From NCBI RefSeq assembly GCF_015732155.1, contig NZ_WIQK01000001.1:1684001-1748000 (forward strand): DNA of 64,000 bases, given 5' to 3'. Positions within the stretch are counted from its first letter, which is position 1, and every line of letters starts with the position of its first letter. Both the position numbers and the translations under genes were made by a program. The notes under the pieces are model-generated. The model saw only the letters and a program-made list of their open reading frames with translations. It was not told where the DNA came from and did no database searches. Below, one piece after another: positions 1 to 64,000 of this stretch. This stretch comes from Pectinatus sottacetonis (lineage in GTDB: Bacteria; Bacillota; Negativicutes; Selenomonadales; Selenomonadaceae).

Positions 1-246
1 AATGCAGTCACCTTCATTAAGTTGCCCTAAAATACTTGTTCCAGCACCAACTTCCTGGAAAACAATGGATACTGATCCTTTTTCACGGTCAAAATCAGCA
101 ATAGTCAGGGGCAGCCGTTCTCCTTTTTCATCTGTACGTATTATCAAAAATTGTCCGGGTTCCGCTTTTTTGGCAATGCGTGGTGCTTCAATGTCATAAA
201 GCCATACTTTGGGGGAGAGAAGTTCTTTTTTTAAAATTTTAAACAT
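1..246 (-). CDS. FAD/NAD-binding reductase subunit, NfnA-like (partial)
   Basis: The minus strand reads in from the ATG at 244-246 and runs off the window edge, giving 82 N-terminal residues. They contain EPGQFLIIR followed by ERLPLTIADFDREKG and VGAGTSIL. This is the start of the FNR-like FAD-binding barrel of sulfide/dihydroorotate dehydrogenase-like subunits. In that family (NfnA of NADH-dependent ferredoxin:NADP reductase, or PyrK-type proteins) the subunit binds FAD and NAD(P) and pairs with a GltD-like partner that would lie to the left of the window. It is the second gene of a minus-strand pair, 111 nt after metF. Exact subfamily cannot be settled from the fragment. Confidence 0.75.
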   Translation of the reverse strand, partial: MFKILKKELLSPKVWLYDIEAPRIAKKAEPGQFLIIRTDEKGERLPLTIADFDREKGSVSIVFQEVGAGTSILGQLNEGDCI

Positions 247-357
247 TGTATTACCTCTTTACTAATTAGTATTATTACATTTTAGATTAAGACAGGCGAT
301 GAAATATTTTATGTTAAATAAAATTTCATTGAGTGTAGTTAATGTCTGTAGTAAATT

Positions 358-1098
358 TTAGGAAAATATACCTGACATATATTTCTTAAGATCTGTTTTT
401 ATAGGCATTATGTAAATATTCCCGCCATAGTTTTTTACTAAGGATATTACTTTACGGGCAAAGTTTATATTCCATTCCATGGTAGGCGTAAAATGCTTAG
501 GGAAAACGACATTGTTTTTTGTTTCCCAGTAACTAACGGAACGTTCGGATAGAACGGGAGAAATTCCCCAGTAGACATTAATATCTTCAAGCATTTCTGC
601 ATATATTTGAATATAACGCAGATCAAAAAAAGGCTGAGTGAAAAAACCTGATGCCCCTGCTTGGATTTTGCGGCGAATGTGGTAAAGTTCATGACGCATA
701 CTGGATCTGTATTGGTCAATGCCGGCAAAAATTTTTATATCAGGCAGTTCATCACGAAATTTTCGGATTATATCGGTACTTATGGTAGGATATACTTTAT
801 GGGACATATCCTGTGGAGGATCGCCTGTTATAACGAGAACTTTATTTAGTTTATTTTTTATAAAATACTCCTTCATGGGAAGTTCATATTCTAAATTGAT
901 GTCAAGAGCCCGGACATGGGGCATTGCATCGAATGAATAACTTTTTGCAATACTGGCACCCTCCCAGCTGTGCATGTTAAAGCGCAGTAATTCAGGTATA
1001 TTAATCAAATTAACGGGTAATTTATTGTCTTTGAGTTCTTGTAATTCTTGACATAGAATATTTTTATCACGTGGCACAAGTTCAACCGAAACGGTCAT
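358..1098 (-). CDS. metF: Methylenetetrahydrofolate reductase family protein (short MetF)
   Basis: A 246-residue protein whose ATG (1096-1098) follows an AGGAGG-type ribosome site. It keeps the MetF TIM-barrel landmarks: VSVELVPRD at the N-terminus, VLVITGDPPQ in the middle (the family's GD region), AGIDQYR, and the flavin/folate-side segment GASGFFTQPFFD. It should reduce 5,10-methylene-THF to 5-methyl-THF for methionine synthesis. At 246 residues it is clearly shorter than the usual 290 or so. Short forms of this kind occur next to redox partner subunits in anaerobes, and its downstream neighbour on the same strand is an FAD/NAD reductase subunit. That suggests a shared electron path, which is inference. 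Confidence 0.8.
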   Translation of the reverse strand: MTVSVELVPRDKNILCQELQELKDNKLPVNLINIPELLRFNMHSWEGASIAKSYSFDAMPHVRALDINLEYELPMKEYFIKNKLNKVLVITGDPPQDMSHKVYPTISTDIIRKFRDELPDIKIFAGIDQYRSSMRHELYHIRRKIQAGASGFFTQPFFDLRYIQIYAEMLEDINVYWGISPVLSERSVSYWETKNNVVFPKHFTPTMEWNINFARKVISLVKNYGGNIYIMPIKTDLKKYMSGIFS

Positions 1099-1279
1099 TT
1101 GAAAACCTCCTGCTTATTTTTCTAGTATATTGTAACGAAAAATCCTAACAAAGTCCAATCTATTTTAAGATTAAACTGTATAAAAGTTAACTTAATTTAT
1201 ATTTTACTATAATAAATTGTTTTCTATTAAAATATAGTAGATTATTATAGATAAATTTACAAAATTTATTTTTCGTAAA

Positions 1280-1308
1280 TTGCCCGGCCAAATCAATTTT
1301 GCTATAAT
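1280..1308 (+). promoter_or_regulatory. Sigma-70-type promoter of the cobalamin operon
   Basis: TTGCCC at 1280-1285 and a perfect TATAAT at 1303-1308 are separated by 17 nt, about 55 nt before the cobM start. It is the only good promoter match in the 1099-1362 gap. No B12-box or cobalamin riboswitch core is visible there. Confidence 0.7.
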
Positions 1309-1362
1309 TAAATAAAGTTATATAAAATTTATTCTCAAGATTATGAAGGGAGTTCTTACATA

Positions 1363-2133
1363 ATGAAAAAAGTTTATATAGTTGGAGCCGGACCTGGTGA
1401 TCCTGAACTTATAACAATTAAAGGGCAGCGTCTGCTTAAGGAAGCCGATGTTATAATTTATGCTGGGTCATTAGTGAATCCGGCGCTGCTGGATTATGCA
1501 AAAGCTGACTGTACTATATATAATAGCGCCACAATGACATTGGACGAAGTAATAAAGGTTATAAGTGATGCTGTAGGGAGAAATTTAAAAGTGGTTCGCC
1601 TGCATACAGGGGATCCAGCTATTTACGGAGCCATCCAGGAACAAATGGATGCTCTTAAACGGCTCAATATAAATTTTTCAGTTGTTCCGGGAGTAAGTTC
1701 ATTTCTTGCTTCCGCAGCAGCTTTGAAGCAAGAGTATACACTGCCCAAAATATCACAGACGGTTATTATAACCAGAAATGCCGGTCGTACTCCTGTGCCG
1801 GAAAAAGAAAGTCTTAAGGCACTGGCTGCGCATAATGCCACAATGTGTATATTTCTTAGTGTACATATGCTGGATGAAGTGGTTAAAGAACTTATTGAAG
1901 GCGGTTATGCAGATGATACTCCTATTGCTATTGTGCAAAAAGCATCATGGCCGGAACAGAAAATTGTTCGTGGAACATTGAAGGATATAGCAGTCAAGGC
2001 AGCGGCAGAGTCGATAACCCGCACAGCTATGATTGTAGTAGGCCGGTGTCTGGATACAAATTACGAATTATCGCGGCTTTATGCCCCCGAGTTTACCCAT
2101 ATGTATCGTAAAGGTATTGATTTAAAGAAGTAG
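1363..2133 (+). CDS. cobM: Precorrin-4 / cobalt-precorrin-4 C11-methyltransferase
   Basis: A 256-residue tetrapyrrole methylase of the CobM/CbiF family. It transfers a methyl group from SAM to C-11 of (cobalt-)precorrin-4 during corrin ring synthesis in the cytoplasm. The N-terminal SAM loop GAGPGDPELIT (residues 8-18), YAGSLVNP near 36, HTGDPAIYGA near 82 and the VPGVSSF turn are all present. The ATG follows AAGGGAG with normal spacing. It opens a four-gene operon cobM-cbiG-cobJ-cobK with gaps of 12 nt or less or overlaps, so the four steps are co-translated. Because the cluster contains CbiG, the anaerobic (cobalt-early) route is likely. Confidence 0.93.
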   Translation: MKKVYIVGAGPGDPELITIKGQRLLKEADVIIYAGSLVNPALLDYAKADCTIYNSATMTLDEVIKVISDAVGRNLKVVRLHTGDPAIYGAIQEQMDALKRLNINFSVVPGVSSFLASAAALKQEYTLPKISQTVIITRNAGRTPVPEKESLKALAAHNATMCIFLSVHMLDEVVKELIEGGYADDTPIAIVQKASWPEQKIVRGTLKDIAVKAAAESITRTAMIVVGRCLDTNYELSRLYAPEFTHMYRKGIDLKK

Positions 2134-2145
2134 CAGGTGATGAAT

Positions 2146-3213
2146 ATGAAATGTGCGGCTATTGTTATTACGCAAAATGGTTTGAAACTGGCAGAAAAAA
2201 TACAGACTGCTGATCTGGCTGATATTACGCTTTCACTGTACAGTAAAAGAAATATAACTTCAATAGATACAGGAGCTTCAATAAAATATTTTACAATAAT
2301 GCGGGATCTTGTAAAAAAAATTTTTTTTCAATATGATGCGCTGATATTTTTTTGTGCAGCAGGGATTACTGTGCGAATGATAGCACCATATATAAAAAAT
2401 AAAGCTGAAGACCCGGCTGTGATAGTAATAGATGAACAGGGACATTTTGCGGTAAGCCTTTTATCAGGCCATTTAGGGGGAGCTAATGACCTTACAGCAG
2501 AATTGGCAGCATGCTTAGGCAGCATACCTGTAATAACAACAGCTACTGATGTTAATGCATTGCTTGCACCTGATTCTGTAGCCCGCAGGCTGGGGCTTTC
2601 TGCCAAGCCATTACAGAATATAAAAATATTGAACATGACTTTGCTGAAAAAAAAGAAAATAGATTATTATATAGATGTTGATTTTCCGGCAGCGGAAAAA
2701 TATCAATTGCTTTTGCAGGAAATGGGAATAAAATCACTGCTTATTGATATGGATGAGCTAAAAAATATAAAGAGTCCCTTTGTATTAGTGACCAGAAAAC
2801 ATATTGAAAAAGAAGGCATATTGATTTTGTGCAGGCATAAGCTTATTGCCGGGATAGGCTGTCGGCGCGGTACAAGCAGTACACATATTGAAACATGTCT
2901 GCGCCAAGCCTGTGAAAGAATAAATTATGGCATTGAGGATGTCACCCTCATTGCCAGTGCGGAAGTAAAGGCAGATGAACCAGGTATTTTGCAGATGGCA
3001 GAAAAATATGGTATTCATGCAAGGTTTTTTCCTAATACAATAATGAAAAAAATGATTCTGCAGCATGGCCTGATCGAATCAGAGTTCGTAAAAAAGCAGA
3101 TAGGTATAGGTAATGTATGCGAGGCAGCAGCACTTGCCACTGGAAAGTGTAAATTAGTATTAAATAAAACAAAATTTGAGAAAGTGACGGTAGCATTAGC
3201 ATGGGAAAAATAA
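2146..3213 (+). CDS. cbiG: Cobalt-precorrin-5A hydrolase CbiG
   Basis: About 355 residues. CbiG opens the delta-lactone ring of cobalt-precorrin-5A and releases acetaldehyde, a step specific to the anaerobic B12 pathway. The CbiG N-domain motif GHLGGANDLTAELA is clear near residue 108. The C-terminal domain has GIGCRRGTSS and IGIGNVCEAAAL. In-frame starts exist at GTG 2137, ATG 2140 and ATG 2146. I chose 2146 because AGGTG at 2135-2139 then sits 6 nt upstream. The gene ends inside the next one (13-nt overlap with cobJ). Confidence 0.92.
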   Translation: MKCAAIVITQNGLKLAEKIQTADLADITLSLYSKRNITSIDTGASIKYFTIMRDLVKKIFFQYDALIFFCAAGITVRMIAPYIKNKAEDPAVIVIDEQGHFAVSLLSGHLGGANDLTAELAACLGSIPVITTATDVNALLAPDSVARRLGLSAKPLQNIKILNMTLLKKKKIDYYIDVDFPAAEKYQLLLQEMGIKSLLIDMDELKNIKSPFVLVTRKHIEKEGILILCRHKLIAGIGCRRGTSSTHIETCLRQACERINYGIEDVTLIASAEVKADEPGILQMAEKYGIHARFFPNTIMKKMILQHGLIESEFVKKQIGIGNVCEAAALATGKCKLVLNKTKFEKVTVALAWEK

Positions 3214-3938
3214 CAGTTATCGGGATTGGACCGGGAAGTATTGCTGATATGACACCGCGGGCACACGAAGCCATAAATAAGGCTGATACGATTGCCGGCT
3301 ATAATACTTATATAAAATTAATTGAACCTTTATTGAAAAATAAAAATATCATTGGAACCGGTATGATGCAGGAAATAGATCGCTGTCAGATGGCTATTGA
3401 TGAAGCGGTGAAGGGACATAAAGTAGCAGTAGTATCAAGTGGAGATTCAGGGGTATATGGTATGGCGGGGTTAGTATTGGAATTACTGCTCCGGTTGTCT
3501 GTAAAAGATCGTCCTGAAGTAGATATTATTCCCGGGATAAGTGCCGTTAATGCGGCTGCTGCTGTTTTGGGGGCACCACTTATGCATGATTTCGCCGTTA
3601 TCAGTTTGAGTGATTTACTTACACCATGGGAATTGATAAAAAAGCGGGCAGCATTTGCGGCTCAGGGAGATTTTGTAATTGCCCTATATAATCCTAAAAG
3701 TCGTAAGAGGGTGGAGCATATTGAGGAAATACGCCAAATCCTGCTTCAATATAAGGATGCATTAACACCGGTGGGAATTGTAAGGGCGGCAACACGCAAT
3801 AATGAAAGTGTTACTATTTCGGATTTAGGGAATTTTACTAAGGAAAATATTGACATGTTTTCTCTGGTTATCATAGGGAACAGCAATACTTATGTTGAAG
3901 ATAACTTCATAATAACACCGCGAGGCTATAAAATATGA
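3201..3938 (+). CDS. cobJ: Precorrin-3B / cobalt-factor III C17-methyltransferase
   Basis: A 245-residue tetrapyrrole methylase of the CobJ/CbiH family, which methylates C-17 and causes ring contraction. It has the N-terminal GIGPGSIADMTPRA, the characteristic AGYNTYIKLI, SSGDSGVYGMAG near residue 77 and IPGISAVNAAAA. The short 245-residue form lacks the extra C-terminal domain seen in some CbiH proteins. It overlaps cbiG by 13 nt upstream and cobK by 4 nt (ATGA) downstream, so translation is coupled. Confidence 0.92.
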   Translation: MGKITVIGIGPGSIADMTPRAHEAINKADTIAGYNTYIKLIEPLLKNKNIIGTGMMQEIDRCQMAIDEAVKGHKVAVVSSGDSGVYGMAGLVLELLLRLSVKDRPEVDIIPGISAVNAAAAVLGAPLMHDFAVISLSDLLTPWELIKKRAAFAAQGDFVIALYNPKSRKRVEHIEEIRQILLQYKDALTPVGIVRAATRNNESVTISDLGNFTKENIDMFSLVIIGNSNTYVEDNFIITPRGYKI

Positions 3939-4708
3939 TATTTTTAGCTGCAGGAACACAGGACGGGCGGCAGATTGCAGAACTTTTATTGGAAAAGGGT
4001 TATAAAACAGCAGCATCAGTAGTAAGTGATTATGGGAAAATTTTGCTGGAAAAAAATAAAAATCTGGTAATAATAGAACAAATGCTGGATGAAAAATTTA
4101 TGAAAGAAAAATTAGCAGCCCTGCATGTGAAAATATTCCTTGACGCCAGCCATCCTTATGCAGTGAATATATCTAAAACAGCAATGAAGGTATGCCGGGA
4201 AATGAATATCCATTATATACGATATGAACGTCCGATAGTTAATCTGCCGGATTATCCTCAATTGTATAAGGCGGTATCATTTGATGATGCTGCGGAAAAG
4301 GCTTTTCAGGTGGGGAAAAGAATTTTTTTGACGACGGGCAGTCGTCATCTGACAGAGTTTACAACAAGGGCTACGGATATTTCACAAATTGTTATAGCAC
4401 GAGTGCTGCCAGTTGCTGAATCGCTTGCAGCTTGTAAAACAGCGGGCATTATGCCTAAACATATAATAGCAATGCAGGGACCTTTTTCAAAAGAACTTAA
4501 TAAGGCTATGTATGAGCAAACAGATGCAGATGTTGTGGTAATGAAAAACAGCGGTAAGCTAGGTGGGGCCGATACAAAATTAATGGCAGCTATAGAAACA
4601 GGATTATTTGTAATAGTAATTGACCGTCCGCGGATCAAATATAAAAATTTAGTTACAGACAAGAAAAAACTCATGACTGAAATAGAGCGTTTAGCTAAAA
4701 ATCAATAA
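3935..4708 (+). CDS. cobK: Precorrin-6A / cobalt-precorrin-6A reductase
   Basis: A 257-residue member of the CobK/CbiJ family, which reduces the macrocycle of (cobalt-)precorrin-6A with NAD(P)H. Landmarks: AAGTQDGRQIAELL at the N-terminus, FLDASHPYAVNIS, LTTGSRHLTEF and the C-terminal KNSGKLGGADTKL. It is the last gene of the B12 operon. The next gene starts 121 nt later and is unrelated. Remaining pathway genes (cbiA, cbiC, cbiD, cbiE/T and others) are not in the window. Confidence 0.9.
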   Translation: MIFLAAGTQDGRQIAELLLEKGYKTAASVVSDYGKILLEKNKNLVIIEQMLDEKFMKEKLAALHVKIFLDASHPYAVNISKTAMKVCREMNIHYIRYERPIVNLPDYPQLYKAVSFDDAAEKAFQVGKRIFLTTGSRHLTEFTTRATDISQIVIARVLPVAESLAACKTAGIMPKHIIAMQGPFSKELNKAMYEQTDADVVVMKNSGKLGGADTKLMAAIETGLFVIVIDRPRIKYKNLVTDKKKLMTEIERLAKNQ

Positions 4709-4829
4709 AGGAAAATGTGTTTTTTACAAAAAAGACTGGAAATTTATAATTCTTGCTATATAATATATGGTGCATATTAAATATACAGCTGAATGCAGGC
4801 ATAATTTATAATGGAGAGGGTTGTAATAT

Positions 4830-5501
4830 ATGCACTTACCAGTATATCAAACAATAGCTGTTGATTTAGCTACACGAATAACACACAATGAATTTTTAGT
4901 AGGAACTAAGATTTCCGGGCGGACGCTTTTAGCCAGTCAATATGCTGTATCACCGGAAACTATCCGAAAAGCTGTAGCTATGTTAAAAAATGCCAATATC
5001 GTTCAAGTTTCCCAGGGAAAAGAAATTGTAGTAGTGTCTGTGGAACGGGCGTTTTTGTTTTTATCACAGCAGAAAAGAATAGATTCAGTGTATTCACTGC
5101 GGCAGGAATTGGAATTCCTTTTAAAAGAGAAGGAAGAAATAGATACGCGCTTTCGTAAGGTTACAACCGAAATAGCCTATTATTCAGACCGTTTAAAAAA
5201 TATTCAGCCATATAATCCTATTGAAATTACTATCAATGAAAAATCTTCTTTTGTGGGACAGTCTTTAAAAAGCTTAGCTTTCAGAGAAGCAACAGGTGCG
5301 CTGGTCATAGCTGTCCGCAGAAATACAGAGATTTTTATTGCACCAGATCCTGATATGCCGCTATGGGCAGCAGATAAACTTGTAATCATAGGGGCTCCTG
5401 ATAAGATGAAAAATATAACAAAATTTTTTGCTAAATATAATACTGTATTAGGGGGAGAAAATGCGCATAATGGTTCTCTTGATATCGTAGCAATAAAATA
5501 G
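4830..5501 (+). CDS. busR: BusR-like GntR/RCK_C osmolyte-transport regulator
   Basis: A 223-residue protein with three parts. Residues 1-70 form a GntR-type winged helix (SPETIRKAVAMLKNANIV). Residues 85-130 look like a coiled coil rich in E, K and R. Residues 135-215 form an RCK_C/TrkA-C domain (SFVGQSLKSL, ADKLVIIGAP). This order is that of BusR, a repressor of glycine betaine transporters whose RCK_C domain binds c-di-AMP (family knowledge, from streptococci and lactococci). Here it lies directly before a complete opuA transporter, which supports the same role. It is transcribed separately: a terminator at 5522-5563 and a new promoter at 5609 lie between them. Confidence 0.85.
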   Translation: MHLPVYQTIAVDLATRITHNEFLVGTKISGRTLLASQYAVSPETIRKAVAMLKNANIVQVSQGKEIVVVSVERAFLFLSQQKRIDSVYSLRQELEFLLKEKEEIDTRFRKVTTEIAYYSDRLKNIQPYNPIEITINEKSSFVGQSLKSLAFREATGALVIAVRRNTEIFIAPDPDMPLWAADKLVIIGAPDKMKNITKFFAKYNTVLGGENAHNGSLDIVAIK

Positions 5502-5521
5502 AATAAATTCTCGTTTTTATG

Positions 5522-5563
5522 ATGGCTTATTATTCATTATAAGATGAATAATAAGTCATTTTT
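5522..5563 (+). terminator. Rho-independent terminator after busR-like gene
   Basis: A 16-bp stem (5522-5537 with 5544-5559, one G-U pair) with a 6-nt loop, running into TTTTTG. Confidence 0.8.
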
Positions 5564-5608
5564 GTGCTTGAAAAGAACGCCGATAAGTTTTTTCTAAAGG
5601 AAGATAAT

Positions 5609-5647
5609 TTGCAAAATAACAACTCTAATGATATAATAAAAGTTGTT
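5609..5647 (+). promoter_or_regulatory. opuA promoter with inverted-repeat operator candidate
   Basis: TTGCAA (5609-5614), 17 nt, TATAAT (5632-5637). A perfect 7-bp inverted repeat AACAACT (5618-5624) / AGTTGTT (5641-5647) brackets the -10 hexamer. A repressor bound there would block RNA polymerase. The adjacent BusR-like protein is the obvious candidate, but that link is inference. Confidence 0.65.
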
Positions 5648-5679
5648 AGTTAAGGAAATTACTCTTCAGGGGGGAATAT

Positions 5680-6897
5680 ATGAGCATAAAAATAAAAGCA
5701 GAAAAGCTTACAAAAGTTTTTGGTAAAAATGTAAAACAGGCATTGGATTTATCAAACCAAAATAAAGAAAAAGATGAAATTATGCGTAAAACAAAGGCCA
5801 CTGTAGCAGTTAACAATGTTAATTTTTCTATTAATGAAGGGGAAATATTTGTTATAATGGGACTTTCCGGTAGCGGAAAGTCAACATTAGTGCGCTTATT
5901 AAATAGGTTGATTGAGCCAACCAGCGGTAATATATACTTAGATAATATGAATATTTCAAAACTATCTAAAAAATCATTAAGGCAAGTACGCAGAACAAAA
6001 ATGAGTATGGTCTTTCAAGGTTTTGCCTTATTTCCCTATAGAACTGTTTTAGAAAATACGGAATATGGCTTAGAAATAAGAGGTGTTGTGCCTGAAGATC
6101 GTCATAAAACAGCTGAAGCTGCTTTAGCGAGAGCAGGACTTTTGGCATATAAAGATCAATATCCTCATGAATTATCTGGAGGTATGCAGCAGCGTGTCGG
6201 TTTAGCAAGAGCATTGGCAAATGATCCAGAAGTCTTACTCATGGATGAAGCTTTTTCTGCTCTTGATCCACTGATTCGCAGTGATATGCAGGATGAACTA
6301 ATGGAATTACAGGAACAGTTGCACAAAACGATTATATTTATTACGCATGATCTTAACGAAGCATTGAAGATTGGTGATCGTATAGCTATTATGAAAGATG
6401 GTAAAATTGTTCAGATAGGCACAGGGGAAGAAATACTGACAAATCCTGCCGATGATTATGTACGGCGCTTTGTAGAAGGCGTAGATAGGACTAAAATACT
6501 CAGCGTGGAGCATATAATGTCAAGACCAAGGGCAATTATAAATGTCGACAAGGCCGGACTTCATATGGCAATGAACATAATGGGACATGATAATTTATCA
6601 TTTCTTATATTGACGAATTCCCAACATGAATATCTAGGCTATATTACTGATAGTGACACAGTGTTAAATATAAAACAAAATGGCAGTAAAGCTTCTTATA
6701 GGGATATTGTGCGTAAAGATATGTATACGGTTGCATTTGATACTCCAATACCTAAGGTATATACTTATTTGCTTTCTAAGGATTTGCCTGTGGTTGTGCT
6801 GGATAATAATATTATTCGCGGGGTCATTATCCGCCGAAATATTATAGAGTTGTTGTCATCTGTGGCAGAAGAACAGATAAGTGAGGTGGTTAGCTGA
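5680..6897 (+). CDS. opuAA: Glycine betaine/proline betaine ABC transporter, ATP-binding subunit
   Basis: A 405-residue OpuAA/ProV-type ATPase powering osmoprotectant uptake on the inner face of the cytoplasmic membrane. Walker A is GLSGSGKST (61-69), the Q-loop region is VFQGFALFPYRTV, the signature LSGGMQQRVG, and Walker B LLMDEAFSALD. Residues from about 275 on form two CBS domains, the osmo- or nucleotide-sensing module of OpuA. The ATG follows a GGGGGGAA ribosome site. The stop overlaps the permease start (TGATG), so the subunits are translationally coupled. The promoter bracketed by an inverted repeat lies just upstream. Confidence 0.95.
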   Translation: MSIKIKAEKLTKVFGKNVKQALDLSNQNKEKDEIMRKTKATVAVNNVNFSINEGEIFVIMGLSGSGKSTLVRLLNRLIEPTSGNIYLDNMNISKLSKKSLRQVRRTKMSMVFQGFALFPYRTVLENTEYGLEIRGVVPEDRHKTAEAALARAGLLAYKDQYPHELSGGMQQRVGLARALANDPEVLLMDEAFSALDPLIRSDMQDELMELQEQLHKTIIFITHDLNEALKIGDRIAIMKDGKIVQIGTGEEILTNPADDYVRRFVEGVDRTKILSVEHIMSRPRAIINVDKAGLHMAMNIMGHDNLSFLILTNSQHEYLGYITDSDTVLNIKQNGSKASYRDIVRKDMYTVAFDTPIPKVYTYLLSKDLPVVVLDNNIIRGVIIRRNIIELLSSVAEEQISEVVS

Positions 6898-7763
6898 TGT
6901 ATTCATTATTAGGAATATTACCGCATTTTGATCTTGCTGGTACAGTGGAAAAGATAACAAATACCCTGACAAATGCATGGAGTCCTTTTTTTAATGCTAT
7001 TCAAGCCATTGGAAGTAATTTAACTGATGGATTAACACATTTTCTACAGGCTATTCCACCAACATTGTTTTTAGTAGCCTGTGCTGTATTTGCTTACTGG
7101 ATAAACAGAAAACAGCATAAAATGGGGTTGTCTGTTTTTATTGTTTTAGGGCTATGGTTTATATATAATCAGAATTTATGGGTTCCTTTTATGGACACAT
7201 TGTCTTTAATAATTATATCCAGTCTGCTATCGATTATTATGGGAGTTCCTATGGGTATTATCATGGCTAAAAGTGATATTGCTCAGTCCATTATAAAACC
7301 AATCCTTGATTTTATGCAGACTATGCCAGCATTTGTGTATTTGATTCCGGCGGTGGCATTTTTTGGGATAGGTGTTGTCCCGGGAATTTTTGCGTCTATA
7401 ATATTTGCACTGCCACCGACAGTACGTTTTACTAATTTAGGAATAAGGCAGGTACCAAAGGAACTTACTGAAGCAGCAGATTCATACGGTAGTACAGAAT
7501 GGCAGAAATTAATAAAACTTGATCTTCCTATAGCGCATCCTACTATAATGGCAGGAATTAACCAAACGATCATGTTGTCACTATCAATGGTCGTTATTGC
7601 TTCAATGATAGGAGCCCCGGGATTAGGTCGCGATGTATTATCAGCACTTCAACGGGCTCAGGTAGGCAATGGATTCGTGGCTGGGCTGGGGATTGTTATA
7701 CTGGCTATTATTATTGATCGGTTTGCCCAAAAACTGAATAAACATGTAGATAAACAAAATTAA
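6897..7763 (+). CDS. opuAB: Glycine betaine ABC transporter permease
   Basis: A 288-residue ProW/OpuAB-type inner-membrane permease. An amphipathic N-terminal stretch is followed by about six hydrophobic segments. The EAA loop that docks on the ATPase is visible as ELTEAADSYGSTEWQKL followed by LDLPIAHPTIMAGI. It overlaps opuAA by one base and is followed 75 nt later by the substrate-binding lipoprotein, the usual OpuA order (ATPase, permease, binding protein). Length agrees with OpuAB. Confidence 0.95.
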   Translation: MYSLLGILPHFDLAGTVEKITNTLTNAWSPFFNAIQAIGSNLTDGLTHFLQAIPPTLFLVACAVFAYWINRKQHKMGLSVFIVLGLWFIYNQNLWVPFMDTLSLIIISSLLSIIMGVPMGIIMAKSDIAQSIIKPILDFMQTMPAFVYLIPAVAFFGIGVVPGIFASIIFALPPTVRFTNLGIRQVPKELTEAADSYGSTEWQKLIKLDLPIAHPTIMAGINQTIMLSLSMVVIASMIGAPGLGRDVLSALQRAQVGNGFVAGLGIVILAIIIDRFAQKLNKHVDKQN

Positions 7764-7838
7764 TAAGGTATATCAACTACTGACTACTTTTCGAAAAAGA
7801 TAAAAATGGCAGTAAGATATTAATAGGAGGCGATGTAT

Positions 7839-8726
7839 TTGTTTACAACCAGATTAAAAAAGATCATAATGATAGGCCTTAGTATAGGTACAATGGCACT
7901 GTTATTAACAGGATGTGGAAATAATTCACAGTCATCATCGGAACAGAAAAAAGAAGTAAAACTCAGCTATGTTGAATGGGACACTGAAGTGGCATCAACA
8001 AATGTAATAGCCCAAGTACTTAGAGATCTTGGATATAAGGTGGAAATTACACCGTTGGATAATGCTGTTATGTGGCAGGCTGTAGCTTCTGGAAAATCTG
8101 ATGGGATGGTAGCGGCATGGTTGCCATCAACACATAGTGCCCAGTATAAAAAATATGGTAAGGATATGGTGAACCTTGGGCCTAATTTAGAAGGAGCTAA
8201 AATAGGGCTTGTAGTGCCTGATTATGTAAAAGCTGATTCCATTGCTGATTTAAAAAATGAAGCAGATAAGACGATAACGGGAATTGAACCGGGCGCTGGT
8301 GTATGCATGAAAACAGAAAAAGCTTTAAAAGAATATCCTAATTTGAAAGGTTGGAAATTGGAAACTTCTTCTTCAGGGGCAATGGTTACAGCATTGGGAA
8401 AAGCTATTAAAGACAAAAAGGCTATTATAGTAACGGGCTGGTCACCACACTGGATGTTTGCTACTTACAAATTAAAATATTTAAAAGACCCCAAAAATGT
8501 TTTTGGCGGAGAAGAACATATAAATACAATGGTTCGCAAGGGCTTGAAAAAAGATATGCCGGATGTTTATAAAGTTCTTGATAATTTTCATTGGACCGTG
8601 GATGATATTAATTCGGTGATGCTCGATATATCAAAAGGAATGAAACCGGAGGATGCGGCACGTAAATGGATTAAGGGCCATCCTGACAAAGTTGCTGAAT
8701 GGACTAAAGGCATAGCAAAAAAGTAA
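7839..8726 (+). CDS. opuAC: Glycine betaine-binding lipoprotein
   Basis: About 295 residues. A short signal peptide ends in the lipobox LLLTGC, so the mature protein is anchored by the lipidated Cys (residue 26 from the chosen start). The OpuAC substrate-binding family is recognised from EWDTEVAST, MWQAVASGKSDGMVAAWLP and the aromatic GWSPHWMF that would cage the trimethylammonium group. An ATG at 7833 lies only 2 nt after GGAGG (7826-7830). The in-frame TTG at 7839 has 8-nt spacing and is the more likely start. The operon ends at the terminator at 8744. Confidence 0.92.
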   Translation: MFTTRLKKIIMIGLSIGTMALLLTGCGNNSQSSSEQKKEVKLSYVEWDTEVASTNVIAQVLRDLGYKVEITPLDNAVMWQAVASGKSDGMVAAWLPSTHSAQYKKYGKDMVNLGPNLEGAKIGLVVPDYVKADSIADLKNEADKTITGIEPGAGVCMKTEKALKEYPNLKGWKLETSSSGAMVTALGKAIKDKKAIIVTGWSPHWMFATYKLKYLKDPKNVFGGEEHINTMVRKGLKKDMPDVYKVLDNFHWTVDDINSVMLDISKGMKPEDAARKWIKGHPDKVAEWTKGIAKK

Positions 8727-8743
8727 AAAAATACAGTTTGTAA

Positions 8744-8784
8744 AAATACTGGGATAGAAAAGATTTTCTTATCCCGGTATTTTT
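8744..8784 (+). terminator. Terminator of the opuA operon
   Basis: A 13-bp stem (8744-8756 with 8770-8782, one G-U pair) around an A/T-rich loop, followed by Ts. Confidence 0.8.
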
Positions 8785-8958
8785 ATATATAATATAAAAT
8801 TAAAACATATAAATGTTCTTTTGAGATAGATAATGATCATATTATAATATACAAAACTAGATAAATATATTATAATATCTAATAGTGTTTTACAACAATA
8901 ATAAATTTATTCAGAGTTTTTATAAAATTATTTGTTGTTATGATATGAAGGGAATTTT

Positions 8959-10863
8959 ATGCAGAAAATTTTTACAAAATATCTTATTGGTATGATTATA
9001 GTATCAATGATTATATTGTTAGTGTTAAGTTATTTTTTGTCAGGTAAAATATTTCGAATATATCAAGAAAATGAATTTAGAATGAAATTAAATCATATTG
9101 CTGAAACAATCAAGGAAAATGAAAAAGAACGTAATAATATAAATGCACTCATGGAAAATAGATACTTAACATCGGTACGTATGCTGGATTTTTTGCTAGA
9201 AAATGATCCAGTGCAGTTATATTCACCAGATAAAGCTGCTAAAATGGCAAAACTTTTAGCTGTAGACGAAATTAATATAACTGACGGGAGAGGGATTATT
9301 CGTTATTCATCACGGAAGGAAAATATAGGATTTTCTTTTAAAAGTGGCAGTCAAGCGGCAGCTTTTATGGTGCTGCTGGATAAAAATAATAAGAAATCAT
9401 CCATTATTCAGGACATAATGCCAAATACATATAATCATAAATTAATGAAGTACATAGCAGTTCCAAGATCTGATAAAAAAGGCATAGTGCAGGTAGGGAT
9501 AATAGCATCACGTTTTTATAATGCTGAAAGAAAAAATACATATAAATATATATTTGGGCATATGCTGATAGATAATAATGAGAATTTTTTTGCAATAGAT
9601 AATACTAATGGCAGCATTATAGGAAATACAGATATGATATATCGGGGAAAGAATATTTCTGAGTGGGGATATTCTAGGGGGAATTTATTAAAGTACCAAA
9701 ATGGGGGTTTTGCTTATATTAATGGTATAGAAAAATTTATTATGACAAAAAAGTATAATAATTTAATATTAGGTGCGGAAATTTCCGAAAATATTTTTCA
9801 GTATAGACAGTTTATTGTTACTGGTTTTATTTTTTTGTTTCTCATTATGATAAGCTTTATTGTAATATTATCCATTAGATATTTGGTAAAGAAAAAGATA
9901 ATTGATGGAATTCATAATATAGTATCAGATTTGGATGGAATAAAAGACGGGCATTGGCTAGATAAAAATTTAATTTTGGAAAATCCAGAATTAAATGAAC
10001 TTAGTAAAAAAATATATTCTATTATAAATTATATTTTAAGTGCTAATGAATGTTTTATAAGAATGCTCAATTTAACAGAAATTCCTTTGGCGGCTTTTCG
10101 CTGTCAGAATAATGATATTATTGTTACCTCTAAGTTCTTTTATATATTGGGAATTAATGAAATAGAAAAAAGAAAAATTATAAGTGATGAAAAAGCTTTT
10201 GTGGCACTTTTGATATCTTTACAGAAAAAACATGTGGAAAATGATGTATATAAATCAAACAGTAGTTATATAAAACTTATTATGAGAAAAACCAAAGAAG
10301 GTGTATATGGTATTATCATTGATGTTACTAAGGATATGCTTGAAAAAAGAAAAATTTATTATGAAAATAGGCACGATGCTCTTACCGGATTGAATACTTA
10401 TCAGTATTTTCACGATTGTGTGGAAAATATTTTATATAGCAGTAAAAATAAGTTTATAGCTTTGATAATGATGGACATTGATAAATTTAAAACTATAAAT
10501 GATACTAAGGGCCATGACGCAGGTGATTTATATATACAGCATGTTGCCGATTTTATGCGCGACATGCCACGCCGGCATGCTGTGTTATGCCGACGATCAG
10601 GAGATGAATTCTGTATATGTTTGTACGATTATGTATCAAAAACAGAAATACGCCAGCAGATAAAAAAATTATGGTATACTATTGGTAATACTCCTTTTCA
10701 AGTAGCTGATGAAATTTGCTACCTAAGCGTTTCGGGCGGTATAGCATGGTTTAATGCAGCTGATAATTTTACGCAGGCAATGGCTAATGCGGACAAGGCC
10801 TTATATCACGCTAAAAATACTGTTCGGGGGAGCTATCAGGAATATGTTCCTGTAGACGAATAA
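8959..10863 (+). CDS. Membrane sensor diguanylate cyclase (GGDEF)
   Basis: A 634-residue protein. TM1 (about 8-30) and TM2 (about 278-303) bracket a roughly 245-residue extracytoplasmic sensor of Cache-like size. A linker follows, then a C-terminal GGDEF domain from about 470. The cyclase core is recognisable from HDALTGLNTYQYF, MMDIDKFKTINDTKGHDAGD and the signature RRSGDEF. The signature reads SGDEF rather than GGDEF, a substitution tolerated in some active cyclases. The RxxD inhibitory site expected just upstream is not present (RRHA instead). It probably makes c-di-GMP from GTP in response to an outside signal. No EAL domain. It stands alone, upstream of tsaD. Confidence 0.88.
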   Translation: MQKIFTKYLIGMIIVSMIILLVLSYFLSGKIFRIYQENEFRMKLNHIAETIKENEKERNNINALMENRYLTSVRMLDFLLENDPVQLYSPDKAAKMAKLLAVDEINITDGRGIIRYSSRKENIGFSFKSGSQAAAFMVLLDKNNKKSSIIQDIMPNTYNHKLMKYIAVPRSDKKGIVQVGIIASRFYNAERKNTYKYIFGHMLIDNNENFFAIDNTNGSIIGNTDMIYRGKNISEWGYSRGNLLKYQNGGFAYINGIEKFIMTKKYNNLILGAEISENIFQYRQFIVTGFIFLFLIMISFIVILSIRYLVKKKIIDGIHNIVSDLDGIKDGHWLDKNLILENPELNELSKKIYSIINYILSANECFIRMLNLTEIPLAAFRCQNNDIIVTSKFFYILGINEIEKRKIISDEKAFVALLISLQKKHVENDVYKSNSSYIKLIMRKTKEGVYGIIIDVTKDMLEKRKIYYENRHDALTGLNTYQYFHDCVENILYSSKNKFIALIMMDIDKFKTINDTKGHDAGDLYIQHVADFMRDMPRRHAVLCRRSGDEFCICLYDYVSKTEIRQQIKKLWYTIGNTPFQVADEICYLSVSGGIAWFNAADNFTQAMANADKALYHAKNTVRGSYQEYVPVDE

Positions 10864-10882
10864 TTATTGCCAAGGAGGAAAA

Positions 10883-11899
10883 ATGTTAACTTTAGGAATA
10901 GAGTCCAGTTGCGATGAAACATCTGTTGCTCTGATAGAAAATGGCAGGAAGATTCTTGCTAATATTATATCGACGCAGATTCCTATACATCAAAAATTTG
11001 GCGGGGTAGTTCCCGAGATAGCTTCACGTAAGCATATTGTTAATATAATGCCGGTGCTTGATGAAGCGTTAAAAAAAGCTGATAGAAAATTGACGGATAT
11101 TGACCAGGTGGCAGTGGCTTATGGGCCGGGTCTGGTAGGGGCGCTATTAGTGGGTGTGTCAGCAGCGAAGGCTTTGGCTTTTTCATTGGATGTGCCATTA
11201 GTGGCAGTAAATCATTTGGAAGGGCATATTTTCGCTAATTTTTTGACGCATGAAAATTTGTGTCCGCCATTTATAGCTTTAGTTGTTTCTGGAGGGCATA
11301 CAGCTTTAGTACATATGAAAGACTATAATTCTTTTTCCCTTATAGGACAGACACGTGATGATGCAGCAGGAGAAGCATTTGACAAAGTAGCCAGACTGCT
11401 GGGGCTGCCATATCCGGGAGGCCCGCAGATAGATAAACTGGCAAAACAGGGGAATCCGGAAGCTGTTGATTTTCCTAAAGCATTAATGAATAAAAATAAT
11501 TATGAATTTAGTTTCAGTGGATTAAAGTCAGCGGTAATAAATTATATACATAATGCTGAACAACGTTCAGAAACTATTAATAAGGCTGATGTAGCTGCTT
11601 CTTTCCAAAAGACAGTTGTAGATATTCTTGTTTATAAGGTCATTACGGCAGCAGAAAAGATGTCTATTAAGAAAATTGCTTTAGCTGGCGGAGTAGCTGC
11701 GAACAGCCTGCTGGAACAAAAACTGTCAGAAGAATGCCGTAAAAATGGCATGGATTTTTATTATCCCAGCAGGATCCTTTGTACGGATAATGCAGCTATG
11801 ATAGCATGCAGAGGATACTATCAGGCTTTGAAAGGTGATTTTGCGGATATGAATTTAAATGCCATGCCGCATCTTGCCTTAAAAGATGCAGAGAATTAG
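10883..11899 (+). CDS. tsaD: tRNA N6-adenosine threonylcarbamoyltransferase TsaD
   Basis: A 338-residue Kae1/TsaD protein that transfers the threonylcarbamoyl group to A37 of ANN-decoding tRNAs, working with TsaB/TsaC/TsaE (not in this window). The N-terminal GIESSCDETSVA, the metal-binding NHLEGHIFANF, VVSGGHTAL and the C-terminal ALAGGVAANSLL and CTDNAAMIA are all canonical. The ATG follows AAGGAGGAAA. Length is normal and it ends at a strong terminator. Confidence 0.97.
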   Translation: MLTLGIESSCDETSVALIENGRKILANIISTQIPIHQKFGGVVPEIASRKHIVNIMPVLDEALKKADRKLTDIDQVAVAYGPGLVGALLVGVSAAKALAFSLDVPLVAVNHLEGHIFANFLTHENLCPPFIALVVSGGHTALVHMKDYNSFSLIGQTRDDAAGEAFDKVARLLGLPYPGGPQIDKLAKQGNPEAVDFPKALMNKNNYEFSFSGLKSAVINYIHNAEQRSETINKADVAASFQKTVVDILVYKVITAAEKMSIKKIALAGGVAANSLLEQKLSEECRKNGMDFYYPSRILCTDNAAMIACRGYYQALKGDFADMNLNAMPHLALKDAEN

Positions 11900-11907
11900 A
11901 TAATTGC

Positions 11908-11944
11908 ATTGCATATTCTCATCTAATGAGAATATGCAATTTTA
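11908..11944 (+). terminator. Terminator after tsaD
   Basis: Perfect 15-bp stem (11908-11922 with 11926-11940), 3-nt loop, then TTTAT. Confidence 0.8.
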
Positions 11945-12120
11945 TATTAGGATGATAAGGCTTGCCGCAGATAATGTTTTGCAAATAAAGCGTACTGAAT
12001 ATTACTTCTTTTCCATGGATAGAAATACGAGAAACAGAAGACTGGAAGGTATGTTTATTTATATAAGTGTTATGTGCGGCTGGCTTTATTTTATTATTGA
12101 TTTTTATAATCTTTGCTGTT

Positions 12121-12155
12121 ATCATTAAATATGAATTATATTCATATTTAATGAT
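12121..12155. repeat. Perfect 16-bp palindrome upstream of the radical SAM pair
   Basis: Arms 12121-12136 and 12140-12155 are fully complementary around TAT. No U-run follows, so it is not a normal terminator. It sits 26 nt before the nirJ1-like start, next to a TATAAT (12161-12166) that is too close to the ribosome site to be a useful -10. It could be an operator or an mRNA hairpin. The 11945-12120 stretch before it holds no convincing gene. Confidence 0.6.
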
Positions 12156-12181
12156 AACTATATAATGGGAGAGTAAAGTTT

Positions 12182-13360
12182 ATGATTAGTGTTACGAAGT
12201 TATTGTTTGCTACAGATTATTATGGTGATAGTCTTCGCTATACAAGAGATGCCCGGGAGGCTAAAAATGGTGTACATGAAGGGGCTGGTCCAGTTGTAGT
12301 ATGGAACTGTACCCGCACCTGTAATTTGAAGTGCCGGCACTGTTATATGGATTCAGATGAAAAAAAATATAAGAATGAATTGAGTACAGCTGAGGGCATG
12401 AACTTTATAGATGATTTGGCAGAGTTCAAAGTCCCGGTTTTATTATTTTCTGGCGGAGAACCATTGATTCGTCCTGATTTTTTTGAGCTTGCAGCATATG
12501 CGGCTGAAAGGGGGATAAGACCTACTCTTTCTACCAATGGTACCCTTATTACACGTGAGTATGCCCAGAAAATTAAAGACATAGGGGTAGGATATGTAGG
12601 AATATCCCTCGATGGACTTCGTACCGTCAATGATAAATTCAGAGGAAGACAGGGTGCTTTTGCAGCAGCGATGAAAGGCATAGAAAATTGTGTTGCCGTG
12701 GACCAGCGTGTAGGTCTTCGCTTCACGATAAATCAGCATAATCTGCAGGAACTGGAAAATATATTTGATTTTATCGAAAAAGAAAATATAAACAGAGTAT
12801 GCTTTTATCATTTGGTTTATTCGGGGAGAGGAACACAGATGATGAATGAAGATGTACTGCCACAGCAATCACGACAGGCCATGGATATCATCATAAAAAG
12901 AACCCGTGATTTCGAACGGCGCGGCTTAAAAAAAGAAATTCTTACAGTAGATAATCATTGTGATAGTGTTTATATGTATTTAAAGGCACTTAGTGAAAAT
13001 AATAAGGAATTAGCTGAGCAAATTAAAAAATACGCATTTTTTAATGGGGGAAACCGTTCTGGTATTGCCTTTGGGGAAGTAGATCCAATGGGGTATGTTC
13101 ATCCTGATCAGTTTACCCAATATTATACGTTTGGCAATGTTAGAGAAAGAAAATTTGGTGATATTTGGTGTGATACATCTAACCCAATTATGGCAGGATT
13201 GAAAGACCGCAAACCGCTCTTAAAAGGTCGCTGCAGTAAGTGTAAATTCATTGAGGTCTGTAATGGCAATTTCAGGACACGAGCGGAAGCAAGAAATGGA
13301 GATTTCTGGGAAACTGATCCATCCTGTTACTTGACTGATAAAGAAATCGGCATTGAATGA
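12182..13360 (+). CDS. Radical SAM protein NirJ1/AhbC-like (heme biosynthesis)
   Basis: A 392-residue radical SAM enzyme. The [4Fe-4S] triad is C47-x3-C51-x2-C54 (CNLKCRHC). FSGGEPLIRPD and STNGTLI are the SAM-site motifs. Near the C-terminus GYVHPDQFTQYYTFGNVRE followed by a Cys cluster (CSKCKFIEVC) matches the NirJ/AhbC family. AhbC removes acetate side chains from didecarboxysiroheme on the siroheme route to heme. In bacteria without cytochrome cd1 a NirJ1/NirJ2 pair is thought to serve that route. It is followed directly by its NirJ2-like partner. No ahbA/ahbB is present here, so the pathway call is inference. Confidence 0.82.
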   Translation: MISVTKLLFATDYYGDSLRYTRDAREAKNGVHEGAGPVVVWNCTRTCNLKCRHCYMDSDEKKYKNELSTAEGMNFIDDLAEFKVPVLLFSGGEPLIRPDFFELAAYAAERGIRPTLSTNGTLITREYAQKIKDIGVGYVGISLDGLRTVNDKFRGRQGAFAAAMKGIENCVAVDQRVGLRFTINQHNLQELENIFDFIEKENINRVCFYHLVYSGRGTQMMNEDVLPQQSRQAMDIIIKRTRDFERRGLKKEILTVDNHCDSVYMYLKALSENNKELAEQIKKYAFFNGGNRSGIAFGEVDPMGYVHPDQFTQYYTFGNVRERKFGDIWCDTSNPIMAGLKDRKPLLKGRCSKCKFIEVCNGNFRTRAEARNGDFWETDPSCYLTDKEIGIE

Positions 13361-13403
13361 GCGAATGTCCGTTGCTATATCAAGTGTAGATGAGGGAGAT
13401 AAT

Positions 13404-14402
13404 ATGATAATTTCTTGGAATACGACAAATGCGTGTAATATGTACTGTGAACATTGTTATCGTGATGCTGGATGTAAGGCTGATGAAGAGCTTAGTACAA
13501 GCGAGGGCAAAAGACTTTTAGAACAGATAGCTAAAGCAGGATTTAAGATAATGATATTTTCTGGGGGAGAACCCTTAATACGTCCAGATATTGTTGAACT
13601 TGCTGCTTATGCTGGAAAACTAGGGCTTCGTTCAGTTTTTGGGACTAATGGTACTTTAATAACAGAAGAAATGGCACAAAATTTAAAAAATGCTGGTGTT
13701 ATGGGAATGGGAATATCACTCGATTCCATGGATAAGCAGAAGCATAATAAATTTCGTAATTTTGCTGGAGCATGGGAAGGTGCTGTAAGGGGGATGAGAA
13801 ATTGCCGTAAGGCAGGTCTGCCGTTTCAAATACATACTACGGTTATGGACTGGAACCAGCATGAGCTTGAAGATATAACTGACTTTGCAGTGTCGGAAGG
13901 TGCTGTGGCTCATCATTTCTTCTTTTTGGTTCCAACAGGACGGGCAAAAACAATTGAAGCAGAATCATTGCGGGCGCGTGCATATGAAGATGTGTTGACA
14001 AGGATAATGAAGAAGCAGCAAGAAGTAAAAATAGAATTAAAACCTACTTGTGCACCGCAGTTTATTCGTATTGCAGATCAGATGGGGGTAAAGACAAGGT
14101 TTCACCGTGGTTGTCTGGCCGGGACATCATACTGCATAATAAGTCCGCGTGGTAAAGTACAGCCATGTGCCTATTTAAATATGGAGCTTGGTGATGTACG
14201 CCAGACACCCTTTGATGAAATTTGGAAAAATAGCGATGTGTTAAATAAATTGCGGACATTTGATTTTAAAGGTGAATGTGGGACTTGCAAGTATAAGCGT
14301 TCATGTGGTGGATGCCGGGCCAGAGCAGCTTATTACCATAACGGGGATTATATGGCAGAAGAACCGTGGTGTCTGTATCATGGACGCGAAGGACAGATGT
14401 AA
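13404..14402 (+). CDS. Radical SAM protein NirJ2/AhbD-like (heme biosynthesis)
   Basis: About 332 residues. The radical SAM Cys triad is C11-x3-C15-x2-C18 (CNMYCEHC), with FSGGEPLIRPD. A C-terminal SPASM-type cluster (CGTCKYKRSCGGCRARA) supplies an auxiliary Fe-S centre, as in AhbD/NirJ2. AhbD converts Fe-coproporphyrin III to heme by oxidative decarboxylation. The open frame reaches back to a TTG at 13353, overlapping nirJ1. The ATG at 13404 has GAGGGAG 5 nt upstream and starts the conserved MIISWNTTNACN block, so I place the start there. It is probably co-transcribed with the preceding gene. Confidence 0.82.
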   Translation: MIISWNTTNACNMYCEHCYRDAGCKADEELSTSEGKRLLEQIAKAGFKIMIFSGGEPLIRPDIVELAAYAGKLGLRSVFGTNGTLITEEMAQNLKNAGVMGMGISLDSMDKQKHNKFRNFAGAWEGAVRGMRNCRKAGLPFQIHTTVMDWNQHELEDITDFAVSEGAVAHHFFFLVPTGRAKTIEAESLRARAYEDVLTRIMKKQQEVKIELKPTCAPQFIRIADQMGVKTRFHRGCLAGTSYCIISPRGKVQPCAYLNMELGDVRQTPFDEIWKNSDVLNKLRTFDFKGECGTCKYKRSCGGCRARAAYYHNGDYMAEEPWCLYHGREGQM

Positions 14403-14414
14403 TAAAAAATACTA

Positions 14415-14443
14415 TTGACAAAATGTTGATGTGGTATTATAGT
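14415..14443 (+). promoter_or_regulatory. Promoter of the T-box/BASS transcript
   Basis: Perfect TTGACA (14415-14420), 17-nt spacer, TATAGT (14438-14443). Transcription would start near 14450, just before T-box stem I. Confidence 0.8.
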
Positions 14444-14449
14444 TATTAA

Positions 14450-14753
14450 CTAATGACGATGTGTAAAGTTGTTAGGAAAAATAATATAAATCCGATGATG
14501 GGAAAGAGTAATCATATCATAGTTGAATTACAGAGAACCGGCTCTAGGCTGAAAGGCTGGTATTCAAAGATTGATGAAAATCATCCCAGAGGAAAGATAC
14601 TGAAGTTAGAATTAGGTGTCTGCGATTGATCCCCGTTAGAGGAAATGCGTATGTTAGTACGTGATGAGTGCCATGTAATCGTAAGATTATATGGAATTTG
14701 GGTGGTAACTCGGAAATATAATCCGTCCCTTGTTTTAAGGGGCGGATTTTTTT
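14450..14753 (+). ncRNA. T-box leader (probable tRNA-Met) before a BASS transporter
   Basis: The T-box sequence GGGTGGTAACTCGG (14700-14713) can form the antiterminator. It precedes a terminator with a stem over ATCCGTCCCTT and its complement (14721-14747), then seven Ts. Upstream, GATGAT (14494-14499) pairs with ATCATC (14580-14585) to close stem I, with an AGAGTA motif on the 5' side and a GGCT-rich distal arm. The 3' side of the specifier loop reads GATGAAA, making AUG (14574-14576) the best specifier. The bulge UGGU predicts a tRNA discriminator A, as in tRNA-Met, and argues against the overlapping Asp or Glu codons. The T-box call is firm; the specifier is tentative. Confidence 0.85.
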
Positions 14754-14896
14754 ATTTATATTTTGGGTATAAAAGACAAATAATATGGCTATTAAAAAAT
14801 GATGCCGATAATTGTCTTTTAAGTATATAATTTTCTGTAATTATTTTGGCGCGCGAAATAATCAACAGATGTGATTTTTTGAAGAGAGGTATTGCC

Positions 14897-15892
14897 ATGA
14901 ATTTTTTAAAAAAAATAAGTACATTTTTAGCAAAAAATACTACTACGTTGATTGTGTTAATCGCCATTATTGCCTTTTTCTTTCCCTATTTATTTGCATG
15001 GGTACGGGGAAATATACAGATTGTTGTTTTAGCAGTTATTATGTTTTCTATGGGAGTTACGATAACCACAGCAGACTTCAGGCTTTTAGCGAAACGTCCT
15101 TTTGACATATGTATAGGAGCTGTTGCCCAATTTACTATTATGCCTTTTGTAGCTTATTTTATTGCGGAATTATTTAATTTACCGACGGATATTGCTTTGG
15201 GAATAATTCTTGTGGGCTGCTGCCCGGGAGGAATGTCGTCCAATATAATGACTTTTCTGTGCAGGGGAGATGTTCCTTATTCGGTAGGAATGTCGACAGT
15301 ATCTACGTTACTGGCACCGTTAATGACACCTTTTCTTGTATTAATGCTGGCAGGACAGAGAGTTGCTATTCCTACGATGGGAATGTTTATAACTATTATG
15401 GAAGCAGTATTGGTACCGGTGCTTTTAGGATTTTTTCTGAACTATAAATTTAGTAAGAGTGATACATTTGAACAACTGCAAGGGATTATGCCGGGAATTG
15501 CTGTTATCGGTTTTGCCCTTATAATCGGAGGGGTAGTGTCAGTTCAAGGGGCAAGATTTTTTACGTCAAGCTTGGTTATTTTTGTAGTTGTGGCAGCGCA
15601 TAATGCTATTGGATTTGTCTTGGGATATGCTGTAGGCAAGGGCTTTAAGTTTTCTCTGGCCAAGAAACGTACACTTTCGATTGAAGTCGGGATGCAGAAT
15701 GCAGGATTGGGTACAAGTCTGGCTATGGCTCATTTTGCAGCTATACCGCAGGCAGCAGTTGTTACAGCAGTAGCCTGTGTATGGCAGTCAATAGCGGGAA
15801 CGGCATTGTCAACACTGTTTAGAAAGTATGATGATAGAAAAATGACAAAGACAATCAGCGTTGGGAAAAAACAACAGGTTTCTGTCCAGTAA
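14897..15892 (+). CDS. Bile acid:sodium symporter (BASS) family transporter
   Basis: About 331 residues with 9-10 hydrophobic segments. BASS-family features include MFSMGVTITTADF near the N-terminus, VGCCPGGMSSNIMTFLCRGDVP (the Na-site unwound helix) and GMQNAGLGTSLA late in the protein. Family members carry bile acids, pantoate, 2-keto acids and other organic anions with sodium. Control by a T-box with a probable Met specifier suggests methionine or its keto acid as substrate here (inference). The frame opens at TTG 14846, but ATG 14897 has GAGAGG 7 nt upstream. A terminator follows at 15958. Confidence 0.88.
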   Translation: MNFLKKISTFLAKNTTTLIVLIAIIAFFFPYLFAWVRGNIQIVVLAVIMFSMGVTITTADFRLLAKRPFDICIGAVAQFTIMPFVAYFIAELFNLPTDIALGIILVGCCPGGMSSNIMTFLCRGDVPYSVGMSTVSTLLAPLMTPFLVLMLAGQRVAIPTMGMFITIMEAVLVPVLLGFFLNYKFSKSDTFEQLQGIMPGIAVIGFALIIGGVVSVQGARFFTSSLVIFVVVAAHNAIGFVLGYAVGKGFKFSLAKKRTLSIEVGMQNAGLGTSLAMAHFAAIPQAAVVTAVACVWQSIAGTALSTLFRKYDDRKMTKTISVGKKQQVSVQ

Positions 15893-15957
15893 AACTGGGA
15901 ATAATCAAAATATAATTAAACGGCAGCTACCATGGTATTATTGCTGCTGGAATTAAG

Positions 15958-16006
15958 AAAAAACTGCTGCTAATTTGCTGAATATAGTAAAATGGCGGCA
16001 GTTTTT
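15958..16006 (+). terminator. Terminator after the BASS transporter
   Basis: A stem of AAAAACTGCTGC-type (15958-15970) with GGCGGCAGTTTTT (15994-16006), moderately long loop, T-rich 3' side. Confidence 0.65.
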
Positions 16007-16186
16007 GTTTGACAAGTTTTCCAATGATAATTATTATTGAAAAACTTGTATATACATATTAATTATTGGTATAATAATTAATAATGCAGAATTAATTTTG
16101 CATATACTATTGGTAAAAGTGTGGAAATATATGGATAACATAGTTATTTGAGTTGTTCATACAAATGGGGAAAGGAAGAAAATTTT

Positions 16187-17311
16187 TTGGAAAAAGCAAA
16201 AGTTTATTTTACAGATATGCGGGTGTATCCCGGTAAGGCAAATTTATTGCAAAAGCTGGATAATCTACTGATTAGAGCGGGAATCGGAGAAATTGATTTT
16301 AAAAATAAATTTGCAGCAATAAAAATGCATTTTGGCGAATTGGGAAACTTATCTTTTCTGCGCCCTAATTATGCTAAAGTAGTGGCGGATGTAGTAAAAA
16401 GATATGAGGGAAAGCCATTTATTACAGATTGTAATACCCTTTATGTAGGAAGTAGGAAAAATGCCCTGGAACATTTAGATACAGCTAATATTAATGGATT
16501 TAGTCCATTGTCTACAGGTTGTCAAAATATTATAGCTGATGGATTGAAAGGAACCGACGAAGTTTATGTGCCGGTGCCAAATGGCGAATATGTTAAAGAG
16601 GCAAAAATAGGGCATGCGCTTATGGACGCTGATGTAATAATTACTCTTACACATTTTAAAGGACATGAAATGACGGGATTTGGTGGTGCTATTAAAAATA
16701 TTGGTATGGGGGGCGGTTCCCGAGCTGGAAAAATGGAAATGCATTGTGACGGAAAGCCTGCTGTGGAAAAAGAAAAATGTATTGGCTGTTCTATGTGCAG
16801 AAAAACCTGTGCGTATGATGCCCCTGTTATTGAACAGGGAAAGTGCCACATTCAGGAAAGCAAATGCGTGGGATGTGGCCGATGCATAGGGGTTTGTCCT
16901 ACTAATGCCATTATACCTACTAATTGGAATGCTGGAAAAATGGTAAATTTGAAGATGGCTGAATATGCCTGTGCTATTTTGTATGATCGGCCACAGTTTC
17001 ATATAAGCCTCATTGTCGATGTTTCACCTAATTGTGACTGCCATGCAGAAAATGATGCAGCTATCGTTCCAAATATTGGCATGCTGGCATCTTTTGATCC
17101 TGTGGCACTGGATCAGGCATGTGCTGATTTAGTTAATGCAGCTCCAGTTATAGCAAACTCTATATTGGGAGAAAATATAAAAAGTGATCCAGATGAAGCA
17201 CAAAAACATGATCATTTTTATAATAACCACCCTGATACAGAATGGGAATCCTGTCTGGATCATTGTGTCAAGCTGGGTATGGGGACACGTGAATATGAAA
17301 TTGTAAAATAA
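16187..17311 (+). CDS. DUF362 protein with 2x[4Fe-4S] ferredoxin domain
   Basis: About 374 residues. The body is a DUF362 domain (MHFGELGNLSFLRPNYA, THFKGHEMTGFGGAIKNIGMG). A ferredoxin-type insert sits near residues 200-245 with two CxxCxxCxxxC clusters (CIGCSMCRKTC and CVGCGRCIGVCP). Such proteins are common in anaerobes and probably act as redox or metal-handling proteins; the reaction is unknown. The open frame goes back to a TTG at 16148. The TTG at 16187 has GGAAG 8 nt upstream and begins LEKAKVYFTDMR, the normal N-terminus of the family. Single-gene transcript ended by a shared terminator. Confidence 0.82.
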   Translation: MEKAKVYFTDMRVYPGKANLLQKLDNLLIRAGIGEIDFKNKFAAIKMHFGELGNLSFLRPNYAKVVADVVKRYEGKPFITDCNTLYVGSRKNALEHLDTANINGFSPLSTGCQNIIADGLKGTDEVYVPVPNGEYVKEAKIGHALMDADVIITLTHFKGHEMTGFGGAIKNIGMGGGSRAGKMEMHCDGKPAVEKEKCIGCSMCRKTCAYDAPVIEQGKCHIQESKCVGCGRCIGVCPTNAIIPTNWNAGKMVNLKMAEYACAILYDRPQFHISLIVDVSPNCDCHAENDAAIVPNIGMLASFDPVALDQACADLVNAAPVIANSILGENIKSDPDEAQKHDHFYNNHPDTEWESCLDHCVKLGMGTREYEIVK

Positions 17312-17351
17312 AGAATAGGGTATTATCGGTTGATTGATAAGGTAATACAAA

Positions 17352-17401
17352 AAAAACATGAGCGAGTGATGAGAATAGAAATATCATTCGTTCATGTTTT
17401 T
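17352..17401. terminator. Bidirectional terminator between DUF362 and usp
   Basis: Stem 17352-17370 with 17383-17401 (two G-U pairs). A-run on the left and T-run on the right let it serve both converging genes. Confidence 0.8.
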
Positions 17402-17410
17402 ATTTTTTAG

Positions 17411-17857
17411 TCAACGAACCATCATAACAGGACAATTGGCATGTTCAATCATAGTCTGGCTTACACTGCCGACAATGATGGCTTGAGCTGGGTTCAGTCC
17501 GCGTGTTCCCATTATAATAAGATCAGCGGGCAGCTGCCGGGAAACCGATAATATTATTTTTTTGGGAATGTCTACTTCAACCTGGCAGCTGGTTTTTTCC
17601 TGGATTTCCTTGGGTAGTTTATTGTATATTCGCTGTAATATTTCATTGCCAGTTTCTGTTAATGCCTTTATGACATCTTCAGGCAGGTCTTTTTTTTCAA
17701 TAAAGTGCTGGGGAATAGGGCCATTTTTTAATTCCGCAGCATATAAAAGATGCAGATGAGCTCCAGTAGCCTTGGCAAATTCAGCCGCCTTTTGTGCGGC
17801 CCTTTCTGAAGCCGCTGAACCGTCAATAGGCACCAGAAATTTTTTAAAGTTATCCAT
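17411..17857 (-). CDS. Universal stress protein (UspA family)
   Basis: A 148-residue single Usp domain. FLVPIDGSAASERAAQKAAEFA at the N-terminus and the ATP-loop motif MGTRGLNPAQAIIVGSVSQTMIEHANCPVMMVR at the C-terminus (split here for reading: GTRG...G...GSVS) match the ATP-binding subgroup. Role is general stress adaptation. GAGGGAT precedes the ATG. It is convergent with the DUF362 gene and separated from the PHP gene by 65 nt on the same strand. Confidence 0.9.
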   Translation of the reverse strand: MDNFKKFLVPIDGSAASERAAQKAAEFAKATGAHLHLLYAAELKNGPIPQHFIEKKDLPEDVIKALTETGNEILQRIYNKLPKEIQEKTSCQVEVDIPKKIILSVSRQLPADLIIMGTRGLNPAQAIIVGSVSQTMIEHANCPVMMVR

Positions 17858-17922
17858 GTTTATCCCTCACATATAATTTATTATTTACATCATTATTAGA
17901 ATGATGGTGATTATGCTGTTGC

Positions 17923-18774
17923 TCAATCAATAGGGACTTCTTCACGCTGGCGGTTTTTAAATCTTATTCTGGTTTTATAGCCAAATGATTTAGCATATTG
18001 GATGGCATCATCTATATATGCTCCGCAGTCTTCTGGCTTATGAGCATCAGAAGATGTTATTATTGGCAGCTTATACTGCGCAGCAATTTTCATAAAATCT
18101 GGATAAGGCGATATTTCCTGTATAGGGTAACGGTAACGAGTCCCGGTATTAATATCAATAATCATATTAGCTTTTTTCAACGCTTCTGCAACACGTATAA
18201 GATATGGTGTTGCATCAAAGGCAGGCAGAAATTTAAATAAACGGATATTGAAGGGATGTCCCAATACATCATATAATCCGGCGGCACAGAGTTTTTCTAC
18301 TTCCTGTGTATACCACTCATATATTTCTTTTAAGTCATGTTTGTTCCACTCGGCTTTTATCTGGGAAGAATCATATGCCCAGCCGTGTAGAAAATGGATG
18401 GAGCCAATTACATAATCAAACGGATGTTTAGCAAGAATGTTTTTTACTTTTTCCTGATTTTGAAAATTACATACTTCTATGCCTGTTTTTACGGGATAGC
18501 CTTTTTTCTTTAGCTCGTTCATAAATTTTATATATATAGCAAGCGGACATTTGAATTTGTTTGACTGCAGCCATTTTTTTTGGAAATTGCCGATGAAAGA
18601 ATCATCACAGATGACATCTTCATAGTATAGTTCTTTAAAATCGGTGAACCCATGTGTATGTTCTGAGATACCTATTTCACTAATGCCGCATCTTTTGGCA
18701 CTGTCAAAAAAACCCTGTACCCATGCTAAGTTGTACGAACCATATTCAAAATGCATATGATAATCTATTTTCAT
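17923..18774 (-). CDS. PHP-domain phosphatase, HisJ-like
   Basis: A 283-residue PHP metal-dependent phosphoesterase. The HxH motif is DYHMHFEYG at residues 4-12. Further metal ligands lie in ISEHTHGF, VIGSIHFLHGW, VLGHPFN and the C-terminal TSSDAHKPEDCG. The closest named group is histidinol-phosphate phosphatase HisJ, but no other his gene is nearby, so the substrate is uncertain. It is transcribed after a HAD hydrolase on the minus strand, separated by 19 nt, suggesting a two-gene unit. Confidence 0.85.
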   Translation of the reverse strand: MKIDYHMHFEYGSYNLAWVQGFFDSAKRCGISEIGISEHTHGFTDFKELYYEDVICDDSFIGNFQKKWLQSNKFKCPLAIYIKFMNELKKKGYPVKTGIEVCNFQNQEKVKNILAKHPFDYVIGSIHFLHGWAYDSSQIKAEWNKHDLKEIYEWYTQEVEKLCAAGLYDVLGHPFNIRLFKFLPAFDATPYLIRVAEALKKANMIIDINTGTRYRYPIQEISPYPDFMKIAAQYKLPIITSSDAHKPEDCGAYIDDAIQYAKSFGYKTRIRFKNRQREEVPID

Positions 18775-18793
18775 AACTGTGCCATTCTCCTCA

Positions 18794-19591
18794 TTATTTT
18801 GTTTTTTCTAAATAACGGCGGATCACTTTTATTACCCCACCCTGATTATTGGCAGGAGCAACATATTTAGCAATTTCCTTTATTTCCGGCAGTGCATTTT
18901 CCATGGCATAACTTTCACCTACGGTTTGGAGCATTTCCCTGTCATTGTAAAAATCGCCGAAAGCCATGCATTCTTCTGGTTTTATATTTAATTTTTTCTG
19001 TATCTTTTTTATAGCAATGCCCTTGTTTATTCCCTTTGGCATAATATCGACCCATGTATCGGTTGCCATGACGATTTGGACATCCTTTTGGTATTTTAAT
19101 AAATATTTATATGCTGATTCATGAATATTTCTGTGACGATAATCACAGATGGAAATTTTTATTATAGGATCGGTGATACTGGCAAAATTATCTACTAACT
19201 GATGCTGAGTATAATATTTTTCCATTTCATTGAAGAAGGAGAGGTCATTATCAATAACATAACTGCCCTTGCAGGTACATACAACAGTACATACATCCTT
19301 AAGTGAAACAGCCACTTTTATCAGTGAATGGGCCATATCATCGGGCAGGCTTACAGAAAACAGCAGTTTATCTCCGTGGGAAACCATGGTACCGTTTTCA
19401 GCGATAAATAACCAATCATCTTTATATTTGGCAAACTGGGCAGCCAGAGCATAATACTGACGACCGCTGGCAGGGGAAAATATTATATTACGTTTTTTTA
19501 ATTCGGCAATTGTTTCATCAAAGTCACTGGGAAGATTACCATTATCATCTAATAAAGTGCCATCCATATCGGAAATTATCCATTTTATCAT
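18794..19591 (-). CDS. HAD superfamily (Cof-type) sugar-phosphate phosphatase
   Basis: About 265 residues. Motif I is SDMDGTLLDD, with both nucleophile and acid/base Asp. The C-terminal motif AFGDFYNDREMLQTVG carries the Mg-binding acidic pair. A C2-type cap lies between, as in Cof-like phosphatases. Substrate unknown. The frame is open back to 19663, but the ATG at 19591, beginning MIKWIISDMDGT, has AGGAGC about 9 nt upstream and places motif I at the usual position. Confidence 0.87.
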   Translation of the reverse strand: MIKWIISDMDGTLLDDNGNLPSDFDETIAELKKRNIIFSPASGRQYYALAAQFAKYKDDWLFIAENGTMVSHGDKLLFSVSLPDDMAHSLIKVAVSLKDVCTVVCTCKGSYVIDNDLSFFNEMEKYYTQHQLVDNFASITDPIIKISICDYRHRNIHESAYKYLLKYQKDVQIVMATDTWVDIMPKGINKGIAIKKIQKKLNIKPEECMAFGDFYNDREMLQTVGESYAMENALPEIKEIAKYVAPANNQGGVIKVIRRYLEKTK

Positions 19592-19715
19592 CAAAATATA
19601 GCTCCTTTGTAATATTAAGTCAATTATAACATACCAACTGATATTTATCAGTAAAATTATCATAGGAATAATGTTTTAACAGCGAGATAATAGTTAATAA
19701 TGATATTATTTATTA

Positions 19716-19745
19716 TTTACACTATTAGCTTTAGTCTGTTATACT
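19716..19745 (+). promoter_or_regulatory. Promoter of the ClpX paralogue
   Basis: TTTACA (19716-19721), 18 nt, TATACT (19740-19745). The predicted leader is about 185 nt. It contains a long-range stem ATGCTCATATAT (19804-19815) with ATATATGGGCAT (19871-19882). Confidence 0.5.
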
Positions 19746-19936
19746 ATATATACCATAAGAAAATATAATTTAAGGACGATTTATAATAGGGACAAGTAGG
19801 AATATGCTCATATATAGCTAAGGTTTTGCTTTTTGCTGATAGGCAATATGAAAAATCATAATAAGCCAAAATATATGGGCATGATTATTATTTAAGGTGA
19901 AACTAGCTCCAAACAGTGAGGAAAGAAGGAATAGAT

Positions 19937-21265
19937 ATGTCTAAAAATGCTAAAAATGATTTATATCATGTATGCAGTTTTTGCAAAAGAAATATAAAGA
20001 TAACCAGTCAGTATGACCTGCCTATTTATGATCCACAAACAGGATTTGCTATATGCAAGGATTGTATAAAGGAAATATATCAGCTTATTGTTGATAATGA
20101 AGCCGAAAATGAAAAAAAGGTTCGGGCAAAATTTATAGATAACTTAGATATGGTACTGGATAAAAATCGCCCGCATATTATAAAAAAATATCTTGATGAG
20201 TACATCATAAATCAAGATCATGCTAAGAAAATTCTATCAGTAGCAGTGTATAATCACTATAAGCGTATGAAATGCATGGATAAAAATGATAATGTGGAAA
20301 TAGAAAAATCAAATGTTATTATGATGGGTCCTTCTGGCTGTGGTAAAACAGCCATGCTATCCCATTTGGCTAAAATGCTTGATATCCCTTTTGCTGTGAC
20401 TGATGCATCAAGTCTGACGGAAGCTGGTTTTGTGGGAGCAGATGTTGAAGTTGCCGTGAGAAATTTGTATTACGCTGCTAATAAAAATGTTGAAAAAACA
20501 GAACATGGAATAATTTATTTGGATGAGTTTGATAAAATTGCCAGAAAATCGGGAGAAAATAATTCTATAACAGCTGATCCCGGACATGAAGGTGTTCAAC
20601 AAGCACTGTTAAAAATGCTTGAAGGTAGTACTGTAGAATTTACGGCCAGAGGGCAGCGAAAACATCCGGAAGCACCTACTACGAAAATTAATACGACAAA
20701 TATATTGTTTATCGTGGGAGGCGCCTTTGTTGGTATAGAAAAACTTATAGAAAAACGTTTAAAGAAAAATGATTCTTTAATTGGATTCGGTGCACAGATT
20801 AAGGGAAAAGAGAAAAAGACTAGCTATGATGATCTAATAAAAAAAGTAACACCAGAAGATTTGATGAAATTTGGTATTATTCCAGAAATAATTGGTCGCC
20901 TGCCTATAATTTGTACATTAGAAACCCTTGATGAAAATGCACTTTTGCGTATACTTACGGAGCCAAAAAATGCACCTGTCAAACAGTATGAAAAACTGAT
21001 GGCTGTTGATAATGTGCAGCTTGAGTTTACAAGGGAGGCTCTTAAAGCAGTGGCACAGAAAGCAATTGCTCGTAAAACAGGAGCGCGCAGTTTGAAAGGG
21101 ATATTGGAAGAATCTATGCTGGATATTATGTATGAATTGCCAAAATCACAGGAACACAGGAAAGTAACTGTTACAGCTGACTGTATTGAAAAAAAAGCTA
21201 AGCCAAAAGTTGAAATTATAGAAGAACCTGAACAAATAGAAGAAAAGAATAATTTTGCAGGATAA
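19937..21265 (+). CDS. ClpX-like AAA+ unfoldase (paralogue)
   Basis: About 442 residues. An N-terminal zinc finger (CSFCKRN ... CKDC) is followed by the AAA+ core: Walker A GPSGCGKT, Walker B IIYLDEFDKIA, pore loop EAGFVGADVE (GFVG instead of the usual GYVG), GVQQALLKMLEGS and sensor GARSLKG. The IGF loop that docks ClpX on ClpP is kept (LIGFGAQIKGK). It therefore probably feeds ClpP, but it is not next to clpP or lon, where the housekeeping clpX normally lies. The acidic C-terminal tail (VEIIEEPEQIEEKN) is unusual. GTG 19916 is possible; ATG 19937 follows AAGAAGGA and is preferred. Confidence 0.85.
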   Translation: MSKNAKNDLYHVCSFCKRNIKITSQYDLPIYDPQTGFAICKDCIKEIYQLIVDNEAENEKKVRAKFIDNLDMVLDKNRPHIIKKYLDEYIINQDHAKKILSVAVYNHYKRMKCMDKNDNVEIEKSNVIMMGPSGCGKTAMLSHLAKMLDIPFAVTDASSLTEAGFVGADVEVAVRNLYYAANKNVEKTEHGIIYLDEFDKIARKSGENNSITADPGHEGVQQALLKMLEGSTVEFTARGQRKHPEAPTTKINTTNILFIVGGAFVGIEKLIEKRLKKNDSLIGFGAQIKGKEKKTSYDDLIKKVTPEDLMKFGIIPEIIGRLPIICTLETLDENALLRILTEPKNAPVKQYEKLMAVDNVQLEFTREALKAVAQKAIARKTGARSLKGILEESMLDIMYELPKSQEHRKVTVTADCIEKKAKPKVEIIEEPEQIEEKNNFAG

Positions 21266-21312
21266 TAGGTTGTTCAATGAATTGACTGATACTAATATCT
21301 AAGCATAAAATG

Positions 21313-21360
21313 AAAACAGGAAATGAATTAATAGTTGTTAAATTTATTTCCTGTTTTTTT
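21313..21360 (+). terminator. Terminator after the ClpX paralogue
   Basis: AAAACAGGAAAT (21313-21324) pairs with ATTTCCTGTTTT (21346-21357), followed by a run of Ts. Confidence 0.75.
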
Positions 21361-21465
21361 ATAAATAAGAATAATTTTTATTAGTTTGGTAACTTACTCA
21401 CAGATAAAGAGATTCATATATTATATAATTGGTTCATAAGATTAGTAAAGGAGGATATTATTACT

Positions 21466-23961
21466 ATGAAAACTGTGATTATCGGTGGGGTAGCCGGAGG
21501 TGCCACAACAGCGGCAAGACTCAGAAGAAGAGATGAATCGATGCAGATTGTTATCTTGGAAAAAGGGGAATATATATCTTATGCTAACTGTGGTCTTCCT
21601 TATTATATAGGTGATGTAATAAAGGAAAGAGAAAACTTATTAGTGCAGACACCAGAAAAGATGAAGGCAAAGTTTAATATAGATGTACGTGTAAATAATG
21701 AAGTTTTACAAATAGAAGCAGATAAGAAAAGCGTTTTAGTAAAAAACCTGCAAACTGGTAAAGAATACGAGGAAAGTTATGATAAATTGGTTATAGCTAC
21801 AGGTTCTTCACCGCTTAAGCCACCTATTCCCGGTATTAAAGCGAAACACATTCATACACTGTGGAATATTCCTGATACAGATGCTATTAAAAAAATAGTA
21901 AAAGACTCAAAGCCGGCTAAAGCTGCAGTCATCGGTGGCGGTTTTATCGGACTGGAAATGGCGGAAAATTTGCACGCAGCTGGTATAAAAGTTACTTTGA
22001 TTGAAGCTATGGATCAGGTAATGGCTCCCTTAGACAAGGAAATGGCACAGCTTTTACATGAAAATATTGTGCAAAATGATGTAGAATTACTTTTGAATGA
22101 TGGAGTGAAATCATTTGAAGAGCAGTCAGATAAAACAATAATAACCTTAAACAGCGGAAGAAAAATTGATGCGGAACTGATTATATTATCAATAGGAGTG
22201 CGGCCAAACAGCCTTTTGGCAAAACAGGCTGGATTGGATATAAATAAGCGCGGTGGTATAGTTGTAAATGGATATATGCAGACAACAAATAAAGATATTT
22301 ATGCCGTAGGAGATGTAGTTGAGGTAGATGATCCCTTGCTGGGTGGCAGAACGATGATTCCCTTGGCTGGACCGGCTAATAAACAAGGGCGTATTTGTGC
22401 TGATAATATCGTGGGTGATACAAAAGTATATGAAGGAACTTACGGAACAGCAGTCGCTAAAGTTTTTGATTTGAATGCGGCTTCTGTGGGGATAAATGAA
22501 AAAAGATTAATGGCAATGGGAAAGAGTAAAGACCGCGATTATTATACGATTCTAATCAATCAGAAATCACATGCAGGTTACTATCCTAATGCATCAAACA
22601 TGATTTTGAAAATGATTTTTACAGCTGAAGGGAAAATTATAGGAGCACAGATCGTAGGTCAGGGCGGTGTAGATAAAAGAATAGATACCATTGTCGCTGT
22701 TATGCAGATGGATGGTGATATTTATTCATTGCAGAAATTGGAGCTTGCCTATGCTCCGCCGTTTTCTTCAGCAAAAGATCCAGTTAATATGCTGGGGTTT
22801 GTTGCTGAAAATGTATTAACGGGCATGGTCAATTTTGTTAGTCCGGCTGAGCTGGATAAAATGAATAACGGTAAAAATGATATCACTGTTTTGGATATTA
22901 CAGAAGATATAGAATTTATGGTATACCATATTGCCAATGCTTATCATATACCATTGGGACAGTTGCGTCGCCGTCTTGCAGAATTGGATAAAAATAAACC
23001 GATAGTTGTTTATTGTGCAGTGGGAATACGTTCCTATAATGCAGCTAGAATACTGATGCAAAATGGTTTTAAGAATGTATCGGTATTAGAAGGTGGTACA
23101 AATTTTTATAAATCACAGCATTTTACAAAACCAGTTATAGATGTAACATTGGAAAAACCAGTATTAGTACAACCAATTCAAAAAAAGGAAAAAAGTACTT
23201 CATACATTAATGAAATAAATATAAAGTCACTTGACTGCAACGGGCTGCAGTGCCCTGGCCCGATAATGAAAGTAAATCAGATCGTACGGCAAATGAATGA
23301 TGGTGAAACCGTAAAAGTATCAGCTACAGATATGGGATTTGTTCGTGATATCAAGTCATGGTGTGATAAGACAAACAATACACTGGTGAAAACGGAACGA
23401 AAGGATAACCAATATATAGCGTATATTACAAAGGGAACAGCAGCTGCTGCACCTGTATCGGCAGTGGGAATGCCAATGGTGCAGGAACAGCCTAAGGGAA
23501 AAACCCTGATAGTATTCAGCAATGATCTTGATCGGGCATTTGCTTCTTTTATAATAGCAAATGGGGCAGCAGCAATGGGAAGACCAGTTACGATGTTTTT
23601 CACTTTTTGGGGGCTCAATATTTTAAGGAAAAGCAATCCGCCTGCAGTAAAGAAATCCTTTATAGCCAAGATGTTTGGCAGCATGATGCCGCGGGGAACG
23701 GAAAAATTGACTATTTCCAAGATGAATATGGGGGGGATAGGCACTAAAATGATGAAAAAAATTATGCATGATAAAAATGTTGCTTCACTTGACGAACTGA
23801 TAGCGCAGGCTAAAGCCAGCGGGGTGAAGATGATTGCCTGCACAATGTCCATGGATGTAATGGGAATTACAAAAGAAGAATTAATAGATGGCATTGAATT
23901 TGGCGGGGTAGCATCATATCTTGGGGACGCAGAGGAAGCAAATGTAAATTTATTTATTTAA
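21466..23961 (+). CDS. CoA-disulfide reductase / rhodanese / TusA / DsrE multidomain protein
   Basis: An 831-residue four-module fusion. Residues 1-320 are an FAD/NAD(P) disulfide oxidoreductase (GGVAGGATTAARLRRRDE, redox Cys in YANCGLPYYIGD, second nucleotide site VIGGGFIGLEMAENL). Residues 330-445 are its dimerisation domain. Residues 460-550 are a rhodanese domain with catalytic Cys (VVYCAVGIRSYNAARIL). Residues 578-650 are TusA-like (LDCNGLQCPGPIMKV). Residues 670-831 are a DsrE-like domain (TLIVFSNDLDRAFASFIIA). It probably reduces CoA or other disulfides/polysulfides and relays sulfane sulfur. It is transcribed alone and faces a Crp-type regulator across a shared terminator. Confidence 0.92.
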   Translation: MKTVIIGGVAGGATTAARLRRRDESMQIVILEKGEYISYANCGLPYYIGDVIKERENLLVQTPEKMKAKFNIDVRVNNEVLQIEADKKSVLVKNLQTGKEYEESYDKLVIATGSSPLKPPIPGIKAKHIHTLWNIPDTDAIKKIVKDSKPAKAAVIGGGFIGLEMAENLHAAGIKVTLIEAMDQVMAPLDKEMAQLLHENIVQNDVELLLNDGVKSFEEQSDKTIITLNSGRKIDAELIILSIGVRPNSLLAKQAGLDINKRGGIVVNGYMQTTNKDIYAVGDVVEVDDPLLGGRTMIPLAGPANKQGRICADNIVGDTKVYEGTYGTAVAKVFDLNAASVGINEKRLMAMGKSKDRDYYTILINQKSHAGYYPNASNMILKMIFTAEGKIIGAQIVGQGGVDKRIDTIVAVMQMDGDIYSLQKLELAYAPPFSSAKDPVNMLGFVAENVLTGMVNFVSPAELDKMNNGKNDITVLDITEDIEFMVYHIANAYHIPLGQLRRRLAELDKNKPIVVYCAVGIRSYNAARILMQNGFKNVSVLEGGTNFYKSQHFTKPVIDVTLEKPVLVQPIQKKEKSTSYINEINIKSLDCNGLQCPGPIMKVNQIVRQMNDGETVKVSATDMGFVRDIKSWCDKTNNTLVKTERKDNQYIAYITKGTAAAAPVSAVGMPMVQEQPKGKTLIVFSNDLDRAFASFIIANGAAAMGRPVTMFFTFWGLNILRKSNPPAVKKSFIAKMFGSMMPRGTEKLTISKMNMGGIGTKMMKKIMHDKNVASLDELIAQAKASGVKMIACTMSMDVMGITKEELIDGIEFGGVASYLGDAEEANVNLFI

Positions 23962-23976
23962 AATAGTATGGTAAAT

Positions 23977-24026
23977 AAAAACTGCGGAATTGTTTTCTTT
24001 TAGAAAAGAAAAAATTCCGCAGTTTT
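23977..24026. terminator. Long bidirectional terminator
   Basis: AAAACTGCGGAATT (from 23977) pairs with AATTCCGCAGTTTT (to 24026), and the inner TTTTCTTTT/AAAAGAAAA extends the stem. It serves the convergent fusion gene and crp-like gene. Confidence 0.8.
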
Positions 24027-24030
24027 GCAT

Positions 24031-24702
24031 TTATAACAGCTTTTTTAGTCCGGTCTTATTCAAGATCGTGATTTTACCGCGTGATAATTTAACAAGTCCC
24101 TCAGTTGAAAAATATTTTAGCATCCTGCTTACAACTTCACGGGCACTGCCCAGTAATTTGGCAATTTGCTCATGAGTCATATTTATTGAGGCAGCAGGAG
24201 TATTTTTACTTTCATTTAATAAAAATAAAGCCAGTCTTTTATCAAAACTCATAAATAATATTTGCTGCAAAGTCCACATTATATCAGAAAAGCGTTCAGT
24301 AGCTTCTTTATAGGCGAATGCTTCAAGATAAACATTATTGTTCATTACAGAAGAAAAAACTGTGGGTGATATTTTCATAACATCACAATCAGTTATAGCA
24401 TCCATGTATATGTCAAAAGTAATACTTTTTAATACGCAAGTTGCAGAGAGAAGGCATAAACTTCCGTTGTTTAAACGGTATAAGGTTATTTCCCGTCCTT
24501 CAGATGAGTTTATATAAATTCTCATTGATCCTGATTTTACAAAAAATATGCCCATGCATTGCGTATCTGTGTTATGGATAAATTCATTTTTACAGTAATG
24601 TACAAATGAAGAATTATCTATTAATAGGTTTTGCTGTCTTATGCTTAGTTTATCCCAGCAGGTCAGACTTTTTTTTAATATTTTACGTATTTCTTCTTTC
24701 AT
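24031..24702 (-). CDS. Crp/Fnr family transcriptional regulator
   Basis: A 223-residue regulator. The N-terminal two-thirds is a cyclic-nucleotide-binding-type jelly roll (CMGIFFVKSGSMRIYINSSEGREITLYRL). The C-terminal winged helix is MTHEQIAKLLGSAREVVSRMLKYF. No N-terminal Cys cluster of the Fnr type is visible (CKNEF and CWDK only), so the signal is unknown. It converges on the sulfur-relay fusion gene, which is a plausible target by position only. Confidence 0.87.
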   Translation of the reverse strand: MKEEIRKILKKSLTCWDKLSIRQQNLLIDNSSFVHYCKNEFIHNTDTQCMGIFFVKSGSMRIYINSSEGREITLYRLNNGSLCLLSATCVLKSITFDIYMDAITDCDVMKISPTVFSSVMNNNVYLEAFAYKEATERFSDIMWTLQQILFMSFDKRLALFLLNESKNTPAASINMTHEQIAKLLGSAREVVSRMLKYFSTEGLVKLSRGKITILNKTGLKKLL

Positions 24703-24768
24703 AGATTATCCTTTATAAAATTAAGCAGTTAATAAAATAAATTCCGAAAATATTTTGTATATAAGTCG

Positions 24769-26478
24769 TTAACGGGCTGGTTCAAATCTTATAGTAGTAT
24801 CATAGTTGCGGCCTTGGACCATACGCAGACGAAGTGCATCAAAAGCTGGATTGATAATACTTTTCGATGGAACATATTCTTTTGTTTTGATATCGGCAAT
24901 ATTAAGTACGGTGTGAATCATATCATCAGTCATATAGGGACGGTTAACAGATTGTTCTATAGCTGTCCATTTTTGTGGATAAGTCTGTTTAAATTTGTTC
25001 GATGCCCAAATTATCATAGGAACTTCCAGCATATAATGGTTAGGATTTTCCTCTACGTGACCAGCAAAATTACTACCATCATCGTAGACAGTTTCGCCAT
25101 GATCAGGAAGATAAATTACGATGGCATTTAGTTTTTTAAATCTATCAATTATACTGCTGACAATATAATCATTGTAATAAAGAGCATTTGTATATTGGGC
25201 CAGAACTATCTTTTTTTCATCGGAAACATTTTTATGGATGTCATTTTTATTGAATTTGGAAAATACATAGGGGAAACGCTTATAATATAGACTATGGCCG
25301 CCCATTAAATGAAGCACATAGAAATTTTTTGGTGCGGAATGGAGCATCGCCTTATCCAGTAAGGGAAATAAAGCACTGTCGAACTTTGTAGCTGCCTCAT
25401 GAGAATCACGCATGGTAGTAAATTCATGTATATTACTGTGATTAGCATACAATAAAGCCACATTTCCCCATACTCCGGAGCTTTCCTGATTGGAAAGCCA
25501 GTATGTTTTATAGCCAGCAGCTTTCATCACATCTATGAGATTATTATATTTGTACCATGGTTTTTTAGATTCATAATCGCAAAAAGTGAATAAATCGCGT
25601 AAAACAGCTACAGTTGTAGAATGGGGACTTATGCAGTCGGTGAATACAGCAATATTATTTTCTTTTTTCATGGCATCAAGATTAGGGGTGTTAGGGAGAT
25701 AATAGCCGTAAAGATGCATGTGGTTACGATTTGTTGCTTCTCCCAGGATAAAAACAATATTGGGGATAGTACTGTTATTTTGTACGATATCATTTGTGAA
25801 GGTAAATTCCTGATTGAGTTTTTTATATGTTTCCATATTGGAAACAGCAGTTTGTGCTGCTGCGTATACTCTTACAATAGGGATATCAAGCAGATTACTC
25901 TTAATGAAAGAATGATAGGAAAAGATGATAACTGCTCCTGAAATGAGGCCTGCGGAGAAGATTCCCCATAATGTGCAGTTGTGCTTTGAGCGGGGAGAAA
26001 TAAGGAAATTCTTGTAAAATATATTCTTTTTCAATAAGAAGGCAATAATAAAGAATAGAAGTATATATATTATCCAGCTCCAGCCAACATACATTTTGAA
26101 AAATTCATTTGCTTCGCGGGAATTGGTCTCCAGCATGGCAGTCACGATACCAGGACCTACTACAGCATTATAATTATAGATAGAAAAAATTTCTCCCAGG
26201 CATAAAAAACTGCTTATATAAAAAAAGGCATTGGAAAATAGTTTTTTTATGGCGGGCAGCGGAATAGCTTCGAGCAATAGTGTAAGTAATAAAGTTCCAG
26301 CCAATAATAAAATGCCATCAAGGAGCATCACCATATATTGTTTGATCTGCCATAAAGACCAGGCAATAGAAAGATAGTTAAAGACAAATACACCTATGAT
26401 AAAACCTGTGTTTTTTTTGAGGGCATAGCGAATAAGTGATTCAAAGTTAGAAGGAATATGTATACTTTTATATACCAT
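24769..26478 (-). CDS. Lipid A / LPS phosphoethanolamine transferase (EptA-like)
   Basis: A 569-residue protein. Five N-terminal membrane segments fill about residues 25-190, followed by a periplasmic sulfatase-fold domain. Motifs: FILGEATNRNHMHLYGY (metal site Glu), the nucleophile region SPHSTTVAVLRDLF, HLMGGHSLYYKRFP and YLPDHGETVYDD with GHVEENP (metal ligands). Family members move phosphoethanolamine from phosphatidylethanolamine to lipid A or core sugars. A gene like this needs an LPS outer membrane, so it supports a diderm organism. Single gene on the minus strand. Confidence 0.88.
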   Translation of the reverse strand: MVYKSIHIPSNFESLIRYALKKNTGFIIGVFVFNYLSIAWSLWQIKQYMVMLLDGILLLAGTLLLTLLLEAIPLPAIKKLFSNAFFYISSFLCLGEIFSIYNYNAVVGPGIVTAMLETNSREANEFFKMYVGWSWIIYILLFFIIAFLLKKNIFYKNFLISPRSKHNCTLWGIFSAGLISGAVIIFSYHSFIKSNLLDIPIVRVYAAAQTAVSNMETYKKLNQEFTFTNDIVQNNSTIPNIVFILGEATNRNHMHLYGYYLPNTPNLDAMKKENNIAVFTDCISPHSTTVAVLRDLFTFCDYESKKPWYKYNNLIDVMKAAGYKTYWLSNQESSGVWGNVALLYANHSNIHEFTTMRDSHEAATKFDSALFPLLDKAMLHSAPKNFYVLHLMGGHSLYYKRFPYVFSKFNKNDIHKNVSDEKKIVLAQYTNALYYNDYIVSSIIDRFKKLNAIVIYLPDHGETVYDDGSNFAGHVEENPNHYMLEVPMIIWASNKFKQTYPQKWTAIEQSVNRPYMTDDMIHTVLNIADIKTKEYVPSKSIINPAFDALRLRMVQGRNYDTTIRFEPAR

Positions 26479-26659
26479 GTTTTGCTCCGTATAAGTATGT
26501 TAATGTAAAACTTTACAAAATATTAAAATTTCTCTAATATTATAACATAATAGTTACAAAGGATAAATAAGAAAAAAATAAATAAAAAGCATAGTTATAA
26601 TAAGAGGATTGAAGGGAATATTGTTTTTTTTTTGATTTTATGATAATATAATGGCGGTA

Positions 26660-27026
26660 AAACATACTGATGATAATAGCGATGAAGAAGAGGGCACGGA
26701 CGGAACGGTACAGAGAAAAATCTCCTAGTATGACTGCACTGACTTAAGTGATTATAAATGTGGATGTATTATGATGTTAACAATTAATCGGGGCAAAATA
26801 ATATATTATTTTGCATTTTTAAGTTATAGCCATGACTGCTTAGCTGAAAGAGATTTACGTAGAAGTTTGTTGTTGTAGCTTTAGAGCTTTTGTAGTGAAA
26901 ATAGTAGCTGCAGACGTTAACACGGCGTTAAGTGTTTAAGCTTTGTATGCGTATATAATACAAAGAAATTTAGGTGGTACCACGGAAGTATACTCTTTCG
27001 TCCTATGAGGGACGAAAGAGTTTTTT
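26660..27026 (+). ncRNA. T-box leader of valS
   Basis: The T-box core AGGTGGTACCACGG lies at 26972-26985. It is followed by a perfect terminator stem CTCTTTCGTCC (26993-27003) with GGACGAAAGAG (27010-27020) and six Ts. The UGGU bulge fits the discriminator A of tRNA-Val. GCGATGAAGAAGAG near 26680 marks the start of stem I, and a TATAAT lies at 26647-26652. I could not identify the Val specifier with confidence because stem I is atypical. Confidence 0.88.
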
Positions 27027-27042
27027 ATTTAGGAGGTATAAG

Positions 27043-29697
27043 ATGCAGGATGTTAGTATTCCAAAGGTCTACGACCCGCAGAGCTTTGAAAAAAAATGGT
27101 ACAAATTTTGGGAAGATAATAAATTATTTCATGCTGAAGTAGAAAAAGATAAAAAACCTTATAGTATAGTAATACCACCACCAAATGTAACGGGACAGCT
27201 GCATATGGGACATGCCATGGATAACACTATCCAGGATATTCTGATTAGATTTCACCGGATGCAGGGATATAATACATTATGGATGCCAGGCTGTGATCAT
27301 GCAGGAATCGCTACACAGGCAAAGGTGGATGCAGCACTAAGAGAAAAAGGAACATCCCGGCATGAAATAGGCAGGAAAAAATTTGTTCAAAAAGCATGGG
27401 AATGGAAAGAAAAGTTTGGCAATCGAATTATGTATCAACTGCGTTCTCTGGGATCTTCATGTGACTGGGACAGGGAACGTTTCACGATGGACGAAGGTTG
27501 TTCCAAGGCTGTTCGGGAAGTTTTTGTTAAGTTATATGAGGAGGGCCTAATTTACCAGGGAACACGAATTACGAACTGGTGTCCGCACTGTAATACGGCT
27601 TTGAGTGATATAGAGGTGGAACATAAGAATGAAATGGGACATTTGTATCATATCCGTTACCAGATAGAAGGCACGGATAAATACATTGAAATTGCCACGA
27701 CCCGTCCTGAGACCATGTTTGGTGATACCGGGGTTGCAGTTCATCCTGATGATGAGCGTTATAAGAACTTAGTAGGCAGCGTGCTGATACTACCGTTGGT
27801 AAATCGTCATATTCCATTATTTGCTGACAGCTATGTTGACCCTGATTTTGGGACAGGAGCAGTAAAAGTTACACCGGCGCATGATCCCAATGACTTTGAA
27901 ATGGGTCAAAGGCACAGTTTGGAACAAATCCTTGTAATAAACAGCGATGGAACAATGGCACAGAATACGGGAAAATATGCGGGGATGGATCGGTATGAAT
28001 GCCGTAAGAAACTCATAAGTGATTTACGAGAACAAGGATATCTGCTGGGAATTGAAGAACATGAACATGCAGTGGGGCATTGTTCACGGTGTGATACTAC
28101 AGTTGAACCAATGGTTTCCAAACAATGGTTTGTGAAAATGGAATCACTGGCGAAACCGGCAATTGAAGCAGTAAAAAGTGGTAAAATTAAATTTGTACCG
28201 GAACGGTTTACCAAAATTTACTGTAACTGGTTAGAAAATATTCGGGACTGGTGCATATCACGTCAATTATGGTGGGGGCATCAGATCCCGGCATGGTATT
28301 GTCAGGATTGCGGAGAAACTATTGTTTCTCGCGAAAATGATATCAGTATTTGCCCAAAATGCGGCGGCCATAATTTAAAGCGCGATGAAGATGTCCTGGA
28401 CACATGGTTTAGTTCTGCTTTATGGCCATTTGAAACAATGGGCTGGCCAGAACAGACAGAAGAATTGAAACAGTTTTATCCAACTAGTGTTTTGGTTACC
28501 GGTTATGATATTATTTTCTTCTGGGTTGCCAGAATGGTAATGATGGGATTGAAATTCGGTGGTGATATTCCTTTTAAACATGTTTTTATTCATGGATTAG
28601 TCCGCGATTCACAAGGACGTAAAATGAGTAAATCCCTGGGTAACGGAATAGATCCCGTGGAAGTAGTTGAAAAATATGGAGCCGATACTTTACGGTTTAT
28701 GCTGATAACAGGTAATACTCCGGGCAATGATATGCGTTTTTATTGGGAAAGAGTAGAAAGCGCTCGTAATTTTGCCAATAAATTGTGGAATGCATCACGG
28801 TTTATGCTGATGAATTTAGAAGAATATGATAAAGGATTTATTCCCGATGATGCTGAATATACATTAGCTGATAAATGGATTTTAAGTTGTTATGCTCATA
28901 CAGCAGAATCAGTAACAGGAAATTTGGAAAAATTTGAGTTGGGAGAAGCAGCAAGATCTCTTTATGAATTTATCTGGAATGAATTTTGTGACTGGTATAT
29001 AGAATTAAGCAAGGCACGGCTGTATGATAAGGAAAATCCGTCAAGAAAAGTAGCACAATATGTGTTAAGCTATGTATTAGAGCATACTTTGCGGTTACTG
29101 CATCCGTTTATGCCATTTATCACAGAGGAAATCTGGCAGCATATTCCCCATGAGGGAAAGAGTATAATGGAAAGCAGTTGGCCAGAATATGAGGCAGATA
29201 GAATTGATGACAGTTCAGAAAAAAATATGACAGCTGTAATGGAAACCATAAAAGTAATCCGCAATATGAGGGCAGAAGTTAATGCAGCCCCCGGCAAAAA
29301 AAGTGAAGTGATACTCAATTTCAGTGATGAAAAAACACAAGCGATTTTTATTGCCAATAAGGAATATTTAACAGTACTGGCAGCCGCTCAACCAATTACC
29401 GTATGGAAGAATGGCAGTGCCAAACCAGAAAATGCTATGACAGCTGTAGCAGAGGGAATTGAAATATATTTACCATTGGCTGGACTTATTAATGTTGATA
29501 AAGAAATGGGACGGCTCAACAAAGAAAAAACAAAATTGGACAAGGAAATAGAACGATTGGCTAAAAAGCTTTCAAATAAAAGCTTTTTGGCCAAAGCTCC
29601 AGCCGAAATAGTAGAAAAAGAAAGGGAGAAGCAAAAAAGCTATATGGATAAAAGGACATCTGTTAATGACCGATTATCTTATTTAGCGGATTTGTAA
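27043..29697 (+). CDS. valS: Valyl-tRNA synthetase
   Basis: An 884-residue class I synthetase. The HIGH motif appears in [13 protein letters not shown], the KMSKS loop in [11 protein letters not shown], the editing domain around [17 protein letters not shown], and the C-terminal coiled-coil tRNA arm begins near [11 protein letters not shown]. The open frame reaches back to 26974 through the T-box and terminator, but that is not coding. The ATG at 27043 follows AGGAGG by 6 nt. Expression should respond to uncharged tRNA-Val through the leader. folC follows after 5 nt. Confidence 0.98.
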
Positions 29698-29702
29698 AAA
29701 AA

Positions 29703-31001
29703 ATGAATTATCAAGAAACATTAGACTATCTCGAAGAATTGAATAAATTCGGGACTAAGATGGGGCTCAATAGAATTAAAAGATTACTGGAACTTCTCGA
29801 TGAGCCGCAGCTCAAGTACAAAACTATTCATGTTACAGGGACTAATGGCAAAGGTTCTGTTTGTGCGATGATAAGTGAAATTCTCAGACAGTCAGGAATA
29901 AAGACGGGATTATATACTTCACCACATCTATATTCATATACGGAACGTATGCAAATAAATGGTGTAGCTGTATCAGAGGCAGTTTTTGCTAATAGTATTA
30001 GTGTTGTAAAGACTTTTGCTGATCAGATGGTAAGTGAAGGTATGGAATCACCAACACAATTTGAAGTTTTAACTGCTGCCGCATTTTTCTGTTTTGCGGT
30101 CAATAATGTCGACTATGCTGTTATTGAAGTGGGCTTAGGTGGACTGCTGGATTCTACTAATGTAATTATACCGGAAGTATCAGTAATAACAAATGTGGCT
30201 TTTGAGCATGCTGCTCTTTGCGGAGGAACATTAGAAGGAATTGCTCACCATAAAGCAGGAATAATAAAGGATGGTGTTCCTGTTGTTACTGATGCTAAGG
30301 GAATGACATTGGATATATTGCATGATGAAGCTGTGAAAAAGAATACGGATTTATTTATTGAAGATGTTGATTTTCAAGCAAAATTTATTCAGCATGACAA
30401 CTATGAACAGGAAATTTTATTTACTTCAAAGCTTCTTGGTGTATCAACAGAGTTTTCACTTGATTTATTAGGTGAGCATCAAGTTAGAAACAGTGCACTG
30501 GCAGTGATGACAGCATATTTACTGGCTGGAGATGAACAGCGTATTACTGATGGAAGCATTAAAATAGCATTAGAAAACGTCAAGTGGCCAGGAAGATTTG
30601 AATGTATTGATGTCAAACAAAAAAAGATAGTTATTGACGGGGCTCATAATCCGGCAGGGATGTCTATGCTGCGCCAGAATCTTGATAAATATTTTCCCGA
30701 AGAACAAAGAATATTTGTATTGGGAATATTAAAAGATAAGGATATAAAAGTTATGTTGAAAACTTTACTGCGTCCGCAGGATATAGTAATAGCGACAACA
30801 CCAGATTCACAGCGCAGTGCTGCCCCTGAGGATTGGGCAGAAATGATTGATGTAAAATATGTGCAGGTGGAAAAAGATAGACGGCAGGCATTGACTAAAG
30901 CTATGGGAATGACACAAAGTGGAAGTGTTTTATGCTTGACGGGTTCACTTTATCTTATTGGGGAATTAAGGCACGTTCTTTTATATGAAATCAAAAAATG
31001 A
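29703..31001 (+). CDS. folC: Folylpolyglutamate synthase / dihydrofolate synthase
   Basis: A 432-residue Mur-ligase-type enzyme adding glutamate to folates. The ATP loop is HVTGTNGKGSVCAMI, and further motifs are YTSPHLYSYTERMQING, EVGLGGLLDSTNVI and the C-terminal-domain IDGAHNPAGM. It starts 5 nt after valS and lacks a strong ribosome site of its own, so it is probably translated by coupling. valS-folC is a common gene order in Firmicutes. Confidence 0.96.
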   Translation: MNYQETLDYLEELNKFGTKMGLNRIKRLLELLDEPQLKYKTIHVTGTNGKGSVCAMISEILRQSGIKTGLYTSPHLYSYTERMQINGVAVSEAVFANSISVVKTFADQMVSEGMESPTQFEVLTAAAFFCFAVNNVDYAVIEVGLGGLLDSTNVIIPEVSVITNVAFEHAALCGGTLEGIAHHKAGIIKDGVPVVTDAKGMTLDILHDEAVKKNTDLFIEDVDFQAKFIQHDNYEQEILFTSKLLGVSTEFSLDLLGEHQVRNSALAVMTAYLLAGDEQRITDGSIKIALENVKWPGRFECIDVKQKKIVIDGAHNPAGMSMLRQNLDKYFPEEQRIFVLGILKDKDIKVMLKTLLRPQDIVIATTPDSQRSAAPEDWAEMIDVKYVQVEKDRRQALTKAMGMTQSGSVLCLTGSLYLIGELRHVLLYEIKK

Positions 31002-31147
31002 ATAACAATTAATAATAGGATTTATATAGTTATATTGTTATTCATTGAAATAGTTAAAACAGTGAATAGATAAAATTATAATTTATGGGCAGAATATGCT
31101 GAAGCGGTCATATTAACTTGGAATATTTTGTTTTACTTAGGGGATAT

Positions 31148-32449
31148 ATGAATATATTTAGAAGAAAAAAATATATACGCGATTCACAGACGATGATGTT
31201 TTATTCTTTATTGGCAACAATATTTTTTCTGCCGTTTAGTAATATAGCAGCAACTTGTACTTTAATAGCAGGTTGGATTTTTTATATATTGAAGGCACAT
31301 TTTGATGGACGGTGGGGATGGAAAAAAACTTTTATGGACATACCATTGGCAGTTTTTGTTATCATGGGTTTTTTATCTATTATCAATTCCCCACAAAAAG
31401 CGTTTAGTTTTTATAATTATATCCATCTAGTGGCTAAATATGTTTTGTTATATTATTTGACAATTCAAAGTATAAATGATGAAAAACAAATAAAAAAAAT
31501 TTTTGTTGTGGTGGCAGCGGCTGCTTTAATAGTTATATTGTATGGTTTTATGCAATATATAGTTGGAATCAATACTGCTGGAATGGGCTGGACAGATAAA
31601 CAGGCTTTCCCAGGTGTGACAATGCGTATATATTCTACATGGCATAATCCTAACTTATTGGCTGGGTATCTGGACATGATATTAGCATTGCTTTTTGGCG
31701 TTTTTATTATTTGGAAAAACAAAAAAGCTAGGAAGATTATAGCAGTATTATTTATTATGGCGGCAATATGTATGGGGATGACATATGCTCGTGGGGCTTG
31801 TTTTAGTATAGCGGCAGCGGTAGCTGTTTATGGGATTTTTTATGATAGGAAAATACTTTTACCATTTGTTATTTTCATAGCGGTTGTTCTTTATATTGAT
31901 ACAACATTGTTTTATCGGCTGCTTTCTGTGTTCATGTCTATGGATACATCTTCAGAATTGCGGATAGCATTATGGGAAAGTACTATAGCAATGATTCTGG
32001 ATCATCCTTTTTTGGGAATAGGATGGGGCGCATATTATTTTGTATATCCTACATATGATTTTTATATGCAAGGACATTTTATCAAGATCGTTCACGCGCA
32101 TAATATGTATTTAAATATTATGGCAGAAATAGGGATTATAGGCTTTCTAGGCTATATGACCTGCTTTTTTAGTGCAATGTGGTACTCTCTGCGGAATTTC
32201 AAGTATCTGGCCTCGTCATTTTTAGGCGGCAGTTTGTTAGGGTGTGGACTGGCACTTATGTCGCTGGCTTTTAATGGCCTTACGGATTATGTGTTGTTCA
32301 ACACAGATTTATCCATGTTTTTTTGGTTTACTATAGGAATTATAGTTGTGATAATGGGTAGCCCACAAATGCAGGCAATAAAAAATAAACTCGCGATGCA
32401 GCATGTGGGGCTCACGTCACTACCAGATTTTCCTTATGAAAAATATTAA
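31148..32449 (+). CDS. O-antigen ligase / polymerase family membrane protein
   Basis: About 433 residues with 10-12 membrane segments. The Wzy_C/WaaL-type region lies around ITYARG-like MTYARGACFSIAA and the large loop ending in HPFLGIGWGAYYFVYP ... VHAHNMYLNIMAEIG, where the His-rich loop of the ligase family is expected. It would join or polymerise surface polysaccharide at the periplasmic face. TTG 31118 is an alternative start, but ATG 31148 has AGGGG close upstream. Monocistronic, with a weak terminator after it. Confidence 0.82.
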   Translation: MNIFRRKKYIRDSQTMMFYSLLATIFFLPFSNIAATCTLIAGWIFYILKAHFDGRWGWKKTFMDIPLAVFVIMGFLSIINSPQKAFSFYNYIHLVAKYVLLYYLTIQSINDEKQIKKIFVVVAAAALIVILYGFMQYIVGINTAGMGWTDKQAFPGVTMRIYSTWHNPNLLAGYLDMILALLFGVFIIWKNKKARKIIAVLFIMAAICMGMTYARGACFSIAAAVAVYGIFYDRKILLPFVIFIAVVLYIDTTLFYRLLSVFMSMDTSSELRIALWESTIAMILDHPFLGIGWGAYYFVYPTYDFYMQGHFIKIVHAHNMYLNIMAEIGIIGFLGYMTCFFSAMWYSLRNFKYLASSFLGGSLLGCGLALMSLAFNGLTDYVLFNTDLSMFFWFTIGIIVVIMGSPQMQAIKNKLAMQHVGLTSLPDFPYEKY

Positions 32450-32498
32450 TAAAGTATATAAGGGCAATAAATAATATATAGTTTTATAGTGATATATT

Positions 32499-32555
32499 AA
32501 TATGCTGCTTTAATAAATTTTCTTGATTTTGTGGCTTAAGCAGCATATTTATTTA
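32499..32555 (+). terminator. Weak terminator-like hairpin
   Basis: AATATGCTGCTT (32499-32510) pairs with AAGCAGCATATT (32538-32549) around a 27-nt loop. A poor T-run follows. Confidence 0.4.
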
Positions 32556-32637
32556 AGCTGCAGAAATAATGAAAATTATTTATTGCTTTTTAATTATATA
32601 GATACCTTAAATTAATGAGGAAGAAGGCGAAGTATAA

Positions 32638-33264
32638 GTGAAAGGTATATCTAAAGCAACTATAGACAGGCTACCATTGTACTTTCGTGCATTGAGAATG
32701 GCACAGGATGAAGGACTGGATGTTATGTCTTCTGAAGAACTGGGGCGCAGATTGGAAATAACACCAGAACAGATAAGAAAAGATTTGGCTTCATTTGGGC
32801 AGTTTGGGAAAAAAGGCGTCGGTTATTATGTAAATGAGTTAAAAAGAAGTATAAGTAATATTTTAGGGTTAGATAACCACTGGAACATGGCAATAATTGG
32901 GATTGGGCATTTAGGGTCTGCGCTTGCTAACCATCAAAGTTTTATTTCCCTGGGCTTTAATTTAGTAGCATTATTTGATCAGGATCCGACTATTGTGGGG
33001 CAGACAGTTAATCATGTTAAAGTGGAAGATATTTCCATAATGGAGGAAAAGATAAAGGAACTCAATATTCATATTGGAATTATCACCGTTCCGGGGCAGT
33101 TTGCACAGGAAATAGCTGATAGGTTGGTCAAAGCAAAAATAAGGGGAATTTGGAATTTTGCTCCTATTAGGATGAAAGTTCCTGATACAATGCACATTGT
33201 AAATGAAGATTTATCAATAGGCCTTTCATGTTTGTCATATCATATAACGCGTAAGCCACGTTGA
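32638..33264 (+). CDS. rex: Redox-sensing transcriptional repressor Rex
   Basis: A 208-residue Rex protein. The winged helix (residues 1-75; ITPEQIRKDLASFGQFGKKGVGY) is followed by a Rossmann domain with GIGHLGSALANH that senses the NADH/NAD ratio. The start is GTG, with GAGGAAGAAGG upstream. It lies directly before the succinate-to-propionate genes, which re-oxidise NADH. A Rex-box-like palindrome overlaps the upstream edge of the next promoter (33332-33350), so local control is likely. Confidence 0.96.
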   Translation: MKGISKATIDRLPLYFRALRMAQDEGLDVMSSEELGRRLEITPEQIRKDLASFGQFGKKGVGYYVNELKRSISNILGLDNHWNMAIIGIGHLGSALANHQSFISLGFNLVALFDQDPTIVGQTVNHVKVEDISIMEEKIKELNIHIGIITVPGQFAQEIADRLVKAKIRGIWNFAPIRMKVPDTMHIVNEDLSIGLSCLSYHITRKPR

Positions 33265-33331
33265 TTTTTGATTTATAGAGAAGCCGAGAATGTTATGGCA
33301 TAAAATTCTCACTAACACAAATATTTGAACA

Positions 33332-33350
33332 TTGTTTTTTTATTAAACAA
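33332..33350. promoter_or_regulatory. Candidate Rex operator
   Basis: TTGTTT, 7 nt, AAACAA. The 19-nt near-palindrome resembles the TTGTnAA-type half-sites of Rex operators, although the classic spacing gives 18 nt. It ends one base before the -35 hexamer at 33352. Confidence 0.5.
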
Positions 33351-33351
33351 C

Positions 33352-33380
33352 TTGACGCGTTTATTATCTGGTGGTATGCT
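33352..33380 (+). promoter_or_regulatory. Promoter of the CoA-transferase gene
   Basis: TTGACG (33352-33357), 17 nt, TATGCT (33375-33380). This predicts a leader of about 175 nt before the start at 33563. Confidence 0.7.
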
Positions 33381-33562
33381 AACAGATGTAGAGGTATGGC
33401 TGTTTTTGTTGTGCAAACTACTATAAATATAGTGAATCATTACTATTAAGTTTAATTATAGTTAGTACATATAAAACATCATATTATGTATGCATTTGTG
33501 AACATAGTTTATTAATGCACAAAACAAAATTTAGTTTTTGATTTATGGGGAGGAGAATATTA

Positions 33563-35065
33563 ATGGTTGACATTCTCGATCGTGTACGCAATAAGGAATT
33601 GCGCTCAAAGATCGTTAGTGCCGAAGAAGCTGCTGCTTACATTAAGCCCGGAATGAATGTAGCTACTAGCGGTTTCACATCGGCAGGTTATACGAAAGCA
33701 GTTACAACAGCTTTAGCTAAACGTATGGAAAAGGATCCTTTTAAAATTAATTTATGGACTGGCGCTTCTACAGGGCAGGAAGAAGATGGCGTTTTAGCCA
33801 AGGTAAATGGTATTGATGTACGTATGCCTTACCAGACAGATAAAGAACTAAGAAATCGTATCAACAGCGGTGATGTTGATTATGTGGATATGCACTTAAG
33901 TGAATCTGCCCAATTTGCCCGTTATGGATATATGGGTGGGGATATTGATGTAGCAGTGGTAGAAGCTTGTGCTATAACTGAAGAAGGTAATCTTATCCCA
34001 ACAACTTCACTTGGCAATACAGCTTCTTTTGTGCAGCAGGCTGACGTTGTAATAGTTGAAATTAATGTAACTCAGCCGTTAGAGCTTGAAGGAATGCATG
34101 ATGTTTATGTACCACTTGATCCACCACATCGTCTTCCGATTCCTATTGTAAGCTGCAGCGATCGTATAGGTACTACATATATACCGTGTAATCCCGCTAA
34201 AATAAAATATATTGTTCCTTGTGAAACGAAAGATCATACTCGTTCATTAGGTCAGATAGATGAAAATTCACAGAAAATGTCACAGCATATTATTGATTTC
34301 TTTGCTAAGGAAATAAAAGCTGATCGCATGCCTAAAAACTTACTACCACTGCAGTCAGGTGTTGGTAAGGTTGCTAATGCAGTTATACATGGTTTTGTTA
34401 AATCTGATTTGGAAAATTTATCAGTATATACTGAAGTAATCCAGGATGGTATGTTTGACTTAATTGATGCTGGAAAATTAACGATTGCCTCTGGTACAGC
34501 GCTAGCTCCTTCGCCGGAAGGCTTAGAACGTTTTTATAAAAATATAAAGGAATATAGAAAACATATAATATTCCGCCCGGAAGAAATATCAAATAGTCCT
34601 GAAGTTGCCCGCCGTTTAGGTGTTATTGCTATGAATACAGCTATTGAATGCGATATATATGGCAATGTAAATTCAACACATATTATGGGAACAAAGATGA
34701 TGAATGGTATCGGTGGATCTGGTGACTTTGCCCGTAATGCATATCTTACAATTTTCTGCACAGCTTCAACAGCAAAAGATGGTAAAATATCTTCAATAGT
34801 TCCATTCTGTTCACATATCGATCACACAGAACATGATGTTGATGTTATAGTTACAGAACAGGGACTAGCTGATTTGCGGGGCTTAGCACCACGTAAACGG
34901 GCAAGAGAAATTATTGAAAAATGTGCACATCCTGATTTTAAGGCGGAACTTCTTGATTATTTTGAAAGAGCGGATGCAGCTACCAAGCATGCCCATACAC
35001 CTCATTTGATTGATGAAGCGTTGTCGTGGCATAAAAGGTTTATAGATACAGGATCAATGAAGTAA
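33563..35065 (+). CDS. Succinate / propionyl-CoA:CoA transferase (acetyl-CoA hydrolase family)
   Basis: A 500-residue family I CoA transferase. It has VATSGFTSAGYTKAV at the N-terminus and the catalytic Glu region IECDIYGNVNSTHIMG, with GIGGSGDFARNAYL after it. Placed before methylmalonyl-CoA mutase, it most likely moves CoA from propionyl-CoA to succinate, starting the next turn of the pathway without ATP cost. The open frame starts at ATG 33545, but ATG 33563 has GGGGAGGAG 7 nt upstream. A Rex-like site lies at its promoter. Confidence 0.92.
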   Translation: MVDILDRVRNKELRSKIVSAEEAAAYIKPGMNVATSGFTSAGYTKAVTTALAKRMEKDPFKINLWTGASTGQEEDGVLAKVNGIDVRMPYQTDKELRNRINSGDVDYVDMHLSESAQFARYGYMGGDIDVAVVEACAITEEGNLIPTTSLGNTASFVQQADVVIVEINVTQPLELEGMHDVYVPLDPPHRLPIPIVSCSDRIGTTYIPCNPAKIKYIVPCETKDHTRSLGQIDENSQKMSQHIIDFFAKEIKADRMPKNLLPLQSGVGKVANAVIHGFVKSDLENLSVYTEVIQDGMFDLIDAGKLTIASGTALAPSPEGLERFYKNIKEYRKHIIFRPEEISNSPEVARRLGVIAMNTAIECDIYGNVNSTHIMGTKMMNGIGGSGDFARNAYLTIFCTASTAKDGKISSIVPFCSHIDHTEHDVDVIVTEQGLADLRGLAPRKRAREIIEKCAHPDFKAELLDYFERADAATKHAHTPHLIDEALSWHKRFIDTGSMK

Positions 35066-35174
35066 TATAATAATAGCTGAATGTAGGATATAATATAAAA
35101 ACTAATAAATTAGTTTATAAATCGGATGTAGATATATAATAATCCGAATATAAAAGATCCAGGAGGAAAAAACT

Positions 35175-36827
35175 ATGAGCAATGAAAAAGAAAAGATTCA
35201 AGCTGAATTAGACGCGTATAATGCCAGCGTAGAAAAAGCCGTTGCAAGATTTCCTGAAAGGGCAAATCTTCCTGAACAACGCCTTTATACTCCGCTTGAC
35301 ATTCAAGACACAGATTATGCCGATGATATTAGTTTTCCGGGAGTATACCCTTATACACGCGGTGTTCAACCAACTATGTATCGTGGCCGTTTTTGGACTA
35401 TGCGTATGTATGCAGGTTTCTCTACGGCAGAAGAATCTAATAAGCGCTATCGTTATTTGATTGAATCAGGTGCATCAGGACTTTCCTGTGCTTTTGATTT
35501 ACCTACTCAAATTGGTTATGATTCTGATGATTCTATTTCTGAAGGGGAAGTCGGAAAAGTCGGAGTTGCAATTGATTCTTTAGCAGATATGGAAATTTTG
35601 TTTGATCATATTGATTTGGGCAAGGTTTCTACATCGATGACAATAAATGCTCCAGCATCGGTATTATTGGCAATGTATATTGCTGTTGGCGAAAAGCAAG
35701 GTGTAAAACCAGAACAACTAAAGGGTACTATTCAAAATGATATTTTAAAAGAATATGCTGCTCGTGGTACTTATATTTTCCCGCCTCGTCCTTCGATGCG
35801 TCTTATTACTAATATATTCGAATATTGTTCTCAGAATGTACCGAAATGGAATACAATCTCTATCTCCGGTTATCATATTCGTGAAGCAGGTTCTACAGCT
35901 TCCCAGGAAATCGCGTTTACTATCAGTGATGGTATTGCTTATGTTGAAGCTGCTATTAAAGCTGGTCTTGATGTAGATGCCTTTGCTGGTCGTCTTTCAT
36001 TCTTCTGGAATGCACATAACAATCTTTTAGAAGAAGTTGCTAAGTTCCGTGCATCACGCCGTATTTGGGCAAAAGTTATGAAGGAACGTTTCCATGCTAA
36101 AAAAGAAAAATCCATGAAACTTCGTTTTCATACACAGACTGCAGGCTCGATGCTCACTGCGCAGCAGCCGAATAATAATATTGTTCGTGTAGCTCTTCAG
36201 ACTGCAGCAGCAGTAATGGGCGGAACTCAATCGTTGCATACGAATTCACGTGATGAAGCATTAGCCTTGCCAACAGAAGAATCTGTTATGGTGGCACTTC
36301 GTACACAGCAGATAGTTGCATATGAAAGTGGTTTAGCTGATGTTATTGATCCGCTTGCAGGATCTTATTATGTTGAAGCAATGACCAATAAGATTGAACA
36401 GGAAGCTTGGGATTATATCAACAAAATTGATGAAATGGGTGGAGCTGTTTCAGCAATTGAAAAAGGCTATATCCAAAAAGAAATTCAAGATAGTGCTTAT
36501 AAATGGCAGATGGATGTAGAATCTGGTGCAAAAGTTATTGTTGGTGTAAATAAATTTCAAGTTGAAGAAAAACCTGTTGAAGGTCTTTTGCGGGTAGACT
36601 CTTCTGTTGGAGAAAAGCAAAAACAAAAACTTGCTGATATGAAAGCAAAACGTGATAATGAAGCGGTTAAAAAGGCACTTGTTGATTTAGAAGCTGCATG
36701 CAAGAACGAAAATGAAAACCTTATGCCTCATATTCTTAATGCTGTTAGAACTTATGCAACACTTGGTGAAATTTGTAATGTAATGCGTAAAGTATTTGGT
36801 GAATATGAAGCTCATACAAATTTATAA
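35175..36827 (+). CDS. Methylmalonyl-CoA mutase, catalytic (alpha-type) subunit
   Basis: A 550-residue TIM-barrel domain of methylmalonyl-CoA mutase, which interconverts succinyl-CoA and (R)-methylmalonyl-CoA. Motifs: [70 protein letters not shown] and [10 protein letters not shown]. It ends where the barrel ends. The cobalamin-binding domain is a separate gene 117 nt downstream, so the enzyme is a split heteromer. AGGAGG precedes the ATG. The B12 cofactor links this block to the cobalamin operon at 1363. Confidence 0.96.
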
Positions 36828-36839
36828 TATTGGCGAAAT

Positions 36840-36855
36840 CGCTAAATTATTAGCG
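36840..36855 (+). other. Intercistronic hairpin between mutase subunits
   Basis: CGCTAA/TTAGCG with a 4-nt loop, flanked by AATATT on both sides and with no U-run. It could adjust mRNA stability between the two subunit genes. Confidence 0.4.
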
Positions 36856-36944
36856 TAATATTCGTTAGAGAATAAATTTTATTGAAATAGGATTCCTATA
36901 CAAGATTTAGGAGTTTTAAAATACAGAGATTGTTGGAGGGACTA

Positions 36945-37340
36945 ATGATGGAAAAACGTATCAGAGTATTAGTTGCAAAACCTGGTCTTGATGGTCACGA
37001 TCGTGGAGCAAAAGTTGTAGCTCGTGCACTTCGTGATGCAGGTTTTGAAGTTATATATACCGGTCTTCGCCAAACACCGGAACAGATTGCTGAAGCGGCT
37101 TTACAGGAAGATGTTAATGTAATAGCTATGAGTATTTTATCAGGAGCACATCCGCATCTTTTCCCAAAAGTTGTTGAGCTTGTTCGTGAAAAGGGAATGG
37201 ATGATGTACTTATCATAGGTGGTGGCGTTATCCCCGAAGGTGACATTCCTGCTCTCAAAAAGGCAGGTATAGCTGAAGTATTTACACCTGGTACTAAAAC
37301 TGGTGACATTGTTAAGTTTATTAAAGAACACGTAAAATAA
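36945..37340 (+). CDS. Methylmalonyl-CoA mutase, cobalamin-binding subunit
   Basis: About 131 residues forming one B12-binding Rossmann-like domain. The DxHxxG motif ([15 protein letters not shown]) supplies the His that replaces the lower axial ligand. [27 protein letters not shown] and [11 protein letters not shown] follow in the family order. TTG 36930 is open, but GGAGGG at 36933-36938 favours ATG 36945 (or 36948). Works with the 550-residue subunit. An 11-bp hairpin (37351-37361 with 37373-37383) follows the gene. Confidence 0.95.
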
Positions 37341-37350
37341 AATTATAGAG

Positions 37351-37383
37351 TCTTGCCCTCTTGCTACTGTTGAGAGGGCAAGA
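37351..37383 (+). terminator. Strong hairpin after the B12-binding subunit
   Basis: TCTTGCCCTCT pairs perfectly with AGAGGGCAAGA over 11 bp with an 11-nt loop. No proper U-run follows, so it may be a partial terminator or a 3'-end stabiliser. Confidence 0.5.
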
Positions 37384-37525
37384 TGTATATTTCAGAACTA
37401 AATCCGTTATAATATATATTTGTAAAAAAATAAATGGTTTGGTTGTGAATATAATTAATTGGTTTTCATATAAAATGAAAACTTCACCCTATAGAAACTT
37501 TATTTACAATGAAGGTGGTGTTTGC

Positions 37526-38467
37526 ATGGATATAGTGGAAAAACTTTTAAATGGGTCGCGATTAGCTTTATCACGTACTATTACAGCAATAGAAAATGAG
37601 TATGATGAAGCATCATCCATAATGAGAAAACTTTATCCACATACAGGTCACGCCTTTGTCCTTGGAATCACCGGACCTCCTGGTGCCGGAAAATCAACTA
37701 TGACAAATCAACTTGCAAAAGCATATCGTAATATAGGTAAAACTGTCGGAATAATTGCTGTGGATCCAACAAGTCCTTTTTCCGGTGGAGCAATCTTGGG
37801 CGACCGTATAAGAATGAACAGCCTCACATTAGATGAAGGCGTATTTATTCGCAGTATGGGAACGCGTGGCAGCTTAGGTGGGTTATCACATAAAACGGCA
37901 GATGCCGTCAAGGCACTTGATGCTTTTGGAAAAGATATTATTTTTGTTGAAACTGTAGGAGTAGGCCAATCAGAAGTAGATATTGTAAAAGCGGCTGATA
38001 CAACTATGGTTGTACTTATACCAGGAATGGGTGACGATATCCAGGCAATAAAAGCTGGGATATTAGAAATTGGTGACGTGTTTGCTATTAATAAGGCTGA
38101 CCATGATGGTGCGGATAAGCTACAGATGGAGCTTAATATGATGTTGGATCTCGATGCTGAGCAGAAAGACTGGCGTCCGCCTATCCAAAAAGTTGTTGCC
38201 AATCAGGGCGAAGGTATAAATGAACTTGTGGAACTTATTGATAAACATTATTCTTATATAAAAGAAAACGGAATAATGATCAAGAGACGTCATGAAAGAG
38301 CTAAAACTGAATTATTAGAATTGCTTCGGTCTTCTATTGGTGGATATATTACTAAGAATATTGTAAAGACAGGGCGATTAGATAATTACTTGAATGATAT
38401 TGAATTACGTAAGAATGATCCATATACAGTAGTCCATGAATTAATGGATGAATTATTGAAAAAATAA
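37526..38467 (+). CDS. meaB: MeaB/ArgK-type GTPase, mutase chaperone
   Basis: A 313-residue G3E GTPase protecting and reloading methylmalonyl-CoA mutase with adenosylcobalamin. The P-loop is GITGPPGAGKST, with VDPTSPFSGGAILGDRIRM, FVETVGVGQSEVD and the NKAD base-recognition motif (AINKADHDGAD). The open frame runs back to 37361, but AAGGTGGTG at 37512-37520 points to ATG 37526, which gives the normal family length. It sits between the mutase and epimerase genes, as expected. Confidence 0.95.
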   Translation: MDIVEKLLNGSRLALSRTITAIENEYDEASSIMRKLYPHTGHAFVLGITGPPGAGKSTMTNQLAKAYRNIGKTVGIIAVDPTSPFSGGAILGDRIRMNSLTLDEGVFIRSMGTRGSLGGLSHKTADAVKALDAFGKDIIFVETVGVGQSEVDIVKAADTTMVVLIPGMGDDIQAIKAGILEIGDVFAINKADHDGADKLQMELNMMLDLDAEQKDWRPPIQKVVANQGEGINELVELIDKHYSYIKENGIMIKRRHERAKTELLELLRSSIGGYITKNIVKTGRLDNYLNDIELRKNDPYTVVHELMDELLKK

Positions 38468-38491
38468 AATAGATTTTTAGGAGGTTCTATA

Positions 38492-38905
38492 ATGTTTAAG
38501 GTTGAATGTGTAGATCATATTGGTATTGCAGTGCCAAACTTAGAAGAAGCAAAAAAATTTTATACCGATGTACTTGGTTTAAAATGTACCGGTGAAGAAG
38601 AAGTTGCTGAACAAAAGGTAAAAACCGCGTTTATTCCTACTGGTGAAGCAGAAGTTGAACTTTTGGAATCAACATCTCCTGATGGCCCTATTGCTAAATT
38701 CATTGCTAAAAATGGTGGTCGCCAAGGAATACAGCATGTAGCTCTTCGTGTTGATAATATTGAACAGGCTATTGAAGATCTCAAAGCTAAGGGTGTTCGT
38801 ATGATCGACGAAAAGCCGCGTTATGGTGCAGGCGGATCTTCCATAGCATTTATACATCCTAAGGCAAGTGGTGTATTGTTAGAACTTTGCCAACGCAAAA
38901 AATAA
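38492..38905 (+). CDS. mce: Methylmalonyl-CoA epimerase
   Basis: A 137-residue vicinal-oxygen-chelate protein converting (R)- to (S)-methylmalonyl-CoA. [17 protein letters not shown] at the N-terminus, [16 protein letters not shown] in the middle and GVLLELCQ at the end give the paired beta-alpha-beta modules with His/Glu metal ligands. An AGGAGG ribosome site precedes it. It is 24 nt after meaB and probably in the same transcript. Confidence 0.96.
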
Positions 38906-39112
38906 TTGTAAAGTTAAAGTTTTCTGCTTGGCATAGGAATATGAGACATAGATCTCTAACTTATAAAAGTAGTTGAAACTGGTTAGCATAAATATGAATA
39001 GGACATTGTTATTGTCGAGAAAAAATGTAGAACTAACTTATGTAGGAATGAACTCTTATTTCTATGTAATCAATTATTGTATATAGTAGAAGATATGTCT
39101 ACTGTATAATAA

Positions 39113-39141
39113 TTGCTGTAAAATAATATTTGTCGTATAAT
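39113..39141 (+). promoter_or_regulatory. Promoter of the mmd operon
   Basis: TTGCTG (39113-39118), 17 nt, TATAAT (39136-39141). The 38906-39249 gap otherwise holds only imperfect hairpins, such as TATATAGTAGA with TCTACTGTATA around 39080-39108. Confidence 0.7.
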
Positions 39142-39249
39142 ACAGTATGTAGATAAGTCTTTGGCGAAAATATCAGGTGATTATCTGATGTTTTATCCCG
39201 TAAATTTGTTTGCGGAAAAGCAAAGAAGACAAATTAAGGAGGTATAATT

Positions 39250-40779
39250 TTGGCCACAGTTAAAGAACGAATCGACCTCATGGAAGCTAAGAGAGAACAC
39301 ATCATGCAGGGTGGCGGTCCAAAGCGTGTTGCTAAACAGCATAGTAAAGGAAAATTAACAGCTCGTGAACGTATAGATTTATTATTTGATGAAGGTACTT
39401 TTGTCGAATTAGATCAATTTGTAAAACATCGTTGTACTAATTTTGGACAAGAAAAGAAAGATTTACCAGCAGAAGGTGTAATCACTGGATATGGTACTAT
39501 CGATGGACGTTTAGTTTATGCTTTTGCAGAAGACTTCACAGTTGAAGGCGGTTCCCTAGGAGAAATGCATGCTAAAAAAATCTGGAAAGTTCAGGAAATG
39601 GCAATTAAGACAGGGGCACCTTTTATTGGAATAAATGATTCAGGTGGAGCACGTATTCAGGAAGCTGTTGATGCTCTTAGCGGATATGGCGGGATTTTCC
39701 TTAGAAATACATTAGCATCTGGTGTTATACCACAGATATCAGTAATTATGGGGCCTTGTGCTGGTGGTGCTGTTTATTCACCAGCTTTAACAGATTTTAT
39801 ATTTATGGTAAAAAATACTAGTCAGATGTTTATAACAGGCCCAGCTGTTATAAAGTCAGTTACAGCAGAAGAAGTTACTGCTGAACAATTAGGCGGAGCA
39901 ATGACACATAACAGCACTTCTGGTGTAGCTCATTTTGCTGCTGAAAATGAAGAAGATTGCATAAATCAAATTCGTTATTTGTTAAGTTTCCTGCCAAGTA
40001 ATAATATGGATGATGCTCCTATAGTTGATACTGGAGATGATCCATCGCGCATGGATGAAACATTGGATACTGTGATTCCAGATAATCCTAATATGCCATA
40101 TGACATGAAGGATGTAATACGGTCCTTGGTTGATAATGGGGAATTCTATGAATCGCAACAGCATTATGCTAAAAATATTATTACCTGCTTTGCCCGTTTT
40201 GATGGACGCAGTGTAGGTATTATTGCAAATCAGCCTAATGTAATGGCAGGCTGTCTTGATATTAATGCATCTGATAAGTCTGCAAGATTTATTCGTTTCT
40301 GTGATGCTTTTAATATTCCTATTGTAAATCTTGTTGATGTCCCGGGCTTTTTACCAGGAACAGATCAGGAATATGGCGGTATTATTCGTCATGGTGCTAA
40401 AATGCTGTATGCTTATAGTGAAGCATCTGTTCCAAAAGTTACAGTAATTACACGTAAAGCATATGGTGGGTCTTATCTGGCTATGTGTTCACGTGATTTG
40501 GGTGCAGACCAGGTAATGGCTTGGCCTACAGCTGAAATAGCTGTAATGGGACCTGCTGGTGCGGCAAATATTATTTTCCGCAGAGATCCTGACGTAAAAG
40601 AAAAGACTGCTGAATACATTGAAGAGTTTGCTACACCTTATAAAGCAGCTGAACGTGGTTATGTTGATATGGTTATTGAACCTTCGGAAACAAGACCACG
40701 CATTATTACAGCTTTAAATATGTTGGCAAGCAAACGTGAAGATCGTCCGGCAAAGAAACATGGTAATGTACCATTATAA
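39250..40779 (+). CDS. mmdA: Methylmalonyl-CoA decarboxylase alpha subunit (carboxyltransferase)
   Basis: A 509-residue carboxyltransferase. It moves CO2 from (S)-methylmalonyl-CoA to biotin on the carrier subunit, giving propionyl-CoA. [41 protein letters not shown] and [13 protein letters not shown] are the oxyanion-hole and CoA-site motifs of both halves. The start is TTG with AAGGAGGT 7 nt upstream. It leads a short operon with an epsilon-like peptide and the biotin carrier. It could equally be the 12S-type subunit of a transcarboxylase, since no beta subunit is present. Confidence 0.94.
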
Positions 40780-40796
40780 TAAAGAGGTGTCTATTT

Positions 40797-40943
40797 ATGA
40801 ACAAGAATAATAGTGCTGTTAGTGAAGAGGTTATTGCAGCAATTACAGCAGCTGTTGAAGCAATGATTGGTAAAAAAGTTGCAGCTGTCCGTATTAGACG
40901 CAGTGATGCATGGACTATGGCTGGTCGTCGCGCAGCAGTTTGA
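40797..40943 (+). CDS. Small methylmalonyl-CoA decarboxylase subunit, MmdE/OadG-C-terminus-like
   Basis: A 48-residue ORF, 17 nt after mmdA, with AAAGAGGTG as ribosome site. It reads as EEVIAAITAAVEAMIG followed by the basic AVRIRRSDAWTMAGRRAAV. Veillonella has a 55-residue epsilon subunit MmdE that resembles the C-terminal tail of MmdD/OadG and stabilises the complex. Size, position and the W-x-x-AGR ending fit that. It has no membrane helix, so it cannot replace MmdD as an anchor. Too short for usual ORF cutoffs and easily missed. Confidence 0.75.
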   Translation: MNKNNSAVSEEVIAAITAAVEAMIGKKVAAVRIRRSDAWTMAGRRAAV

Positions 40944-41000
40944 TTAAAATTATGATATATGAGAAAAATAAAAAGAAATATATTTATGGGGGAATATCTC

Positions 41001-41381
41001 GTGAAAAAATTTAATATTACTGTAAATGGCAATTCCTATGAAGTTGAAATTGAAGAAGTAAAAGGCGCAGCAGCTCCAGCTGCTCATGCAGCACCAGCTC
41101 CAGCACCAGCCCCTAAGGCAGCTGCACCAACAGCTCCTAAAGCAGCACCAGCTCCAACACCAGTAGGTGGCACTACAATTGCAGCTCCTATGCCTGGTAA
41201 AATTACTAAAGTTGTAGCTTCAGTTGGCCAAAGTGTCAATGCTGGAGATGTTGTACTTATTTTAGAAGCTATGAAAATGCAGAATGAAATTACAGCTCCA
41301 TCAGCAGGAACTGTTAAAGCTATTAATGTTGAAGTTGGTCAAAGTGTAAAAGCTGGCGAATCAATGGTTGTTCTTGGCTAA
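41001..41381 (+). CDS. mmdC: Biotin carboxyl carrier subunit of methylmalonyl-CoA decarboxylase
   Basis: A 126-residue carrier. A short N-terminal beta region is followed by an Ala/Pro-rich flexible linker (about residues 25-55), then a biotinyl domain with the biotin-accepting Lys in EAMKMQNEI. It shuttles carboxyl groups between MmdA and the membrane decarboxylase, or another acceptor. The frame is open from 40959, but GTG 41001 follows GGGGGAA with good spacing and starts the usual VKKFNITVNG. The operon ends 28 nt later at a strong terminator, without mmdB. Confidence 0.93.
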   Translation: MKKFNITVNGNSYEVEIEEVKGAAAPAAHAAPAPAPAPKAAAPTAPKAAPAPTPVGGTTIAAPMPGKITKVVASVGQSVNAGDVVLILEAMKMQNEITAPSAGTVKAINVEVGQSVKAGESMVVLG

Positions 41382-41408
41382 TAGATAATATTTTTAATGA
41401 TATTAAGC

Positions 41409-41440
41409 AAAAATCCCATGGAAAATTCCATGGGATTTTT
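41409..41440 (+). terminator. Terminator of the mmd operon
   Basis: Perfect 15-bp stem (41409-41423 with 41426-41440), 2-nt loop, T5 at the 3' end. Confidence 0.88.
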
Positions 41441-41519
41441 GTACTTATAGACTAAATTAAGCTATAAAATTATAGTTATAAACTAGGATTATGAAATAAT
41501 GAATATTTTTTAATAAATA

Positions 41520-41548
41520 TTGAAATTTATTTAATTATAGTATATAAT
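41520..41548 (+). promoter_or_regulatory. Promoter upstream of leader element copy 1
   Basis: TTGAAA (41520-41525), 17 nt, TATAAT (41543-41548). It lies 65 nt before the conserved leader element. Confidence 0.7.
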
Positions 41549-41613
41549 CAGCTTGTTATCTTATTTTTGAATAATAATTCTCTAGTAGTAGATTAAATAC
41601 TAAAATTTAATAT

Positions 41614-41692
41614 ATAATGTAATGAACATTATGGAGGGCGGACGGGATGCAATAGATTGCTGTAGAACAGCAATTTTATTGCATCTTTTTTT
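41614..41692 (+). ncRNA. Conserved leader RNA element, copy 1
   Basis: Hairpin 1 is ATAATGT (41614-41620) with ACATTAT (41626-41632). A linker GGAGGGCGGACGG follows. Hairpin 2 is GATGCAATA (41646-41654) with TATTGCATC (41677-41685), enclosing ATTGCTG/CAGCAAT, then seven Ts. It is one of three copies in the window (others at 47528 and 58896). The downstream gene here is a relic, so this copy may now only terminate transcription. The rest of 41461-42058 holds the promoter and the epimerase relic. Confidence 0.75.
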
Positions 41693-41726
41693 GCCCTTTT
41701 TGTATGTATTTTTATATATTAATCAA

Positions 41727-41949
41727 GATAGTATTTATTTTGGTGATGTAGAGAGGCATTGAGAGCACATTAAAAATTAGTAAAGTAAATGAAATATATA
41801 ACCTGAGTATTGACAAACAAATAAATCTGAAAAACTTATATAGGTTTTTTCTGTACAGTAGAACAAAAATAAATGTTGTCTATAAAAATAAAAGATTAGG
41901 CGATATTTATCAGGGCATGCTTGATAATAAGGCTGGAGAAATGTTGTAA
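41727..41949 (+). pseudogene. Relic of a nucleotide-sugar epimerase (C-terminal part)
   Basis: Reading from 41727 gives DSIYFGDVER. After a one-frame shift near 41755 the text continues GIESTLKISKVNEIYNLS, then INLKNLYRFF, TKINVVYKNKRLGDIYQGM and DNKAGEML before TAA at 41947-41949. This is the C-terminal signature of SDR sugar epimerases (VRGI...NEIYNIS...RxGDI...KAxxLLGW). The next codons still resemble the end of the family (WGCPEL). The N-terminal 200 or so residues are gone. It lies directly after leader copy 1, so it was probably that leader's original gene. Confidence 0.65.
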
Positions 41950-42058
41950 TGGGGTTGTCCAGAGCTCTTTAAAAGAAGACATCAGGTGAATATATAATTA
42001 TTTTAAAGCAAAAAGCCAAAAATATATATACTGTAATGATTACAGCCAGGAGATTTAA

Positions 42059-43246
42059 ATGAATATTTTAATAGTAGGCGGATATGGATTCATTGGTTCT
42101 AATTTAGCAGAGAAATTACATAAAGAAGGGCACAGTATATTTCTTATTGATAAATTTATTAATGAAAAAATTAAATTTACATTTAAGCCAGTAATTTTTG
42201 TCTATAATGCTGCTGATAATGATAAATGCAGTAAGATTTTTGAGTTATATAATTTGGACATAATAATATATGCCGTAAATTCTAATATTAATGATGATAA
42301 GTCCAAACAGGAACAAATGTCAGGACTGGTAAATATTTTAGATTTATCCCGTATTCATAATATAAAAAAATTCATATTATTTTCTGATAAGGAAAATAAT
42401 ATTGCTTTGAAACAAAATAAAAATTATTTTTTCTTAAAAAAACAGGAAGAGTTATACTGTAAAGGATGGCAGGATATTTATAACATACCTGTTTCTATTG
42501 TGAAAATGACTAACGTTTACGGTCCTTATATGGCCTATAGTACATATCCTTCTGTTATCAATCAATTTTGTTGTGAACTTTTAAAAAAGAAAGAATTGGA
42601 TTGTAATGAAGATACCTTAAATTATAATATACAAAACTATATTTACATAATGGATTTAACAGAAGCAGTAAAACTAATAATTGAAAAAAAAAGCACGCCC
42701 TTTTACATAGATGTTTATAGCAAAGAAAATGTAATAATTGACCATTTAATTAGAATTGTTAAGGAAACAAAAATAATTACTAAAAACAATACTTCGTTTG
42801 ATAATATTTCTCGGTCAAAAAGCAGCAATGAGAAGGATACTTTTTGTCAAAGAGAACTTCACTGGACAGCAAGATATAACCTTGTAACAGGAATGGAAGC
42901 TGTATGGCAATGGTATAAAACGGCGTATATTCCTCAAAGCTCCCCCAAAATGCAGGAAAAACAAGTATGGAGAAAAGAAATATTGCCTTATATAGAAAAT
43001 ATAGTGATATTTGCCATCACAGCAGCATTAAATATAGCTATGCGTTATAATACCAGTTTTATCAATACAACAGGTATTGATTATAGTCAGATATATATTA
43101 TGCTTATGGGGCTACTATATGGAAAAAGGCAGTCAATCATAGCTGCTGTTTTATCTATGGGTTTATTTATTATATCTATAGGACTTAAAGGGATAGACAG
43201 CGTAGCGGCATTTTATCATATGGAGTATATAATTCATCTTGGTTAA
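42059..43246 (+). CDS. SDR epimerase fused to membrane segment, probably truncated
   Basis: 395 residues. Residues 1-290 are an extended SDR of the NAD-dependent epimerase type: NAD loop GGYGFIGSNLAEKL, active-site YFFLK (Y-x3-K), VKMTNVYGPYM. Residues from about 305 to 390 hold membrane helices (YIENIVIFAITAALNIAM; IYIMLMGLLYGKRQSIIAAVL). The membrane part looks like the start of a PelD-type four-helix region, and the protein stops in the middle of it, 31 nt before an IS30 element. Epimerase-PelD fusions belong to Pel exopolysaccharide loci, so I read this as a truncated regulator/epimerase (inference). AGGAGA precedes the ATG. Confidence 0.7.
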   Translation: MNILIVGGYGFIGSNLAEKLHKEGHSIFLIDKFINEKIKFTFKPVIFVYNAADNDKCSKIFELYNLDIIIYAVNSNINDDKSKQEQMSGLVNILDLSRIHNIKKFILFSDKENNIALKQNKNYFFLKKQEELYCKGWQDIYNIPVSIVKMTNVYGPYMAYSTYPSVINQFCCELLKKKELDCNEDTLNYNIQNYIYIMDLTEAVKLIIEKKSTPFYIDVYSKENVIIDHLIRIVKETKIITKNNTSFDNISRSKSSNEKDTFCQRELHWTARYNLVTGMEAVWQWYKTAYIPQSSPKMQEKQVWRKEILPYIENIVIFAITAALNIAMRYNTSFINTTGIDYSQIYIMLMGLLYGKRQSIIAAVLSMGLFIISIGLKGIDSVAAFYHMEYIIHLG

Positions 43247-43277
43247 TTGTATAATCAAATTGAACAGTAAATAAAAA

Positions 43278-44416
43278 ATCCATAGGGACTATTCACGTGT
43301 TAGAATATAATCACCACAAAAATATCTACACGGGAGAATAATCACTATGGACTACTCCAATTTTACCATAAATGAATCAGAACGCAAGCCTGGACAACAT
43401 CTTCAAAGAGAAGATCGTGGAGCTATTGAAAAGCTGCATCGTGAAGGTTACTCACTAAGAAAAATAGCTAAATTAATAAATTGTTCTCCAAGTACTGTAA
43501 TGTATGAATTGCGCAGAGGTACTGTATTGCGTAAACCCGGCAGAGGAAGACCACCAATTTACTTAGCAAAACGGGGACATAATGTCTATAAGCACAATCG
43601 TAAAGCATGCCATAAACCACATAAGTTAGATACTTGCAAATCCTTTGTAAAATGGGTTGTTAATGCATTTCACTTTAACGAATGGTCAATAGATGCCTGT
43701 GTCGGATATGCACGGGTTAATCAGCTATTTAGTAAATCCAAAATGTTGTCAACAAAAACCATGTACAACGAATTAAGAAAAGGCAATTTGCCAATTACAA
43801 TGTTTGACGTTCCTTATGTTTTGACGCGCAGACGCAAAAAGAACTACTATCGAATAAATAAACTACTAAAAGGAAGAAGTATCGAACAACGTCCCAAAAT
43901 AGTTGATGAAAATAGTCAGTTTGGACATTGGGAAATAGATACAGTAGTTGGTAAACGCAAAGGTCATGAAGAAGTTATCCTGTCGCTTATCGAACGTATA
44001 ACTAATAACTATTTTGCATTCAAAATCAGTGGCAAAACAAGTAATGCAGTAAATAAGGCTATGGAAAAACTTCGAGAAACATATGGTAGTAAATTTAATA
44101 AAGTATTTAAAACAATAACAGCGGATAATGGCTCAGAATTTGAGAAGTTGGCAGCGATTGAAAAGTGGGGTACAAAAGTTTACTTCACGCATCCTTACAG
44201 TTCTTACGAGCGGGCCAAAAACGAACGGCATAATGGCATGCTAAGAAAATTTGTGCCCAAAGGAGTTTCCATTAAAAGTTTTCGTTTTGAACAGATTCTT
44301 TCTTTTGCTGATAAACTCAATGGATTGCCTCGTAAATTATTAAATTACAAAACACCAGAAGAGCTGTTTGATGAAAATTTAGATAAAATATATTCTAACC
44401 AAAAGTAATTATGGAT
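43278..44416. mobile_element. IS30-family insertion sequence
   Basis: About 1.14 kb with imperfect terminal inverted repeats. The left end is ATCCATAGGGACT then TTAGAATATA (43278 on); the right end is its counterpart TATATTCTAAC then TTATGGAT (to 44416). One intact transposase. It is flanked by A-rich DNA, so the short target duplication cannot be read. A perfect 13-bp inverted repeat just outside it (43254-43266 and 44425-44437) shows insertion into the loop of a palindrome. Confidence 0.88.
43347..44408 (+). CDS. IS30-family transposase
   Basis: 353 residues. The N-terminal HTH is EGYSLRKIAKLINCSPSTVMYELRRG. The DDE integrase core has FGHWEIDTVVGKRKGH (first Asp), TITADNGSEF (second Asp) and ERAKNERHNGMLRKFVPKG (Glu). 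All catalytic residues are present and the frame is open, so the element looks functional. The start is ATG with GGGAGA upstream. Confidence 0.96.
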   Translation: MDYSNFTINESERKPGQHLQREDRGAIEKLHREGYSLRKIAKLINCSPSTVMYELRRGTVLRKPGRGRPPIYLAKRGHNVYKHNRKACHKPHKLDTCKSFVKWVVNAFHFNEWSIDACVGYARVNQLFSKSKMLSTKTMYNELRKGNLPITMFDVPYVLTRRRKKNYYRINKLLKGRSIEQRPKIVDENSQFGHWEIDTVVGKRKGHEEVILSLIERITNNYFAFKISGKTSNAVNKAMEKLRETYGSKFNKVFKTITADNGSEFEKLAAIEKWGTKVYFTHPYSSYERAKNERHNGMLRKFVPKGVSIKSFRFEQILSFADKLNGLPRKLLNYKTPEELFDENLDKIYSNQK

Positions 44417-44423
44417 AAAAAAA

Positions 44424-44760
44424 GTGTTCAATTTGATATTGCAATTTACGCCAGAAAAGTTTTCTGATAAAAAAAGTTATCTGGATGCATTGAAATCATC
44501 TTCGGCCGATTTATTGGTTATTGATTTGTATTATAATGATGTTCCACTAACAAAACAGGATTTGGAATATATTAAGATAAAAAATGATGGTAAGAAAAGA
44601 TTGGTTTATTCATATATGAGTATTGGTGAAGCAGAAAATTATCGTTATTATTGGAAAAAAGAATGGAGCAAAAATCTCCCTAAATGGATAGTAAGACAAA
44701 ATAGCGAATGGGCGGGAGATTTTGTTGTAAAATATTGGAATAAAGATTGGCAGAATATTC
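44424..44760 (+). pseudogene. GH114 family glycoside hydrolase, 5' fragment (interrupted)
   Basis: 112 residues in frame from GTG 44424 up to the IS21 insertion. SADLLVIDLYYNDVPLT, then VYSYMSIGEAENYRYYW, and WAGDFVVKYWNKDWQNIL are the beta-strand motifs of GH114 (endo-alpha-1,4-polygalactosaminidase, the PelA hydrolase-domain family). The signal peptide and first part of the barrel are missing because the IS30 right end abuts the fragment. The reading continues at 47171 after removal of IS21 and one target copy. Confidence 0.85.
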
Positions 44761-44874
44761 TGTGAATGTCAATGAAAAAGTGAGCCACTTGATGACGAAT
44801 TTTTGAGCCACTTTGCTAATGAATAATGGAGCCAGCTGATGATGAAAAAGTGAGCCACCTGAATACCAACATAC

Positions 44875-45621
44875 TTAGCATTTTTGCTGGCTGCTTTGTA
44901 GTCGGTAAGATTCTCCATTCATGTTTAATATATTTGAATGGTATGTTAAACGATCTACCAGGGCAGCTACCAGTGTGTCATTTGCAAACATTTCTGTCCA
45001 TCGCGAAAATGCCAAATTAGTTGTAATTATTGTGCTGCTTCGTTCAGATCGTTCAGCAATCACTTTAAATAGAAGTTCAGATTCTTCTTGGTTAAAACTT
45101 GCATAACTAAGTTCATCTATAAGTAGAAGGTCTACTCCAGCAAGCATCTTTTCTATTTTACGCAACTGGTAGTTATCACGAGATTCTCGTAATTCTGAAG
45201 CTAGTGTTGTAGCATTTTTGAATAATACTTTGTATCCTAATAAACATGCTTTAAGACCAATAGCACTCATCAAATGTGTTTTTCCTGTTCCGGGATTACC
45301 AATCATCACAAGGTTTTCATGACGACTAATAAAGTCACAATTAGCTAATTGTTTTACATATTCTGGCTTTACGTGTTGTAACTTGCTTAAATCGAATTCT
45401 TCTATTGTTTTTAATAAGGGGAAATGTGTTCTTTTTATTCGACGCTGACGCAATTTTTCTTGTCTGGAATCATATTCTCTTTTCATAATATCTAAGATGA
45501 ATTCATCTAGGCTTTGCCCAGCTTTAAAGTGGCTGACTGGTTCAGTGAGGTTACTAAAGGTTGGTAATTTTAACTGTTTAGCATAAAAAGCTAGGCTTTC
45601 TTTTATACCTGAATTTTGCAT
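44875..45621 (-). CDS. istB: IS21 helper ATPase IstB
   Basis: A 248-residue DnaC-like AAA+ ATPase assisting transposition. Walker A is GNPGTGKTHL, Walker B LLLIDELSYAS, followed by the STIITTNLAFSRW sensor. Overlaps the end of istA by 19 nt, the normal arrangement for translational coupling. Intact. Confidence 0.96.
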   Translation of the reverse strand: MQNSGIKESLAFYAKQLKLPTFSNLTEPVSHFKAGQSLDEFILDIMKREYDSRQEKLRQRRIKRTHFPLLKTIEEFDLSKLQHVKPEYVKQLANCDFISRHENLVMIGNPGTGKTHLMSAIGLKACLLGYKVLFKNATTLASELRESRDNYQLRKIEKMLAGVDLLLIDELSYASFNQEESELLFKVIAERSERSSTIITTNLAFSRWTEMFANDTLVAALVDRLTYHSNILNMNGESYRLQSSQQKC

Positions 45622-47048
45622 TGAGCTACAGCTCCTTTTTGGTATAGTTGATCATAATCAACTAAATTAACTGGCTGTACTAAAACAGTATCTTTAATTT
45701 TAGGTTTTATCGTATGACTGCTAAGAAATTCGCCTTTTCGCTGCCAAAAAGCAGGTTCACCTTTTTCTACACATAAGTTTAATATATTTATAAGCTCTTT
45801 ATCAGTGAAAGTAGTTGTTCTAAGAAGATTCATCAATTTTGAGCTAAGTGACTGATGTACTGGTTTTGCATGTAAAATACTTCGTGGTTTACGTTCTAGC
45901 AATGGAAGATAATGCTTAAGCTGTAATATTTGCTGGTTTCGTCCATAATTGCGAATATGACTGGCAATCATAACTCCGTTTATATAAATATTAATAAATT
46001 CGGCATGTGCTTTAACTGCTACTGTCTGTCCTGTATATTTTACTGGTACAGAATAAGTATTTGTAGAAAAACGAATCGTTGAGTAAGAAGATACCCTGCA
46101 TTGCGTAACTTGACTGGCATCATAAGGACGCATTGGTAAAGCTAAAAGATGCTGCCAGTCAGTTAATAGCATTGTCTTTACTGGCTGCTGTCTACTTATA
46201 ACCTTATGAGTATTGATATAATTTTGACAACGTATTTTTACTAATTTATTCAATGCTTCTAAAGTATCAATATGAGGGACGGGAACAAACATGTTTCTTC
46301 TAGTCAAACCGACCAAGTTTTCCACAAGTCCCTTCTCATTTCCACTTCGAACATTGCAAAAAATTGTCTCAAAACAATAATGTGCCGCTAATGCCGCGTA
46401 ACTTTCCTGACAAATTGCATGTTTGCCAGTGCCTTTTTTAACAGCAACTCTAGCATTATCAAAAATAACACGCCGGGGAACTCCATTAAAAAAAGCAAAG
46501 GCTTGTATTAATCCTTCTATAAAAGACTGTGTATTTTGTTTTCGAAAACATATAACAAATGGCGCACAGCTGTAACAAAGACGTGCACAAAATATATTTA
46601 CTTTTATTCTTTTATCAGCAAGCCACACATAACATTCTCCCCAATCAATCTGCAGAGCATCTCCAGGATTAAATTCCAAAGGAACAAAAGCTTCCGCTAA
46701 ATTACCGCGCATTTTATGAACCAATCCTCTAACAGTGCTTTGAGCACCACAAAAACCTATCTCATCAACTAATCGATTAAAAATGCGCTTTGCAGTATGA
46801 TGTTGTTTTTTATTAGGTTCTAATTCATCATCATGTAAACATTTTTGAATAAACTGGATGATATCTGGTGTCATGATGCTGGCATTACGTTGATAATCTG
46901 CACGGATTCCAGGATAACAATTACCCTGGCAATACTTAGCTACAGTATTACGAGAAATATTCATTTCTTTAGCAATTTGACGCTGACTTTTCTTTTCAAT
47001 TAAAAACTTACGCCGGATTATTTCATAATCTTGCATAGTGATAATCAC
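45603..47048 (-). CDS. istA: IS21 transposase IstA
   Basis: 481 residues. An N-terminal HTH (KSQRQIAKEMNISRNTVAKYCQG) is followed by a DDE integrase core: ALQIDWGECYVWL (first Asp), RRVIFDNARVAVKKG (second Asp) and GNEKGLVENLVG (Glu). A C-terminal beta-domain (SSYSTIRFSTNTYSVPVKYTG) is typical of IstA. Frame complete, so the element may still move. Confidence 0.96.
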   Translation of the reverse strand: MIITMQDYEIIRRKFLIEKKSQRQIAKEMNISRNTVAKYCQGNCYPGIRADYQRNASIMTPDIIQFIQKCLHDDELEPNKKQHHTAKRIFNRLVDEIGFCGAQSTVRGLVHKMRGNLAEAFVPLEFNPGDALQIDWGECYVWLADKRIKVNIFCARLCYSCAPFVICFRKQNTQSFIEGLIQAFAFFNGVPRRVIFDNARVAVKKGTGKHAICQESYAALAAHYCFETIFCNVRSGNEKGLVENLVGLTRRNMFVPVPHIDTLEALNKLVKIRCQNYINTHKVISRQQPVKTMLLTDWQHLLALPMRPYDASQVTQCRVSSYSTIRFSTNTYSVPVKYTGQTVAVKAHAEFINIYINGVMIASHIRNYGRNQQILQLKHYLPLLERKPRSILHAKPVHQSLSSKLMNLLRTTTFTDKELINILNLCVEKGEPAFWQRKGEFLSSHTIKPKIKDTVLVQPVNLVDYDQLYQKGAVAQCKIQV

Positions 47049-47170
47049 CTTACAATCACCCTCTATAATTAGATTTCTTTAATCTAATTATAGAGAATAT
47101 AATACCAAGTGGCTCACTTTTTCGCTAGCGTTTTTGTATTAATTGGCTCACTTATAGAATATCATTTACA

Positions 47171-47276
47171 GAATATTCTTTATGGCAGTAAAGATGCATA
47201 TTTAGATAAGATAATATCTGCCGGATTTAATGGCAGTTTTTTGGATATAGTTGACGGTTATGAAAATTTTGAATAG
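47171..47276 (+). pseudogene. GH114 family glycoside hydrolase, 3' fragment
   Basis: Starts with the duplicated target GAATATTC. Joining 44760 to 47179 restores the frame as QNILYGSKDAYLDKIISAG then FNGSFLDIVDGYENFE and TAG at 47274-47276. The FLDIVD motif is the second acidic motif of GH114. The protein stops soon after it, earlier than full-length relatives, so the 3' end may also be lost. 47277-47456 holds nothing recognisable. Confidence 0.85.
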
Positions 47277-47456
47277 GGCTGTTTATGATATTTATAATAA
47301 AGAAACTTAACAGTGATAGGACATATTATTTTAGCTAAAGATGACAATAAAAAAACTTTTAAATATTATAACTATACAATTTAAAAGATATGTTTTTATT
47401 AATATATTAGTAATCTTCTTTAATAAATAAAGAACTTACTAATTAATAAAAAAGAC

Positions 47457-47485
47457 TTGCTTAATTATTTACAATAGTATATAAT
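47457..47485 (+). promoter_or_regulatory. Promoter of the tad pilus operon
   Basis: TTGCTT (47457-47462), 17 nt, TATAAT (47480-47485), 42 nt before leader element copy 2. Confidence 0.75.
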
Positions 47486-47527
47486 ACTTTTGTATTAGAG
47501 AAAATATGAGAAATTTAAATTGAATAT

Positions 47528-47610
47528 ATAATGTTAAACATTATGGAGGGTGGATGGGATGCAATAACCATCGTACATTTTGTATTGTGTACGGGCTTAT
47601 TTATTGCATC
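47528..47610 (+). ncRNA. Conserved leader RNA element, copy 2
   Basis: ATAATGT (47528-47534) pairs with ACATTAT (47538-47544). The linker is GGAGGGTGGATGG. GATGCAATA (47558-47566) pairs with TATTGCATC (47602-47610), with an inner CGTACA/TGTACG hairpin unlike those of the other copies. The U-tract is weak here (TATTTTAC), but a separate strong terminator follows 25 nt later. Upstream of the whole Tad operon. Confidence 0.78.
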
Positions 47611-47635
47611 TATTTTACACTGCCGATGTTTGAAG

Positions 47636-47672
47636 CCGGATAAAAGTGAGATGCTTTTATCCGGTTTTTTTT
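47636..47672 (+). terminator. Leader terminator in front of cpaB
   Basis: Perfect 11-bp stem CCGGATAAAAG (47636-47646) with CTTTTATCCGG (47654-47664), 7-nt loop, then eight Ts. It lies between the promoter and the first pilus gene, so the operon needs readthrough or antitermination. Confidence 0.88.
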
Positions 47673-47752
47673 AAGTAAATATAGCAAAATGTAAATTATT
47701 TACAGAATTAAAAAAGGAATTTCTATTTATATTAAGAAGGGAGTCTGTTTTT

Positions 47753-48700
47753 TTGCGTTCTTTTAAATTGATGGAATTTTTAACCAAAAAGCTGGAAAAA
47801 TTCTCTTCACAGCAGCTTATTATTATGGCAGCTGTGACTGCGGTATTGTTTTCTGTAATATTGGGAATATATCTTTCTTCGCTGCAAAAAGCGGCTGAGA
47901 AAGTTAAAACAGGAAATATGACGACTGTTATTATGGCAAATCAGGATATTCCCATAAATACGACATTAAAAGAGAATATGCTTAAAACTGTAATGCTGCC
48001 AGCTGATTCATTGCCTGCTACGCCAGTATCTAATATGGCTGATGCTGTAGGGAAAATTGCCAAAATTCCTATAATGGCAGGAGATATAGTAACAATACCA
48101 AAATTATTCATAAATTCAGAACTGGCAGGTTTTGTGGGAACAATTCCAGATAACTGTCGGGCAATTTCGGTAAAAATCTCTGATGTAACTGGCGTGGCAG
48201 GTTTTGCCAGACCTGGTGATCATGTGGATGTTGCCTTTGTTGCTAATGGAAGAAATGGCCGGTCAGGAAAAATCATTTTGCAGAACATACTTTTACTGGG
48301 GATAAATAGTACAGCTATAGACAAGGAAAAGACGAAAAAAAAGGATGATAATCATACTGAACCGAAATTGGCAACTGCTACACTGGCAGTACCACCGGAA
48401 GACGCTCTGAAACTGGCAGTAGCGCAGAGTGAAGGAACAGTGTTCCTGGTGCTGAGACCATTTAAGCCAGATGAAGGCTTTATTGCTGATACGGATTATT
48501 TTATCCCGCGCGATGGGCAAATAAATGATAAACAAAATACGGATAATAATCCTAGGGAACATTATCCAATTACACCAGGACAAGCACCTGCATTGGCGCA
48601 AGCCCATTATGAAGCTGCGCAGCCGGTTATGCCAGTAGATAATGGACATAGTATTACTATTATACGCGGTACAGCGAAGAGCAAAGTTGAGGTTAGGTGA
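47753..48700 (+). CDS. cpaB: Flp pilus assembly protein CpaB/RcpC
   Basis: 315 residues. One membrane segment (about 20-40) is followed by a SAF domain (VIMANQDIPINTTLKENM) and an RcpC domain (ISVKISDVTGVAGFARPGDHVDVAF). CpaB acts in the periplasm with the secretin. A TTG start is proposed at AAGGGAG spacing 9; an ATG 18 nt later lacks a ribosome site. The Pro/Ala-rich tail is variable. First gene of the Tad operon, behind a leader with a terminator. The stop overlaps the secretin GTG/ATG region. Confidence 0.92.
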   Translation: MRSFKLMEFLTKKLEKFSSQQLIIMAAVTAVLFSVILGIYLSSLQKAAEKVKTGNMTTVIMANQDIPINTTLKENMLKTVMLPADSLPATPVSNMADAVGKIAKIPIMAGDIVTIPKLFINSELAGFVGTIPDNCRAISVKISDVTGVAGFARPGDHVDVAFVANGRNGRSGKIILQNILLLGINSTAIDKEKTKKKDDNHTEPKLATATLAVPPEDALKLAVAQSEGTVFLVLRPFKPDEGFIADTDYFIPRDGQINDKQNTDNNPREHYPITPGQAPALAQAHYEAAQPVMPVDNGHSITIIRGTAKSKVEVR

Positions 48701-48702
48701 AG

Positions 48703-49971
48703 ATGAAAAAGGACTACATAATAAGATGGGTAATGCTTTTGTTAGTTTGTATTTTTGCTTCTGCTGTCTGCAATAATAAAGTGTTTGCTGAACCAACAGC
48801 ATTATCAATCGGGATAAACAAATCATATTCATTGGATACAGGGGGAAATATTTCGCGTATTGCGGTTGCAGACCCAAGTATTGCCGATGCTACAGCAGCT
48901 GCGGCAGATAATTTACTGATAGTGGCAAAAAAACCGGGGGCAACTACACTGTGGGTGTGGACGCAGGATGGCATGGAACAGCAGTTTATTGTCAATGTGG
49001 TCACAGATAATACAGATATTGAAGCAGCAATAAGGGCAGCAATGCCGGGGACGAATGTACAGGTACAAAAATCCGGCGATAATATACTGCTGCGGGGAAA
49101 AGTCAAAAATCAGTATCAAAAAGATACAGCCGAAAAAATTGCTGGACTTTATGGCAGCAAAGTAGTCGATTTGCTGCAGATGTCTGACCCGTTCCAGATT
49201 CGTATCGAAGCTCAGGTCATAGAAATATCCATGGACAAAGAAAAAAATCTAGGCTTTTTATTTTCAAATCCGGCAAATATTGAATCAGCAACTGGAATTG
49301 TTACTCTGGGAACAACAGGCAGTTTTGCAGTTGGACAGACTTTTAACCGCAGTTACGCTGATCTTGATGCTACTCTGCAGGCCATGGAGAAGAAGGGGGA
49401 TGCCAGAATATTGTCCCGGCCTAATATAATGACCTTAAGCGGCAAAAAGGCATCAATTCTCATTGGCGGGAAAATACCTATTCCGGTTAGTAATAAAGAT
49501 GGGAATGTGACAATAGAATGGCGTGATTATGGGATAAAGCTTAATGTTGAGCCGGTGGTGGATGCAGCAGAAAACATTACCACCAATGTGAAAGCCGAAG
49601 TAAGCACGCTGGATTATTCACATGAAGTGAAAAATAACAGTTTTTCAATTCCCGCACTGAGTTCGCGTGAAGCGTCGACTGATATTACGATGAAGTCAGG
49701 GGCGACAATGGCAATCGGTGGACTTATAAATTCACAAGAAAGCAAAACAATCACTAAAATGCCTATATTAGGAAATTTGCCGATAATCGGCCAGTTTTTC
49801 CGCCATACTTCCAAGACGCGTGATAAAAGGGAACTTATTATATTAATTACGCCAACTCTGGTTAATGCGGATACCCCGGTAAAAATGTCATCGGATATGG
49901 AAAAATATTATGCGAAGAACCAAGAAGATTCACGCAAAGATATAGATGTCAATAAAGAAAAAAGCAATTAG
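48703..49971 (+). CDS. cpaC: Flp pilus secretin CpaC/RcpA
   Basis: About 422 residues. A signal peptide (MKKDYIIRWVMLLLVCIFAS...) precedes the pilus-formation N-domain (LSIGINKSYSLDTGGNISRIAVADPSIA region), a BON-like module (NQYQKDTAEKIAGLYG) and the secretin domain (ILSRPNIMTLSGKKASILIGGKIPIPV, ending SREASTDITMKSGATMAIGGLI). It forms the outer-membrane channel for the pilus, further evidence for a diderm cell. GTG 48697 is an alternative start. Confidence 0.94.
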   Translation: MKKDYIIRWVMLLLVCIFASAVCNNKVFAEPTALSIGINKSYSLDTGGNISRIAVADPSIADATAAAADNLLIVAKKPGATTLWVWTQDGMEQQFIVNVVTDNTDIEAAIRAAMPGTNVQVQKSGDNILLRGKVKNQYQKDTAEKIAGLYGSKVVDLLQMSDPFQIRIEAQVIEISMDKEKNLGFLFSNPANIESATGIVTLGTTGSFAVGQTFNRSYADLDATLQAMEKKGDARILSRPNIMTLSGKKASILIGGKIPIPVSNKDGNVTIEWRDYGIKLNVEPVVDAAENITTNVKAEVSTLDYSHEVKNNSFSIPALSSREASTDITMKSGATMAIGGLINSQESKTITKMPILGNLPIIGQFFRHTSKTRDKRELIILITPTLVNADTPVKMSSDMEKYYAKNQEDSRKDIDVNKEKSN

Positions 49972-50031
49972 ATGTATTAGTTATGATTTTGTGTATTTTA
50001 TTGCCAGGGATAAAAGGAGATTTATCATAAT

Positions 50032-50847
50032 ATGGAAGAACAGCAGCGGGGAAAAGTAATAACAGTTTTCAGCACAGCATCTGCTGTGGGGAAAACATTG
50101 CTGTCCATAAATATGGCGGCGGAGTTTGCCGGCATGGGCTATAAAGTCTGTCTTGTCGATTTGGATCTGCAGTTTGGCGATGTGGGCAATTATCTTAAAC
50201 TTCAAGGGAAAAGTACTATATTTGATTTAATGGAAGCAGATAAGAGAAATGCCAGTGTTTTTGATATGGGCAGTATTTTTACGCATTATGTACAGGGAAA
50301 CATTGATTTCATGGTTCTGCCGGCACCAAGCAAGCTTGAGCAGTCCTATAACATTTCAGCAGAAGAGATCAGCCGCTGCATAAGCCGCTTTATCCCCAAA
50401 TTTGATTATATAGTTATAGATACTACATCAGCATTCAGTGAACTGAATCTGGCTGTAATGGATTTTAGTACGATAATAACATTTGTCGGGATTGTTGATT
50501 TTATTCCAACAATAAAAAACATGAAAATAGGATATGATACCATGTGTTCCATAGGCTGTGACAATAAAAAAATACGCTTGGTATTGAACCGCAGTAATTC
50601 AAAGACAAATATTGAACTGAATGATGTTGAACAACTCTTGGGAGAAAAGTTTTATCATGTTATTCCCAATGATTTTGCAGAGGCCCAGCAGTCTGTTTAT
50701 GCTGGAATTCCGCTTCTGGCAACAGGGAAGAATACTCTTTTGCGGCAAAGTATCCAGCAGCTGGCAGCCAAATATACTGATACACAGCTTAATGATGCTG
50801 CGGAGCAAAAGGGTGTGTCCGGCTGGGTGAAAAGAATATTCAAGTGA
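50032..50847 (+). CDS. TadZ/CpaE-like MinD-family ATPase, first copy
   Basis: A 271-residue MinD/ParA-type protein without a receiver domain. The P-loop reads FSTASAVGKTLL. The final GKT is kept but the signature Lys of MinD-type loops (KGGxGKT) is replaced. VDLDLQFGDVGNYLKL and YIVIDTTSAFSELN are the Walker A' and B segments. TadZ proteins place the pilus machine at a pole. It lies between the secretin and a second, longer CpaE-like gene, 13 nt upstream of it. Confidence 0.88.
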   Translation: MEEQQRGKVITVFSTASAVGKTLLSINMAAEFAGMGYKVCLVDLDLQFGDVGNYLKLQGKSTIFDLMEADKRNASVFDMGSIFTHYVQGNIDFMVLPAPSKLEQSYNISAEEISRCISRFIPKFDYIVIDTTSAFSELNLAVMDFSTIITFVGIVDFIPTIKNMKIGYDTMCSIGCDNKKIRLVLNRSNSKTNIELNDVEQLLGEKFYHVIPNDFAEAQQSVYAGIPLLATGKNTLLRQSIQQLAAKYTDTQLNDAAEQKGVSGWVKRIFK

Positions 50848-50860
50848 GGAGGCGTCGTAA

Positions 50861-52015
50861 ATGGCAAAATACCATATTCTTTTAGTAGAAAGAAGCCGTA
50901 TGATGCTCGAGCGGCTATCCGTTGTTATCCGCAATGGCAGGAACTTTGTATTGGCAGGACGTTTTGGCTACGCACAGGAAGCGTTGGAAGAAACAGCTGG
51001 TATGAACTTGAATCTGGTATTGCTTGATACAGACATGCCGGAAAATGCATTACTTATACCAGCTTTCAGAAAACAATTTCCTAAAGCAGCATTGATTTGT
51101 CTGGGCAGTAACTGGAATGCCCAGGCGGCCAGCCAGATAGTAAAAGCAGGAGCAAGCGGCTATCTTGTAAAACCCTTTACCGGCCCGGAACTCGTAAAAG
51201 CAATAGAAACATTCAGCAAGGGTGATGTCGGCAGTATTTCTGATGTACTGGCATTCTTCAGTCCCAAGGGGAAAAGCGGCAAGACAACACTTATTGCTAA
51301 TTTGGCACTGAGCCTGGCCCGCAAGACAAAAGAAGATGTGGGAATTATTGATGCCGATGTCCAGTTTGGCGATATGGCAGTGTTTTTCAATCTTAAACCG
51401 CAAAGCACTATAGTAGAAGCTGTGCGTGATATTAAGTTTTTGTCACCGGTAACGCTGGGAACATATTTTGCAGCTGTCAATAAGAATGTGCATGTTTTAT
51501 GTGGTACGAAACGGCCTGAATTTGCTGAGCAGATAGAGATGAAGAATTTCAATGCGACCATAAACATGGCACGTAGTTTATACCGGTATATATTAGTGGA
51601 TCTGCCACCAGCATTTACTCCTGTATCAATAACAGCCGCTGAATGTGCTGATACGGTTTATCTGGTGGCAATGGACAGCGGGGCGGGAAAAGGCAATACA
51701 GGTTTTGAAGTGCAGCATATGAAACGGGCTTTGGCGATATTTAATGATGGCTGGGCAGAGCAAGCCCCACATAAAGTAAAGACTATTTTTACCCGTGTGA
51801 ACCCATGTAGTGATGCGGCAAAACGCCGTCTGGGAGAGCTTATAAGCTATCCTGTGAGTGCCATAATTCCCAATGAGTATACGCTGGTATCACAGGCAGC
51901 CAATAACGGTCGTATGGCAGTTGATATCGACCCGGACTCAGAACTGACTTATAATATAGACCTTTTGGCTGATATGATACGGAAAAAGTCAGAACAAAGG
52001 TGGGAAAAAGTATGA
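50861..52015 (+). CDS. cpaE: CpaE/TadZ ATPase with receiver-like domain, second copy
   Basis: 384 residues. Residues 1-120 are a response-regulator-like domain (LVLLDTDMPENALL with the phospho-Asp position, GYLVKPF Lys). It lacks the usual N-terminal acidic pair, so phosphorylation is doubtful. Residues 130-380 are a MinD-type ATPase with FSPKGKSGKTTLIANLA and VGIIDADVQFGDMAVFF. Together with the preceding gene this gives two unequal TadZ proteins. GGAGGCG precedes the ATG, and the end overlaps tadB. Confidence 0.9.
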   Translation: MAKYHILLVERSRMMLERLSVVIRNGRNFVLAGRFGYAQEALEETAGMNLNLVLLDTDMPENALLIPAFRKQFPKAALICLGSNWNAQAASQIVKAGASGYLVKPFTGPELVKAIETFSKGDVGSISDVLAFFSPKGKSGKTTLIANLALSLARKTKEDVGIIDADVQFGDMAVFFNLKPQSTIVEAVRDIKFLSPVTLGTYFAAVNKNVHVLCGTKRPEFAEQIEMKNFNATINMARSLYRYILVDLPPAFTPVSITAAECADTVYLVAMDSGAGKGNTGFEVQHMKRALAIFNDGWAEQAPHKVKTIFTRVNPCSDAAKRRLGELISYPVSAIIPNEYTLVSQAANNGRMAVDIDPDSELTYNIDLLADMIRKKSEQRWEKV

Positions 52016-52980
52016 TATTGATCGTAATAATATGCGGCATATTGTTTTTCTGTCTGCTGCTTTTATTAATAACATATATGCGCTATGACCATAGCAAGGT
52101 AGCACAGCGCATGCATAATTATATTGCTGGAAACGATGGTCAGAGTGATTTTGCAAGAGCGAGGAACAGGGAAACATGGCAGGAACAGTTTATGTATATT
52201 GTCCATATTCTGTCTGGATATTTTACAAAACTGCGCCGCACGCAGAATCTTGATAAAAAGATGCAGCAGGCAGGCTTGCCGCTGCTCGGTTCCGAGTTCA
52301 TTATCATAACAGGGATCATTAGTGCTGCCGCGGCACTGGTGACAGCACTGATGACACTGCACTGGTATATGGCTGTGGCAGCAGCCACAGCGGCCGCAGT
52401 AATATGCCAGGTATATCTTAATCTGAAAATAACTAAACGTCGGCAGGCTTTTACTAACCAATTGGGAGATACACTTTCTATGATTGCCGATGCTATGCGG
52501 TCGGGGTTCAGTTTTATGCAGTCTATTGAGCTGGCAGCAAGGGAAATGAAGCCGCCTATTGGCGAGGAGTTTGCTAAAATGCTGGCAGAAACACGTATGG
52601 GGATTCCTACAGAGCAGGCCCTGCAGTCGATGGCAGACCGGGTGGCAAGCCGTGACTTTGATCTCATCATGGCTGCGGTGCTTATCCAGCGCCAGGTCGG
52701 CGGGGATTTATCATATATTCTTGATAATATCAGCAGTACAGTTGTTTCCCGTATTAAAATGAAACGGGAAATAAAGACACTTACGTCACAAGGACGTATG
52801 TCCGGCTCGATACTGCTGGCTCTGCCATTTGCCATGGCGGCAATATTAAGCTTCATGAACCCGGCTTATTTGCAGCCGCTCATTACTAAACCGGTAGGAC
52901 ATATGGCTGTGGGTGGGGCTATTGTCTTAGAAATTATCGGCTATATAGTAATCCAGCGTATTGTTGATATTGATGTTTAA
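52012..52980 (+). CDS. tadB: Pilus inner-membrane platform protein TadB
   Basis: About 322 residues. Membrane helices lie near the N-terminus, around 95-140 and at the C-terminus. A GspF/T2SF domain is marked by MIADAMRSGFSFMQSIELAAREM and EFAKMLAETRMGIPTEQALQSMADR. It anchors the TadA motor. A frame from GTG 52000 exists; AAAGGTGGG spacing favours ATG 52012. TadB and TadC are separated here by flp, tadE and tadA. Confidence 0.92.
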   Translation: MILIVIICGILFFCLLLLLITYMRYDHSKVAQRMHNYIAGNDGQSDFARARNRETWQEQFMYIVHILSGYFTKLRRTQNLDKKMQQAGLPLLGSEFIIITGIISAAAALVTALMTLHWYMAVAAATAAAVICQVYLNLKITKRRQAFTNQLGDTLSMIADAMRSGFSFMQSIELAAREMKPPIGEEFAKMLAETRMGIPTEQALQSMADRVASRDFDLIMAAVLIQRQVGGDLSYILDNISSTVVSRIKMKREIKTLTSQGRMSGSILLALPFAMAAILSFMNPAYLQPLITKPVGHMAVGGAIVLEIIGYIVIQRIVDIDV

Positions 52981-53032
52981 GCAGCAGCTTTTACATATAT
53001 TCATTATTTTTTATTTTAAAGGAGAGATTTTA

Positions 53033-53227
53033 ATGTTTGCTATGTTAAATTATTTGAGAGTAAAGTATTTTGGGGAAAAAGGCCAGGGAATTGTTGAATA
53101 TGCCTTGATTTTGGCAGCAATCGTTGTATTAGCCGCGGCATTATCAACCGGTAGCTTAGGTACAGCTGTAACCAATACATTTAAGTCAGTAGCTGATAAA
53201 TTAACTGGAACTGGAACTGGAAACTAA
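53033..53227 (+). CDS. flp: Flp-type major pilin
   Basis: A 64-residue prepilin. The type IVb processing site is G17|QGIVEY with the conserved Glu and Tyr at +5/+6, followed by a 20-residue hydrophobic helix (ALILAAIVVLAAAL). A short Thr/Gly-rich tail ends the mature pilin (about 47 residues). The frame is open from 52961, but AAAGGAGAG points to ATG 53033. Cleaved by the peptidase at 57999. Confidence 0.94.
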   Translation: MFAMLNYLRVKYFGEKGQGIVEYALILAAIVVLAAALSTGSLGTAVTNTFKSVADKLTGTGTGN

Positions 53228-53398
53228 ATAGGTTTATATTAGACAAAATAAGAGCCGTACATAATATAATATATAGGCATGGACAAATAAGTGCTGCTGA
53301 GGCATTTTGCATATCTATTATATTATGTGCGGCAATACTGTGAAATATTTCAAATGGCAAGAGTTTTATTCAGTTTGTTTAAGAAGTGGTGTGATTTA

Positions 53399-53806
53399 AT
53401 GAAGCAATGGCAGAAGGGACAGTCTATAGTTGAATTGGCGTTTGTATTGCCGATGTTTTTATTGTTTTTTTTAGGTATAGCATATTTAGGGATGATTTTC
53501 GCCGATTATCTTACACTTTCGGAAATAGCGCGTGATAGTGCCAGATATGCTGCAGTTATGCCTGCTGATACAACAGCGGCACAGATCCGCGGCAGATACA
53601 GTGACCGAAAACTGCCAGCATCATTATATAAGTGGGATTACAGCAGCGGAGCTGATTTTGCAGTTGTCTTAGATCAAGGGGCAGCTGGAGATAAATTTGT
53701 CGAAGTCACATTGAAAGCAGAAATAAACAATAACCAAAATGTATTCAGCCTTGTTTTACCGGCAGAGCTTTCCGCCAGCTGCAAGATGCGCCGGGAAGCA
53801 CAATGA
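53399..53806 (+). CDS. tadE: TadE-like minor pilin
   Basis: About 135 residues. A prepilin-like start KGQSIVELAFVLPMFLLFFLG (G7|QSIVEL) gives one helix, followed by a mostly beta C-terminal part (FVEVTLKAEI). TadE/TadF proteins are pseudopilins processed by the same peptidase. The frame is open upstream to 53291 without a good ribosome site. I place the start at 53399 because family members begin just before the GQSIVE motif. 172 nt after flp. Confidence 0.85.
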   Translation: MKQWQKGQSIVELAFVLPMFLLFFLGIAYLGMIFADYLTLSEIARDSARYAAVMPADTTAAQIRGRYSDRKLPASLYKWDYSSGADFAVVLDQGAAGDKFVEVTLKAEINNNQNVFSLVLPAELSASCKMRREAQ

Positions 53807-53858
53807 TATTGAATATACACAGCAGTAATGCTGTTTAAAATAAATGGGGAGCGATAAG

Positions 53859-55262
53859 ATGTCACTGTTGCAGCGCTTAGGAAAAGATGATGAATTTGAT
53901 GAAGTAAAGCCGATTTTTGGCAAGCGGGGAAAAGATGACAGTGAGGATGTTTATCAGCAGATAAAGATCGAGATACATGGCCGCATTGTTGAAGAAATGG
54001 ATGCGGAACAGCAGCTGCTGCTGGAAAATGCCGGGCATGACCAAGCCGAAAAAGACAGGCTGGAGGAATTTATAGCACAGTACTGCCAGCGGGTATTGAG
54101 TGAACATCCGTTCACTTTGCCGCGGGCAGAGCAGCTGTCGCTTGTTTCTGATATCCGTGATGAAATATTAGGTTTGGGTCCGATCGAGCCGCTGCTGAAA
54201 GATGATACGGTAACAGAAATTATGATCAATGGGCCGAAGACTGTATTTGTTGAACGTATGGGAAAACTGCATTTGACAAAGGTGTGTTTTCAGGATACAG
54301 CACATCTCATGCATATTATTGAACGGATACTCACACCGTTAGGCCGTCGTTTGGATGAATCATCTCCGTTGGTCGATGCCCGTCTGGCGGATGGATCACG
54401 TGTAAATATTATAATACCGCCGTTGTCACTTGTCGGCCCGTGTGTCACTATAAGAAAGTTTTCGCATACGCCTCTTTCTGTAGAAAATTTGATAAGTTTT
54501 GGTACGCTGGATCATGATATGGCTGTTTTTTTGCGAGCCTGTGTAAAAGCCCGGCTGAATATCATGGTGTCAGGCGGTACTGGTTCGGGAAAAACGACAA
54601 CGCTTAATGTATTATCATCATTTATTCCTGACGGTGAGCGCATCGTTACTATAGAAGATGCCGCTGAACTGCGGCTGCAGCAAAAGCATGTTGTGACGCT
54701 GGAAGGACGCCCAGCTAATATAGAAGGGAAAGGAGCCATTACCATTCGTGATTTAGTGCGTAATGCGCTTCGTATGCGTCCTGATCGGATTATTGTCGGG
54801 GAAGTGCGCTCCGGGGAGGCACTTGATATGCTCCAGGCAATGAATACAGGGCATGACGGTTCGCTTACAACAGCCCATGCCAATGGGCCGCGTGATGTAT
54901 TGAGCCGTTTGGAAACAATGGTGCTTATGTCAGGTATGGAACTTCCGGTCAGGGCCATAAGGGAACAGATATCCTCGGCGCTTGATTTAATCCTGCACCA
55001 GTCGCGCATTCAGGATGGGAGCCGCAAAGTTACCTATATTACGGAAGTCCAGAAAATGGAAGGGGATGTCATAGTCCTTCAGGATATTTTCCGTTATGTC
55101 CAGACAGGTGTGGATAAAAATGGCAAAGTTGTGGGGCGCTTTGAATCAACTGGTATACAGCCTGCTTTTCTGCATAAATTTAAGATGGAAGGCATAGATA
55201 TACCCGTGGAATTGTTTGAAGGTGATGCTTTTAATAATAAGGGAGAGAAAATAGATGGATAA
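53859..55262 (+). CDS. tadA: Tad pilus secretion ATPase TadA/CpaF
   Basis: A 467-residue type II/IV secretion ATPase. An N-terminal helical domain (to about 130) is followed by the core: MVSGGTGSGKTTTLNVL (Walker A), TIEDAAELRLQ (Asp box), RMRPDRIIVGEVRSGEALDML (Walker B) and TTAHANGPRDVLSRLE (His box). It powers pilus extension at the cytoplasmic face. GGGGAG favours ATG 53859 over 53844. Overlaps tadC by 8 nt. Confidence 0.96.
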   Translation: MSLLQRLGKDDEFDEVKPIFGKRGKDDSEDVYQQIKIEIHGRIVEEMDAEQQLLLENAGHDQAEKDRLEEFIAQYCQRVLSEHPFTLPRAEQLSLVSDIRDEILGLGPIEPLLKDDTVTEIMINGPKTVFVERMGKLHLTKVCFQDTAHLMHIIERILTPLGRRLDESSPLVDARLADGSRVNIIIPPLSLVGPCVTIRKFSHTPLSVENLISFGTLDHDMAVFLRACVKARLNIMVSGGTGSGKTTTLNVLSSFIPDGERIVTIEDAAELRLQQKHVVTLEGRPANIEGKGAITIRDLVRNALRMRPDRIIVGEVRSGEALDMLQAMNTGHDGSLTTAHANGPRDVLSRLETMVLMSGMELPVRAIREQISSALDLILHQSRIQDGSRKVTYITEVQKMEGDVIVLQDIFRYVQTGVDKNGKVVGRFESTGIQPAFLHKFKMEGIDIPVELFEGDAFNNKGEKIDG

Positions 55263-56205
55263 TTTGTGGATTGCTTTATTAGGCGGTATAGTACTTTTTA
55301 TCATCTTATATATACTCATTATTGCGGTAACTTTACCCAAGACAAAGGTTCAGCAGCGCCTGCGTTTTTTTGATATACAAGCAGGAAGTAATCCTGCAAG
55401 GAACCAGGAAGCACGGAAAAATACCAATATGAAAGATATTCCTTTTGGTGAAAGAGTTCTCAAACCACTGTATAAAAAACTGGAAAATACATTTTTAAAA
55501 TTGACACCGCTGGCAATTCGGCAGCTGCTGGCAGAAAAAATATTATATGCCGGCAGACAGCATAAGTGGAACGTGAATACAGTCACTGTCTGCTGGCTTT
55601 TTTCAATGGCAGCCGGATTTGTTTTAGCGTTTATATTTGTATCAAGGCAGGGGCAGTATATATATATACAAAAAGTGATTATATTACTGTTAGGCTTATT
55701 TATTGGCGGGTATATACCTTTTTCTGTTTTGAATATCCTTATTGGACAGCGTCAGCAGACTATTCTACGGCAGCTGCCGGAGGTACTGGACCTGCTTTGT
55801 GTAAGTGTACAGGCTGGATTGTCTTTTGATGCATCGCTGGCAAAGATAGTGGAACGGATGAAAGGCGCATTTGTGGAAGAATGTGCGAAAATGCTGCGGG
55901 ATGTGCGAATGGGCATGACGCGGCGGATGGCACTGCAGAATATGTCGGCACGCTGTAATTTGCAGGAAGTGTATTTATTTGTCACAGCCATCATCCAGTC
56001 TGAACGGCTGGGAACGAGTATGGGAAAGACGCTTACTGCCCAGGCTGATAATATGCGCGAACGACGGATGCAGTCAGTAAAGGCACAAGCACTGAAAGCA
56101 CCAATAAAAATAATATTTCCTTTAGTATTGTTTATTTTTCCGGCATTATTCGTTATTGTACTGCTGCCGCCACTTTTGTCATTTACACAGAATATGCTGC
56201 CATAA
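55255..56205 (+). CDS. tadC: Pilus inner-membrane platform protein TadC
   Basis: A 316-residue T2SF/GspF-domain protein. An N-terminal helix, two central helices (about 110-165) and a C-terminal helix surround LRQLPEVLDLLCVSVQAGLSFDASL and CAKMLRDVRMGMTRRMALQNMSARC. It pairs with TadB. Starts inside the end of tadA. Confidence 0.94.
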   Translation: MDNLWIALLGGIVLFIILYILIIAVTLPKTKVQQRLRFFDIQAGSNPARNQEARKNTNMKDIPFGERVLKPLYKKLENTFLKLTPLAIRQLLAEKILYAGRQHKWNVNTVTVCWLFSMAAGFVLAFIFVSRQGQYIYIQKVIILLLGLFIGGYIPFSVLNILIGQRQQTILRQLPEVLDLLCVSVQAGLSFDASLAKIVERMKGAFVEECAKMLRDVRMGMTRRMALQNMSARCNLQEVYLFVTAIIQSERLGTSMGKTLTAQADNMRERRMQSVKAQALKAPIKIIFPLVLFIFPALFVIVLLPPLLSFTQNMLP

Positions 56206-56237
56206 AGATAGTGAAGAAAAGGGAAGTGGACATTATA

Positions 56238-56588
56238 ATGCCGGAAAGACACATAACAAAGCCGCCGCTTCATATTGAAACGGCGGATAATTTTATCAGG
56301 CGGTTCATAGGACTTATGGGACGGAAAAATATGCCTGATGACTATGGATTGCTCATATATCCATGCAATAGCATCCATATGTGTTTTATGCGGTTTGCCA
56401 TCGATGCCGTTTATCTGGATAAGCAGTATACAATAATAAAAATAGTGGAAAATCTGCGTCCGTGGCTGGGAATAAGCGCCTGCTGGAAAGCCAGGGCTGT
56501 GTTGGAAGTGGCAGCAGGTACAGCAGAAAGATATAAATATGTTGTTGGTATGAAACTGCCCGTAAATAATAAAACTACTTATTTTTAA
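56238..56588 (+). CDS. DUF192 family protein
   Basis: About 116 residues of one DUF192 domain: AFTGMRF-type core seen here as IRRFIGLMGRKNMPDDYGLLIYP, then HMCFMRFAIDAVYLD, IKIVENLRPW and the terminal VLEVAAGTAERY. Function unknown. It commonly accompanies pilus or secretion genes in Negativicutes-like loci by position only. GTG 56211 is possible, but GGGAAGTGG fits ATG 56238. Last gene on this strand before the convergent TadG-like gene. Confidence 0.88.
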   Translation: MPERHITKPPLHIETADNFIRRFIGLMGRKNMPDDYGLLIYPCNSIHMCFMRFAIDAVYLDKQYTIIKIVENLRPWLGISACWKARAVLEVAAGTAERYKYVVGMKLPVNNKTTYF

Positions 56589-56650
56589 ATAAATGAAAGA
56601 TGCAGGGCTGTAGGTGGTCTTTAGCATAAGCTGCAAGTATGATATAGTCC

Positions 56651-57811
56651 TCAGTCATCAGTCAGAATAACCTGGGAAAAAGGACTGTCAAAAGATTTAT
56701 AAGTGTAGCTTCCTTCTACCTGTGAATAATATGATTGGCAATAGATGCTGCCTGAAAAAGCTGCCTTATTTTCATTAGTCAAAATCTTAGTCTTAGGGGC
56801 ATATATTATGCCGGTGAATGTTGGAACACCAGGCCCCGGATTGTAGTGGATTTCACCAGTCCCTGTATAGTAGATGATTAAAGGACGTCCCGTATCTGAA
56901 TTTACGTGGATGTTTAACACACCGGGATTATCATATACGAGAATGAGCGGAATATTTTTTTTCTCTGGATCATTTGAGCCGGGAAGCGGTTTATCAATAA
57001 CTATATCAGGGCTTTCCTGATCAATATATATTATTTTACCGGTCAATTTATCAGAAGAAATAACTTTATTGCTGCCGAAAGAAGGGTTTATATTATCAGC
57101 AGATTTTTTTAAGGCACTGAGGGAAAAAGGAGTATTGGAAAAATCGGGCATATTATCACGCTGATAAGGGGTTATTTGTTCTCCGCTAGAGGAATAAATG
57201 GCATTTTGTATTTGGTCAGGTGGATTATTGTTGTTATTACTGGTTTCTATGCTGTTATAACCATCTGCGGGAGATACATAACCAATAGTTCCGTCAAAAG
57301 TTGTTTTATATTGATTGTTTTGGTGTCCCTGCGTAATATGTAATATTTGGGAAAATCTTATTAAATCAGCAAAAGCTGCCAGGGGGTTTACTACTTGGGC
57401 ATTGGCTGTTGCCGATATATCCATTTGATTATAGCCGAATAATCTTAAAAAATACATAGGAACAGTGTCGTTTAATGTCAGCTTTAATTTTGTTATACCA
57501 TTGTTAACAGTTATAACAGGGTAGCTGGAGGTTGCCGGAACAGGATTATTGAAACCAGAACCATGATTTAAGTGCTTATTGTCATTAATGTATTCTAAAG
57601 CTGTATTTTGCGCGTCATTAGAATCCTGCGTATGAGAATATTCCTGTGCGGCAGCAAGTACAGAGGCATCAGTCATATTCTGCAGCTGGGACTTGTGGAC
57701 ATAAACATTGCCAAAATCAACAGCAAGGCCGGTGAAAGCGATCAAAGCAGGAAGAATAAGGGCAAAAAATACCAAAACGGCGCCTTTCTGCCAATTGATG
57801 AAATGTTTCAT
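56651..57811 (-). CDS. TadG-like pilus assembly protein
   Basis: 386 residues. The N-terminal TadE/G motif KGAVLVFFALILPALIAFTGLAVDFGNVYVHKSQLQNMTDASVLAAAQ (helix about 10-32) identifies it. The long external part is Asn/Pro/Ser-rich and beta-predicted and may be an adhesive or structural tip. Unusually it lies on the opposite strand to the rest of the Tad locus, between DUF192 and the prepilin peptidase, so it is controlled separately. There is no clear ribosome site beyond AGGAGT about 10 nt upstream. Confidence 0.85.
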   Translation of the reverse strand: MKHFINWQKGAVLVFFALILPALIAFTGLAVDFGNVYVHKSQLQNMTDASVLAAAQEYSHTQDSNDAQNTALEYINDNKHLNHGSGFNNPVPATSSYPVITVNNGITKLKLTLNDTVPMYFLRLFGYNQMDISATANAQVVNPLAAFADLIRFSQILHITQGHQNNQYKTTFDGTIGYVSPADGYNSIETSNNNNNPPDQIQNAIYSSSGEQITPYQRDNMPDFSNTPFSLSALKKSADNINPSFGSNKVISSDKLTGKIIYIDQESPDIVIDKPLPGSNDPEKKNIPLILVYDNPGVLNIHVNSDTGRPLIIYYTGTGEIHYNPGPGVPTFTGIIYAPKTKILTNENKAAFSGSIYCQSYYSQVEGSYTYKSFDSPFSQVILTDD

Positions 57812-57998
57812 ACTTAAATAACAACTCCTAATAGAAAGATTATATTATAAAATAAATATTATTACATAATATAATAGCATATATTACATGAAATTTATAG
57901 TGTATATGTTATAAAAATTTGAATTTTCTATATTAATCATTCAGGCTGTGATATATCATGGTTTTTTAGAATACTATAAGGTTTTAATGAGGTATAAA

Positions 57999-58649
57999 AT
58001 GCAGGAAGTTTTTAATGTATCTATGGAAATATTATTGTTTACATGGTTGGCAGTGTTATTATCAACAATAAGCTCGATATGGATAAGTCGTCTTTATAAT
58101 AGAAATATAATCAGTTTGACATTTCCCGAGAGAAGAATAAGAAAGAGTGTTTTCCGCTGTTATTTTTTACCATTTTGTTATACTTTGTTTTTTAGCAGGT
58201 TTTTATTGTTTGAAACATTGGACTTGTTTTTATTGCAGTTGACAGCAGCTTTTTTTTTATTGTTAATTATCTGCACGGATATAGAGCAGCAGGTTATTTT
58301 AAATGAAGTGATAATTCTCTTTAGCCTGTTTTCCCTGCTGTCGTCATTTATCCATGGACCTATGATAGCTGATAGTCTTATGGCAGCTTTTACTGGCGGT
58401 GGAATCTTCTTATTACTGGCGGTATTGACCAAAGGAGGGATAGGTGGCGGAGATATTAAATTGATTTTTTCCTTGGGATTGTTATTAGGACCAGACAAAT
58501 TAATGATTGTAATTATAATAGGATTTTTATTGGGCGGCTGTAGTGCTTTGGTTTTAATTTTAACAAGAAAGAAAAAAAGCGGTGAATTTTTTGCTTATGG
58601 TCCTTATTTTGCATTGCCGGCTTTGCTGATATATGTTAGTAGTTTTTGA
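57999..58649 (+). CDS. Prepilin peptidase (A24 family, CpaA/TadV)
   Basis: About 217 residues with six hydrophobic helices. The two catalytic aspartates are in CTDIEQQVI (D94) and GGIGGGDIKL (D152). There is no N-terminal Cys-rich methylase domain, as is usual for TadV/CpaA. It should cleave Flp and TadE precursors after Gly at the inner membrane. TGAGGT at 57988-57993 supports ATG 57999; longer frames to 57948 lack a ribosome site. Confidence 0.92.
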   Translation: MQEVFNVSMEILLFTWLAVLLSTISSIWISRLYNRNIISLTFPERRIRKSVFRCYFLPFCYTLFFSRFLLFETLDLFLLQLTAAFFLLLIICTDIEQQVILNEVIILFSLFSLLSSFIHGPMIADSLMAAFTGGGIFLLLAVLTKGGIGGGDIKLIFSLGLLLGPDKLMIVIIIGFLLGGCSALVLILTRKKKSGEFFAYGPYFALPALLIYVSSF

Positions 58650-58811
58650 AAAATGAGCCTGTTGTACGAATGACATTTATTTCATAAAATATAAATTGTA
58701 TATATTAAGTAATTTTTTATTCCTAATGTCGAAGGGGGAATGGTGTACAGTATTTTATGAATGAAATCATTTATGCGCAATAGGTTCATTTTTTTAATTT
58801 TTATAATAATA

Positions 58812-58840
58812 TTGCTTATTAATTAAATATAAGATATAAT
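58812..58840 (+). promoter_or_regulatory. Promoter upstream of leader element copy 3
   Basis: TTGCTT (58812-58817), 17 nt, TATAAT (58835-58840), 55 nt before the element. Identical hexamers to the tad promoter. Confidence 0.75.
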
Positions 58841-58895
58841 ACAAACTGTATTACTTATTATTGGAATATAATTCTCTGGTACTAAAAAATAATAT

Positions 58896-58975
58896 ATAAT
58901 GTATGGGCATTATGGAGGGTGGATGGGATGCAATAAGCTGCTATTTTTATAGCGGTTTTATTGCATCTTTTTTTT
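58896..58975 (+). ncRNA. Conserved leader RNA element, copy 3
   Basis: ATAATG (58896-58901) pairs with CATTAT (58908-58913). The linker is GGAGGGTGGATGG. GATGCAATA (58927-58935) pairs with TATTGCATC (58959-58967) around GCTGCTA/TAGCGGT (two G-U pairs), then eight Ts. It is 92 nt upstream of the sugar dehydrogenase. The 58650-59067 gap holds only this leader and its promoter. Confidence 0.78.
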
Positions 58976-59067
58976 GCTTTTTTATATGGAGAAATTTCCG
59001 ATATTACATATAAGAGAAAAATTTATTTAATAATTAATAGTAAAATAGGAAAGAGAGTGCAACATAT

Positions 59068-60381
59068 TTGGAAAAAGTAAAGATAGACAGAATATTTACA
59101 GTGGCGGTTGTAGGATTAGGATATGTAGGGCTGCCGTTGGCAGCAGCCTTTTCCCATAAGATTAAGGTTATAGGTTTTGATACAAATGAAAATAAAATAG
59201 AAATTTTGCAAAAAGGTATAGATCCTACTAGGGAAATAGGTAATGTAGCATTGAAAAAGGCGAGAATTTTATATGCCAAAAATCCTCAAGTATTAAAGCA
59301 AGCCAACTTTATAATAGTAGCCGTTCCAACACCGGTAAAAAAAGACCATACGCCTGATTTATCACCTGTAGTAGACGCCTGTAAATTTATAGGAGAAAAT
59401 ATTTCACAAGGAACTATAGTAGTATTTGAATCAACAGTTTATCCGGGAGTGACAGAGGAAATATGTGCACCAGAAATAGAAAAATATTCTCAATTGGTGT
59501 GTGGTAAGGATTTTTATATAGGTTATTCACCTGAAAGAATAAATCCGGGTGATAAAGAACATCGTTTAAATAATATTGTGAAGATAGTAGCGGGGATGAA
59601 CGATGATGTACGCAGAAAAATCAAAGATATTTATTCTTTGATAATTGATGAGATATATGAAGCGGAAAGTATTAAAATTGCAGAAGCGGCAAAACTTATA
59701 GAAAATACACAACGAGACATAAATATTGCATTTATTAATGAAGTAGCAGTTGTTTTTAATAAATTGGGCATTTCAACCAGCTCAGTTATTGATGCTATGG
59801 ATACAAAATGGAATGCCTTAAAGTTTCGTCCGGGACTTGTAGGCGGACATTGTATAAGTGTTGATCCATACTATCTTCTTTATAAATCAGAATTGAATAA
59901 TTTAGGAACAGAAATGGTTACATTAGCACGTAGAATAAATAATAAAATGGGAAATTTTATTGCTGAAGCAATTATTCAGAAATTGATTCAGGAAAAACAT
60001 GCCATAAAAAATGATAAAATTTATATAATGGGATTAACTTTTAAGGAAAATTGCCCTGATATGAGAAATTCTAAAGTTATCGATATCATAAGCCGTCTGA
60101 AAGAATATGGCGTGGAAATAAAAGCAGTCGATCCATATGTAAATAAAGTCAGGATGAAGGATGATTTAAATATTGATGTTATTGATTATAATGAAATAAC
60201 TGATGCGGACTGCCTTGTTTTTGCTGTGGCACACAGAGAGTTTGTAAAGTTTGATGGCAATATCCTGCAAAAAATGACAAGAAATTCTTTTGCTGGTAAT
60301 AAAACTGTCATAATAGATGTGAAAAATATTTACAATAAAAATAAATTGGAAAAAATGGGTTTTGCTTATTGGGGATTATAA
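59068..60381 (+). CDS. UDP-sugar dehydrogenase (WecC/TviB/WbpO-type)
   Basis: A 437-residue nucleotide-sugar dehydrogenase oxidising C6 of a UDP-HexNAc to the uronic acid, for polysaccharide precursors. NAD loop: VVGLGYVGLPLAAAF. Catalytic-domain motifs: FESTVYPGVTEE, GYSPERINPGDKEH, and the active-site Cys in GLVGGHCISVDPYYL. The C-terminal domain has YIMGLTFKENCPDMRNSKV. The TTG start follows AGGAAAGAGAG. First gene of an exopolysaccharide operon controlled by leader copy 3. Confidence 0.92.
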   Translation: MEKVKIDRIFTVAVVGLGYVGLPLAAAFSHKIKVIGFDTNENKIEILQKGIDPTREIGNVALKKARILYAKNPQVLKQANFIIVAVPTPVKKDHTPDLSPVVDACKFIGENISQGTIVVFESTVYPGVTEEICAPEIEKYSQLVCGKDFYIGYSPERINPGDKEHRLNNIVKIVAGMNDDVRRKIKDIYSLIIDEIYEAESIKIAEAAKLIENTQRDINIAFINEVAVVFNKLGISTSSVIDAMDTKWNALKFRPGLVGGHCISVDPYYLLYKSELNNLGTEMVTLARRINNKMGNFIAEAIIQKLIQEKHAIKNDKIYIMGLTFKENCPDMRNSKVIDIISRLKEYGVEIKAVDPYVNKVRMKDDLNIDVIDYNEITDADCLVFAVAHREFVKFDGNILQKMTRNSFAGNKTVIIDVKNIYNKNKLEKMGFAYWGL

Positions 60382-60419
60382 GCTTAAAAATGAATTGGAA
60401 AAAGGGATGGGGGCTGTTT

Positions 60420-62033
60420 ATGAAAAAAATTATATCAGCAGTTTGTTTTAGCATGATAGTAATTTCATTTTCGGTAGTTCAAGCGGCAGCTGTGCCGGAA
60501 TGGGCATATAAGGCAGCTGATAAATTGATAAAAAGCGGCTTATTGGCTGATAAGACAATAACACGTGATAAATTAGCTGAATTTTTAGCTTCAGATGATA
60601 ATAAGAATAATAATTTAAGTGAAAAAGAAAAAATTGCTAAAATCGCACAGATTTTAGCAACAGAAAAAAATGTAGCCTTGGTAAACAAAGAAAAAATTAC
60701 AATAGCACCTGTCGAAAATAATAAATATTTAACAGAAAAAAATGGGGAAAAAATAAGGAAATTGCCGGCAGGGCCAAGTGTTCCCCCATTAGTAAAAAGA
60801 TTTGAAGAACAAGCACCACAGTGGATCTATGAGTCACTGGAAAGAATAAATAAAGCCGGATTTATCTCACCGGATGATCAAAAAATTTTGGCTGGACATA
60901 ATTTGACAAGGCGCGAAGCAGCAATACTAACAGCGCGGGCTTATAATCTGCATAAACAAAATAATGTCATAATGACAATACCGCAAAATATTTATAGTAG
61001 CGCATCTTCTGATAAGGGAAATGATGTTCAGATTCAAAATGATATCAAATCATTAATGGTAGAATTTAATGTTGAACTTAAAGCTTTAGGTTATGGAGCC
61101 GGTTATACGGCTTTTACCACAAAACCAACAGATAAAGTAGACAGGTCACTAAGTGTGCATGGGGAAATTCGTTATGACATCATGACAAATAGTAGTAATA
61201 ACAGCAAATATAATTGGAATGATAAGCGTATTCGGGCGCGTGTGTATGTTACTAAACCAATTAATGATAATTGGTTGTTGCATGGTATGATTGAAAGTGA
61301 TAAAAGTTTGTCAGGCGATAATAATTACTATACTAAAGATAAAGATGGCAAGATAACTTTTGATAGATATTATATAAGTGGCAAGACAAATATTTTTGCA
61401 TTACCCGTGGATGTGGAATTTGGTAAGACGAATGCCTATTTAGCAGAAGGCAATATACTTGATTCTGATTTTAAAGGTGTAAAAATAGCAACATTTGGTT
61501 CAGATACGACCGATAAATCGGTCCTTTACTCTATGGGATATGGTAAGGTCAATAATACACAGAACATGCTTTATTTGGAAACCACATATAAAACAAATAA
61601 AGATGCTGACTATACAGCAGGTGTTTATCATTGGGATGATTATGGTGAACTTACTAATATATACAGTATAGGAATAGATCGTTATATTGGTAATTATACA
61701 TTGGGGGCAATGTATCTGAGATCTGATAAATCAGATAGCAGTGGAAATGCCAATGGATATGTATTGTCTTCCCGGTATGGTTATAATCGGTCATGGATAC
61801 CAGGAACTTATGAAATTGATGCGCATTACTATAATATGGCAAGAACAACTTATATAAATCATACAATGTCAGGTCTTGGCAATTACATGAATGGATTCAA
61901 AGGTTATAGTGCGGGATGGTATTATACTGTTCTGCCGGATATTTTACTGGGTGTAGAGTATTATAACTTAGAAGACAAAATGAATGGAGATAAAGTAAAG
62001 ACATTGTGGGGACAGCTCACTTATGGTTTCTGA
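60420..62033 (+). CDS. SLH-domain outer-membrane beta-barrel protein
   Basis: About 537 residues. A signal peptide (MKKIISAVCFSMIVISFSVVQA) is followed by two SLH-like stretches (PEWAYKAADKLIKSGLL; PQWIYESLERINKAGFI ... LTRREAAILTARAY). A C-terminal barrel of about 330 residues with alternating strands ends in QLTYGF, a typical terminal Phe. In Negativicutes SLH-porins tie the outer membrane to peptidoglycan. Its place in a polysaccharide operon suggests an export pore (inference). GGGATGGGGG supports ATG 60420 over the frame start at 60369. Confidence 0.86.
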   Translation: MKKIISAVCFSMIVISFSVVQAAAVPEWAYKAADKLIKSGLLADKTITRDKLAEFLASDDNKNNNLSEKEKIAKIAQILATEKNVALVNKEKITIAPVENNKYLTEKNGEKIRKLPAGPSVPPLVKRFEEQAPQWIYESLERINKAGFISPDDQKILAGHNLTRREAAILTARAYNLHKQNNVIMTIPQNIYSSASSDKGNDVQIQNDIKSLMVEFNVELKALGYGAGYTAFTTKPTDKVDRSLSVHGEIRYDIMTNSSNNSKYNWNDKRIRARVYVTKPINDNWLLHGMIESDKSLSGDNNYYTKDKDGKITFDRYYISGKTNIFALPVDVEFGKTNAYLAEGNILDSDFKGVKIATFGSDTTDKSVLYSMGYGKVNNTQNMLYLETTYKTNKDADYTAGVYHWDDYGELTNIYSIGIDRYIGNYTLGAMYLRSDKSDSSGNANGYVLSSRYGYNRSWIPGTYEIDAHYYNMARTTYINHTMSGLGNYMNGFKGYSAGWYYTVLPDILLGVEYYNLEDKMNGDKVKTLWGQLTYGF

Positions 62034-62063
62034 CGAATAGTAATTATGCGAGGAGGAATGCTT

Positions 62064-64000
62064 ATGTTTGGAAGAAAAACATTTGTAGCTGCATTGATTT
62101 TGGTTATGGTAGGAATTTGTGGATACTGGTATTTTTATTCGGGTCATAGCAAGCAATACAGTGATGTTACTGATTTATCAGGTGAATATACTGTTGATTC
62201 GGAAATGCAGGATGCCCAAAATAAGCTTAATAAAAATATAAAACCGGCAGATATATACACGAGAACTTCAGCCAGAAATGCTATAGCATTGACTATTGAT
62301 GGGTCTATGGATCCGGTAACTACAGATAGAATACTAGATTTATTAAATAAATATAATATAACAGCTGTTTTTTTTATAGATGGAAGTACCGCGGCTAAAA
62401 ATGATGATTTTGTGAAAAAAATATATAAACGCGGTTTTCCCATAGAAAATTATACCTATGTAGGGTTGGCACATCTTGATAAAATGCCTCAGGAAGAAAT
62501 TTTGCTGCAGTTGTTAAAAACACAAAAAGTCATTCAGGTTATCACTGGGAAAAAGCCGGAAATATTTAAGGCACCTAGAACAAAATACACATTGGATTTA
62601 TTGAAACTTGCTGCTGCCAGTGGATTAAAAGCAGCAGTAGAAAGCAGTGTATATATAAAACCTGATGAAATAAAAACAGATGAAGATGCTGATAATTTTA
62701 TCAGTAAAGTAAAAATGGGCAGTATAATATCACTGCCAGTTGATATACCTGTTGATCAGGTAAAATATGAACCAGGTAAAACAGATGATAAACCGGCTTT
62801 TGATAAAAAACCAGGGCTTAAAATAGATATTGATAAAAAAATTGAACATGAAAATATTGTGGATGTATTGGAACGTATATTAAAGGCTATAAAGGCAAAA
62901 AATATAAAGGTCATCCCTTTAACTGAATTCCCATTAAAAATAACAAATCAGCAAAATAATAAAATTTTATCTTATAATTTATCAGGTTTTAACAAGATTG
63001 CTGCGCTGGCTGATCATTTTTTATTTACAAGAGCTTATGCTGCTTCAAGAAATTATGAATTGCTGCGTAAGGAAAATGCGGGTAAAGAAGCGCATACCAC
63101 AAAACTTATATTAACTACAGAGCCATCGGTTTGTTTTGCTTTTGCGGGACTTACAAAACCAAAAATTGTTTATGATATCTTGGATAGACTGCAAAACATG
63201 CATGCATCGGGGACTTTTTTTGTCATGAAAAATGATATAGATAAAAATCCCCAACTAATCAGGGATATTATAAAAAGCGGTAATGAAGTGGGAATTGGCA
63301 TACGTTCATTAAAAGATGCCAATTTTTATACTACTTGTACTGAAATTGATTATGTAAGAACAAAATTACGGGCAATGGGAGCAGACCCGAGACTTGCCAT
63401 GCAGCCATGGGGACAAATTACGGCTGACACACGTGAAGCTGTATCAGCTGAACAGCTTGATTTAATAGGACCATATATTAATGTTGTTAATTCAAATATG
63501 AAAAATTATACATCTGCACAAAAAGTAATGGATAATACTTTTGGGAAATTTGTCTATTCTCTGGGACGTGGTTGGATAGTATATTTCCGGTTGGATTATT
63601 ATAACGATGATAATTTGGTGGGAAAGGTAATGGATCTGGTAAAAAGATATAAAATAGATAATACGGCATATAATTCTTTTTATGATGACCCTAAGATAAA
63701 TCATAATAATGATTCCCAATATAATGTCAAATCAGTAGGGGCTGTACTATATAATAAAAAATTCCGTTATAATTTTGCAGTAAGAGATGAAATTCCTGAA
63801 AACAGGCGTGATACTTATAATCCATTGGAAAAAAATCATGTTACGTTCAAAGATTATATAAAAAAGCGGTATATAGGTAATCCGGCAGTGGGGATGGATA
63901 GTAATGCGCTGGGTTTTTCTATTGCCGGCTTAAGAAATTTTGATATGACTGGTCGGATACACACAACAAGGCCGGTAGTGTTTTTTACTTTTGATGACTG
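62064..64000 (+). CDS. Membrane-anchored multi-NodB polysaccharide deacetylase (partial)
   Basis: Open from ATG 62064 (AGGAGGA upstream) to the window edge, 645 codons seen. A TM/signal anchor (7-25) is followed by at least three NodB-like units. The first starts near residue 74 with ALTIDGSMDPVTT. The second lies near 347-390 (LILTTEPSVCFAF ... ASGTFFVMKND). The third begins at the edge with VVFFTFDD. Only the third shows the canonical TFDD metal-site motif; the first two are degenerate. The likely job is to deacetylate the exopolysaccharide made by the operon. 30 nt after the SLH-barrel gene. Confidence 0.85.
   Translation, partial: MFGRKTFVAALILVMVGICGYWYFYSGHSKQYSDVTDLSGEYTVDSEMQDAQNKLNKNIKPADIYTRTSARNAIALTIDGSMDPVTTDRILDLLNKYNITAVFFIDGSTAAKNDDFVKKIYKRGFPIENYTYVGLAHLDKMPQEEILLQLLKTQKVIQVITGKKPEIFKAPRTKYTLDLLKLAAASGLKAAVESSVYIKPDEIKTDEDADNFISKVKMGSIISLPVDIPVDQVKYEPGKTDDKPAFDKKPGLKIDIDKKIEHENIVDVLERILKAIKAKNIKVIPLTEFPLKITNQQNNKILSYNLSGFNKIAALADHFLFTRAYAASRNYELLRKENAGKEAHTTKLILTTEPSVCFAFAGLTKPKIVYDILDRLQNMHASGTFFVMKNDIDKNPQLIRDIIKSGNEVGIGIRSLKDANFYTTCTEIDYVRTKLRAMGADPRLAMQPWGQITADTREAVSAEQLDLIGPYINVVNSNMKNYTSAQKVMDNTFGKFVYSLGRGWIVYFRLDYYNDDNLVGKVMDLVKRYKIDNTAYNSFYDDPKINHNNDSQYNVKSVGAVLYNKKFRYNFAVRDEIPENRRDTYNPLEKNHVTFKDYIKKRYIGNPAVGMDSNALGFSIAGLRNFDMTGRIHTTRPVVFFTFDD

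Follow-up and report, generated by a model that had tools for sequence, protein, structure and literature searches.

The locus described here lies in a window of 64,000 nucleotides (the whole stretch of DNA analysed) and comprises a T-box leader followed by a gene for a transporter of the BASS (SLC10/SBF) family. Its features, in order along the forward strand, are as follows.

14415–14443, + strand: sigma-70-type promoter TTGACA-17-TATAGT (11/12 matches; assigned by consensus match only)
14486–14733, + strand: full-length T-box leader (Rfam RF00230)
14574–14576, + strand: AUG taken as specifier by the initial annotation; falls on the upper helix and the GAA of loop E in the Rfam alignment, outside the specifier
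14580–14582, + strand: specifier codon AUC (Ile), in the register of 11 sibling T-boxes and invariant in 13 BASS T-boxes
14700–14730, + strand: antiterminator element (Rfam alignment)
14703–14706, + strand: T-box bulge UGGU, complementary to ACCA of tRNA-Ile(GAU) (Rfam alignment and host tRNAs)
14720–14748, + strand: intrinsic terminator hairpin of 13 pairs, then a U-run (folding energy)
14897–15892, + strand: BASS (SLC10/SBF) transporter gene, 331 aa (Pfam PF01758; tree; pocket residues)

The leader matches RF00230 with 128.4 bits (gathering score 93; E 3.6e-28) and covers the model end to end, positions 1–219 of 219, from Stem I to the antiterminator. It is the only RNA-family match in the whole window at gathering threshold. 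The terminator has a predicted folding energy of −18.8 kcal/mol (z −4.75), with equally stable folds in 0/200 shuffles, and is mutually exclusive with the antiterminator, AATCCGTCCC being common to both. The full-length covariance-model match, the promoter, the terminator and the BASS gene downstream bear out the original proposal that a T-box controls this gene. A palindrome-like sequence, ATTATTTTGGCGCGCGAAATAAT, is situated at 14840–14862, downstream of the T-box terminator and ahead of the start codon of the BASS gene; it has no other exact match in the genome, a similar sequence occurs at a locus of the same genus (L015), and it may serve as an operator or as a further control element. 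Directly upstream of the leader, adjacent radical-SAM genes at 12182–14402 score above the NCBIfam cut-offs of NirJ1 and NirJ2, putative heme d1 biosynthesis proteins, and probably form an operon separate from the T-box unit.

The specifier was calibrated on the other T-boxes of the same genome. The host carries 13 T-boxes, 12 with a readable specifier, and 11 of these precede genes of recognisable function, named by eye from the translated proteins rather than by family search. At one place in the alignment the siblings read CUC (leuA), UAC (aroF), UUC (pheA), AUC (ilvD), ACC (thrS), CUC (leuS), UUC (pheS), UGG (trpE), AUC (ileS), GGC (glyQ) and GCU (an aminotransferase operon). Codon and amino acid of the gene agree in 11/11 cases, the aminotransferase operon being the least certain. 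In the Rfam alignment, the sibling codon is the triplet that ends one spacer base ahead of the lower helix, and is often preceded by GAA. At this place the BASS leader has GAA-A-AUC-A-UCCC, that is, the loop-E GAA, one A, AUC, a further A and the UCCC helix, and therefore specifies isoleucine. The TBDB rule, which takes bases 2–4 of the specifier bulge, counted from its 3′ end (PMC7778990), also yields AUC, the specifier of 99% of isoleucine T-boxes in that database (PMC7778990). On these sequence comparisons, the leader is almost certainly an isoleucine-responsive T-box. The frames AAU (Asn) and UCA (Ser) do not fit the calibrated register, and G73 is found in tRNA-Asn and in the one tRNA-Ser examined; GAA and AAA are likewise off register, and AUG (Met) as specifier is rejected on the sibling calibration and on conservation. 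Sibling T-boxes of a single genome can thus calibrate a specifier that is easily misread by eye.

Discriminator bases were compared with the bulges in the same way. Host tRNAs for threonine and glycine have U73 and their leaders UGGA, tRNA-Trp has G73 and the trpE leader UGGC, and the isoleucine, leucine and phenylalanine tRNAs have A73 and leaders with UGGU. The UGGU of the BASS leader is therefore consistent with isoleucine, but also with methionine and glutamate. The initial annotation had read this bulge as favouring methionine over aspartate and glutamate; it is present and argues against aspartate, but it does not exclude glutamate or single out methionine, because A73 is common to six host tRNA types (Ile, Met, Glu, Lys, Phe and Leu). 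Within the host genome, the leader most similar to the BASS T-box is that of ilvD (68% identity, any other pair reaching at most 56%), a likeness that suggests duplication inside the isoleucine regulon. Elsewhere in the window, a divergent T-box at 26832–27008 (L012; 64.9 bits, below the gathering score) carries UGGU and lies 5′ of a valS-like gene that starts at 27044. Its Stem-I-like sequence AGCGATGA starts near 26678, so this leader may exceed its Rfam match.

The leader recurs upstream of related BASS genes. Among 120 further genomes of the host's taxonomic family, nine hold close BASS relatives (about 55–88% identity); of the ten members of this close clade, the window's included, six have an upstream T-box and four have none. 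A scan of the GTDB species collection added 80 loci (L074 duplicates L016), with Rfam-supported T-boxes at six, L078, L079 (Anaerobutyricum hallii), L084, L087, L089 and L134, and a T-box recognised by motif and alignment only at L085, an Eggerthellaceae MAG. Twelve BASS genes besides that of the window are thus preceded by a T-box, in the same family, in Lachnospiraceae and in two further lineages. Across the 13 BASS leaders AUC and the UC that follows it are invariant. What the sequences themselves show is the presence of the T-box, the AUC in its specifier position and the fact that both are conserved.

The distribution is patchy. Three Lachnospiraceae loci (L076, L080, L081) have no T-box, most of the 90 clade rows belong to phyla where the T-box was not seen, and the close clade occurs in only 2 of 398 sampled genomes of the phylum (E below 1e-92). 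The same-family orthologs without a T-box (L017, L019, L020, L021) have a common short leader with a hairpin, GGACAAATATATGTCC, just 5′ of the ribosome-binding site, suggesting that other control replaced the T-box there. T-boxes accompany 6/10 clade members versus 0/20 PanS-like paralogs in the family (Fisher p 3.5e-4, an indicative value, since the sequences are related and non-independent and the 20 paralogs were screened by motif, not covariance model). Gene-neighbour clustering at 74 of the 80 loci found each neighbour family at 7 loci at most, and hence neither a conserved neighbour nor a substrate hint.

The gene at 14897–15892 is the first to follow the leader on its strand, and its product is an SBF-domain protein (Pfam PF01758, 1.1e-40). 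The AlphaFold model of this protein (mean pLDDT 80.9) has as best Foldseek match ASBT_NM (8oyf; E 2.3e-21, TM 0.76–0.80), which is the nearest solved structure, with about 44% identity in the structural alignment. The protein scores below the NCBIfam cut-off for TIGR00841 and reaches 199.2 bits against a cut-off of 400 for the PanS equivalog NF047939. In a tree built by a quick method with SH-aLRT support only, the T-box-associated proteins fall within one group of 89 rows, split at 100% from 20 PanS-like paralogs and ASBT_NM. The clade comprises about 90 sequences, most of which come from MAGs of rumens and hindguts, and is spread over gut and rumen members of Bacillota, Bacteroidota, Verrucomicrobiota/Kiritimatiellota, Fibrobacterota and Spirochaetota. 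To our knowledge, only a minority of bacterial BASS proteins have an assigned substrate.

Pocket residues were compared over 90 clade rows (one a duplicate) and 20 same-family paralogs. Pantoate is contacted in ASBT_NM by the main chain of T112/A113 and by N265, G267, H294 and N295 (PMC10645422). In 90/90 clade rows T112 is hydrophobic (V/I/M/L), S266 is replaced by A and N295 by S, whereas all three are unchanged in 20/20 paralogs; I203 is L or F in the clade. Asn265 is universal in the clade rows, a single row departs from Gly267, and most rows retain H294. The window protein has M, N, Q and S at T112, N265, H294 and N295, a set that differs from the PanS-type contacts. The asparagine lost in the clade contacts the pantoate 4-hydroxyl in ASBT_NM, and the one retained, Asn265, is used there for the 2-hydroxyl and is thought to disfavour 2-keto acids (PMC10645422). 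Na+ ligands of ASBT_NM include Ser114/Asn115 (PMC10645422). In the window protein the Na1/Na2 site residues Q78, S115, N116, S129, S133 (T in most), E263 and Q267 are present, and the Na+ ligands are kept in 88–90 of 90 clade rows and in the paralogs too. The remaining ligand positions are those generally described for ASBT_NM.

The best overall explanation, to which we assign a probability of roughly 0.6, is an isoleucine T-box that switches on a BASS importer of an isoleucine-skeleton acid during starvation. The leader would act by transcription attenuation, with uncharged tRNA-Ile(GAU) as the ligand whose anticodon pairs with the Stem I specifier AUC. Pairing of the uncharged ACCA end with UGGU would then form the antiterminator and allow transcription of the BASS gene, and with charged tRNA-Ile the terminator would form, so that the transporter would be made when isoleucine is scarce. 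Because the gene would be on at isoleucine starvation, import of isoleucine or a precursor would be its natural role, and the transporter very likely serves isoleucine supply. The regulation is well supported; the substrate we infer.

The protein is predicted to mediate Na+-coupled uptake of a small branched carboxylate built on the isoleucine skeleton, which the cell would then convert to isoleucine. Described BASS substrates, namely pantoate, pyruvate, glycolate, 2-keto acids and bile acids, are carboxylates without a free amino group (PMC10645422); this, the loss of N295 and the retention of Asn265 favour a 2-hydroxy acid whose branched tail resembles that of isoleucine. Candidates are 2-hydroxy- or 2-oxo-3-methylvalerate and 2,3-dihydroxy-3-methylvalerate, the IlvD substrate, which by our own calculation is an isomer of pantoate (both C6H12O4). 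The suggestion of the initial annotation that the substrate may be an amino-acid-derived acid is in keeping with this reading, methionine excepted. We put the chances that the substrate is a hydroxy or oxo acid, and not isoleucine itself, at about even. The isoleucine pathway of the host appears complete (ilvA-type, ilvB-type, ilvC and ilvD), and its genome also encodes two BrnQ-family carriers, neither among its listed T-box genes; the need for another importer is therefore less evident, which counts against the reading. With this pathway, these carriers and also panB and panC present, the BASS carrier would be a salvage route. Two adjacent ORFs elsewhere in the host genome (G000:C1:1788958-1790141) match citramalate synthase-like proteins, the first over the C-terminal and the second over the N-terminal part, a split that resembles that of homocitrate synthase (NifV omega/alpha).

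Among the alternatives, the least improbable, though still unlikely, keeps the isoleucine T-box and makes isoleucine itself, or all branched-chain amino acids, the cargo. Transporters under T-boxes usually carry the sensed amino acid, including isoleucine T-boxes on LIVCS and ABC carriers (PMC2494555), but the amino-group-free BASS substrates and the BrnQ-family carriers already in the genome speak against it. Still less probable is 2-methylbutyrate, which is a precursor of isoleucine in rumen fermentation (PMC7356843), made into it by rumen bacteria via reductive carboxylation, and which would fit a clade from rumens and hindguts. This acid, however, has no oxygen at position 2, the group through which pantoate touches Asn265 and Gly267 in its complex; the clade retains these residues, and no neighbour of any kind is conserved. 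A PanS-type pantoate or ketopantoate carrier that came by chance under an isoleucine T-box is slightly more doubtful again: the kinship to pantoate-binding ASBT_NM and the retention of N265 and, mostly, H294 are set against the replacement of T112, S266 and N295 in every clade row, the PanS score of half the cut-off, the PanS-like paralogs that form a separate clade without T-boxes, and panB and panC, with which the host can probably make its own pantoate. A methionine-specific T-box on an importer of methionine or its keto acid, as the initial annotation proposed, is highly improbable: GATGAAA does occur at 14573–14579 and A73 of tRNA-Met fits UGGU, but its AUG lies six bases upstream of the calibrated specifier in the upper helix/loop-E strand, not in the specifier position, is found in 2/13 BASS leaders (the window and L016 only) versus 13/13 for AUC, and is absent from that place in the ilvD leader.

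If the isoleucine T-box reading holds, BASS would join the transporter families known under T-box control, which in the survey of Wels 2008 comprise only MFS, APC, NSS, DAACS, LIVCS, NhaC and ABC, with BASS absent (PMC2494555). No published link between a T-box or riboswitch and BASS was found in the openly licensed papers searched, and TBDB may contain BASS leaders without comment. The conserved isoleucine T-box provides a direct and testable physiological lead for a whole protein clade that occurs in common gut bacteria, such as Anaerobutyricum hallii, and suggests that bacteria of guts and rumens use the transporter to acquire isoleucine or a precursor of it. More tentatively, this unnamed BASS clade may be a dedicated importer of isoleucine-skeleton 2-hydroxy/2-oxo acids, under isoleucine T-box control where T-boxes exist.

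Compared with known systems, the protein shares with plant BASS5, a carrier of 2-keto acids in the methionine chain-elongation route, the BASS family and a possible branched or keto-acid substrate. The parallel drawn to BASS5 by the initial annotation is nevertheless weak: keto-acid BASS carriers have Ser in place of Asn265 and Gln in place of Thr112 (PMC10645422), unlike the Asn and V/I/M/L of the clade. ASBT_NM, ASBT_Yf and PanS resemble it in fold, Na+ ligands and Asn265, with about 44% identity to ASBT_NM, and differ at positions 112, 203, 266 and 295, in their separate clade and in the PanS cut-off that it does not reach. In its complete architecture, AUC specifier, UGGU bulge and terminator, the leader is like the isoleucine T-boxes of ileS and the ilv genes; unlike these, it has a BASS transporter gene downstream.

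Follow-up and report, generated by a model that had tools for sequence, protein, structure and literature searches.

How transcription into the tad pilus operon of Pectinatus sottacetonis is controlled, and why the leader of this operon holds a conserved element followed by a second, separate terminator, are the questions raised by the window analyzed here, i.e. the 64,000 nucleotides at positions 1,684,001–1,748,000 (forward strand) of contig NZ_WIQK01000001.1 (assembly GCF_015732155.1). The element is composed of a hairpin (P1), a G-run and a second hairpin (P2), and the window contains three copies of it. Their features, together with the genes located behind them, are collected in Table 1.

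Table 1. Leader features and downstream genes of the three element copies (window coordinates; T2, second terminator).
Feature	Position	Strand	Details
Copy 1	41520-41692	+	promoter 41520-41548, P1 41614-41632, G-run 41633-41647, P2 41646-41685, U-tract 41686-41692
Epimerase fragment behind copy 1	42059-43246	+	42% to N-terminal half of P. cerevisiiphilus L100:4497-6629
Copy 2, promoter	47457-47485	+	TTGCTT 47457-47462, 17 nt, TATAAT 47480-47485; sigma70-type; predicted start ~47492
Copy 2, P1	47528-47544	+	ATAATGT-TAA-ACATTAT; abuts G-run
Copy 2, G-run	47545-47559	+	GGAGGGTGGATGGGA
Copy 2, P2	47558-47610	+	arms GATGCAATA 47558-47566 and TATTGCATC 47602-47610
Copy 2, T2	47636-47672	+	11-bp perfect stem, CCGGATAAAAG-TGAGATG-CTTTTATCCGG 47636-47664; eight Ts, TTTTTTTT 47665-47672
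tad operon behind copy 2	47753-56588	+	Pfam
RcpC/CpaB	47753 (start)	+	Pfam, tad operon
Secretin	48697 (start)	+	Pfam, tad operon
ATPases	50032, 50861 (starts)	+	Pfam, tad operon
TadB/C-like	52000, 55255 (starts)	+	Pfam, tad operon
Flp-like pilin	~53032-53227	+	from translation
TadE	53291 (start)	+	Pfam, tad operon
TadA-type ATPase	53844 (start)	+	Pfam, tad operon
DUF192	56211 (start)	+	Pfam, tad operon
Copy 3	58812-58975	+	promoter 58812-58840, P1 58896-58913, G-run 58914-58928, P2 58927-58967, U-tract 58968-58975
Exopolysaccharide operon behind copy 3	59068-64000	+	UDP-sugar dehydrogenase, unknown, deacetylase; GT2 and GH18 past window end

Further copies were searched for with covariance models that reached from P1 through the G-run to the 5' arm of P2 and were applied first to 189 family genomes and next to 380 class genomes (the two sets overlap). 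This revealed nine copies in total, all of them in four species of Pectinatus (three in P. sottacetonis, one in P. cerevisiiphilus, three in P. frisingensis and two in P. brassicae), and no convincing copy outside the genus in either set. Weak model hits from outside the genus (L010-L014, L062-L067) lacked the hairpins or had an unrelated sequence context, and the same applied to pattern matches in non-Pectinatus genomes (L076-L084) and to viral ones (L146-L162). A repeated GGGTGGGYGGGYGGGATGAAAAAATTTTTTTC-like sequence, whose G-run is of the three-tetrad type and stands next to an A/T inverted repeat, was observed in one genome of the family (G147; L067, L010, L075). In the 2.69-Mb P. sottacetonis genome the strict pattern gave three matches, all within the window. 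When the pattern GGNGGGNGGN{1,2}GGGA was applied to five Pectinatus genomes, it recovered the nine elements, and its other matches were poly-G runs only, confined to one contig of the fifth genome, from which the element is absent according to this search. No Rfam family of any kind matched over the element, and a search of open-licence papers gave nothing relevant on Pectinatus riboswitches. The element is a real leader RNA, restricted to the genus so far and apparently undescribed. Elsewhere in the window, a T-box leader (RF00230, 128 bits) was found at 14486-14733, upstream of an ORF at 14846.

The core of the element is the G-run (consensus GGNGGGYGG-N1-2-GGGA), in which ten Gs and the A after them never change across the nine copies, the spacers vary in base and their length differs once. 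It continues into the extended block GGNGGGYGG-N1-2-GGGA(U)GCAAUA (GCAATA is kept in eight of the nine copies), the 3' third of which is the 5' arm of P2. In eight copies P1 lies directly against the G-run, and its arms change yet stay complementary; compared with shuffles copy by copy, it is only modestly better. In P2, three of nine pairs are changed on both sides, a result matched by 1 of 500 shuffles and never when the sequence was slid. The 5' arm of P2 remains GATGCAATA in copy 2 and in the P. brassicae tad leader, in both of which P2 has no terminator role, and therefore it is kept for more than termination. A promoter of the form TTGNNN-17-TATAAT is present in six of the nine copies, with the predicted start 53-80 nt ahead of the G-run. 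Two coding readings of the region were rejected, namely a small protein (ATGGAGGGTGGATGGGATGCA..., MEGGWDAI...), which in L009 and L017 has lost its ATG and in copy 1 has a different frame after the stem, and a tiny ORF, ATG-CAA-TAA, lost in L016.

Terminators of -15 kcal/mol or lower were found in eight of the nine leaders versus none of 225 shuffled leaders, which, with the six promoters, is the layout of an intrinsic-terminator attenuator. P2 itself is the predicted terminator in copies 1 and 3 and in the leaders P. frisingensis DH, P. frisingensis tad (if its stem is taken to reach into the G-run) and P. brassicae XRE, the last of which has a separate hairpin in addition. In copy 2, P. brassicae tad and P. 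frisingensis MCP the predicted terminator is a separate hairpin; these are the terminator-bearing copies with a poor P2 U-tract (three of three).

For copy 2, the first-pass annotation had described a P2 with a poor U-tract and, 25 nt later, a perfect 11-bp stem with eight Us. Both descriptions proved accurate: the sequence after 47610 is TATTTTAC, and T2 begins 25 nt past the end of P2, reaching -21.0 kcal/mol when folded alone (z -7.16; equalled by 0 of 200 shuffles). The second hairpin of P. brassicae tad (L099) shares the sequence ATAAAAG/CTTTTAT with T2 and differs from it by two compensatory changes (CCGG/CCGG in copy 2 versus CCAA/TTGG), and thus the separate terminator cannot be put down to chance in one copy. 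The proposed division into a conserved core and an exchangeable terminator module also stood, as all nine copies keep the G-run block and the terminator is either P2 or a separate hairpin, but its other half, a sensor wired to the expression platform, found no counterpart in the folds. Forbidding P2 or T2 costs 11-18 kcal/mol and nothing substitutes, T2 is not visibly linked to the element, and no mutually exclusive antiterminator was detected in any leader by folding limited to nested helices, i.e. neither pseudoknots nor quadruplexes. Pairing of the G-run with downstream pyrimidines was seen in many folds, yet did not exceed shuffles (Fisher p 0.23) and was discarded as a switch. The pel leader of P. 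cerevisiiphilus (L100:3437-3546) carries the element, no intrinsic terminator was found in it, and control there may differ. The epimerase gene of this species starts ~110 nt past the element, with a clear ribosome-binding site.

Genes for pili, polysaccharides or chemotaxis lie downstream of eight of the nine copies. By class, the targets are Tad operons in three species, two exopolysaccharide operons, two pel loci (an intact one and the IS-broken remnant behind copy 1), one chemotaxis receptor and a single gene of unclear nature. All three species that bear rcpC have the element before the Tad operon, and the G-run is unchanged between them at an RcpC identity of 42-47%. An exopolysaccharide operon encoding a UDP-sugar dehydrogenase, a deacetylase, GT2 and GH18 is located behind both copy 3 and a P. 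frisingensis element (L095), the P. cerevisiiphilus element precedes a pel-type operon encoding PelG and PelF-like proteins, the third P. frisingensis target is a 4HB-type chemotaxis receptor (MCP) and the second P. brassicae target is a small XRE-like gene. The earlier statement that all Tad genes lie behind the element has to be corrected, as a TadG-like gene (56651-57811) is encoded on the minus strand, opposed to the remaining tad cluster. An IS21-like transposase gene (Mu-transpos_C_2; 45603-47048, minus strand) begins just before the tad promoter region, and the ORF at 44875-45621 is its likely partner. In the interval 41633-44765, copy 1 precedes what remains of an IS-broken pel-type exopolysaccharide locus, consisting of the epimerase fragment, an IS30-like transposase and a GH114 fragment; PelG is absent from the P. 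sottacetonis genome.

We consider it rather likely that the element is a cis-acting Pectinatus leader RNA that works by attenuation to control how surface-matrix operons are transcribed, i.e. that it is probably an attenuator. RNA made from the sigma70-type promoter can fold P1 and then the invariant block, whose 3' third supplies the 5' arm of P2, and termination would be the default. A metabolite or an RNA-binding protein may bind the block, possibly organizing the G-run into a ligand-stabilized quadruplex on P1. Because the unchanging block includes the 5' arm of P2, such binding would compete with P2, withhold this arm and let the polymerase proceed. In copies that have lost the P2 U-tract (tad of two species and one MCP), the separate hairpin would terminate instead, and T2 might act as a clamp, as in the Bc1 riboswitch considered below, or might be overridden by processive antitermination. 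Several observations speak against this model: an antiterminator helix has no candidate in any leader, T2 is not visibly tied to the element and a second terminator masks the response in Bc1, P. cerevisiiphilus carries the element without an intrinsic terminator, and RNA quadruplexes of two tetrads are usually unstable by themselves.

A terminator of -21 kcal/mol placed after the element with no competing helix would be explained by processive antitermination, in which the nascent P1, G-run and P2 load a factor on, or modify, RNA polymerase so that it reads through P2 and later terminators, and the targets are indeed long pilus and polysaccharide operons. However, all five Pectinatus genomes have one NusG each and therefore no RfaH/LoaP paralogue (a resemblance to the RfaH ops site, GGCGGTAG versus GGTGGTAG, was ruled out on the same ground), no Rfam model of any kind matches the element, and the element's own terminator comes directly after it; this reading seems unlikely to us. 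Plain leader terminators that damp transcription, duplicated between loci and without regulatory input, would agree with the failure to find a competing structure and with the upstream sequence common to copies 1 and 3. They leave unexplained the invariant ten-G block between independently varying hairpins, as well as its conservation before tad in three species whose proteins are 42-47% identical, and we regard them as a very improbable explanation.

CsrA typically targets pili and matrix, each of the five Pectinatus genomes has a single csrA gene, and GGA motifs occur within GGAGGGUGGAUGGGA; CsrA bound to such motifs between the hairpins could control termination or stability of biofilm-gene messages. 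Nevertheless, the motifs are not conserved (the first GGA is GGT in four of nine copies and the second is lost in others) and the invariant Gs include those outside GGA, and hence a CsrA target leader was rejected as highly doubtful. The G-run could also be a site at the DNA level, where a protein on the duplex or on the single-stranded non-template strand blocks or pauses the polymerase and the hairpins are incidental. Its similar position, 53-80 nt from the predicted start in six copies, would suit this, but P2 covaries and the arms of P1 change together while staying complementary, as expected for RNA, which makes a DNA site the least probable of these alternatives.

For attenuation, our best guess at the signal, given as a tentative lead only, is c-di-GMP or a c-di-GMP-dependent factor. 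Elsewhere, c-di-GMP riboswitches control genes for pili, chemotaxis and adhesion (PMC6366702). In the family, c-di-GMP riboswitches are rare (5 of 61 genomes), and none of the c-di-GMP-I type was detected in the P. sottacetonis genome. A c-di-GMP-I riboswitch lies before rcpC of the tad genes in a different genus of this family (L109:923-1007, L110:2315-2399), and the fifth Pectinatus genome has one with a terminator (L105:9484-9574) before an MCP gene that is 47% identical to the P. frisingensis MCP gene preceded by the element. This placement before rcpC and an MCP gene is no more than a functional parallel to the element. The MCP swap was rejected as proof of c-di-GMP sensing, since the two receptors show only weak similarity in their N-terminal halves; their orthology is thus doubtful, and they may be paralogues.

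If true, one kind of leader RNA would govern the biofilm programme of these beer-spoilage bacteria, being common to their Tad pili, a chemotaxis receptor and two exopolysaccharide pathways. The invariant G-run offers a clean mutational target, and the nine natural variants with exchangeable terminators make sensing separable from stopping.

Among known systems, EAR, put RNA and LoaP rely on hairpins that form in the RNA near the start of long operons, frequently those for surface polysaccharides. The element differs from them in having an internal terminator, in lacking an Rfam match (that of EAR RNA was looked for over the element and not found) and in a host without a NusG paralogue. It also departs from ANTAR target RNAs, i.e. 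two stems with hexanucleotide loops, as the P1 loops have 3-8 nt and the inner parts of P2 23-47 nt. Four G-tracts with short loops, the hallmark of G-quadruplexes, are present and invariant in all nine copies, and a quadruplex is predicted to adjoin P1 in seven of the nine nascent leaders. The tract spacing, GG-N-GG-(GY)-GG-N1-2-GG, is like that of RNA G-quadruplex aptamers and GG motifs, although the element could form two tetrads only; two-tetrad RNA quadruplexes are usually unstable alone and can be induced by ligands or proteins (PMC11602125). In a distinctly improbable model, the element would be a natural riboswitch governing attachment and matrix formation in Pectinatus as a whole, with a ligand-stabilized quadruplex stacked on P1 as its aptamer, and might represent an additional c-di-GMP sensor class. 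A G-run folded into a ligand-bound quadruplex would be unusual among natural aptamers. The c-di-GMP-I riboswitch (RF01051) resembles the element in being a leader RNA ahead of genes for pili, chemotaxis and matrix, frequently together with a terminator. Its core differs and there is no sequence or structure match; even with hits up to E = 10 admitted, neither the c-di-GMP-I nor the c-di-GMP-II model of Rfam matched any element. In the Bc1 c-di-GMP-I riboswitch of Bacillus thuringiensis, a second terminator remains folded and masks the response (PMC11218506). Bc1 differs in that its aptamer is known, and it is similar to what we propose for copy 2 in combining one sensor with two rho-independent terminators, which in Bc1 lie 28 bp apart.
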